Positions 1-34,456 of a stretch of 34,456 nucleotides of DNA are shown piece by piece. The notes beneath the pieces are model-generated. The model saw only the letters and a program-made list of their open reading frames with translations. It made no database searches and was not told the origin of the DNA. This DNA comes from Clostridiales bacterium (lineage in GTDB: Bacteria; Bacillota; Clostridia; Lachnospirales; Lachnospiraceae), in contig JAJQEU010000021.1 in NCBI GenBank assembly GCA_021201535.1, positions 1 to 34,456 of the forward strand. The letters are read 5' to 3'. The first letter of the stretch is position 1; every line of letters starts with the position of its first letter. The position numbers were made by a program, and so were the translations under genes.

Positions 1-29
1 GTAATAATGTAAACATATTTAAATCGAAT

Positions 30-51
30 TATACTAGGAGGAAACATGTGA
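30..51 (+). other. Orphan translation start: -10-like box, strong RBS, then ATG-TGA
   Basis: A TATACT box (30-35) and a perfect AGGAGG (36-41) precede an ATG (46-48) that is followed at once by TGA (49-51). This is either a minigene or the surviving start signals of a gene cut off by insertion of the downstream DNA. No -35 box can be judged because the window begins here. Function is unknown. Confidence 0.25.
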
Positions 52-77
52 GGGGTTCATTTTGGAGAAGAAACGAA

Positions 78-125
78 AATAGCCGGATGACCATGAAACT
101 TCCGTTTCAAAATCATCCGGCTATT
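78..125. terminator. Bidirectional terminator-like hairpin
   Basis: A perfect 13-bp inverted repeat (78-90 AATAGCCGGATGA with 113-125) has an inner stem TGAAAC/GTTTCA (94-99 and 104-109) in its loop. It is followed by only a short T stretch. It lies downstream of the minus-strand zinc-ribbon gene, so it probably ends that transcript, and it may also insulate the island from whatever lies to the left. Confidence 0.65.
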
Positions 126-182
126 TGGTAGTTCATTTCGACTCCGTTGCTCAGTATGTTTTGTGTATTGGGCCGAGTGAAC

Positions 183-383
183 TTATTGGTTCATTTCGTC
201 CATATAATGAGTAAAACGATTGTATGAGTGCTGCTTAAATGCTTTTTCATTGCAAACTATTTGTACTATATTTTTACAATTAGGGCATTTTAATTCAATG
301 TAGAATTTGTTTCCTGGAAAATCAGAAACATCGCAGGCTCTTTTCTTACAAATTGGGCACATCAATTTCCTGCCATTTTTCAT
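183..383 (-). CDS. Small zinc-ribbon protein
   Basis: This encodes 66 residues. The ATG at 383 was chosen because a near-perfect AGGAGG lies 6-7 bases upstream of it on the minus strand; an upstream in-frame start would skip that site. Two CxxC knuckles (CPIC and CPNC) are about 23 residues apart, as in a zinc ribbon. The layout resembles the short cysteine-rich KTR/Com-like proteins often found on mobile elements, which are thought to act on nucleic acid, but I cannot place it in a named family. It is transcribed away from the XRE operon from a promoter at 512-539 and ends before the hairpin at 78-125. Its role is unknown; a small regulator is one inference. Confidence 0.65.
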   Translation of the reverse strand: MKNGRKLMCPICKKRACDVSDFPGNKFYIELKCPNCKNIVQIVCNEKAFKQHSYNRFTHYMDEMNQ

Positions 384-490
384 AACCCACCTCCTGGCTT
401 TTGGCTCACAACTAAAAATGCAGAGAACCTGCAGATTCAATCACGAGTGGAGATTTGACTGTCGATTATAAATCAAGACAGACATCGTGA

Positions 491-507
491 TGAACCTTTC
501 GGTTCAA
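491..507. promoter_or_regulatory. Operator palindrome TGAACC-TTTC-GGTTCA
   Basis: A perfect 6-bp inverted repeat has a 4-base spacer. The same half-sites recur at 547-553 (TTGAACC) and 591-597 (GGTTCAA). They lie just downstream of the minus-strand promoter and around the plus-strand promoter, as expected for a repressor controlling both. The XRE protein encoded at 641 is the obvious candidate (inference). Confidence 0.55.
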
Positions 508-511
508 TACA

Positions 512-539
512 ATTATACACATTTGAGAGGAAAGGTCAA
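512..539 (-). promoter_or_regulatory. Promoter for the zinc-ribbon gene
   Basis: On the minus strand, TTGACC (539-534) and TATAAT (517-512) are separated by 16 bases. This is close to the vegetative sigma-factor consensus. It faces the gene at 383-183, and the palindrome at 491-507 sits about where transcription would start. Confidence 0.55.
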
Positions 540-581
540 GCAGAAATTGAACCTTTGAGTGCAAATATATTGAAAAAACTA

Positions 582-610
582 TTGCTTTTCGGTTCAATAA
601 GTATTATAAT
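582..610 (+). promoter_or_regulatory. Promoter for the XRE / type III island operon
   Basis: TTGCTT (582-587) and a perfect TATAAT (605-610) are separated by 17 bases, 30 bases upstream of the XRE start codon. The half-site GGTTCAA (591-597) lies inside the spacer, and TTGAACC (547-553) lies upstream. This arrangement suits autorepression by the first gene product. Confidence 0.6.
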
Positions 611-640
611 AACCTTGGTAATCCAAATGGAGGTGAAACG

Positions 641-1036
641 ATGACTCTGGGTGAATATGTAAAGAAAAAAAGAAATGAGATGGGAATAAGCAGGAATCTG
701 CTTGCTTCAAGAGCAGGAATTAGCCATACGGAAGTTCAGCGAATCGAGACAAACGAAAGGAAGATGCCATCATTAAAGGTTCTTTGCTCCTTGGCTGATG
801 CGTTGAATGTACCGCAGGAAGACTTTCTGAAAATTGCCGGCTACACACCTACCGATGATACACCTGTTGTTGAACGCGCATTTCCAGGATTGAAGACGAG
901 TAAGCAGCAGGAAACTATAGTAAAAATTGCTGACGGTCTTTCAAGGAATTCTGACTTAAAGGACGAAGATTTGGATGACCTATTTAAACAGGTGGAGATG
1001 TTCATTGAGTATGCAAAGAGGGAAAAAGATACCTGA
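641..1036 (+). CDS. XRE-family helix-turn-helix regulator
   Basis: This encodes 131 residues. Residues 1-65 form a Cro/CI-type HTH domain: a GEYVKKKRNEMGISRNLLASRAGIS helix-turn-helix core (quoted in parts: GEYVKKKR, then LLASRAGIS), then a recognition helix beginning TEVQRIE. The C-terminal half is helical and acidic with no recognised domain. An RBS (GGAGGTGAAACG) precedes the ATG. The gene overlaps the following ImmA-like gene by 26 bases. XRE plus ImmA/IrrE is the standard pair in which the peptidase relieves repression after damage or entry of foreign DNA, as in ICEBs1. Here the pair heads a putative restriction operon, so it probably controls expression of the island. Confidence 0.85.
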   Translation: MTLGEYVKKKRNEMGISRNLLASRAGISHTEVQRIETNERKMPSLKVLCSLADALNVPQEDFLKIAGYTPTDDTPVVERAFPGLKTSKQQETIVKIADGLSRNSDLKDEDLDDLFKQVEMFIEYAKREKDT

Positions 1037-2420
1037 AAAACCGAGATTTAATTTTGTTACGAAAATGGCATATGAGTTTTTGCTTGAGTGTGGTTATAGT
1101 ACATTTCCCATCTCTCCGTATGATGTTCTGAATGAACTAAATGAAAAAGTGGTGTGTCTGTCATGGTCAGATGCAAGGAAAATATTAAATACTGACGATC
1201 CGTTTCATCTGATGAAACTGAAAGCCGAAGGCAGAACTGTACGTATGCGCGACACGGGCAAATATTATATTGTTTATGATGATGTAACGATTAACAGTCC
1301 GGATCGGATTTCCTGGACAATCATGCATGAGATAGGCCATGTTATTCTTGGACATCTTGTGGATTTTAGTGAGACAGCTTTAAATCGTGGTGGGATTACC
1401 AATGAACAGTATGGAGTGTTGGAAGTAGAAGCACATTATTTTGCGGCAGAGTTTTTGATGCCGACAGCGATACTGAAATATTTTCCAGATATTACAGTAG
1501 ATGAAATTGCCCTGTTGTTTGGTGTTTCGGATATGGCAGCAGAGAAAAAATATAAAAGGGTATTTAAATCGTCATATTTGCCCTATGATGCATATGAAGA
1601 GAAATTACTTCGGAATTTCTTTAAATTTCTTATGACCGGAATGGATGCCGCTATTTATAAAAGTATTTATCGGATGTGGGGATTGCCGTGGAAAGAAAAA
1701 TATGTTTCGGTTTGCAGGAAATGCCAAAACTGTCTTTCTTACATAGACGATCCAAAGGCTGAGTTTTGTCCATATTGCGGTGACATTATAGAGCAACATC
1801 GGATGTATAAGAATATGTCTGAGCGGTTAAAAAAATTACAGGAATTTAGAGAGCAACCAGGATTTTCCCATTTGACTTTTCCGTACCTGAAGGTCGAGAC
1901 TGCTTCTAATGGAATAAAGTATGAGCGAATTACGATATGCCCCACTTGTTTAAATCATGAAATTCCAGGGTCCGCAGGATATTGTCGCATTTGTGGACAG
2001 CCGCTTAAAAATATCGGATATGAAGATGAGATTATTAAATCCATTACGGATTGTTTTAGCAGAAATACAGGAAGAGAAACTTCGTCAAATTCATGGTATC
2101 CGGAATTTGAAAAGCGATACAGATTTTTGATGGAATATGATGGAGTGCTTTTACAGGAGGATTGGGTGGAATATCCGTACTGGGAATTTACAAAATGGAT
2201 GGTTCGGGGGAATCATACGGAAACATCACTGGATCTTCAATCAGCGATACTGTACTCAGCTGCTTTTATGGATGACAATGATGATATACACATAGTGACG
2301 GATACCAAAATGGCCGAGAAAGTCATCCAAAATGAACAAGAAGTATTGCTTTCCTATTTGGTAAGAACAGATGATATAAAACGCGAGAAAGTTGAGGTGC
2401 TTGTTATAGATGATTTATAA
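1011..2420 (+). CDS. ImmA/IrrE-family zinc metallopeptidase with zinc ribbons
   Basis: This encodes 469 residues from ATG 1011, which overlaps the XRE gene in another frame. An M78-type peptidase domain spans roughly residues 15-160. The HEIGH zinc motif is at 106-110, and the third ligand is probably E140 in an EAHYFAAEFLMP block, which closely matches the family signature. Unlike plain ImmA, which is shorter, it continues with two zinc ribbons: cysteines at 235/238/241 with 253/256, and 310/313 with 325/328. A C-terminal domain of about 130 residues is unrecognised. The family cleaves an XRE-type partner, so the neighbour at 641 is the likely substrate. The ribbons may sense nucleic acid or bind partner proteins (inference). 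Confidence 0.85.
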   Translation: MQRGKKIPEKPRFNFVTKMAYEFLLECGYSTFPISPYDVLNELNEKVVCLSWSDARKILNTDDPFHLMKLKAEGRTVRMRDTGKYYIVYDDVTINSPDRISWTIMHEIGHVILGHLVDFSETALNRGGITNEQYGVLEVEAHYFAAEFLMPTAILKYFPDITVDEIALLFGVSDMAAEKKYKRVFKSSYLPYDAYEEKLLRNFFKFLMTGMDAAIYKSIYRMWGLPWKEKYVSVCRKCQNCLSYIDDPKAEFCPYCGDIIEQHRMYKNMSERLKKLQEFREQPGFSHLTFPYLKVETASNGIKYERITICPTCLNHEIPGSAGYCRICGQPLKNIGYEDEIIKSITDCFSRNTGRETSSNSWYPEFEKRYRFLMEYDGVLLQEDWVEYPYWEFTKWMVRGNHTETSLDLQSAILYSAAFMDDNDDIHIVTDTKMAEKVIQNEQEVLLSYLVRTDDIKREKVEVLVIDDL

Positions 2421-2754
2421 TGATGGGTATGAAGTGGACAAAGACAAAAGATTTGCAAGATGCCCCAAATGTGGAAATGAGGAATATTCTTCAGAAGCTT
2501 CTTTCTGTCGTATCTGCGGCTTTCCTGCATATAACGAATGTGAAGGTTCTGTAGACTACGATGAATTTGGAAATACAGAGGGGCTTCATATTCACAGGAA
2601 TGCAGGTAATGCAAGGTATTGTGAATACTGTGGGAAACTGACAATGTTATTTAAAGAAAAGATGCTATTGTCATATGCAGACGTACAGTCTGAGCAGATG
2701 AATGAATCTCCATTTCCTTTTTCAGAAGTAGATGAGGAACTGCCATTCAACTAG
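2410..2754 (+). CDS. Zinc-ribbon protein of the island operon
   Basis: This encodes 114 residues. The start overlaps the end of the ImmA-like gene by 11 bases, so translation is probably coupled. There are three pairs of CxxC-type knuckles: CPKCG at about 18-22, CRICG at about 33-37 and CEYCG at about 72-76, giving a double zinc-ribbon look. The CRICG knuckle is identical to one in the preceding ImmA-like protein, so the two may share a recent origin or bind the same partner. The tail is acidic. I recognise no named family, and its function is unknown. It could act as a regulatory or nucleic-acid-binding subunit of the system. Confidence 0.65.
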   Translation: MIYNDGYEVDKDKRFARCPKCGNEEYSSEASFCRICGFPAYNECEGSVDYDEFGNTEGLHIHRNAGNARYCEYCGKLTMLFKEKMLLSYADVQSEQMNESPFPFSEVDEELPFN

Positions 2755-2776
2755 AAGCGAGATGAGGTGAGAAACT

Positions 2777-4000
2777 ATGTCGAAAAAAAACAATGATTTC
2801 TTTAAGGAGAAAAAAACGTGGTCGGAGGTAAAAGATGAGCTCTTGGCTTGCTATTTTAGGCCATATGTAGCGAAAATTTTGCATACATATAAGCCGCTGG
2901 TTTATATTGACTGCTTCGCCGGGAAAGGAAAATTCGATGATGGAAAAAAGGGCTCACCTCTTATTGCACTGGATATTATAAGAGATTCTTGCCAGGCTAC
3001 AAAGATAACCGGAATGCCGAACATAGAGACGGCTTTTATTGATGCTAATTATGCTGCCGAACTTAGAGAAAATTTGGCCGCATATCCTAAAGCCAAAGTT
3101 ATAGCAGGAAAATATGAGGATGAGATTGATACTTTATTAAAGGACAAAAATGACAGCAATGTGTTTTTGTATATTGATCCGTATGGAATTAAAGCCCTTA
3201 ATTGCGCAAGATTTGATCAACTTGCTAATGGACAGTTTAATTCTATTGAGTTGCTAATTAATATGAATACTTTTGGCTTTATCCGTGAGGGTTGCCGGGT
3301 TTTTGGTGCTCACTTTAAGACAGAGGCAACATTTTTTGATGATCTCGTAGAATATGAGCCAACGGTACTTGATACATCTGATAACTCGCTGAAATCTTCT
3401 GTACAGGCGTTGAATGATATTGCTGGCGGGGATTACTGGAAAATAATAATTGAGCAATATAAAAAGGGGGAAATAACTGGATACGAGGCAGAAGAATATT
3501 TTGCCGAACAGTATTGTCAGAGATTAAGCCAGAGCTATTCCCATGTTCTTAATATGCCGATCCGGATACAAAAAGGGAAACATACCAAATACCGGATGAT
3601 ACACGCGACCAATCATCCGGACGGGTGTATTCTTATGGCTGATAATATTTGCAATCGTTGGGAGCTGCTTCGGGAGATACAGACAGGTGGGCAAATGTCT
3701 CTTTGGGAGGAAGATATCAATAACCAACCAATAGATATGTCAGAAATTGAGAATAAGGTAATCGATCATTTTTCACAGTGTGGTAGTTGGATATCTCTGA
3801 ACGCGGCAATGGCTGTGTTTTTTGTAAAATATGGAATTATATGCAGTACAAGTGATATTACAAAAATTCTCAAGAAACTTGAAAAAAGGGGACGACTCGA
3901 TGTCTTGAGAAATCCCAGATTAACTAAGTCAGGGAAACGACCAACCACATTTATGACAGAAGGAAAAGGTCAAACCGTCGCAGTAAGGTGGGTAAAATAA
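2777..4000 (+). CDS. tcmP: Three-Cys-motif partner protein, TcmP-like, with methyltransferase-like motifs
   Basis: This encodes 407 residues, with an RBS (GATGAGGTGAG) 6 bases before ATG. The N-terminal block with YIDCFAGKGKFDDG followed by GSPLIAL is the recognisable TcmP signature. FAGKG (47-51) looks like SAM-binding motif I, and DPYG (134-137, in FLYIDPYG) looks like a catalytic motif IV of class I methyltransferases, so an enzymatic role on nucleic acid is plausible but unproven. The C-terminal third has a winged-helix look (about residues 320-395). TcmP proteins are named for lying next to a Gp37/Gp68-type three-Cys-motif protein, and that partner overlaps the stop codon here (TAATG). 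The target of the pair is not known to me. Confidence 0.8.
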   Translation: MSKKNNDFFKEKKTWSEVKDELLACYFRPYVAKILHTYKPLVYIDCFAGKGKFDDGKKGSPLIALDIIRDSCQATKITGMPNIETAFIDANYAAELRENLAAYPKAKVIAGKYEDEIDTLLKDKNDSNVFLYIDPYGIKALNCARFDQLANGQFNSIELLINMNTFGFIREGCRVFGAHFKTEATFFDDLVEYEPTVLDTSDNSLKSSVQALNDIAGGDYWKIIIEQYKKGEITGYEAEEYFAEQYCQRLSQSYSHVLNMPIRIQKGKHTKYRMIHATNHPDGCILMADNICNRWELLREIQTGGQMSLWEEDINNQPIDMSEIENKVIDHFSQCGSWISLNAAMAVFFVKYGIICSTSDITKILKKLEKRGRLDVLRNPRLTKSGKRPTTFMTEGKGQTVAVRWVK

Positions 4001-4773
4001 TGGAAATAGCCGGATACATACAGCGAAAATCAATGCTTTATCAAACAGGTGTAGAATATGGAGATTATACCATGAACCATGTGCTTGGCTGCGCACATGG
4101 CTGTAAATATCCATGTTATGCTTTTATGATGAAGAAACGATTTGGACAGATAGATTTGTATGAGAACTGGCTAAAACCGTATTTGGTCGAAAATACACTC
4201 GAACTTTTAGATAGAGAAATACCAAGGCTTAAAAAGAAAATTAAATCCGTCCAGCTTTGTTTTACAACGGATCCGTTTATGTTTGGATACGATGAAATAG
4301 CTGAGATGAGTATGAAGTCTATCAGAAAGTTAAATGAAAATGGGATAAAGTGTTGCATATTGACAAAAGGACTTTTGCCAGTTGAGCTTGCGGATATGTC
4401 TAAAGAAAACGAATATGGGATTACGTTAATTTCATTGAATGAAAATTTTCGCGAGAAAATGGAACCGTTTGCTGCTGGATACAGAGAACGGTTGGAATCA
4501 CTTAGAACTTTGCATGATAGAAGATGTAAAACATGGATTAGTATGGAGCCATATCCAACGCCTAATCTCATTAAGCAGGATTTGGGTTCGCTGCTTGAAA
4601 ATGTGGGATTTGTTGATAAGATTATTTTTGGCCGGATGAATTATAATCCGGTTGTTACTAAATATACTGAGCATAGACATTTTTATAATGAATGTGCTAC
4701 AGAAGTTATTCGTTTCTGTGAGATGAATAAGATTCAATACCACATAAAGGAAAAAACGATTACAGAGGAATAG
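4000..4773 (+). CDS. Three-Cys-motif protein (DUF5131/Gp37-Gp68-like, radical-SAM-like)
   Basis: This encodes 257 residues from ATG 4000, which overlaps the tcmP stop in TAATG; AAGGTGGG just upstream is the RBS. The cysteine cluster C31-C35-C39 (GCAHGCKYPCYA) is CX3CX3C. Classical radical-SAM enzymes have CX3CX2C, so this is the atypical three-Cys form. Later blocks fit a TIM-barrel radical-SAM-like fold: QLCFTTDPF, CCILTKG and WISMEPYPTP, the last resembling the conserved SxEP segment of DUF5131/Gp37-Gp68 proteins. It probably binds an iron-sulfur cluster, and it may use SAM to modify nucleic acid together with TcmP (inference). It also shows some resemblance to spore photoproduct lyase-like proteins. 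Confidence 0.75.
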   Translation: MEIAGYIQRKSMLYQTGVEYGDYTMNHVLGCAHGCKYPCYAFMMKKRFGQIDLYENWLKPYLVENTLELLDREIPRLKKKIKSVQLCFTTDPFMFGYDEIAEMSMKSIRKLNENGIKCCILTKGLLPVELADMSKENEYGITLISLNENFREKMEPFAAGYRERLESLRTLHDRRCKTWISMEPYPTPNLIKQDLGSLLENVGFVDKIIFGRMNYNPVVTKYTEHRHFYNECATEVIRFCEMNKIQYHIKEKTITEE

Positions 4774-4793
4774 GATAATATAAGGAGACAACG

Positions 4794-6365
4794 ATGCCTA
4801 CACTTGACTGGATTGGGAAGGATAAGGTGATCAATCATCATCTGGATGTGCCTTATCATGTTTTGGAAAGACAATATAGTTTTGATGAAACTGGACAGCA
4901 TGAAGAGGACAATGACAGTGAGAACATGATTATTCATGGCGACAATCTGATTGCATTAAAATCCTTGTTGCCGCGCTATGAGGGGCGGATTAAATGTATC
5001 TATATCGATCCACCTTATAATACCGGAAATGAGGGCTGGGTTTATAATGACAATGTGAATGATCCACGAATAAAAAAATGGCTTGGAGAAGTGGTTGGGA
5101 AAGAGGAAGAGGATCTGTCACGTCATGATAAATGGCTTTGTATGATGTATCCGAGATTAAAACTATTGCAGCGCTTATTAGCCGATGACGGCTTTATCTT
5201 TGTTAGTATAGATGTTTTTGAGTACGCAAATTTAAAATGCTTGATGGATGAAATCTTTGGAGCATCTAACTTCAGAAATTGTATTGCTGTCCGTAGAGGA
5301 ATAAAAAATGTACAAGCACAATTCGATGAGGTACAGGCACTTTCTCTTGGACACGAGTATATTTATTTATACTCTAAGAATCCGTCCTCTAAGCTGCCCA
5401 AGCTTTCTAAAGCGTTTGAAGTTGAAAAAGCCGGGAAGTGGGACACGTTTTGGCGTGGAACCGATAGACCGACTATGCGGTATGAAATCTTTGGTAACTG
5501 CCCTGAAAGTGGGCAATGGCGTTGGGAGAAAGGACGCGCGCGAAAAGCAATAGATAATTATGAAAGATTTTTATCATTATATGCAGATGAATATGAATTA
5601 GATGATTATTATATAGAGCATCTTATGGCAACAAATGAAAAATTGGATTTTGTCCGTAAAAATGAAATGGGCACGATTCAATATTACGTGCCACCCCAAA
5701 CTGGAAAGTTGCTCAGCGACAATTGGATGGACATTCTTTTGTCTGGCTCATACGCCGGATTTGATACGGAAAAAAATGTACTTCTTCTTGATAGAATTAT
5801 TGGCTGGATAACATCAGGTGATGACATCATCTTAGATTCATTTGCGGGTTCTGGGACTACTGCTCATGCTGTTCTAAATATGAATAAAGAGCATGGGAAT
5901 AATTGCAAATATATTTTAATTGAGATGATGGATTATGCAGATAGCCTTACAGCTGATCGTGTTAAGCGAGTCATCACAGGAAAAGAAAGGAAGAAAACTG
6001 TTGAAGGCACAGGCGGAAATTTTAGCTATTATGAGTTAGGCGAAGAACTGATGAAAGATGGACGGCTCAACGAAACAATAAGTCCGGAAAAAATTCGGGA
6101 ATATATTTATTTCACAGAAACTAAGAATCCACCGGAGAAAAAACCGGATGAACCTTACTTCCTGGGGACATATGTGGGTACCGCATATTATTTTTATTAT
6201 GAAAGGTCCGAATTAACAGCCCTTAATAGAGAATTTCTTCATACTGTGAAAACGAGAGCGGATGCATACGTGATTTATGCAGATATGTGTACGCTGAGTG
6301 AGCGTGAATTGGAAAAATACCATATCACGTTCAAAAAAATACCGCGTGATATTACGAAATTGTAG
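4794..6365 (+). CDS. mod: Type III-like DNA adenine-N6 methyltransferase (Mod)
   Basis: This encodes 523 residues, with AAGGAG upstream of ATG. The catalytic motif IV DPPYNTG is at 72-78 and the SAM-binding FAGSGTT block at about 350-356. Catalytic motif before SAM motif marks a beta-class N6-adenine methyltransferase, the class of type III Mod subunits. The block GDNLIALKSLLP before DPPY and the DGFIFVSID segment are also typical. The region between, about 140-340, would contain target recognition. It is somewhat shorter than many Mod proteins (often above 600 residues). The Res gene follows after 17 bases, so the two should form a modification/restriction complex that protects host sites and cuts unmethylated DNA. 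Confidence 0.88.
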   Translation: MPTLDWIGKDKVINHHLDVPYHVLERQYSFDETGQHEEDNDSENMIIHGDNLIALKSLLPRYEGRIKCIYIDPPYNTGNEGWVYNDNVNDPRIKKWLGEVVGKEEEDLSRHDKWLCMMYPRLKLLQRLLADDGFIFVSIDVFEYANLKCLMDEIFGASNFRNCIAVRRGIKNVQAQFDEVQALSLGHEYIYLYSKNPSSKLPKLSKAFEVEKAGKWDTFWRGTDRPTMRYEIFGNCPESGQWRWEKGRARKAIDNYERFLSLYADEYELDDYYIEHLMATNEKLDFVRKNEMGTIQYYVPPQTGKLLSDNWMDILLSGSYAGFDTEKNVLLLDRIIGWITSGDDIILDSFAGSGTTAHAVLNMNKEHGNNCKYILIEMMDYADSLTADRVKRVITGKERKKTVEGTGGNFSYYELGEELMKDGRLNETISPEKIREYIYFTETKNPPEKKPDEPYFLGTYVGTAYYFYYERSELTALNREFLHTVKTRADAYVIYADMCTLSERELEKYHITFKKIPRDITKL

Positions 6366-6382
6366 GTGAGGAGGGGAATTTC

Positions 6383-9028
6383 ATGGAGTTAAAGACATAT
6401 CAGAAAAAAGTGATGAAGGATCTGGTTTCTTACATGGATTCTCTGGATGCTGCACCGGGAATACATTCTGCTTGGTCTGATTATTGGATGAAGCAGGATG
6501 TCTGTATCGGATTTGGAGGTGTCCCAGGGTATGTGGATACGATATCCGGTGTGCCTCATGTGTGCATGAAGGTTCCGACCGGTGGGGGAAAGACATTTAT
6601 GGCCTGTGCTTCTTTGCATAAGATTTTCTCCAGGATGCCGGAATCAAAAGCGAAGGTGGTTGTATGGCTGGTGCCATCGGATCCGATTTTGGTTCAGACG
6701 ATCCGGACACTTTCTGACGTGAATCATGATTATCGCAAGCGCCTGGATGCTGATTTTGCAGGGCGTGTTGGTGTATACACGAAAGATATGCTGTTGAATG
6801 GACAGAATTTCTCGCCGGACACGGTACGCGAAATGCTGACAGTTTGCATTATGAGTTATGGGTCATTGCGTATTGACAGCCGCAAAAAGGATGTGCGTAA
6901 GGTCTATCAGGAAAATGGAAATCTTTTAAAATTTGCAGATTATTTTAACAGCAGAGATGTCCTTTTGGCAGATACTCCAGATACAGCGCTGATTCAGGTT
7001 TTGCGTCAAATGGAACCAGTTGTTGTAGTGGATGAAAGCCATAACGCGCAGTCGAATCTTAGTGTGGAAATGCTGGAACGATTGAATCCGTCCTTTATTC
7101 TCGATTTGACCGCAACACCAAAGAAAAACAGCAATATTATTTCTTACGTGGACGCGAGAGAATTGAAAAAAGAAAACATGGTGAAACTGCCGGTGATTGC
7201 GTATTTCAGAAATGACCGCCAGAGTGTAATTCAGGATGCCATCCAGTTTCGTGGCTATTTGGAAAGACAGGCTGAAACGGCGAGAGCAGGGGGCGGTGAG
7301 TATATCCGGCCGATTGTACTCTTCCAGGCACAGCCGAATACCAATGAGGATAGTGAAACCTTTGACAAGATAAAAAAGCTTTTGATGGATATGGGGATTC
7401 CGGAGGAAGAGATCGGGATAAAAACATCAAAAGTGGATGATATCAGTAAGTTGGATTTGATGAGTGAGGACTGCAGTATTCGGTATATTATTACAGTCAA
7501 TGCCCTGAAGGAGGGATGGGATTGTCCGTTTGCCTATATTTTGGCTTCTCTGGCCAATAAAACATCGAAGGTAGATGTGGAGCAGATTCTTGGGCGTGTG
7601 CTGAGACAGCCTTATACAAGAAAGCACGCGGGAACGCTTTTGAATTCGTCTTATGTATTTACCTGCTCCCGTGATTTCCGGGAGACGATAGACAGCATTC
7701 TGGCGGGACTAAATAATGCCGGTTTCAGTAGAAAAGACTTTCGGCTCGGTAGTTCAGAAGAATCAATGCAACAGGAGCCAGATGATGCTCCTGTAGGTAC
7801 ACAAATGACGGTGGATGATATCCCTGTGTCGGAAGTGGAAACGGCGGAAACAGGAGATACGGAGGATAGTTTTGATGATATTGATCCATCATCAGTAAAC
7901 ACTTCTCCGATATCTGATGATGGTGATGTTGATGTGGCGGTGGCAGATATCGCCGAGACAGCGGAACAGAGCGCGGCGGAATATGAGGAAGAATTTACAG
8001 AAGCGGAAACTGACAATGCCGGGTATACATGGGGAGAATTGGGATCTATGCTGAATCAGTACAGGATACAAACACAATACCGTGATGAGATAAAGAACCT
8101 GAAAATTCCTCAGTTCTTTGTGCAAACGGTACCTGATTTATTTGGAGACGAGTACGAAATGCTGGAGCCGGAAGCATTATCAGAGGGATTTTCTCTGTCA
8201 GGTCAGAATGCAGAGATTAATTTTGAGTTGGATTCCAGCCAGATATATAAGTTTGACATTGCAGAAGAAGGGGAAGCAGTTCCAAAATATAAAAAAGTAA
8301 AACAGGACAGCAGTGAATACATCAAAAATTTTATTTCGAGATATCCAGAAGAAAAACGTGTAAATCTCTGCGTGGATACAATTTGCTACCAGCTAAATAA
8401 GAATAACAGAATTCCGGGAGCTCATATTCTAGCATATGTTAAGCGGATAGTGGCTGCGATGGATAAGGATGATGTAGCTGCGATGCAGTCGAATGTGCCA
8501 ACGTATGCGTATAAAATTGGAAAAAAGATTGACTCTCTGGAAGAGGCCTACCGCGAGGAACAGTTTTATAAGTGGTTAGACGCAGGAAAAATCATTTGTC
8601 GGGAGGCATATGTATTCCCGGATGTGATTACATCGGCACAGGCGATTGATGCAGTTCCTTATTCTTTGTATGAAGCGGAAAAGGATGATATGAATCAGTT
8701 TGAACGGCGTGTGCTAGATGTGATTGTTGCCTTGAATAATGTGCGATGGTGGCACAGGATTATTGAGCGTAAGGGATTCCGCTTGAATGGGTTTATTAAT
8801 CATTATCCAGATTTTATCGTGATGACGAAGAAGGGGAATGTAGTTCTGGTAGAATCAAAGGGAGATTATCTGGACGGTGATGACAGTAAAACAAAGCTGA
8901 GCCTGGGACGATCATGGCAAGCTGCAGCAGGAGGCAGATACCGATATTTTATGGTGTTTAAGGACAAGGAAATTGGCAAGGGCTCTTATAAGCTGGATGA
9001 TTTTGTCGAGGTTATGAAGAACTTATAA
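6383..9028 (+). CDS. res: Type III-like restriction subunit (Res), DEAD/H helicase-nuclease
   Basis: This encodes 881 residues with a strong RBS (GAGGAGGGG). SF2 helicase motifs are Walker A PTGGGKT (65-71), DESH (217-220) and the arginine-finger motif QILGRVLRQPY near 400. The C-terminus carries a PD-(D/E)XK-like nuclease: YPDFIV then VVLVESKGD, about residues 808-827. This order matches type III Res proteins, which translocate or slide on DNA and cut after meeting a partner complex. Between helicase and nuclease lies an acidic, low-complexity stretch (about 470-555, rich in D, E, S, T) of unknown role. It is the last gene of the operon and is followed by a terminator at 9055-9082. Confidence 0.88.
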   Translation: MELKTYQKKVMKDLVSYMDSLDAAPGIHSAWSDYWMKQDVCIGFGGVPGYVDTISGVPHVCMKVPTGGGKTFMACASLHKIFSRMPESKAKVVVWLVPSDPILVQTIRTLSDVNHDYRKRLDADFAGRVGVYTKDMLLNGQNFSPDTVREMLTVCIMSYGSLRIDSRKKDVRKVYQENGNLLKFADYFNSRDVLLADTPDTALIQVLRQMEPVVVVDESHNAQSNLSVEMLERLNPSFILDLTATPKKNSNIISYVDARELKKENMVKLPVIAYFRNDRQSVIQDAIQFRGYLERQAETARAGGGEYIRPIVLFQAQPNTNEDSETFDKIKKLLMDMGIPEEEIGIKTSKVDDISKLDLMSEDCSIRYIITVNALKEGWDCPFAYILASLANKTSKVDVEQILGRVLRQPYTRKHAGTLLNSSYVFTCSRDFRETIDSILAGLNNAGFSRKDFRLGSSEESMQQEPDDAPVGTQMTVDDIPVSEVETAETGDTEDSFDDIDPSSVNTSPISDDGDVDVAVADIAETAEQSAAEYEEEFTEAETDNAGYTWGELGSMLNQYRIQTQYRDEIKNLKIPQFFVQTVPDLFGDEYEMLEPEALSEGFSLSGQNAEINFELDSSQIYKFDIAEEGEAVPKYKKVKQDSSEYIKNFISRYPEEKRVNLCVDTICYQLNKNNRIPGAHILAYVKRIVAAMDKDDVAAMQSNVPTYAYKIGKKIDSLEEAYREEQFYKWLDAGKIICREAYVFPDVITSAQAIDAVPYSLYEAEKDDMNQFERRVLDVIVALNNVRWWHRIIERKGFRLNGFINHYPDFIVMTKKGNVVLVESKGDYLDGDDSKTKLSLGRSWQAAAGGRYRYFMVFKDKEIGKGSYKLDDFVEVMKNL

Positions 9029-9054
9029 GTTGTTGTAAATGCAATGTCCCGAGG

Positions 9055-9082
9055 AGGACTGACCTGAAGGTTAGTCCTTTTT
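9055..9082 (+). terminator. Rho-independent terminator of the island operon
   Basis: A 10-bp stem (AGGACTGACC 9055-9064 with 9069-9078, one G-U pair) has a TGAA loop and is followed by five T. It begins 26 bases after the res stop codon. Its 3' arm and T-run are shared with the end of the polA remnant on the other strand. Confidence 0.8.
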
Positions 9083-9199
9083 GTAAAATTTAGTCTCATA
9101 TCCATCTCCGTGGCTCAGGATGTCCGGCATCCAGTCTGGCGAACGGCTTATGATTGAGCAGAAGGCATTCACGAAAATAGCTTTGTTGTATTCTATGAT
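9071..9199 (-). pseudogene. 3' fragment of a second phage DNA polymerase gene
   Basis: Read on the minus strand, this gives 42 codons and a TAA stop with no start or upstream body. The peptide contains SRSPDWM and GDGYET and ends FYKKD. It matches the C-terminus of the intact polymerase at 12290-14278 (which ends FYKKE), with about 28 of 42 residues identical by eye. At nucleotide level 9076-9173 matches 12295-12392 with about 12 differences. The divergence shows it came from a related phage and is not a recent copy of the neighbour. Homology stops abruptly near 9200. The rest of the gap to 9312 holds only AT-rich sequence and the RBS of the next gene. Confidence 0.85.
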
Positions 9200-9312
9200 T
9201 TTTATTTGCGCAACATTGTTTGGATGGAGAATGTGATATCGTTAAAAACCATATGAATCAAACAGCAGAAAAATCTTTTGAAAGGCTGCAATAATAGAGG
9301 GGAAGTGTTCCT

Positions 9313-12246
9313 ATGGGGAAGATAATTGATCAGTGGAATGGGCAGGTAGAAGACGCTAAAATAGAGTATGATTATGAACGAAAAAAAATAATTTCTGATG
9401 TCGGCTCAGATGTTCGTATCACAACAGATTTCCCTGATGTGGATTATGATAAAGCGGACAAAGCAGATTACATAGTTGCGGCTTCCTGTGGAGTTTTAAC
9501 CGGATTATTGGACTCTTTTTGGGGTGGAGAGTTTTCGCTTTCCACAGCGCAGGAATGGGGAAGATCTAAAGCAAACAGTTTTGTAATCAAAGTCGCTCAG
9601 ATGCGTGGTTACGGAAAGAGCGAACTTGATGGAGCAATACGTTTTCTGGAAAAAGATGCGCCTATTCCTTCTGATCAGTTGACACGAACATGGGGCGGAG
9701 GATTACAGCATCATTTTCGCGATTTTGCCCATCATGCATCTGTTGTGGGGCTTGTCTTTTCGGTGATGAGCCAGTTCACTGGTCTTTCATATGGAACTAA
9801 TACCGAGGGACGGTTTGAAATGCATGAATTATCCAGTAAGGATCTGATAGGAAAGACGTTTGAAGAGAAGCTGTTTAATGGAACCGTGATATGGGTGCTT
9901 CATCTGGTTAGCGATATGGCTGGTTCGAGTAGTAACGCCGGGAAGGGAACCGGTATTCCGGGACCGATACTTTCGCTTGCAAAAGAGCTCTCTGTTTTGC
10001 CTAAAATAAGAGACTTAAAGATGGAGTATAAGGGCAACGAGATCAACTTGTCAGTGATGCTTTCAAAGATTTTTAACGGGACAGCATTCTCACACTCTGG
10101 ACATGATGATGTAGTAAGATTTGATTTACGAACAGAAATGGGCATATATGCTTTTGGAGTAGCACAGAGTATACCTGTGGTTATTAACCAATGTATGGTT
10201 CGTGCCTTTTATTTTGTAAAGAGATTGTATATTGAAATCAGCAGAAAACAGATAAAGGGTATCAGGGATATCGCTAAACTTGAACCCGAGCATTTTCTGC
10301 CTTGGAATAACAAGTGCATTGTTAGAATGCTGACGATATCGAGTGGTGTTTTCTGCAGCGTTGACGTTTCGGATGCAGCTATCAGGTCATTTATAAGATC
10401 ACCACAGAATAAGTCGGAGTTTTTCTCTCAGTTCCTGCTGCGGATGAACTTTGTGGGGATTGGTAATTTTGTTGTGTCTATTAAGAATGATATTGCGGCA
10501 AATATATTCAGTGATAGCAAAGGGCTTTCTAATATTGATAAGGGAACAAATAGTGACAATAGTATTCCTGAAAATATAACAATAGACATTGCCGTTGAGA
10601 TTGATAACACGAGAATCTACGACTATGCATTTTATAGAATGTATGGTCATGTGAAAGAAACGAAAGAGAACTTCACTGCTGCCTATAATGTCAATGTGGG
10701 AATGGAGCGACGAATACTTCGGTTAGAAGATGATGAAACAGATTTGTTTAATTGTGTGGCATCAGCGAGCCAGCATGCGCTAATAGTAGAAACCGAGGAG
10801 TTAATGATGCGGCTATTTACATTATATGGCGTAGACTACATTGCTTTTGCAGGCGATTCTAAATATAAGTTTCATATGCCATTTTACAGGAATGAGAGCC
10901 GGGGAAGAATTGGCTATATCTTTTCAAGAAGCCTGATGGAGCGTATAAAATGGGAGACTATCAAAGAAGAGTACAATATTGATGGAATAAACGTAGTTGC
11001 GCTTGTTGAACTGGGAGAAAATTCTGAAACGCGTAATGCGATAATGGGAGAGGAAACAAGAAGATCCCAGGGCTTTGTACAATATATGCCGTTAAGGGAT
11101 TTGTTTGCGCTTATTTCGGATGATGAATACGATGTGTATATGAACTATGTGAATAAGTTCAATAAGGATATTTACAAGCTTATTGGCTACCGCACGATCG
11201 TTGTTCCGTCGGATAGTTCTTTAAAGACATTAAAAGCGGATATTGAAAATGAATTAAGAACAGCAGATTTTGACAGCCAGTTAATACATGAAGGGGTATA
11301 TAACAATCAGCTTCAAGTCATCCGGAATAATTTTTGGGAACGGGGGCTTTATCAGGCGCTTTTAAGTGACTGCTCTTTCGCTGAGAGTTTTATAAGCTCA
11401 GAATGGTATTATAAGACGCATGTGGAGTTCAGTGTACTGGAACAGACGGCGATTATTGCAGGGTATTTGAAGTCTGTAGAACAGCTGCTTTATGCCATAG
11501 TTCAATTATCAGAAGGTACAGGTAAACAGATAAAAAAGAAGGGCGGCGAAAGGGTTTTATATATTGATTTTACGGCAGAAAATGAACCATTCATTGATAG
11601 CACGCTTGGCTCCATAATAAGTTATGTGCGTCATTATTCGGATTTGTGGGAAGTAAATGCGTTCGTAAAAAATTTCGTAGTAAATAAGCTAAACGTTTAT
11701 CGTGAAAAATATAGAAATGACCATTTCCATAAAGATAATGTCAACAGCATTGAAGAAATTGAAGAGATAAGAGAGAATACAATTCTTCTGCATTATCTTC
11801 TGCTTGGCGCTATGAGGATTAAGGATGCTGATAAGAAAAAGCTTGGTATAGTAAATATTCCAGAAATAGTAGCAGAGGAAAAGAAAGATATTTCCTATGG
11901 GATATTTGAGGAATGGTTGAATAGGATAATAGGCGGAGATGTCCTGCTTCCGAAAACATCTAAGATTTATTTTCAGATAGGAGGCTGGGGAACTGACAAG
12001 TGGAAACTTGAATTTTCAACCGTTAGCGGCTTCAATGATCAAGGATTCCCGAAAAATATAAAATGGCCATATATCGGGGATGATTTAAAATGGGACAGAG
12101 TTCTTGAAGAAGATGCGATGGAAAAGAAAGTAATTTCATTTATCGAGGAATATTTGCAAAATGGTAAATATGCAGGAAACCTTAAAGCGTATAAAATGAT
12201 TTCTGCAGGATGGCTTGGATGTCCTCAAATTCTATATAAGCAATAA
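9313..12246 (+). CDS. Large protein of unknown function (977 residues)
   Basis: This is a complete reading frame of 977 codons with RBS GAGGGGAAG 8 bases before ATG. I do not recognise the family. A histidine-rich patch, GGGLQHHFRDFAHHASVV (about residues 127-145), leads into a hydrophobic segment (ASVVGLVFSVMSQF), and a Gly/Ser-rich stretch with GKGTGIPGP follows near 215. Another hydrophobic helix (IPVVINQCMVRAFYF) lies near 290. There is no signal peptide and no Walker A, HNH or PD-ExK motif that I can see. The C-terminal half is mixed alpha/beta and charged. It stands alone between the type III operon and convergent polA, is AT-rich like the island and is undamaged, all of which suits selected phage or element cargo. 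A defence role is a guess. Confidence 0.8.
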   Translation: MGKIIDQWNGQVEDAKIEYDYERKKIISDVGSDVRITTDFPDVDYDKADKADYIVAASCGVLTGLLDSFWGGEFSLSTAQEWGRSKANSFVIKVAQMRGYGKSELDGAIRFLEKDAPIPSDQLTRTWGGGLQHHFRDFAHHASVVGLVFSVMSQFTGLSYGTNTEGRFEMHELSSKDLIGKTFEEKLFNGTVIWVLHLVSDMAGSSSNAGKGTGIPGPILSLAKELSVLPKIRDLKMEYKGNEINLSVMLSKIFNGTAFSHSGHDDVVRFDLRTEMGIYAFGVAQSIPVVINQCMVRAFYFVKRLYIEISRKQIKGIRDIAKLEPEHFLPWNNKCIVRMLTISSGVFCSVDVSDAAIRSFIRSPQNKSEFFSQFLLRMNFVGIGNFVVSIKNDIAANIFSDSKGLSNIDKGTNSDNSIPENITIDIAVEIDNTRIYDYAFYRMYGHVKETKENFTAAYNVNVGMERRILRLEDDETDLFNCVASASQHALIVETEELMMRLFTLYGVDYIAFAGDSKYKFHMPFYRNESRGRIGYIFSRSLMERIKWETIKEEYNIDGINVVALVELGENSETRNAIMGEETRRSQGFVQYMPLRDLFALISDDEYDVYMNYVNKFNKDIYKLIGYRTIVVPSDSSLKTLKADIENELRTADFDSQLIHEGVYNNQLQVIRNNFWERGLYQALLSDCSFAESFISSEWYYKTHVEFSVLEQTAIIAGYLKSVEQLLYAIVQLSEGTGKQIKKKGGERVLYIDFTAENEPFIDSTLGSIISYVRHYSDLWEVNAFVKNFVVNKLNVYREKYRNDHFHKDNVNSIEEIEEIRENTILLHYLLLGAMRIKDADKKKLGIVNIPEIVAEEKKDISYGIFEEWLNRIIGGDVLLPKTSKIYFQIGGWGTDKWKLEFSTVSGFNDQGFPKNIKWPYIGDDLKWDRVLEEDAMEKKVISFIEEYLQNGKYAGNLKAYKMISAGWLGCPQILYKQ

Positions 12247-12250
12247 TCAG

Positions 12251-12284
12251 AAGCGGCTCTTCGTTGGTGTACGGGAGCCGCTTT
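12251..12284. terminator. Hairpin between convergent genes
   Basis: A 9-bp perfect stem AAGCGGCTC (12251-12259) / GAGCCGCTT (12275-12283) has a 15-base loop. It sits 4 bases after the stop of the 977-residue gene and just past the end of polA on the other strand. The T tract is short, so it is probably a weak or bidirectional terminator. Confidence 0.6.
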
Positions 12285-12289
12285 CGCTG

Positions 12290-14278
12290 TCATTCCTTTT
12301 TGTAAAATTGGGTTTCATATCCATCTCCGCGGATCAGGATGTCCGCCATCCAGTCTGGCGAACGGCTCATGATGGAGCAGATTGCGTCCACGGAGACACT
12401 TTGGCTGCATTCTATGATGACTTCGTCATGGACGTGGCCGCAGATGAAGCAGAAGGACAGGTTCTGCATGGCGAAGCAGAGAAGGTCGCGGGAGATTGCC
12501 TGGACGATATTTTCCACGAACTTCGGACCGTAGGATTCGATCCGCTGCCATTTTTTGTTGGAACCGACTCCCTCATAGGTGACGGATTCCCCGCCGAAGC
12601 GGTTTTCGCCCATCTTTGGCTTGACATAGGAGAGGGTGCGGCCGGACGGGAGATGGATGAAGAGCATCCCGCTTTTGTACTGGAAGCGGATGCCGCCCAC
12701 TTTCGTGGTGATTCGCTGTTTGACGGTGGTTTTGACTGCCGCGTCCACGTCCCACCAATACTGTACGATGTTCGGATTTGCGGAGCGCCACGCGTCCACC
12801 AGCGGCTGCAGTTCATCTTCGGCCAGTCCCATCTCCAAGGCGCCCATGGACTTGAGTGCGCCGACGGATCCGCCGTAGCCGAGGGCGAGCTCTGCGATCT
12901 TGCCTTTCTGGCGCAGATGGGAATTGACGCCGTGTTTCTCCACGGGGACGCCGAACATCTGGCTGGCGGAAGCACAGTAGATGTCTTTCCCTTCTGCGAA
13001 GACTTTGGATCGCCATTTCTCACCGGCAAGGTAGGAGAGGACGCGGGCTTCGATGGCGCTGTAGTCGCTGACCACAAATTTATATCCGAGACGGGGGATG
13101 AATGCCGTGCGGATCAGCTGGGAGAGCGTGTCCGGGATGTCGTCATACAGAAGCTTCAGGGGTTCATAATCTCCGGTGCGAACGAGTTCGCGGGCTTCCG
13201 CAAGGTCGGGCATGTGGTTCTGCGGGAGGTTCTGCAGCTGGATCAGGCGGCCGGCCCACCGCCCGGATCGGTTGGCACCGTAGAACTGGAACATCCCGTG
13301 CGCCCGCCCGTCGCGGCAGACGGCGTTCTTCATGGCCTGGTATTTTTTTACGGACGACTTTGCCAGCTGCAGCCGGAGCTGTAAGGCTTCCCGGATGGAT
13401 CCTTCCGTGTCCGGGATGAGCTTTGCCACGTCCTTTTTGCCGAGGGATTCTGTTTCTAGGCCGTTGGCGGAAAGCCATTGTTTCATCTGCGCGACGCTGT
13501 TGGGATTGTCGAGCGCTGTGAGATCCTGCATGGTTTCCATCAGGGCAGACCGGGAACGTGCGTCAAAGGCGATGGCGTTATTGACCACGTCCATGTCCAG
13601 CAGGATCCCGCGGTCATTGATTTCCTGATCCAGATGATATTCATCCCAGACCTGTTCCGGGACGGGATATTTTGACAGGCGCTTCTGGATGGACATTTCC
13701 ACTTCCATGTCGCGCAGGTTGTATTTTTTGAACAGATCCCATTTTTCCGGGGCATGGTGCGGGAGGTTCCGGGCGCGCCCGCCGTTTGCTTTGGTCGGTT
13801 TGCAAGGGGAGCAGAAGTAACGGATCAGGTCTTTGCCTTCCGTCAGCTTCTGGTTCTCCAGGCCGAGGACTGCGCCGGCCCCGGCGAGGTTCAGCGGCAG
13901 CCCCAGATAGGCAGACCAGATCATGGTGCATCTCCATGACGACGGATCCAGATAGCTGCCGGCCGGATCGCCGGGGATGCTGTAGCCTTTGAAATATTCC
14001 GGGCGGTGATTGTACAGCCAGTTGGAAAGACAGACGCGCTCAAAGGATGCGTTGAACGCCCATTTTATAACAGCATCATCCGCAAGGGCAGTGAGGATTT
14101 CATCCGGGATGGTATCGCCGCAGGCAAGGTCATAGATCGTGACGGGACCGCCGTTGACGGAAACGCCGAAAAGCAGGATTTCAAAATTTTCTGATTCCGC
14201 GTATTTGTACGCGCCGCATTTGGAGATATCCACGTCACTGTAGGTCTCCAGGTCGATTGATAGTTCTATTATTTTCAT
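12290..14278 (-). CDS. Phage family A DNA polymerase
   Basis: This encodes 662 residues. The N-terminal DEDD 3'-5' exonuclease starts with DLETYSDVD (D9, E11). The polymerase palm has motif A DYSAIEARVLSYLAGE at about 403-418, the O-helix region RQKGKIAELALGYGG (motif B), and motif C HDEV at about 617-620. There is no 5' nuclease domain, as in phage polymerases of this type. It is the last gene of the minus-strand replication operon (two small genes, DUF2800, DUF2815, unknown, polymerase) and converges with the 977-residue gene. RBS AAAGGA lies upstream of ATG. It should replicate the phage genome together with the primase/helicase at 17921. The sequence looks intact. Confidence 0.93.
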   Translation of the reverse strand: MKIIELSIDLETYSDVDISKCGAYKYAESENFEILLFGVSVNGGPVTIYDLACGDTIPDEILTALADDAVIKWAFNASFERVCLSNWLYNHRPEYFKGYSIPGDPAGSYLDPSSWRCTMIWSAYLGLPLNLAGAGAVLGLENQKLTEGKDLIRYFCSPCKPTKANGGRARNLPHHAPEKWDLFKKYNLRDMEVEMSIQKRLSKYPVPEQVWDEYHLDQEINDRGILLDMDVVNNAIAFDARSRSALMETMQDLTALDNPNSVAQMKQWLSANGLETESLGKKDVAKLIPDTEGSIREALQLRLQLAKSSVKKYQAMKNAVCRDGRAHGMFQFYGANRSGRWAGRLIQLQNLPQNHMPDLAEARELVRTGDYEPLKLLYDDIPDTLSQLIRTAFIPRLGYKFVVSDYSAIEARVLSYLAGEKWRSKVFAEGKDIYCASASQMFGVPVEKHGVNSHLRQKGKIAELALGYGGSVGALKSMGALEMGLAEDELQPLVDAWRSANPNIVQYWWDVDAAVKTTVKQRITTKVGGIRFQYKSGMLFIHLPSGRTLSYVKPKMGENRFGGESVTYEGVGSNKKWQRIESYGPKFVENIVQAISRDLLCFAMQNLSFCFICGHVHDEVIIECSQSVSVDAICSIMSRSPDWMADILIRGDGYETQFYKKE

Positions 14279-14346
14279 AGATTCTCATATCCTTTTCTTA
14301 TGCAGAATGGCAGCGGGCGGTGTGCCGGCTGCCAGTTCGTCTTTTT

Positions 14347-14904
14347 TTATCCAGTAATAAGATCATATTCAATGTCCACGAGGGACTTGAGGGCTTCTTC
14401 CTTATATACCGGTTCCTCGTTTGCCTCAGCAATGTTGTGGCGGGCTGTCTTTGGTTTGCCGCAGTAATTGTTATCCTGGAGAGATTCCACGTACTCCTGA
14501 AACAGCCGGTACTCATTCATCAGGATAATGGCGGGTGCGCGGAGTGCTTGGAGACGCTGGTTGCGGAGGTTCCTGCGGTAAACGCTGCGGAGAAAATACT
14601 GGATGTCGTACAGCGTGTCAAAATCATCACAGCAACAGAGGATGTCGTCCACGTTGATGCTCTTGACGGAGACATCCGGCAGCCCCAGGGACTGGCGGTA
14701 ATAGCAGACAGCTTCCGATCCATAGAGGAAAAAATCCGGAAGATTGGATCCCATTTTGTTTTGGACCAGGGTGAGGTCGGTCGATTCAGGAACCAGAACT
14801 TTCCTCATGCGGAGCAGGTCAATGGCTGTTTCTTTCTGTGTGCCGGTCATGTCGTCTAGGGAGTGCTGCAGGATTACAGGTTTAAACAGGTTGATATTAT
14901 CCAT
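14347..14904 (-). CDS. Conserved-looking phage protein of unknown function, possibly 3' frameshifted
   Basis: This encodes 185 residues, with GAAAGGA as RBS. It is mostly helical and charged, contains three adjacent cysteines (ILCCCDD), and has no motif I recognise. It lies between the DUF2815 and polymerase genes in the replication operon, so a replication role is likely by position only. After the stop TAA (14349-14347), inside a run of seven A on the coding strand, another frame continues without a start codon as a plausible 19-residue tail (KKDELAAGTPPAAILHKKRI) to a TGA near 14290. The gene may therefore have lost its natural C-terminus through a slip. Confidence 0.7.
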   Translation of the reverse strand: MDNINLFKPVILQHSLDDMTGTQKETAIDLLRMRKVLVPESTDLTLVQNKMGSNLPDFFLYGSEAVCYYRQSLGLPDVSVKSINVDDILCCCDDFDTLYDIQYFLRSVYRRNLRNQRLQALRAPAIILMNEYRLFQEYVESLQDNNYCGKPKTARHNIAEANEEPVYKEEALKSLVDIEYDLITG

Positions 14905-14981
14905 AATGGTTTTCCTTTCTGATGAGGGCGGCGGCAGTCGTTTCCGAACTGCCGCCGGTTGAGGGTGGTTTGTGTTACAGA

Positions 14982-15545
14982 TCAGTCGAGGAAATCATCC
15001 TCATCGTCGGTGTCGAAGTCGTCCTCTGCCCTGGAGCGGCCGCCGAGCGGTTCCCCGTCGGAAATCTTCTGCAGGTTGTTCAGGCCGCAGGCAATCTCTT
15101 TATTGCCGTTCGTGTTGAAGGCATACAGGTTGATGGATGCTCTGCCGTAGACGCCGGAATAGACTTCCGAACGCTCCAGGATCGGGTTGCGGTCCGCGTC
15201 CACGATGCCGGGCGCATTGGCGCTGTTAGCGTTGATGAAATAGCTGTTCTTATAGGCTTCATCGTCCGGGCGTTCCAGATCGCCGTCACGCAGCGGCGTC
15301 TTGATGATGGAGAGCGCGGGGACGGATTTCCCGTTGCCCTTCAGCTTGCTCTGGCCTTCCTCATAGGCTGCCTGGATCGCGGCCTTGATCTTCTCCACGG
15401 TCTTTGTGTCAGACTTCGGGATGATGAGGCTGACGCTGTACTTCGGCGCGCCGCCGTTGATGCTCTTCGGGTCCCAGACATTGGCATAGCTCCAGCGGGT
15501 TCTCGGTCCTGTAATCACTTTCGTCGGGTTCATAATCTTTGACAT
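14982..15545 (-). CDS. DUF2815 phage protein, probable single-strand DNA-binding protein
   Basis: This encodes 187 residues, with AGGAGGACAAG before ATG. The beginning (GPRTRWSYANVWDP) and the block KYSVSLIIPKSD are typical of DUF2815, a phage family with an OB-like fold seen beside DNA polymerase and DUF2800 genes. The C-terminus is strongly acidic (AEDDFDTDDEDDFLD), as in single-strand-binding proteins that use an acidic tail to recruit replication partners. The start lies 12 bases after the DUF2800 stop. The likely role is to coat ssDNA during phage replication or recombination. That is a family-level inference; the assignment to DUF2815 itself is firm. Confidence 0.88.
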   Translation of the reverse strand: MSKIMNPTKVITGPRTRWSYANVWDPKSINGGAPKYSVSLIIPKSDTKTVEKIKAAIQAAYEEGQSKLKGNGKSVPALSIIKTPLRDGDLERPDDEAYKNSYFINANSANAPGIVDADRNPILERSEVYSGVYGRASINLYAFNTNGNKEIACGLNNLQKISDGEPLGGRSRAEDDFDTDDEDDFLD

Positions 15546-15557
15546 AATCTTGTCCTC

Positions 15558-16679
15558 CTAATCTTCTTTGAAATCATCCTGTGCGGTGTTCATGGCCGGG
15601 CGTTTATCGGTTTCCGGCACTAACGTGGGTCTTCCGGGCGGCTTGTAAACGAGGCTGCCCAGCAGCTGCTCAAATTTCTTTTTCCCCAGAAGGGATGTCA
15701 TGGCGGTGATCCCCATCAGTTTCTTCTCATAAGGATCATATCCCGCGCCGGTGACAGTGGCCGCGACCGCGGCGTCATCCGTATATTTGCGGTTTGACCG
15801 GCCTTCCACAACTTTCCAGCCTTCATAATGGATGCCGGACTGCGCCTGGCGCAGGGCGTATTCCTTGATGTCATTTCCCCAGGCGACCAGCTCATCCACC
15901 TTTGAGAGGATGGCGGCGATCTCCGTGTCGTCCAGGGCGGCGGGCATTTCAAAATCGTATCTGGCAAGCTCCAGATTGTACTCCGCGCGTTTCCTGCAGG
16001 TGGCTTTAACCTTGCAGAACTGGCAGTGGTCGCCGGCCTTGAAATCACCCTTGCCGTCATAGGCGAGCTGCGCGGTGGGCTTTAAGGTTTCTTCCGCCCA
16101 TGAAAGCAGGCCGTCCTTGCTGATGGTATAAGTGCTGATATTTTCGCGGCGCGGCTGGAAGATGGTCATCTTTACGGAATCAATGTCGTAGATCCCGTCA
16201 TAGGTATCCAGGGCGCCGAGGGCGTAACACATCATCTGCGGGTTCTGCTCTGCGTCCACGAGGACGCCGACGCCGTATTTGAAATCAATGATGTGCAGTG
16301 TGTGGTCTGCGACGATCAGGCAGTCGCCGGTGCCGAAGCCGTCCGGTACCCATTTGGAGAAGTCCAGCCTCTGTTCCACCAGTACCCGCGGATCCTGACA
16401 GTATGTACGGGCTTCCTCCAGCTGCTCCATGACATAGGAGCAATACTGGTCCGTGCAGCTGTCCATTTCCTGGTCGAACCAGGTGAGGTCCGGGGTGGGA
16501 TCCTGTGCGGGCTGGCCGATGGCGTGCAGCACTTTGTATTCACAGAGTGCGTGGGCGTCGGTTCCCTGCTGTGCGTAGGGGCTTCCCTCATCTTTGACGG
16601 AAGCGCAGAGCTTCGCGCTGGGCGGGCAGTTCAGCCACCGGTGGCTTGCAGATGCGGAGAGGAATGCGTGGTTAAGCAT
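15558..16679 (-). CDS. DUF2800 phage protein, Cas4/RecB-like nuclease
   Basis: This encodes 373 residues. The opening LSASASHRWLNCPPSAKL and AQQGTDAHALCEYK are characteristic of DUF2800. It has a PD-(D/E)XK-like core (DCLIVADHTLHIIDFKYG) and a downstream cysteine cluster (CQFCKVKATC) that, with a more distant cysteine, could hold an iron-sulfur cluster as in Cas4/AddB relatives. It probably acts as an exonuclease in phage recombination with DUF2815. The ATG overlaps the stop of the upstream gene (ATGCTTAA). It ends with TAG, showing that TAG is a normal stop in this phage. Confidence 0.88.
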   Translation of the reverse strand: MLNHAFLSASASHRWLNCPPSAKLCASVKDEGSPYAQQGTDAHALCEYKVLHAIGQPAQDPTPDLTWFDQEMDSCTDQYCSYVMEQLEEARTYCQDPRVLVEQRLDFSKWVPDGFGTGDCLIVADHTLHIIDFKYGVGVLVDAEQNPQMMCYALGALDTYDGIYDIDSVKMTIFQPRRENISTYTISKDGLLSWAEETLKPTAQLAYDGKGDFKAGDHCQFCKVKATCRKRAEYNLELARYDFEMPAALDDTEIAAILSKVDELVAWGNDIKEYALRQAQSGIHYEGWKVVEGRSNRKYTDDAAVAATVTGAGYDPYEKKLMGITAMTSLLGKKKFEQLLGSLVYKPPGRPTLVPETDKRPAMNTAQDDFKED

Positions 16680-17034
16680 CGGTCAGTCCCTCCACTTCTT
16701 TTACAAGATCCGGATAGCTTTCTGCCGGGACGTTCGTCAGGCTGCCGCCATTTCCGTATTTTTTGACGAGTGTCTTGACCTGTACCTTGTACTGGCCTCC
16801 GGCTTCATTCGCCTTGCGGGCGAGGATCCCGCGGACATCTTCCTTTGAATATTGTTTTGCGGGTTCCGCGGGTGCGGGCGCCGCTTTCTTCTTTTTCTCC
16901 GGCGGCGGTGCGGCCGGTTTGTCCTCATCCGGCGCGGAATAAAATTCCTTCAGGGCTTTGCCTGTCTCCGCCAGTGTTTCCCCGCAGGTGATCAGGTTGT
17001 CGATCATCAGGGAAAGCTCACTCATTTTGCTCAT
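16672..17034 (-). CDS. Small phage protein with Pro/Ala/Lys-rich linker
   Basis: This encodes 120 residues from ATG 17034, chosen because AAGGAGACAG lies just upstream; an upstream in-frame extension would run through the neighbouring small gene. It has a helical N-terminus (about 1-35), a linker rich in P, A and K (about 38-65), then a compact C-terminal domain (about 66-120) beginning YSKEDVRGILARKANEAG that could be a SAP-like or Rho-N-like helical DNA-binding element. It is conserved in position upstream of DUF2800 in phages of this type, as far as I recall. Function is unknown. Confidence 0.7.
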   Translation of the reverse strand: MSKMSELSLMIDNLITCGETLAETGKALKEFYSAPDEDKPAAPPPEKKKKAAPAPAEPAKQYSKEDVRGILARKANEAGGQYKVQVKTLVKKYGNGGSLTNVPAESYPDLVKEVEGLTDA

Positions 17035-17182
17035 GTTGTCTGTCTCCTTCCTTTGACATGTCTGCCTGCAGTTTCCTTGCCAGCCGCTTGGCCACGACAC
17101 TGATCGCGATGAGGGTATCAATGAGTTCCTCATCTGCTGCGGTGATTGTGGGAGCGGCTTTTTCAATGGTTGCTCTGTTCAT
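17018..17182 (-). CDS. Small phage protein, first gene of the minus-strand replication operon
   Basis: This encodes 54 residues. ATG 17182 is preceded by an excellent RBS (GGAGGCAGAT). It is largely one helix, with a basic patch VAKRLARKLQ. Its 3' end overlaps the next gene by 17 bases, including that gene's RBS, which suggests coupled translation. There is no recognised family. It is the promoter-proximal gene of the operon, facing the repeat-rich region at 17183-17516. Confidence 0.65.
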   Translation of the reverse strand: MNRATIEKAAPTITAADEELIDTLIAISVVAKRLARKLQADMSKEGDRQHEQNE

Positions 17183-17262
17183 ATCTGCCTCCGTTTCTGT
17201 CCGGACTTTCCTTCCGGGCTACCCCTTAAAGTTCCCTGGGTCTGAACTTTTCCGGCGATTTT

Positions 17263-17284
17263 GAAAATTTCTTAAGAAAATTTC
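17263..17284. repeat. AT-rich palindrome, left
   Basis: GAAAATTTCTTAAGAAAATTTC is nearly self-complementary around CTTAAG. It is the left member of a pair with 17394-17416 inside the control region, and is a plausible protein-binding site or DNA-unwinding element. Confidence 0.55.
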
Positions 17285-17393
17285 GGATCGTCGGCAGTTC
17301 ATCTCCCGTACCCCCTAAAGTTCCCCACAGATGGATTTTTCCGGCAGGGACGCAGATTTTTTTGATGCGGTTTTTCCCTTTATAAAAGGAAGC

Positions 17394-17416
17394 GAAAATT
17401 TCTTTGAAGAAATTTC
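17394..17416. repeat. AT-rich palindrome, right
   Basis: A near copy of the left palindrome (AAATTTCTT and AAGAAATTT arms around TTG/GAA). It lies the same way relative to its flanking TAAAGTTCCC motif, giving the region its mirror symmetry. Confidence 0.55.
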
Positions 17417-17516
17417 AGATTTCGCCGGAATTCTGCCAGGCCAGGGAACTTTATGGGGTGTAGCGGAGAAGCCAAAGATTTGCCCTGTATGCAGAAAGGA
17501 TGGTGATTTTTATGGG

Positions 17517-17915
17517 GTGAGTTACAAAAACGCCGAGGGGTACTCTGATCCGGTGCCTTATGCGGCGGCAAGGAAGATGGATCAGGAAAACAGGAAGTAC
17601 CGGCCGCTGGTTTACATCTGTTCCCCGTTCCAGGGAGATGAGGATGGGAATGCGGCGAAGGCCAGACGGTTCTGCCGTTTCGCGGTGGACCAGGGAGCGA
17701 TCCCGCTGGCGCCGCACCTGCTGTTTCCGCAGTTTATGGAAGAAAGATCGGAATGGGAGCTTGCGCTGTTCATGGGCATGGTGCTGTTGGGCCACTGCTC
17801 GGAGGTGTGGGTGTTCGGTGAGAGAATTTCTTCCGGGATGGAAGCGGAGATTGCGAAGGCGGAGAAGAAGCAGATGAGGATCCGTTATTTTACGGAAGAC
17901 ATGAGGGAGGTTTGA
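17517..17915 (+). CDS. DUF4406 protein
   Basis: This encodes 132 residues from GTG 17517. That start gives VSYKNAEGYSDP, like the opening of phage homologues I recall. ATG 17577 is an alternative that would remove this segment. The core VYICSPFQGD, then ARRFCRFAVDQGAIPLAPHLLFPQF, then CSEVWVFGERISSGM matches DUF4406, a Rossmann-like fold related to nucleoside 2-deoxyribosyltransferases. A role in nucleotide metabolism is inferred from the fold. It is the first gene of the plus-strand replication operon, and the next gene begins 5 bases after its stop. Confidence 0.8.
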   Translation: MSYKNAEGYSDPVPYAAARKMDQENRKYRPLVYICSPFQGDEDGNAAKARRFCRFAVDQGAIPLAPHLLFPQFMEERSEWELALFMGMVLLGHCSEVWVFGERISSGMEAEIAKAEKKQMRIRYFTEDMREV

Positions 17916-17920
17916 ATTTT

Positions 17921-20204
17921 ATGAAGCTTATTTTGCAGATAGCCGATGTGGTATCAGATGCGAAGAACTGCCGCTACCCGAACCGGGTGCCAGTCATGAG
18001 CGCGGAGGAGCTGCAGGCAGCAGTGAGATTTGACCATGTGTGTGCGGAGTATAAGGATAATTACCGCAGTGTGGGAAATTTCATCCGGTCGAATGTGATT
18101 GTGATGGATTGTGACAATGACCATTCGGAGAACCCGGAGGAATGGATCACGACGGAGAAGATGAAAAAGCTCTTTGAGGATTATTCCTTTGCGGTGGCGC
18201 CCAGCCGTCATCATATGGTCCCGAAGGACGGGAAGGCGGCGCGGCCGAAGTACCATGTGTATTTTGAAATCAATGAAACGGAAGACGCGGAGTATTACGC
18301 GGCGCTGAAACGTGCGATCCAGAAGGTGTACCCGTTCTTTGATGACAATGCCCTGGATGCGGCGAGGTTCATTTTCGGTGCGGATTGCGGCGAGGTGTGC
18401 TGGCACGAGGGATGGAAAACGATTGACGAGGAAGTGGAGGTTCTGGCCGGGACCGGAGATGAGGACGCGGACGACGGCAGCTGGAGACCGGATGGGAAAA
18501 TCTCCCAGGGAACCAGGAACCGAACGCTTTCCCATTTTGCCGGACGTGCATTGAAGCGTTTCGGGGAGACGGAGAAGGCGAAGAAGATTTTTCTGGAAGA
18601 AGCGGCGAAATGTGATCCGCCTCTGGATAAGGAAGAACTGAAAACCATCTGGCACTCAGCTTTGAAATTTTACCGGAACACGGTGCAGACGCAGGAAGGC
18701 TATGTGGAGCCGGATGAGTACAACAGCGATTTTCGGGACGGATCCCTGAAGCCGGGCGATTATTCTGATATCGGACAGGCGAAGGCGCTGATTAAGGAAT
18801 ACGGCGGAGAGCTGCGTTTCTCCGAAGCCACGGATTTCCTGCGCTATGACGGTCAGGCGTGGATTGAGGACAAGCAGTACGCGGTGGGCGCCCTGGAGGA
18901 ATTCCTTGACCTGCAGCTGGAAGATGCGAATGACTGCGTACAGCGGTTGGCGAAAGCGCTGGTGGCAAGCGGCGTGGATGAGGAGACGGTGAAGGCCGGC
19001 GGGAAGCCGTTGGAGAAGGCCGTGACCGGAAAGCAGATAAAGCTGTTCCACGCTTATATAGCTGCGCGGGGTTATCTGGCGTTCGTCATGAAGCGCAGGG
19101 ATTGGAAGTATGTGGCGTCGGCGTTGAATGTGGCGAAGCCGATGATCCTCATCAATGTCAATTCCCTGGATACGGATGAAAACCTGCTGAATACGGCCGG
19201 AAGCGACGTTTGACCTGAAGAAGGGGCTGGATGGCGGGAAGCCACATGATCCGGCGGATTACATCACGAAATGTACGGCGTGTGCTCCGGGAGGTGAAGG
19301 AAAGAAACTGTGGGAGGATGCCCTGGATCTGTTTTTCTGCGGGGATAAGAGCCTGATCGCGTATGTGCAGCAGATCGTGGGAATGGCTGCAGTCGGCCGG
19401 GTCTATCAGGAGCATCTGATTATTGCCTACGGCAGTGGTGCGAACGGGAAGTCTACGTTCTGGAACACGGTGGCGCGGGTGATGGGAACCTATTCCGGGA
19501 AGCTGTCGGCGGAGACGTTGACCATGAACTGCAAGCGGAACGTGAAGCCGGAAATGGCGGAGCTGAAGGGCAGACGCCTCATCATTTCCTCGGAGATGCA
19601 GGAGGGGATGCGGCTGAATACGTCGATGGTCAAGCAGCTCTGCTCCACGGATGAGATTTTCGCGGAGAAGAAATACAAGGCGCCGTTTGCCTTTTCTCCA
19701 AGCCATACCCTGGTGCTGTATACGAACCATCTGCCTAAGGTTGGAGCAACGGACGACGGGATCTGGCGGCGGCTGATCGCCATTCCGTTCAATGCGAAGA
19801 TTGAGGGGAAGAGCGACATCAAGAATTATTCGGAATTCCTGTTTGAGAATGCCGGGGCTGCCATCATGGCTTGGATTATCGAGGGCGCGAAGAAAGCCAT
19901 TAATCTGCATTTCCATACGCCTCTGCCGAAGGTGGTGCAGGACGCGATTGACACATACCGGGAGGAAAACAACTGGCTCGGTCATTTCATCAGCGAGTGC
20001 TGTGATGTGGATCCTTCCTATAAGGAAAAGTCCGGTGGGTTTTATCAGCAGTACCGGGCGTACTGCACACTTTCCGGGGAATATATCCGCGGGACAGCAG
20101 ATTTTTACTCGGCGATAGAGAAAGCTGGATTTATCCGCAGACGGACGAATTCCGGGAACATTGTGTGCGGCCTGAAGCTGAAAGAGGGACAGGATTTCCT
20201 GTGA
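17921..20204 (+). pseudogene. P4-type phage primase/helicase (VapE-like), frameshifted
   Basis: With one base removed this is a single 760-residue frame. The N-terminal part (17921-19213) has a primase-like segment with VMDCDNDHS. The second part (about 19190-20204, in the +1 frame) has the SF3 helicase Walker A GSGANGKST and a D5/P4-type C-terminus (LYTNHLPKVGATDDGIWRR). The break is an extra G in ACGGCCG at 19195-19196, since removing it gives the continuous reading NTPEATFDL. ATG 17921 is preceded by GGGAGG; a TTG at 17912 is less likely. The intact protein would make primers and unwind DNA at the phage origin. Without frameshifting or an internal start, the helicase half would not be made. 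A sequencing error is the alternative. Confidence 0.88.
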
Positions 20205-20377
20205 TGAAGGTCGTGGAGATGCAGACACAGACCTTTTCGAGTGTAGGTGTGCAGGTCGTGACGGTTGGAATGAAAACATTTTCAACAGTGACATATGGCA
20301 GTTTTTCCAACGGCGGGAAGGTCGTGAATGTCTGCGGAGTAACTTTTTTCAAAATGGGATTTTTTAAAGAATCCTGA
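20204..20377 (+). CDS. Small protein coupled to the primase gene
   Basis: This encodes 57 residues. The ATG overlaps the primase stop in TGATG, which suggests coupled translation. It is rich in V, T, S and F with alternating beta-strand-like repeats (VGVQVVTVGMKTF, VVNVCGVTFF). I do not recognise a family. It could be a real small phage protein or a non-coding spacer that happens to be open. Confidence 0.45.
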   Translation: MKVVEMQTQTFSSVGVQVVTVGMKTFSTVTYGSFSNGGKVVNVCGVTFFKMGFFKES

Positions 20378-20410
20378 TTTTAAGCCATTTGTGGAGGTAG
20401 TGGATGTTCT

Positions 20411-20457
20411 ATATAAAAGTTCCTATAAGGAAAGAAAAAAATCCTTATATAAAAGTT
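20411..20457. repeat. Direct and inverted repeats upstream of VRR-NUC
   Basis: An 11-bp direct repeat ATATAAAAGTT (20411-20421 and 20447-20457) encloses an 8-bp inverted repeat TATAAGGA (20424-20431) / TCCTTATA (20442-20449). This looks like an operator or attenuator for the nuclease/helicase genes. The stretch is open as a 5' extension of the VRR-NUC frame, but the DNA repeats and the RBS downstream argue that it is not coding. Confidence 0.5.
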
Positions 20458-20508
20458 ACATATAGGCTTTCACAATCTCCACACGATGACTTTGACGGAG
20501 GTATGGCG

Positions 20509-20790
20509 GTGCATGAGAAGAGCATTGAGCAGAAATTGATTTCGGAAGTGAAAAGGCGCGGTGGGATCTGTCCGAAGTGGGTGTCACCAAGCTTTGACGG
20601 GATGCCCGACCGGATTGTGTTGCTGCCGGGGCGGCATATCGGATTTGTGGAAGTAAAGGCTCCGGGCAAAAAGCCGAGGCCACTGCAGAAATCCAGACAC
20701 AGGCTTCTGGCAGCTTTGGGTTTTACCACCTACATACTGGACGGAGCGGAACAGATTGGAGGGATTCTGGATGAGATACAATCCTCATGA
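20509..20790 (+). CDS. VRR-NUC domain nuclease
   Basis: This encodes 93 residues from GTG 20509, with GGAGG at 20497-20501 at good spacing; ATG 20503 is too close to that RBS. The core is typical of stand-alone phage VRR-NUC proteins: EQKLISEVKRRGGICPKW, then SPSFDGMPDRIVL (catalytic D) and IGFVEVKAPGKKPR (catalytic ExK), then QIGGILDEI. The family is a PD-(D/E)XK nuclease, in phages usually beside an SNF2-type helicase, as here, where the next gene overlaps it by 20 bases. The probable role is processing of branched phage DNA. Confidence 0.88.
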   Translation: MHEKSIEQKLISEVKRRGGICPKWVSPSFDGMPDRIVLLPGRHIGFVEVKAPGKKPRPLQKSRHRLLAALGFTTYILDGAEQIGGILDEIQSS

Positions 20791-22147
20791 TTATCAGAAA
20801 TATGCGATTGAATTTATAAAGCAGCATCCGGTGGCTGCGGTATTCCTGGATATGGGAATGGGCAAGAGCTCCATTACCCTGACGGCGGTTATGGAACTGA
20901 TGTATGAAAGCTTTGAGGTGCAGAAGGTTCTGGTGATCGCGCCCTTACGTGTGGCGCGGCATACCTGGGGCGAAGAAATTGAAAAATGGGACCATCTGCA
21001 TGGATTGAGGTATTCCGTGGCAGTAGGATCCGCGGCGGAGCGGAGGGCGGCACTCCAAAAGGATGCGGATATTTACATCATCAACCGGGAGAACGTGCAG
21101 TGGCTGGTGGAGTCGTCCGGGATGCCGTTTGATTACGACATGGTGGTGATTGATGAGCTGAGTTCCTTTAAGAACTGGCAGTCAAAACGCTTTCGGTCGC
21201 TGATGAAGGTGCGGCCGAAGGTGAAGCGGATTGTAGGACTGACCGGGACGCCATCTTCCAACGGGCTGATGGATCTGTTTGCGGAATTTAAGTGCCTGGA
21301 TATGGGGGAACGCCTGGGGAGGTTCATCGGACAGTACCGTGTAGATTATTTCACGCTGGATAAGATGAATGGGCCGGTGGTTTACAGCTACAAGCTGCGG
21401 CCGGGAGCGGAGCAGCGGATTTATGACAAAATCTCTGACATCACCATTTCCATGAAGGGAACGGATTACCTGAAAATGCCAGAGCTGATCAGCACGGAAC
21501 ACCGGGTCTATATGGACGATGTGGAGACGCGGCGTTATGAGGAAATGAAGCGGAACCTGGTGCTGCAGCTGCCGGAAGGGGAAATCACGGCGGCGAACGC
21601 GGCGTCCCTGTCCGGGAAGCTTCTACAGATGGCGAACGGTGCGGTGTATTCGGATGTTGGCGGTGTAGAGGATATCCATGACCGGAAATTGGATGCTTTG
21701 GAGGACATCCTGGAAGCAGCGAACGGAAAACCGGTGCTTGTGGCCTACTGGTACAAACATGACCTGGAGCGGATCACCAGACGGCTGGATGCTTTGAAGG
21801 TGGAGTACGTAAGGATTTCCTCTCCGGGAAGTATTGAGATGTGGAACCGTTGCGAGTTTTCCGTCGGTCTGATCCATCCGGCTTCTGCCGGACACGGGCT
21901 GAACCTGCAGAGCGGCGGTAGCACATTGGTGTGGTTCGGGCTGACATGGAGCCTGGAGTTGTACCAGCAGACGGTGGCGCGGCTCTGGAGGCAGGGGCAG
22001 ACATCCGGGACGGTTGTGGTGCAGCATATCATAACCGCCGGAACGATGGATGAGCGTGTACTGAAAGCGCTGGAAGAAAAGAATGGCACACAGGCGGCAC
22101 TGATTGATGCCGTGAAGGCGGAGGTGGGGAAGCATGGCAGCAAATAA
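20771..22147 (+). CDS. SNF2/DEAD-like phage helicase
   Basis: This encodes 458 residues from ATG 20771, with GGAGGG about 8 bases upstream inside the VRR-NUC gene. Motif I is FLDMGMGKSS (about residues 28-37), motif II DELSS (near 125), motif III GLTGTPSSNG, and motif VI QQTVARLWRQGQ near the C-terminus. This is the SNF2-like ATPase that follows VRR-NUC in many Firmicutes phages. It probably remodels or translocates on DNA together with that nuclease. It looks intact. Its 3' end overlaps the next, damaged small gene by 14 bases. Confidence 0.92.
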   Translation: MRYNPHDYQKYAIEFIKQHPVAAVFLDMGMGKSSITLTAVMELMYESFEVQKVLVIAPLRVARHTWGEEIEKWDHLHGLRYSVAVGSAAERRAALQKDADIYIINRENVQWLVESSGMPFDYDMVVIDELSSFKNWQSKRFRSLMKVRPKVKRIVGLTGTPSSNGLMDLFAEFKCLDMGERLGRFIGQYRVDYFTLDKMNGPVVYSYKLRPGAEQRIYDKISDITISMKGTDYLKMPELISTEHRVYMDDVETRRYEEMKRNLVLQLPEGEITAANAASLSGKLLQMANGAVYSDVGGVEDIHDRKLDALEDILEAANGKPVLVAYWYKHDLERITRRLDALKVEYVRISSPGSIEMWNRCEFSVGLIHPASAGHGLNLQSGGSTLVWFGLTWSLELYQQTVARLWRQGQTSGTVVVQHIITAGTMDERVLKALEEKNGTQAALIDAVKAEVGKHGSK

Positions 22148-22379
22148 GAATCTGGCGGAAAATCCGTATGAACGCCTTGCGAATGCCATTGTGCTGCAGG
22201 CCGTGGCGGATTACCGGGCGGCGTTAAAAAAGGTGTAGCATAATCCGGGAAATCAGGATGCTGTTAACGAGGCTTTGCAGTTGGAGAAATTCTTCCGGTC
22301 GCAGTGGTATGAGATGCTGACAAAGGTGGACGGCGAGTACCTGATCCGGAGGCTGCAGGAAGAGGTGAGAAAAGTATGA
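22134..22379 (+). pseudogene. Small phage protein interrupted by an in-frame TAG
   Basis: From ATG 22134 the frame is open for 34 codons (ending RAALKKV), meets TAG at 22236-22238, then continues open for 45 more codons (HNPGNQDAVNEALQLEKFF onward) to TGA 22377-22379. Both halves read as one helical protein of about 80 residues found between SNF2 and DUF1492 genes in such phages. The TAG is one base from CAG or AAG. The last codons overlap the next gene (ATGA). The gene is inactivated unless the amber is suppressed. Confidence 0.75.
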
Positions 22380-22807
22380 GTGGAAAAGAATATCTGGAAC
22401 AGGTGTACCGCTTTCACCAGCGGATCCTGTCAAAGGAAGCGGAACTGGAAAGCTACAGGGATTTATCCATGAGTATTTCCGGCAGCGGCTATGAAAGAAA
22501 TTATAATGCGACACGGAATACGGATCCGCCTTATGTGAAGTATTCCAACATAATCATGGACATTGAGCAGGAGATTAAAACAGACCAGGCTGAACTTGGA
22601 AATCTGAAATATGCAGTCGGACTTGAAATTGACAGGTTGGAATCCGTAAATGAACGGATGGTCCTGAGATATCGGTACCTGATGTTTATGACATGGGGCG
22701 AAGTTGCCAAAAAGCTGCATTATTCCAAACGCTGGGTCATTCGGATCCATGACCGGGCAATTTTCAATTTTGAACGGATGATGGAGGAGAAGAAAGATGA
22801 GTTATAG
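22376..22807 (+). CDS. DUF1492 sigma-like transcription regulator
   Basis: This encodes 143 residues. It has a coiled-coil N-terminus (about 1-75) followed by a sigma-70 region 4-like HTH: ERMVLRYRYLMFMTWGEVAKKLHYSKRWVIRIHDRA in sequence, with MTWGEVAKKL and YSKRWVIRIH as its two helices. DUF1492 and the related ArpU/RinA proteins act as late-gene activators in Firmicutes phages. Its position just before the packaging genes fits that role, and the repeat/promoter at 23431-23489 is a natural target (inference). The start overlaps the preceding stop (ATGA). It ends with TAG, overlapping the next gene by 11 bases. Confidence 0.85.
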   Translation: MSGKEYLEQVYRFHQRILSKEAELESYRDLSMSISGSGYERNYNATRNTDPPYVKYSNIIMDIEQEIKTDQAELGNLKYAVGLEIDRLESVNERMVLRYRYLMFMTWGEVAKKLHYSKRWVIRIHDRAIFNFERMMEEKKDEL

Positions 22808-23465
22808 AGAAGCTGTAGAAGATAAGATACCGAGGGAAAGAGATGCGAAAGGTTTTGACTGGTATTACCCGCTCTGCCATATCTGCGGGGCGCCGGTACA
22901 TACATGGAAATACGTGCGCGGCACAAAATATGTATGTGATGGATGCAGGGACTATTTCCGTGAACAGAAAAAACTGGAGCAGGATGTCGGCCAGACAGAG
23001 AAAAAAGAGAAGCGCCTTCAAACTGCAATAAAGAGGATTTCCAGGGTGGCGGAGATTGGTTTTTACCATGATGCGATTGAATGTGTCCGCGGGAAGCTGG
23101 AGACACCGGGATGGTTCCAGAGTACGGAGGAGATTATGACAGCGCTGGAACTTCTGCGGTGTGGTGTCAGGATTCATCATCAGGTGAAGGTATATGCTTA
23201 TTCCGTAGATTTTATTTTGCCGGATCTTCATGTGGCACTTGAGATTGACGGCAGAGTGTTTCATGGGAAGGACAAAATAAGGCAGCAGGAAATGAGAGAC
23301 AGGCTGATTGCGGAAAAACTGGGAGAGGGATGGCAGGTCATTCGGATTGATACGGATAACATCAATACAAATGTTACGAAGCTTCTGCCGGTGATAAAAG
23401 CTGTTTTGAGGGAGAGAAAAAAGAAGCCATCCCAGTTCACTCCAGTTCACCCCGGTTCACCTTGA
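22797..23465 (+). CDS. Vsr/DUF559-like endonuclease with N-terminal zinc ribbon
   Basis: This encodes 222 residues. The N-terminal zinc ribbon (CHICG at about 22-26 and CDGC at about 43-46) is followed by a coiled segment (about 50-80). The C-terminal domain has YSVDFILPDLHVALEIDGRVFH, then WQVIRIDTDNI, matching the very-short-patch-repair/DUF559 endonuclease fold, with D in VDF and E in LEID as likely catalytic residues. It starts inside the DUF1492 gene with AGGAG upstream. Its last codons are made of the decamer repeats at 23431-23460. It probably nicks DNA in recombination or packaging, or protects against mismatches; which is unknown. Confidence 0.75.
   Translation: MSYREAVEDKIPRERDAKGFDWYYPLCHICGAPVHTWKYVRGTKYVCDGCRDYFREQKKLEQDVGQTEKKEKRLQTAIKRISRVAEIGFYHDAIECVRGKLETPGWFQSTEEIMTALELLRCGVRIHHQVKVYAYSVDFILPDLHVALEIDGRVFHGKDKIRQQEMRDRLIAEKLGEGWQVIRIDTDNINTNVTKLLPVIKAVLRERKKKPSQFTPVHPGSP
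23431..23460. repeat. Three tandem decamers ending GTTCAC
   Basis: CCCAGTTCAC, TCCAGTTCAC and CCCGGTTCAC follow one another, with a partial fourth unit (GAGTTCC) just after. The 10-bp period places them on one face of the helix, directly upstream of the promoter at 23462. This suits an activator-binding array. Confidence 0.65.
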
Positions 23466-23489
23466 GTTCCGGCCTTAAAGTAGTATAAT
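23462..23489 (+). promoter_or_regulatory. Candidate late promoter
   Basis: TTGAGT (23462-23467) and a perfect TATAAT (23484-23489) are separated by 16 bases, right after the GTTCAC decamers. It would transcribe the HNH-terminase-head operon. The stretch 23490-23578 contains a 61-codon open frame but nothing that I would call a gene. Confidence 0.55.
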
Positions 23490-23578
23490 GGCATTAGTGA
23501 AAATAGACGAATGCGAAATACTGCAAGCTCTGAGAGAGAAATCTTTCAGGGCTTTTTCTATGGATGGAGGTGTGGAGA

Positions 23579-23947
23579 TTGCCGAGAAGACCGAAGCGGC
23601 CGTGTTCTTTTCCAGGCTGTCCGAACCTGACAGACGGACGGTTCTGCGAAGAGCATCAGAAGATGGAGAATAAAAGATACGAGAAGTATGACCGGAACCC
23701 GCAGACGAAGAAGCGGTACGGCAGGGCATGGAAGCGGATCCGTGACAGCTATGCCGCGGCGCATCCATTGTGTGAGGTCTGCCTTGCGAAGGGAATCTAT
23801 GTTCCAACCGAGGAGATCCACCACAAGCTACCATTGAGCGAGGGCGGCACACATGACAGGGCCAACCTGATCGCACTCTGCAAACCGTGTCATTCACGGA
23901 TCCATGCGGAGCGTGGCGACAGATGGCATAACCAGCCGAAAGCCTGA
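23579..23947 (+). CDS. Phage HNH endonuclease
   Basis: This encodes 122 residues from TTG 23579. GGAGG (23566-23570) is correctly spaced only for this codon, and the resulting start, (M)PRRPKRPCSFPGC, matches the usual beginning of such proteins; ATG 23564 is too close to the RBS. It has an N-terminal zinc finger (CSFPGC with CEEH) and then the HNH domain: CEVC, EIHHKLPLSEGG, NLIALCKPCHSRIH. HNH proteins next to the terminase of cos phages are needed with TerL to cut concatemers at cos. The position directly before the terminase small subunit supports this role. Confidence 0.88.
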   Translation: MPRRPKRPCSFPGCPNLTDGRFCEEHQKMENKRYEKYDRNPQTKKRYGRAWKRIRDSYAAAHPLCEVCLAKGIYVPTEEIHHKLPLSEGGTHDRANLIALCKPCHSRIHAERGDRWHNQPKA

Positions 23948-24040
23948 AGGCCAGGGGCGGGGGAAATCTCTGCGTCCTTTTCTCCAGGGAACGGTGCGGG
24001 GGGTGTCGTGCAGAAAAACCGGAATTCAAACAGGGTATTA

Positions 24041-24075
24041 ATCAAACGAAATCAAACAATTCAAAGAAATCAAAG
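24041..24075. repeat. Four ATCAAA/TTCAAA repeats before terS (candidate terminase site)
   Basis: TCAAA recurs at 24042, 24052, 24061 and 24070, spaced 9-10 bases apart, each preceded by A or T-rich sequence. The 141-base gap 23948-24088 between HNH and the small terminase has no gene. It also holds a G-rich stretch (GGTGCGGGGGGTGTCGTG, near 23993-24010) of the kind seen at phage cos sites. I infer a cos or terminase-binding region. Confidence 0.4.
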
Positions 24076-24088
24076 GTGGTGAGGGAAG

Positions 24089-24628
24089 GTGGCGAAGGAC
24101 GGGACCAGACGCGGCGGCGCGAGGCTGGGCGCGGGACGGAAGCCGAAGGCGCTGACGGAAAAGATTGAGACCGGTCGGGAGGCAAAGGTTGTGGAACTGC
24201 CCGCGCCGGCTTCCATCGAAGGGGCGGATATGCCGCCGGTCCGGGAATTCTTAAAAGCAAAACAGAAGGACGGGAAAGACCTGTGCGCGGCAGAGGTTTT
24301 TACGGACACATGGAAATGGCTGAAAGACCGCGGGTGCGACCGGCTGGTGAGCACCCAGCTTGTGGAGCAGTATGCCATGTCGGTATCCAGATGGATCCAG
24401 TGTGAGGAATGCATTTCCGAATACGGGTTTCTGGCGAAGCATCCGACGACAGGGAACGCGATTGCGTCCCCGTATGTTTCCATGTCCCAGCAGTACATGA
24501 AACAGGTGAACCAGATCTGGTATCAGATTTACCAGGTAGTGAAAGAAAACTGCTCTGTGGAGTGGCAGGGTGCTACGCCGCAGGACGATGTGATGGAACG
24601 GCTGCTCAGGACAAGGGCAGGCCAGTGA
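24089..24628 (+). CDS. terS: Phage terminase small subunit (P27-like)
   Basis: This encodes 179 residues from GTG 24089. The opening (M)AKDGTRRGGARLGAGRKPKAL is the typical basic, glycine-rich start. The central helical domain (LVEQYAMSVSRWIQCEE) and the end region (YVSMSQQYMKQVNQIWYQIYQVV) fit P27-family small terminases, which bind the packaging start site and load the large subunit. It is followed by ParB-like, methyltransferase and TerL genes. The likely binding site is the repeat tract just upstream. Confidence 0.85.
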   Translation: MAKDGTRRGGARLGAGRKPKALTEKIETGREAKVVELPAPASIEGADMPPVREFLKAKQKDGKDLCAAEVFTDTWKWLKDRGCDRLVSTQLVEQYAMSVSRWIQCEECISEYGFLAKHPTTGNAIASPYVSMSQQYMKQVNQIWYQIYQVVKENCSVEWQGATPQDDVMERLLRTRAGQ

Positions 24629-24639
24629 CGGGGGTAGAG

Positions 24640-25152
24640 ATGGAGAAAAAGACACAGTATTACATGGAGGATGTGGAGAAGCTGATCCCTTACGCAAGGA
24701 ACGCGCGGACACATTCAGAATTACAGATTGCGCAGATTGCGGCGAGCATCCAGGAATTCGGGTTCCTGTCGCCCATCATCATTGCGAAGGACAACACGAT
24801 CCTCTGCGGGCATGGCCGCTTCTACGCGGCGCAGAAGCTGGGGCTGAAACAGGTGCCATGCATCAAGGAGGAATACCTGACGGAGGCACAGAGGCGCGCT
24901 TACATCCTGGCGGACAACCGGATCGGACTAAATGCCGGATGGGATAATGAGCTCCTGAAAGTGGAGATCGCGGATCTGCAGGGTGTGGATTTCAACGTGG
25001 AGCTGACCGGCTTTAACGACAAGGAGATTGTGGAGCTGTTCTCGGTGGATGTGGAAGGGCGTCCGGCAGAGAATAAGGAGTATGACGAGGAGGAGTTCGG
25101 GGATGAGGAATTCGAGCATGAATGTCCCAGATGCGAGTTCCGGTTCAACTGA
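24640..25152 (+). CDS. ParB/Srx-like nuclease-domain protein
   Basis: This encodes 170 residues from ATG 24640; GTG 24625, overlapping the terS stop, is also possible. The N-terminal domain, VEKLIPYARNARTH, then FGFLSPIIIAKDNTILCGHGRFYAAQKLG, is the ParB N-terminal fold, with the GHGR motif at about 52-55. These phage and plasmid versions often precede or are fused to DNA methyltransferases, as here, where a C5 methyltransferase overlaps the 3' end. The C-terminus has an acidic stretch and a CPRC knuckle. It probably binds DNA and may direct or regulate the methyltransferase. No partition role is implied. Confidence 0.85.
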   Translation: MEKKTQYYMEDVEKLIPYARNARTHSELQIAQIAASIQEFGFLSPIIIAKDNTILCGHGRFYAAQKLGLKQVPCIKEEYLTEAQRRAYILADNRIGLNAGWDNELLKVEIADLQGVDFNVELTGFNDKEIVELFSVDVEGRPAENKEYDEEEFGDEEFEHECPRCEFRFN

Positions 25153-26173
25153 GCACCGGTTCCCGTGGAAATGGAAACTGTCTGACCTGAAAAAGGTGGA
25201 GAAGAACGGGAAAACAGTGTTCAGCTGCTTTTCCTGCGGCGGAGGGTCTTCGATGGGCTACAAGCTGGCCGGATATGACGTGGTGGGGAACTGCGAGATT
25301 GATCCGGACATGGAGAAAATCTACGTGCAGAACCATCATCCGGCGCACACCTACCTGATGGATATCCGGGAGTTCAACCGGCCGCAGGTGCTTCCAGACG
25401 AACTGAAAAATCTGGATATTCTTGACGGGTCGCCGCCCTGCAGCGTGTTCTCTGACGCAGGCGACCGGGAGAAGGCGTGGGGCAAGGAAAAATCCTTCCG
25501 CGAGGGGCAGAAGAAGCAGCGGCTGGATGACCTGTTCCTGCATTTTATCCATACGGCGGAGATCCTGCGGCCAAAGGTGGTCATTGCGGAGAATGTGAAA
25601 GGGCTTGTCCGCGGGAACGCGAAGGGCTATGTGAATGAGATCATCCGGGCGTTTAAGGCGGCCGGGTATGACGTGCAGATTTTCCTTCTGGATGCCAGGA
25701 CGATGGGCGTCCCTCAGAGGAGGGAGCGGGTGTTCTTCCTTGCAAGGCGCTCGGATCTGGGACTGCCGAAAATAAAGCTGCATTTTGATGAGCCGCAGAT
25801 CAAGTTCGGGGATGTCAGGAGTGAACACGGCGTCCCGTTTAAGCAGAGGATGATGGCGGATCTGGTGGCGCGGCGCAAAAAGGGCGATACCTGCTTTGCG
25901 GATATTTCCATGCGGGAGCGGGGAAAGAGATCCATGTTCACAGACCGGCTGGCTTCGGATGAGCTGGTGGCGCCGACCAATACGGCCAGCGGGGCACTGG
26001 CGCGTTTCTATGATGGGGAGAAATATTCGGCGCATGATTTTATCGCCACGCAGACCTTCCCGGAGGATTATGACTTCGGGGATCAGGTGGTCCAGTACAT
26101 CTGCGGGATGAGCGTGCCGCCGGTGATGATGGCACAGATTGCGCGGGAGGTGTATGAGCAGTGGCTGAAATGA
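25118..26173 (+). CDS. C5-cytosine DNA methyltransferase
   Basis: This encodes 351 residues from ATG 25118, which overlaps the ParB-like gene by 35 bases; an upstream in-frame extension lies wholly within that gene. Family motifs are motif I SCFSCGGGSSMGYKLAGYD, motif IV GSPPCSVFS with the catalytic cysteine, motif VI AENVKGL, motif VIII QRRERVFFLA, and motif X near the C-terminus (SVPPVMMAQIA). It probably methylates phage DNA to escape host restriction. No cognate endonuclease is adjacent, so it is an orphan enzyme of the phage packaging region. Confidence 0.92.
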   Translation: MNVPDASSGSTEHRFPWKWKLSDLKKVEKNGKTVFSCFSCGGGSSMGYKLAGYDVVGNCEIDPDMEKIYVQNHHPAHTYLMDIREFNRPQVLPDELKNLDILDGSPPCSVFSDAGDREKAWGKEKSFREGQKKQRLDDLFLHFIHTAEILRPKVVIAENVKGLVRGNAKGYVNEIIRAFKAAGYDVQIFLLDARTMGVPQRRERVFFLARRSDLGLPKIKLHFDEPQIKFGDVRSEHGVPFKQRMMADLVARRKKGDTCFADISMRERGKRSMFTDRLASDELVAPTNTASGALARFYDGEKYSAHDFIATQTFPEDYDFGDQVVQYICGMSVPPVMMAQIAREVYEQWLK

Positions 26174-26183
26174 GGGATGCAGA

Positions 26184-27647
26184 ATGAAGTATAAGCCGAC
26201 ACGGTTCATGGCAGCCGGGTCTTCTTATGATAAAAATGCGGCAGATTTTGTCGTGATGTTCATTGAGCAGCTGAGCCATACGAAGGGCAGATGGGCGGGG
26301 AAGAAGTTCCAGCTGCTGCCCTGGCAGGAGCAGATCATCCGGGATGTGTTCGGGATCCTGAAGCCGGACGGGAAGCGGCAGTTTACGACAGCCTACATTG
26401 AGATCCCGAAAAAGAATGGAAAGTCCGAGCTGGCTGCGGCTTTGAGCAAGCGGAGCAAGGTGCTGACGGCAAATAAGCGGATCTGTAATCATGCAAACAA
26501 TGGTTTTTACCAGGTGCTGTCCGCGGAGGTCGGGACGAAGCACGGCCTGAATGTTTCCGGGCTGGTGCTGGATGAGGTCCATGTGCAGCCGAATCGGAAG
26601 CTGTATGACGTATTGACGAAGGGATCCGGGGACGCGCGGGAGCAGCCCCTGTATTTCCTGATCACGACGGCCGGGACGGATACGAATTCCATCTGTTATG
26701 AGCTGCACCAGAAGGCACTGGATATTATCGAGGGCAGGAAGATTAATCCGACGTTTTACCCGGTGATTTACGGTGCGGATGACGCGGACGACTGGACGGA
26801 TTCGGAGGTCTGGAAGAAGGCGAACCCGTCCTTGGGGCATACGATCTCCATTGACAAGGTGGAGGCAGCCTGTGAGTCGGCGAAGCAGAATCCGGGCGAG
26901 GAGAATTCCTTCCGGCATCTGCGGCTGAACCAGTGGGTGAAACAGGCGGTGCGCTGGATGCCGATGGAAAAATGGGATGCCTGTGCGTTCCCTGTGGATG
27001 AGGAAGAGCTGGAGGGGCGCGTCTGCTACGGCGGGCTGGATCTTTCATTAACCACGGACATCACGGCTTTTGTGCTGGTGTTCCCGCCGCTGGATGAGGA
27101 GGATAAATATATCATCCTGCCGTATTTCTGGATCCCAGAGGAGTCGGTTGACCTGCGGGTGAGGCGGGACCATGTGCCGTATGACGTCTGGGAGAGGCAG
27201 GGGCTGATCCAGACCACGGAAGGGAACGTGATGCATTACGGATACATTGAAAAATTTATTGAGCGGCTGGGTGAGCGGTTCAACATCCGGGAGATTGCTT
27301 TTGACCGGTGGGGCGCCGTGCAGATGGTCCAGAACCTGGAAGGGATGGGCTTTACGGTGGTCCCGTTCGGGCAGGGGTTCAAGGATATGTCGCCGCCGAC
27401 GAAGGAGCTGATGAAGCTGACGCTGGAGAAAAGGCTGGCACACGGCGGGAACCCGGTGCTGCGGTGGATGATGGACAACATTTTCATCCGGACGGATCCG
27501 GCGGGGAATATCAAGGCGGATAAGCAGAAGTCCACGGAGAAGATAGACGGCGCGATTGCGACGATCATGGCGCTGGATCGGTCGGTGCGGTGCGGGAATG
27601 CGAATGCGCCGAGTGTTTATGATGAGAGAGGGATTTTATTCCTGTAA
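26184..27647 (+). CDS. terL: Phage terminase large subunit, apparently with an internal deletion
   Basis: This encodes 487 residues. The ATPase has PKKNGKS (75-81, the modified Walker A of this family) and LDEVH (Walker B, D130). The nuclease domain starts with YGGLDLSLTTDITAF, and a later acidic block is EIAFDRW. In this family a segment with a GCAADRQQA-like motif normally lies between Walker A and the ALSKR block. Here SELAA joins directly to ALSKR (about residues 81-90), so I infer an in-frame loss of about 40 residues. The remainder looks normal. If so, ATP-driven packaging should be impaired. RBS GAGGGATG precedes ATG. Confidence 0.88.
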   Translation: MKYKPTRFMAAGSSYDKNAADFVVMFIEQLSHTKGRWAGKKFQLLPWQEQIIRDVFGILKPDGKRQFTTAYIEIPKKNGKSELAAALSKRSKVLTANKRICNHANNGFYQVLSAEVGTKHGLNVSGLVLDEVHVQPNRKLYDVLTKGSGDAREQPLYFLITTAGTDTNSICYELHQKALDIIEGRKINPTFYPVIYGADDADDWTDSEVWKKANPSLGHTISIDKVEAACESAKQNPGEENSFRHLRLNQWVKQAVRWMPMEKWDACAFPVDEEELEGRVCYGGLDLSLTTDITAFVLVFPPLDEEDKYIILPYFWIPEESVDLRVRRDHVPYDVWERQGLIQTTEGNVMHYGYIEKFIERLGERFNIREIAFDRWGAVQMVQNLEGMGFTVVPFGQGFKDMSPPTKELMKLTLEKRLAHGGNPVLRWMMDNIFIRTDPAGNIKADKQKSTEKIDGAIATIMALDRSVRCGNANAPSVYDERGILFL

Positions 27648-28988
27648 CAGAAAGGACAGGTGGTTTTCATGGGGATTTTATCAGGATTGTTCCGGTCAAG
27701 GGATAAGCCGAAAGACAGCACGGCGGGGAGCGCGTACCGGTTTTTCTTCGGGACGTCACAGTCCGGGAAGCTGGTGACGGAGCGGAGCGCCATGCAGATG
27801 ACGGCGGTGTATGCCTGTGTCCGGGTGCTGTCGGAGGCGGTGGCCGGGCTGCCGGTGCATCTGTACCGCTACAGCGGGGACGGCAGCAAGGAGAAGGCGA
27901 TGGATCATCCATTATATTTTCTGCTGCATGATGAGCCGAACCCGGAGATGAGTTCTTTTGTGTTTCGGGAGACGCTGATGACGCACCTTCTGTTATGGGG
28001 GAACGGCTATGCGCAGATCATCCGGAACGGGAAGGGCGAGGTGGTGGCGCTGTATCCGCTGATGCCGAACCGGATGACGGTGGATCGGGATTCCCACGGG
28101 AACCTGTATTATGAATACCAGCTGAGCACGGATGAGCCGCGGATTGACGAGCCGGGGACGGTAGTCCTGCATCCGTCGGAGGTGCTGCATATTCCGGGGC
28201 TGGGCTTTGACGGCCTGGTGGGATATTCGCCGATCGCGATGGCGAAGAATGCCATCGGTCTTGCAATCGCCACGGAGGAATACGGGGCAAAGTTTTTTGC
28301 GAACGGCGCCACGCCGGGCGGGATCCTGGAGCATCCGGGGGTTGTGAAGGATCCGGCGAAGGTGCGGGAGAGCTGGTAGAGCGCTTTTGGCGGCAGCGGT
28401 AATTCCAATAAGGTGGCCGTTTTGGAGGAGGGCGTGCGCCCAGAGGGGCGTCATTGATAGTAGAGTTTGGTACTACCACCCACAATCATGGGTGAGTTGA
28501 CCTGCCTTACCGCAATGCGAAAGCTGATACGAGAACATAGCACGGCAGGAAAGCGGTAAGTTACCCAAAGGCTAAAGGGTACGACTGAACCGCCACAACA
28601 ATCGGATATGAGGTTTAAGTTATCTACTGAACGTGAGACTTGAGTGTCCATTTCCAAGGGGAATTGGGAAATTAGCCTGTTACCCATTCTGTGACTGGCT
28701 GTCTTTACATCCTTCAAAGGCAGCATGATTGCAAATGTCACGGCACGAGCAGGAGAACCTGTGTTAAAGGGTCTAAAGCGGAACCGACAATCCGAACGCA
28801 CCAAGCAATGACGCTAACTGGGGATACCCTAAAGGCGGATGCCGAAAGGCTATAGTCTATAGGACTTGAATACCGCCCACGGGTACGGAGCGTTCGTAGT
28901 AGTCCGAGAGAGTTAATGGCTCTTACATGGCGAAGGAACGCAGTTTATGCAACTCTAAAAAGAAAGGTGAAAGGGAGGAGAAACCTCA

Positions 28989-30785
28989 ATGAAACCAACA
29001 TCTGAAATTTTAGAACGAATGTACAGAAATTCTGAAGAGCATTCAGACGGTATCTACACGCGGCTCTATAGGTATCTTTTGCGAGAGGATATTTATATGA
29101 CCGCCTACAAGAACCTTTATGCAAACAAGGGCGCAGGAACCGAAGGCATAGATAACGATACAGCGGATGGTTTTGGCAAGGAATATGTGAATCAGATTAT
29201 TGATGAATTAAAGAACCTGACCTATGAGCCTAAAGCTGTAAAACGTGTCTATATTCCTAAGCGCAACGGAAAAATGCGTCCGTTAGGTATCCCATCATTC
29301 AGAGACAAGCTGATACAGGATGCGATACGACAGATACTTGAAGCAATTTATGAGCCTGTTTTCAGTGCCCACTCGCACGGATTCAGACCGAATAGAAGCT
29401 GTCATACAGCGCTGAAAGAAATCAGTCGTTCGTTTCGCGGTACGAAGTGGTTTGTCGAAGGTGATATTAAGGGATGCTTTGACAACATCGACCATGCAGT
29501 TCTGTTGAATTTGCTTTCTGAAAAGATTAAAGACAGCAAGTTTATAAATCTGATAGGCAAGTTTCTGAAAGCAGGCTACATGGAAAACTGGGAGTACCAC
29601 AAGACATACAGCGGAACTCCGCAAGGCGGCATTCTTTCACCGATTTTGGCGAATATCTATTTGCACGAATTGGACAAGAAAATTGAAGCCATGCAAAAGG
29701 AGTTCAATGCGCCTGCAAAACATGCCTATACACCGGTATACGGTAAAAAGGTGCGGGAAATTGTCAAACTGAGAAGCCGTTACGGAAAGTGCGATGATGA
29801 AGCAGAAAGGGAAGAACTGTTAAAACAGATTCACAAACTCGAAGTTGAAAAACGCAGACTGCCTTATAAAGACGCTTCTGACAAGAAAATCGCCTATGTG
29901 CGCTATGCGGATGATTTTATCATCGGTGTCAGCGGAAGCTGTGAAGATGCGGAGCATATAAAGCAGGAGCTTACACAGTTCGTAGCAACAAAATTAAAAC
30001 TGGAACTGTCCGATGAGAAAACAAAAATCACGCACAGTTCTGATAATGCACATTTTCTTGGATATGACATCAATGTGCGCAGATGTCAGGAATCCAAAAG
30101 GAAAGCCAACGGAATTGTACAGAGGACGCTCAATAACTCTGTGGAATTGCTTATTCCTATGGAGCGGATTGAAAAATTCATGTATGACCGTGAAATTGTC
30201 ATTCAAGGGAAAGATGGCGGTCTCGTTCCGTGGCAACGAAACTCGATGGCAGGTCTTACAGACCTTGAAATTGTAGATACCTATAACTCGCAGACTCGCG
30301 GAATCTGTAATTATTACAGCATAGCCAGTAATTTTTCAAAGCTGACGTATTTTGTCTATCTGATGGAATATAGTTGCCTGAAAACACTTGCAAAGAAGCA
30401 TAAAACCAGAATATCGGGTGTAAAGAGAATGTTCAAGTGCGGTAAGTCATGGGGCATTCCCTACGAAACGAAAAAAGAGAAAAAACGTATGATGATTGTA
30501 AAATTCTCTGATTTCAAACGTGGGACTGTCTTTGATGAGCCAAATGTAGATATGGTGAAAAATCATATTCATTTTAACACAAGAAACTCTCTTGAAGCCA
30601 GATTGAAGGCTTGCAAATGTGAATTGTGCGGTGCGGAAGGCGACGGAATTGCCTTTGAAATCCATCATATCAATAAGATGAAGAATCTCAAATGTAAAGA
30701 GCAATGGGAAATGGCGATGATTGCAAGAAAGAGGAAAACGTTAGTCGTTTGCAAAGAATGTCATAAGAAAATTCATCATTCGTAA
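28989..30785 (+). CDS. ltrA: Group II intron reverse transcriptase/maturase with HNH endonuclease
   Basis: This encodes 598 residues, with GGGAGGAG as RBS. The reverse transcriptase domain spans about 25-340, with RPLGIPSFRDKLIQDA, EGDIKGCFDNIDH, GTPQGGILSPILANIYLHELD and the catalytic YADD at 306-309. A maturase (X) domain follows (about 380-500). The C-terminus (about 540-597) is an HNH nuclease with CELCG, FEIHHI and CKECHKKIHH. All parts appear complete, so the protein could support splicing and target-primed reverse transcription. The gene symbol is by analogy with the lactococcal prototype. Confidence 0.93.
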   Translation: MKPTSEILERMYRNSEEHSDGIYTRLYRYLLREDIYMTAYKNLYANKGAGTEGIDNDTADGFGKEYVNQIIDELKNLTYEPKAVKRVYIPKRNGKMRPLGIPSFRDKLIQDAIRQILEAIYEPVFSAHSHGFRPNRSCHTALKEISRSFRGTKWFVEGDIKGCFDNIDHAVLLNLLSEKIKDSKFINLIGKFLKAGYMENWEYHKTYSGTPQGGILSPILANIYLHELDKKIEAMQKEFNAPAKHAYTPVYGKKVREIVKLRSRYGKCDDEAEREELLKQIHKLEVEKRRLPYKDASDKKIAYVRYADDFIIGVSGSCEDAEHIKQELTQFVATKLKLELSDEKTKITHSSDNAHFLGYDINVRRCQESKRKANGIVQRTLNNSVELLIPMERIEKFMYDREIVIQGKDGGLVPWQRNSMAGLTDLEIVDTYNSQTRGICNYYSIASNFSKLTYFVYLMEYSCLKTLAKKHKTRISGVKRMFKCGKSWGIPYETKKEKKRMMIVKFSDFKRGTVFDEPNVDMVKNHIHFNTRNSLEARLKACKCELCGAEGDGIAFEIHHINKMKNLKCKEQWEMAMIARKRKTLVVCKECHKKIHHS

Positions 30786-30798
30786 GAGCATGAATGGA

Positions 30799-30893
30799 AA
30801 GCCGTGTACATCGAGAGGTGTAAGCACGGTTTGGGGAGAGGCTTGTGCAAACCGACATTGGAAACAATGCACGGCGGCACTTGCCTACTCTAC
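30799..30893 (+). ncRNA. Group II intron domains V and VI
   Basis: Domain V has the stem AGCCGTG (30800-30806) / CACGGTT (30825-30831), with the catalytic AGC triad at its start, and an upper stem TACATC/GGTGTA closed by a GAGA tetraloop. Domain VI ends with GAG-AGGC paired to GCCT-A-CTC, leaving A30887 bulged as the branch point 6 bases before the final base pair step of the 3' end (CTCTAC). Both fit active introns. Confidence 0.85.
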
Positions 30894-31478
30894 ATGAAAT
30901 ACACGCCCATTTCCATTTCACCGGAGCAGGCGCAGTTCCTGGAAACGAGGAAGTTCCAGATCAGCGAGATCGCACGGATCTTCCGGGTGCCGCCGCATAT
31001 GATCGGGGATCTGGAGCACAGCACGTTTTCCAATATCGAGCAGCAGTCTCTGGAATTCGTGAAGTATACACTGGAGCCGTGGCTGGTGCGGTTTGAACAG
31101 TCGATGGCGCGGACGTTATTAACGCCGGGGGGAGAAGAAGGATTATTTCGTGAAGTTCAACGTGGACGGGCTCCTGCGCGGGGATTACCAGAGCCGGATG
31201 AACGGCTATGCCACGGCGCGGCAGAACGGCTGGATGAGCGCAAATGATATCCGCGAGCTGGAAAACCTGGACAGGATCCCGGACGAGATGGGCGGCGACC
31301 TGTACCTGATCAACGGGAACATGACGAGACTGCAGGATGCGGGGCTGTTTGCCGGAAATGCATCCGGTGTGGCTGGCGATGGCGGAGCCGGTGGAGAAAT
31401 GAGAAACCGGACAGCACCGCCTGGTGCGGGAATGTCTGCCGGAAATGCATCCGGCGGGAAGGAGGATATGACAGGGAA

Positions 31479-32276
31479 ATGAAAAGATTCTGGAACTGGA
31501 GGAGCCGGAAGGTTCAAAATCTGGATACCGGGCAGGAGAGTGTGGAGAGGACGCTGTTCCTGAACGGGACGATTGCGGAGGAGAGCTGGTTTGACGATGA
31601 GGTCACGCCGGCCCTTTTTAAGGAGGAATTGGAGGCCGGGAGCGGTGACATCACGGTCTGGATCAATTCTCCGGGCGGGGACTGCGTGGCCGCGGCGCAG
31701 ATTTATAACATGCTCATGGATTATAAGGGGAACGTCACGGTGAAGATTGACGGGATTGCGGCTTCGGCTGCTTCTGTCATTGCGATGGCCGGGACGAAGG
31801 TGCTGGTTTCACCGGTAAGTATGCTCATGGTCCATAATCCGGCCACGATTGCCTTCGGGGACTCCGCGGAGATGAAGAAGGCGATCGCGATGCTGGATGA
31901 GGTGAAGGAGTCCATCATCAATGCCTATGAGATCAAGACCGGCCTGAAGCGGGATAAGATCTCCAGGCTGATGGATGCGGAGACCTGGATGGACGCGAAC
32001 AAGGCTGTGGAACTGGGCTTTGCGGATGAGATTATGAAGCGGGCCGGCACGGACAGCGGCGCGGAGGATCTGGATGTGCCGCAGGTGTCCATGATGTTTT
32101 CCGAGGCGGTTGTGACCAACTCGCTGAAGGATAAGCTGGCGGCGAAATGCCGGATTGGGAGACCGGCGGCGGAGCCGGGAACCGGATCCGCAGGGGCTGC
32201 GGGAGAAACTGTTGCTGAGGGTCGTTCTGTGGAGGAACTGGCAGGGCGGCTGGACATGATTAAATACCACATTTAA
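31479..32276 (+). CDS. ClpP-like prohead protease
   Basis: This encodes 265 residues. The ATG overlaps the portal stop (ATGA). It is a ClpP/crotonase-fold serine protease: INSPGGDCVAAAQIYNML, then IDGIAASAASVIAMAG with nucleophile S96, then MLMVHNP with H119, and the helical block MDAETWMDANKAVELGFADEI. Phages of this type use such a protease to mature the capsid precursor; the scaffold-like N-terminus of the next gene is the probable substrate. The C-terminal part (about 220-255) is G/A/E-rich and variable. It looks intact. Confidence 0.93.
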   Translation: MKRFWNWRSRKVQNLDTGQESVERTLFLNGTIAEESWFDDEVTPALFKEELEAGSGDITVWINSPGGDCVAAAQIYNMLMDYKGNVTVKIDGIAASAASVIAMAGTKVLVSPVSMLMVHNPATIAFGDSAEMKKAIAMLDEVKESIINAYEIKTGLKRDKISRLMDAETWMDANKAVELGFADEIMKRAGTDSGAEDLDVPQVSMMFSEAVVTNSLKDKLAAKCRIGRPAAEPGTGSAGAAGETVAEGRSVEELAGRLDMIKYHI

Positions 32277-32290
32277 GGAGGAATTTTGCT

Positions 32291-33469
32291 ATGACTATTC
32301 TGGAACTGAGAGAGAAGAGAAACAAGGCGTGGAACGCGGCGAAGGCATTCCTGGATTCCCACAGGACGGAGAAGGGGACGCTGACGGCGGAGGACGACGC
32401 CACCTACACAAAGATGGAGCAGGAGATCAATGACCTGGGGAAGGAGATCGCCCGCCTGGAGAGGCAGGAACAGATGGAGGCCGAACTGAATAAGCCGGTG
32501 AACACGCCGCTGACCGGGAAGCCGGGCGCGGGTGCGAAGAATCCGGAGGCAAAGACCGGCCGCGCTTCGGATGAGTACCGGAAGGCGATGCTGGACGCGA
32601 TGCGCTGCAACTTCAAAAGGGTAAGCAATTACCTGCAGGAGGGAGTGGACGCGGACGGCGGCTATCTGGTGCCGGATGAGTGGGACAGATGCCTGATCGT
32701 TTCCCTGGAAGAGGAGAACATCATGCGGAAGCTGGCGACGCGGATTACCACGAGCGGCGACCACAAGATCAACATTGCGGCGACGAAGCCGGCGGCGCTG
32801 TGGGTTGAGGAAGGCGGGGAGCTGACCTGGGGTGACGCGACCTTCGGACAGATCCTGCTGGATGCTCACAAGCTGCACGTTGCGATCAAGGTGACGGAGG
32901 AACTGCTGTATGACAATGCCTTCAACCTGGAGGGCTATATCCTTGACCAGTTTGGCAGGGCGCTGGCGAACGCGGAGGAGGATTCCTTCCTGAACGGCGA
33001 CGGCAGCGGGAAGCCGACGGGCATTTTTGACGCAACGGCAGGCGGCACGGTGGCAGATACCATTTCTGCGGTGGACTCTGATTCCCTGATTGACCTGGTG
33101 TACGCACTGAAGCGCCCGTACCGCAGGAACGCTTCCTTCATTATGAACGACGCGACGATTGCAGCGGTGAGAAAACTGAAAGACAGCAACGGAGCCTATA
33201 TCTGGCAGCCGAGCTACCAGAGCGGCGAGCCGGACAGGGTGCTGGGCTACCCGGTGCATACTTCCGGCTACGCGCCGACGGACGGGATCGCGTTCGGCGA
33301 TTACAGCTACTACAACATCGGCGACAGGGGCAGCCGTTCCTTCTCCGAGCTGCGGGAGCTGTTCGCGGGCAACGGCATGATCGGGTACGTGGCGAAGGAG
33401 CGCGTGGACGGCAAGCTGATCCTGCCGGAGGCAGTGCAGATTCTGAAGCTGAGCGCGGATGCGGGCTGA
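32291..33469 (+). CDS. HK97-type major capsid protein
   Basis: This encodes 392 residues, with AAGGAGGAATTTTGCT before ATG. The N-terminal coiled coil (about 1-65, K/E/R-rich, LREKRNKAWNAAKAFLD) is the delta/scaffold domain removed by the protease. The mature HK97 fold follows from about residue 100: GGYLVPDEWDRCLIV, WVEEGGELTWGDATFGQI, KVTEELLYDNAFNLEGYI, NGDGSGKPTGIF, GYPVHTSGYAP, FGDYSYYNIGDRG. It is complete and undamaged, unlike the portal and large terminase. Confidence 0.95.
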   Translation: MTILELREKRNKAWNAAKAFLDSHRTEKGTLTAEDDATYTKMEQEINDLGKEIARLERQEQMEAELNKPVNTPLTGKPGAGAKNPEAKTGRASDEYRKAMLDAMRCNFKRVSNYLQEGVDADGGYLVPDEWDRCLIVSLEEENIMRKLATRITTSGDHKINIAATKPAALWVEEGGELTWGDATFGQILLDAHKLHVAIKVTEELLYDNAFNLEGYILDQFGRALANAEEDSFLNGDGSGKPTGIFDATAGGTVADTISAVDSDSLIDLVYALKRPYRRNASFIMNDATIAAVRKLKDSNGAYIWQPSYQSGEPDRVLGYPVHTSGYAPTDGIAFGDYSYYNIGDRGSRSFSELRELFAGNGMIGYVAKERVDGKLILPEAVQILKLSADAG

Positions 33470-33529
33470 TGATTTTTAACGGCGGCGGGGTGTAATGCCC
33501 TGCCGCTTCGATGAATGGAGGGATGGCTG

Positions 33530-33808
33530 ATGTCGGTTGTGACGCTGGATGAAATGAAGGTGTATCTCCGCGTGGATTATGAGGATGAGGACAGCCTGAT
33601 TGAGGATCTGATTGCGGCGTCCGGGAAGCTCTGCATGGACATCCTGCGGACGGATGACGAGGCTGTCCTGGAAGATGTGGAGAACGGGAAGGCCGCGGTG
33701 ATGTATGCGGCGGCTTACCTGTTTGAGCACAGGGAGGAAGCGGACCACCACCAGCTGGATCTGACGCTGCGCGCCCTGCTGTTTGGAAGCAGGGAGGTGG
33801 GCTTCTGA
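33530..33808 (+). CDS. Head-tail connector protein (gp6-like)
   Basis: This encodes 92 residues from ATG 33530, with GGAGGG upstream; the earlier ATG at 33515 overlaps that RBS. The start VTLDEMKVYLRVDYEDEDSLIEDLIAAS is the hallmark of the phage gp6-like/DUF connector family (HK97 gp6). The rest is helical (AVMYAAAYLFEHRE). It forms the ring below the portal. The stop overlaps the next start (TGATG). Confidence 0.9.
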   Translation: MSVVTLDEMKVYLRVDYEDEDSLIEDLIAASGKLCMDILRTDDEAVLEDVENGKAAVMYAAAYLFEHREEADHHQLDLTLRALLFGSREVGF

Positions 33809-34155
33809 TGGACATTGCGCTTCTGAATGTGACAATCACGATCCAGAAATGTGAGGCTGTGGCGGATGCCGCCGGGAACCATGTGAACGAGTGGACGGAT
33901 TATTATACCTGCCACGCCACGGTGGGCGGCGAGGACAGCGCGAAGGCTGCGGAATCGGAGGAGGCCGGGATGACGGCGGATCATCCGGGGATCAGCTTTA
34001 CGGTGCGGTACTGCAGGGCTGCAGCCGCGGTGACCAGTACGGGATACCGGGTGCTGTTTGGGGATGATATTTACAATATCCTGTCCGTGGACCATATGAA
34101 TTTCAAACGGAAATCCCTGAAACTGAAATGTGAGAGGATGAGGGCAAATGCGTAG
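33808..34155 (+). CDS. Phage head closure protein
   Basis: This encodes 115 residues. It is beta-rich, with LNVTITIQK at the start, EWTDYYTCHATVGG, FTVRYC and GYRVLFGDDIYNILSVDHMNFKRKSLKLKCE, as in SPP1 gp16 / HK97 gp7-like head closure or head-tail adaptor proteins. It follows the connector with overlapping start and stop and precedes a gp10-like gene, the expected order. The last codons lie in the 5' arm of a hairpin (34136-34178). Confidence 0.85.
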   Translation: MDIALLNVTITIQKCEAVADAAGNHVNEWTDYYTCHATVGGEDSAKAAESEEAGMTADHPGISFTVRYCRAAAAVTSTGYRVLFGDDIYNILSVDHMNFKRKSLKLKCERMRANA

Positions 34156-34178
34156 CATTTCTTAAAATGCCCTCATCC
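34136..34178. promoter_or_regulatory. Hairpin across the end of the head closure gene
   Basis: An 11-bp perfect inverted repeat, GGATGAGGGCA (34136-34146) / TGCCCTCATCC (34168-34178), has a small inner stem (AATGC-GTA-GCATT). It spans the stop codon TAG. There is no T tract, so it is an RNA-processing or attenuating structure more than a true terminator. The rest of the gap to 34236 shows only the next RBS. Confidence 0.45.
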
Positions 34179-34236
34179 GACCTGGCAGGTCCGCAGAGCG
34201 GGCGTGCCGATTCCATATGAAAGTGAGGCGGTGAAG

Positions 34237-34456
34237 ATGGCTTCCGACAGAGTAACGATTGACCAGATGGCGTCCGCCATTATGGAGAGCCTGCAGGATT
34301 ACGCGGACACGGCGGCGGATGAGATGAAGGAAGCCGTGAAGGATGCCGGGAAGACCGTGAAGAAGGAGATCCAGGCGAATGCGCCGGTGGAGACCGGGGC
34401 ATATAAGAAAAGCTGGACGGTGAAGACGGTGCGGGAGACGTCGCAGTCCCTGGAAC
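34237..34456 (+). CDS. HK97 gp10-like tail completion protein, partial
   Basis: The first 73 codons are present and the gene runs off the window. GTGAGGCGGTGAAG precedes ATG. The start MASDRVTIDQMASAIMESL, a charged helix, and then NAPVETGAYKKSWTVK is the signature of the HK97 gp10 family, where the APVDTG-like block is typical. Its place after head closure fits. Confidence 0.85.
   Translation, partial: MASDRVTIDQMASAIMESLQDYADTAADEMKEAVKDAGKTVKKEIQANAPVETGAYKKSWTVKTVRETSQSLE

Follow-up and report, generated by a model that had tools for sequence, protein, structure and literature searches.

A TcmP-family gene and the radical-SAM gene behind it form a genuine, near-obligate unit that recurs before many restriction systems, with the type III genes Mod and Res exchangeable behind it. 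The example that concerns us lies in a window of 34,456 nucleotides from a Clostridiales bacterium (contig JAJQEU010000021.1). Here, seven plus-strand open reading frames at positions 641 to 9028 encode an XRE regulator, ImmA, a zinc ribbon, TcmP, a radical-SAM protein (rSAM), Mod and Res. Neighboring genes overlap by up to 62 bases or stand no more than 22 bases apart, so the compact unit of a preliminary description is borne out. The conserved pair, found beside so many restriction systems, suggests an unrecognized accessory part of antiviral defense. Our preferred reading, to which we give slightly less than an even chance, is of a prophage-linked type III operon with a portable XRE/ImmA and TcmP–rSAM cassette, in which the pair would be a DNA-acting accessory to restriction.

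The evidence for the pair comes from other genomes. In a sample that includes the best 80 of 436 genome-contig rSAM matches, and so leans toward close relatives of the window rSAM, rSAM has a TcmP-family gene directly ahead of it in 86 of 91 nonredundant loci; four duplicates (L001, L009, L013 and L017) and 24 redundant loci were left out before the counts. The identities of the two proteins co-vary (Mantel r 0.73–0.93). The order XRE–ImmA–zinc ribbon–TcmP–rSAM is also present in L019, L023, L036, L059 and L093. Type II-like genes follow it in L019, L023 and L036, a second TcmP is present in L059, and neither L059 nor L093 has any gene within 300 bases downstream. The exact seven-gene order of the preliminary description was therefore rejected as the conserved unit, since the five-gene head recurs with other genes behind it. 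Because the downstream genes are swapped, and because rSAM was found beside none of the 24 viral-contig relatives of the window’s Mod (in the available flanks, several of the upstream ones being short), we take the cassette to be (regulator)–TcmP–rSAM, with Mod/Res one companion among several.

Type III Mod is the companion in 23 loci; elsewhere, type I or II restriction-modification (RM), BREX, Hma, bSEFIR or unclassified genes follow the pair. By our own tally, 45 of the 91 loci have adjacent restriction-type or DNA-methylase genes. Where there is a next co-directional gene, it is a type III Mod in 23 of 73 nonredundant loci, compared with 7 of 817 other same-strand genes and 0 of 442 opposite-strand genes. 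The placement of the pair directly before Mod, which the preliminary description had singled out, is thus recurrent and position-specific. Type I, type II and BREX genes, too, are found behind the pair. Type III systems are over-represented relative to type I: next to the pair the ratio is 23:4, whereas the same 146 genomes hold 44:99 places overall (p 1.5e-7), the type III background being taken from the A4 profile at 1e-30 (36 of the 146 genomes), which may include non-type-III methylases. The 51 A4 rows became 44 places once seven split pairs were joined. An L012-type Mod used as the single background query reached 3 of the 146 genomes and was judged too narrow. The rSAM tree, drawn without L115, L117 and L118, requires the neighbor to have switched between type III and another kind at least 12 times, and in L037 and L041 the rSAMs are 98.5% identical and the RM-type genes downstream differ. 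Most Mods do without the pair, which was present beside 0 of 24 and 6 of 41, one of the six being the query’s own contig.

Gene calls were mechanical (the longest open reading frames of at least 70 residues, with antisense frames below 130 residues skipped when naming the next gene). Back in the window, the motifs listed in the preliminary description, FAGKG, DPYG, C31/C35/C39, DPPY and DESH, were all found in the translations. Mod (4794 to 6365, 523 residues) matches PADLOC’s MTase_III over nearly its full length (7.9e-155) and carries DPPY. Res (6383 to 9028, 881 residues) matches REase_III (8.5e-74) and has, by eye, PTGGGKT, DESH and a PD..ExK-like C terminus. Adjacent and each with a family match and motifs, they qualify as a type III pair, whose predicted activities are site-specific methylation and ATP-dependent cleavage. 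Type III restriction-modification shares the adjoining Mod and Res with the window; what sets the window apart is the TcmP–rSAM pair and XRE/ImmA head before Mod.

TcmP (2777 to 4000) passes TIGR04474 (1.5e-33; 116.9 bits, cut-off 53), as do seven TcmPs scanned from other loci. Nothing in Pfam rose above cut-off, so it is on account of its motifs, DCFAGKG and DPYG, that we call it methyltransferase-like; a C-terminal MarR-like stretch reached an E value of 0.23 only. All 30 aligned members of the TcmP subfamily to which the window’s protein belongs share the residues of DxFxGxG and DPxG without variation. In subfamily c0, motif I is without its first glycine and reads DCMxNSG in 37 of 45, so some TcmPs may not be active methyltransferases. 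A PDB sequence search gave no match for TcmP (A2); for A5, the best match was a short helical protein, H12, rejected as helix likeness. As a query against viral contigs, TcmP found no relative, and rSAM was used instead.

The partner (4000 to 4773) had been described as an iron-sulfur-type three-cysteine protein. The CX3CX3C motif is there (C31, C35 and C39, with P38; alignment A1), a putative iron-sulfur cluster motif of the family, and the identity can be corrected to radical-SAM protein, since it scores 46.7 bits against PF04055, where the gathering score is 29.5. CX3CX3C takes the place of the canonical radical-SAM CX3CX2C. The cysteine numbering assumes a start at 4000; the ORF caller picks a GTG at 3988. 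Of 115 rSAM matches, in the sample that includes the best 80 of 436 genome-contig matches, 113 have CX3CX3C and the other two are distant paralogues. Among those best 80 of 436, rSAM is about 70% identical across records labeled with many bacterial groups. In separate phage and plasmid collections it matches eight and six records, only two of which, both phage, exceed 60% identity. The usual partner of TcmP is DUF5131 (PF07505), to which the window rSAM does not belong (19.0 bits, cut-off 28.9). The named relatives, rSAM mobile pair B, PA0069 and Rv2578c, which we take to be SplB-like families, all match far below their cut-offs. Of the weak matches in the PDB, spore photoproduct lyase alone was a radical-SAM protein, and the likeness (E 0.4) is not significant.

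At the head of the unit stand a 131-residue XRE/Cro-CI type helix-turn-helix regulator (641 to 1036; HTH_3 1e-12, PADLOC capH 6e-7) and a 481-residue ImmA/IrrE (Peptidase_M78) protein (975 to 2420; PF06114 2.5e-11, PADLOC capP 1.1e-13). The ImmA frame has an inner ATG at 1011 as a possible alternative start, and zinc-ribbon stretches at its C terminus score below cut-off. A small zinc-ribbon protein of 114 residues follows (2410 to 2754; Zn_Ribbon_1 1.1e-5, 25.4 bits against a cut-off of 25). Upstream of XRE, a palindrome search of the window gave an operator-like site at 490 to 507, TTGAACCnnnnGGTTCAA with one mismatch, and a second at 547 to 564 with two mismatches. A third half-site, GGTTCAA (591 to 597), lies some 50 bases ahead of the XRE start, adjoining a TATAAT-like box, a promoter assigned by eye. 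With up to two mismatches, the palindrome has two matches in the window against a mean of 0.15 expected, and none of 100 shuffles reached two. Similar palindromes lie upstream of the XRE frame in L019, L023 (one mismatch), L059 and L093; these operator-like sites are conserved. XRE would repress from them, and ImmA might lift repression by proteolysis upon infection or damage. The CapH/CapP regulators of CBASS likewise place an XRE-type protein and an ImmA-type protease ahead of a defense operon, whereas the window unit carries extra zinc ribbons, and its putative CapHP-type switch is suggested by sequence likeness. The PADLOC matches listed for nine window proteins include no CBASS effector or cyclase.

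The unit adjoins an intron-interrupted prophage. A minus-strand phage replication block (12290 to 16679; DNA polymerase, single-stranded DNA-binding/annealing protein and exonuclease, from PHROGs) lies nearby, and the cassette adjoins such a block in several other loci too. On the plus strand, 284 bases downstream of Res, starts a 977-residue protein (9313 to 12246) with a BnzB-like part (PADLOC BnzB 1.4e-53); its membership of the unit is uncertain. It had no match in Pfam, NCBIfam or PHROGs at the limits used, and the Bunzi partner BnzA is absent from the PADLOC matches listed for nine proteins (for Mod, the best 25 of 39).

How might the pair work? It is close to a coin toss whether TcmP, as a SAM-binding, methyltransferase-like protein, and rSAM act on DNA bases. 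If they do, they would install or remove a modification, opening phage DNA that would otherwise escape to the neighboring restriction enzyme; alternatively, the modification may shield the prophage’s own DNA. A bolder version, in our judgment improbable, is that TcmP and the CX3CX3C rSAM are a new two-step machine for modifying or de-modifying nucleic acids, which bacteria and their prophages add to restriction systems, most of all type III, so that phages with protected DNA are restricted.

The main rival to a DNA-acting accessory starts from PADLOC, in which apparent distant relatives of the pair already figure as candidates PDC-M30 and PDC-M41. Their A models match the window TcmP (PDC-M30A 6.4e-16, PDC-M41A 9.1e-7) and their B models, weakly and with partial coverage, the window rSAM (PDC-M30B 9.1e-5, PDC-M41B 1.1e-5); the window pair differs in the CX3CX3C of its rSAM and its tie to restriction operons. 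PDCs are described in passages of PMC10855318 as guilt-by-embedding candidates from defense regions, without experimental validation, and the same passages have PDC-M30 predicted in 32 of 100 Pseudomonas aeruginosa strains, 68.8% of them phage-resistant. The pair could thus be a defense system in its own right, a divergent PDC-M30/M41 relative loaded as prophage cargo beside restriction systems by chance. Loci with different companions have the pair as cargo next to the same phage replication block, which fits this, as do non-RM neighbors: some companions are not known to include a DNA methylase (bSEFIR in L075, PDC-S53, PDC-S11 and a Schlafen-like protein), and 39 of the 91 loci are without a classified companion (in 23 the next gene is unclassified, four of these genes having been scanned against PADLOC, and 16 have no next gene, five of them at a contig end). 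Chance loading, however, predicts neither the preference for Mod as next gene, never seen on the opposite strand, nor the type III excess over type I. We consider an independent system rather unlikely and favor the accessory.

Radical-SAM and methyltransferase-like folds occur widely among enzymes that modify tRNA and rRNA, and PrrC serves a type I system as an RNA-damaging backup. A pair that damages or modifies RNA once a phage blocks restriction, as in abortive infection, would suit such folds, the weak matches of the L112 TcmP (MnmC2 0.008, RrnaAD 0.17) and the frequency with which restriction systems, the expected guard target, are the companions. We think it quite unlikely: neither TcmP nor rSAM matched a toxin family in the libraries scanned, the RNA-methylase matches are weak, and the named rSAM relatives are presumably SplB-like. 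Least probable of all is plain defense-island co-localization, in which the window’s pair and its Mod/Res would be functionally unconnected. In its favor, the window Mod shares no more than 32% identity with any of the other pair-linked Mods compared, which with the 0 of 24 viral relatives makes this joining look separate from the others and perhaps young. The short gaps within one operon argue against it, as does the rSAM tree, on which type III systems have joined the pair repeatedly in other loci.

The cassette also has neighbors among described systems. Pairs of TcmP and DUF5131 (Gp37/Gp68) resemble the window in that its TcmP passes TIGR04474 and differ from it in the rSAM, which falls under the DUF5131 cut-off and has CX3CX3C. 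In L148, a type III locus, a TcmP and a CX6CX2C protein (phrog_2045) come after Res; this DUF5131-type protein had no match in a PDB sequence search. The DUF5131-type protein matches 161 phage records, and three such phage neighborhoods and one plasmid TcmP region, when inspected, gave no firm functional lead. For Sinorhizobium meliloti, PMC12445080 tabulates up-regulated genes with their putative operons and lists the TcmP gene SMa2243 next to hna SMa2245; the window cassette has a different effector from that Hna locus. Our literature search, which ran without preprints and most subscription journals, found no paper on a TcmP–rSAM pair with restriction systems. PADLOC already lists related TcmP pairs as candidates.

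An rSAM that moves with TcmP between restriction systems shows with rare clarity how an accessory can be conserved while its effectors are swapped. With near-identical pairs beside different restriction genes, as in L037 and L041, and with type III preferred, the dependence can be put to a direct test. Should the pair act on DNA, radical chemistry would be added to restriction and the anonymous class PDC-M30/M41 would be explained; were the two-step reading true, the pair would be a general restriction accessory with radical chemistry.

Between positions 641 and 9028 the window carries seven open reading frames, all on the plus strand; neighbouring frames overlap by up to 62 bases or are separated by no more than 22. 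This layout and our family scans bear out the preliminary description of the stretch as a compact operon. An XRE regulator (HTH_3, 1e-12) comes first, followed by an ImmA-type peptidase with zinc-ribbon stretches at its C terminus (2.5e-11), a small zinc-ribbon protein recognized by family scan, a TcmP protein (TIGR04474, 116.9 bits, cut-off 53), a radical-SAM protein (rSAM; PF04055, 46.7 bits, cut-off 29.5) and a type III Mod and Res (PADLOC, 7.9e-155 and 8.5e-74, respectively). Downstream, at 9313–12246, lies a gene for a 977-residue protein, one stretch of which resembles BnzB (1.4e-53). The protein is roughly twice as long as that model, and we found no match for it in Pfam, NCBIfam or PHROGs.

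We searched with the window's rSAM and then with A1, an alignment of the family, which gave 17 and 33 overlapping viral-contig loci; from genome contigs we took the best 80 of 436 matches. With duplicates removed and the window included, 115 rSAM loci were retained, and 113 of these have the motif C-x3-C-x2-P-C-Y. The two exceptions, L117 and L118, have CX3CX2C and are 33% identical to the query. Among those best 80 matches identity to the window protein is 66 to 73%, under labels from many bacterial phyla, these records being mostly metagenome-assembled, so that individual labels may be wrong. The named relatives (rSAM mobile pair B, PA0069 and Rv2578c) each score far under their own cut-offs. 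In a weak list of PDB matches the sole radical-SAM entry was spore photoproduct lyase (E 0.4), a likeness that is a mere hint. A sample of 392 genomes of the order contained 12 with the family, and one of 391 genomes of the class contained 10 (the samples overlap, and the window's genome is counted). These yielded 14 stretches, eight apparently in our set already, as their contigs equal known loci in length, and six new (L215, L216, L221–L224). Judged by similarity to earlier clusters, the genes downstream in L221 and L223 are type I-like.

The pair of TcmP and rSAM is near-obligate. In 86 of 91 non-redundant loci the gene immediately upstream of rSAM belongs to the TcmP family; the other five are the paralogues L117 and L118, L095 and L115 (other genes) and L033, which starts at rSAM. 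Outside the main set, L224 (5744–8645) has a CX3CX3C rSAM with TcmP downstream on the opposite strand, the sole such case among the 14 stretches. TcmP falls into three subfamilies, linked by pairwise profile probabilities of 96.7 to 98.2%. Motif I is DCFAGKG in 28/32 members of c1 (the window's subfamily), DAFAGTG in 13/15 of c5, and DCMSNSG or DCMCNSG in 37/45 of c0; the second motif is DPYGI (28/32), DPYAT (10/15) and DPYDA (27/45), respectively. TcmP and rSAM identities co-vary within each subfamily (Mantel r 0.76 in c0, 0.73 in c1 and 0.93 in c5). Tandem TcmP-family genes, c0 then c5, precede rSAM in L010 (7938–9970), L012, L056 and others; one copy has an altered motif I, as if this were a two-subunit version.

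What lies downstream is more varied. We call d1 the next gene in the same direction that lies no more than 300 bases beyond the pair, and it is present in 73 of 91 loci; the remaining 18 have an antisense gene (nine), a longer gap (four) or a contig end (five). In 23 loci d1 is a type III Mod (counting the fragments L024 and L078 and the split Mod of L069), with Res behind it in 18. Other companions were classed by PADLOC scans of 38 further neighbours and by cluster membership: type II/IIG-like in 12 loci (nine scanned, three by cluster; in some the nuclease alone), type I in four (one scanned, three by cluster), BREX in L025, Hma in L094, an HKD-Snf2 helicase in L079 with Mod three genes further on, and a UvrD-like helicase followed by a methylase-like gene in L028. 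In two loci the relevant gene precedes the pair, as a type IIG enzyme (L055) or a Mod-cluster gene (L111). By our tally, restriction-type or DNA-methylase genes adjoin the pair in 45/91 loci. A further seven loci carry defence genes or candidates of other kinds: bSEFIR (L075), PDC-S53 (L089, L090), PDC-S11 (L088), a MADS-3-like protein (L095), HEC-07 (L103) and a Schlafen-like gene (L058). The other 39 (16 without d1, 23 with an unclassified d1) have no classified companion; PADLOC scans of four of those 23 d1 genes (L007, L106, L109, L110) gave no match beyond a weak capP in L109. L020, L021 and L022 have unusual non-defence neighbours downstream of rSAM, by eye response-regulator-like, kinase-like and D-Ala-D-Ala-ligase-like. 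Behind the Mod–Res of some pair-linked operons stand genes for a DrmD-like helicase and an AbiU-like protein (L053, 15854–19459; L010, 15789–17534), which we read as a third layer.

Mod beside the TcmP/three-Cys pair, as the preliminary description had it, is recurrent and position-specific. Mod matches make up 23 of 73 d1 genes, against 7 of 817 other same-strand genes and none of 442 opposite-strand genes in the same loci (Fisher 3.9e-21 and 1.0e-21, optimistic values as the loci are related). Type III to type I stands at 23:4 at d1, whereas the background of 146 genomes from the order has 44:99 places (p 1.5e-7). The two samples are of different taxonomic make-up, and the profile may include non-type-III methylases, an error that would make the true contrast larger. 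Companions are also exchanged: the rSAM tree needs at least 12 changes between type III and other, and 28 for all classes if "unclassified" counts as a single state, with weak support at many forks; L037 and L041 have different restriction-type genes despite 98.5% identical rSAMs. The converse fails. Viral contigs gave 24 relatives of the window's Mod, none with rSAM in the flanks retrieved (upstream flank short in L123, L126, L129 and L134). Relatives of the L012 Mod had it in 6 of 41, directly upstream every time; all six contigs were already known from the rSAM search, and L143 is the query's own. Among 34 Mod loci from two scans of the order sample (partly the same places), the window's alone had the pair within short flanks. 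The pair thus favours restriction systems, but these can do without it.

The window, one of 128 contigs in a 2.77-Mb assembly, is phage beyond 12.2 kb, with genes for a polymerase, a single-stranded-DNA-binding/annealing protein, an exonuclease, a helicase, terminase, portal, head protease and major head protein. G+C is 0.37–0.45 up to 12 kb and 0.48–0.60 past it, falling to 0.42–0.43 near a group II intron (Rfam RF00029 at 30797–30893) that splits the portal gene, in the region 27660–31247, and encodes a reverse transcriptase (28989–30785). In the retrieved flanks, 21 of the 114 other pair loci match genes of this phage, some by a single gene, and 15, duplicates counted, match its polymerase, DNA-binding protein or exonuclease. 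In several loci the replication block lies close to a cassette, yet the companions differ: L010, L014 and L016 have a type III system, L015 and L101 a type II nuclease, and L080 a type II methylase. We take this position to be a cargo spot of a phage lineage.

Upstream of the operon are palindromes TTGAACCnnnnGGTTCAA at 490–507 (one mismatch) and 547–564 (two mismatches), two matches against 0.15 expected, accompanied by a half-site at 591–597. The XRE gene is preceded by similar palindromes in L019, L059, L093 and, with one mismatch by eye, L023; L036 has a half-site there. The window's XRE resembles CapH and its ImmA resembles CapP; judged by these families, ImmA would relieve XRE repression. 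A short gene of cluster c3, HTH-like by eye, lies upstream of TcmP in 20/91 loci. Divergent from XRE, on the minus strand at 183–440, a small zinc-finger protein weakly matches phrog_6417 (3.3e-4), a phage translational regulator family.

The composition, pairing, recurrence and exchangeability of the cassette are matters of observation. From its motifs TcmP would bind SAM, from its cysteines rSAM would bind an iron-sulfur cluster, and the two would act jointly on a nucleic acid. The pair may be an RNA-directed backup, or an independent defence pair, but DNA is the more likely target because the companions act on DNA. PADLOC models of the candidates PDC-M30 and PDC-M41 match the pair, though weakly and in part for the rSAM; PMC10855318 describes such candidates as guilt-by-embedding systems without experimental validation, and PMC12445080 lists the TcmP SMa2243 adjacent to hna. 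In L148 a type III Res is followed by TcmP and a phrog_2045 protein bearing CX6CX2C, which means that radical-SAM-like partners of two lineages are found with type III systems. Our literature search found no description of the pair together with restriction systems. That association is real, position-specific and recurrent, and the pair itself is an already known candidate, here with a distinct radical-SAM variant and tied to restriction systems.
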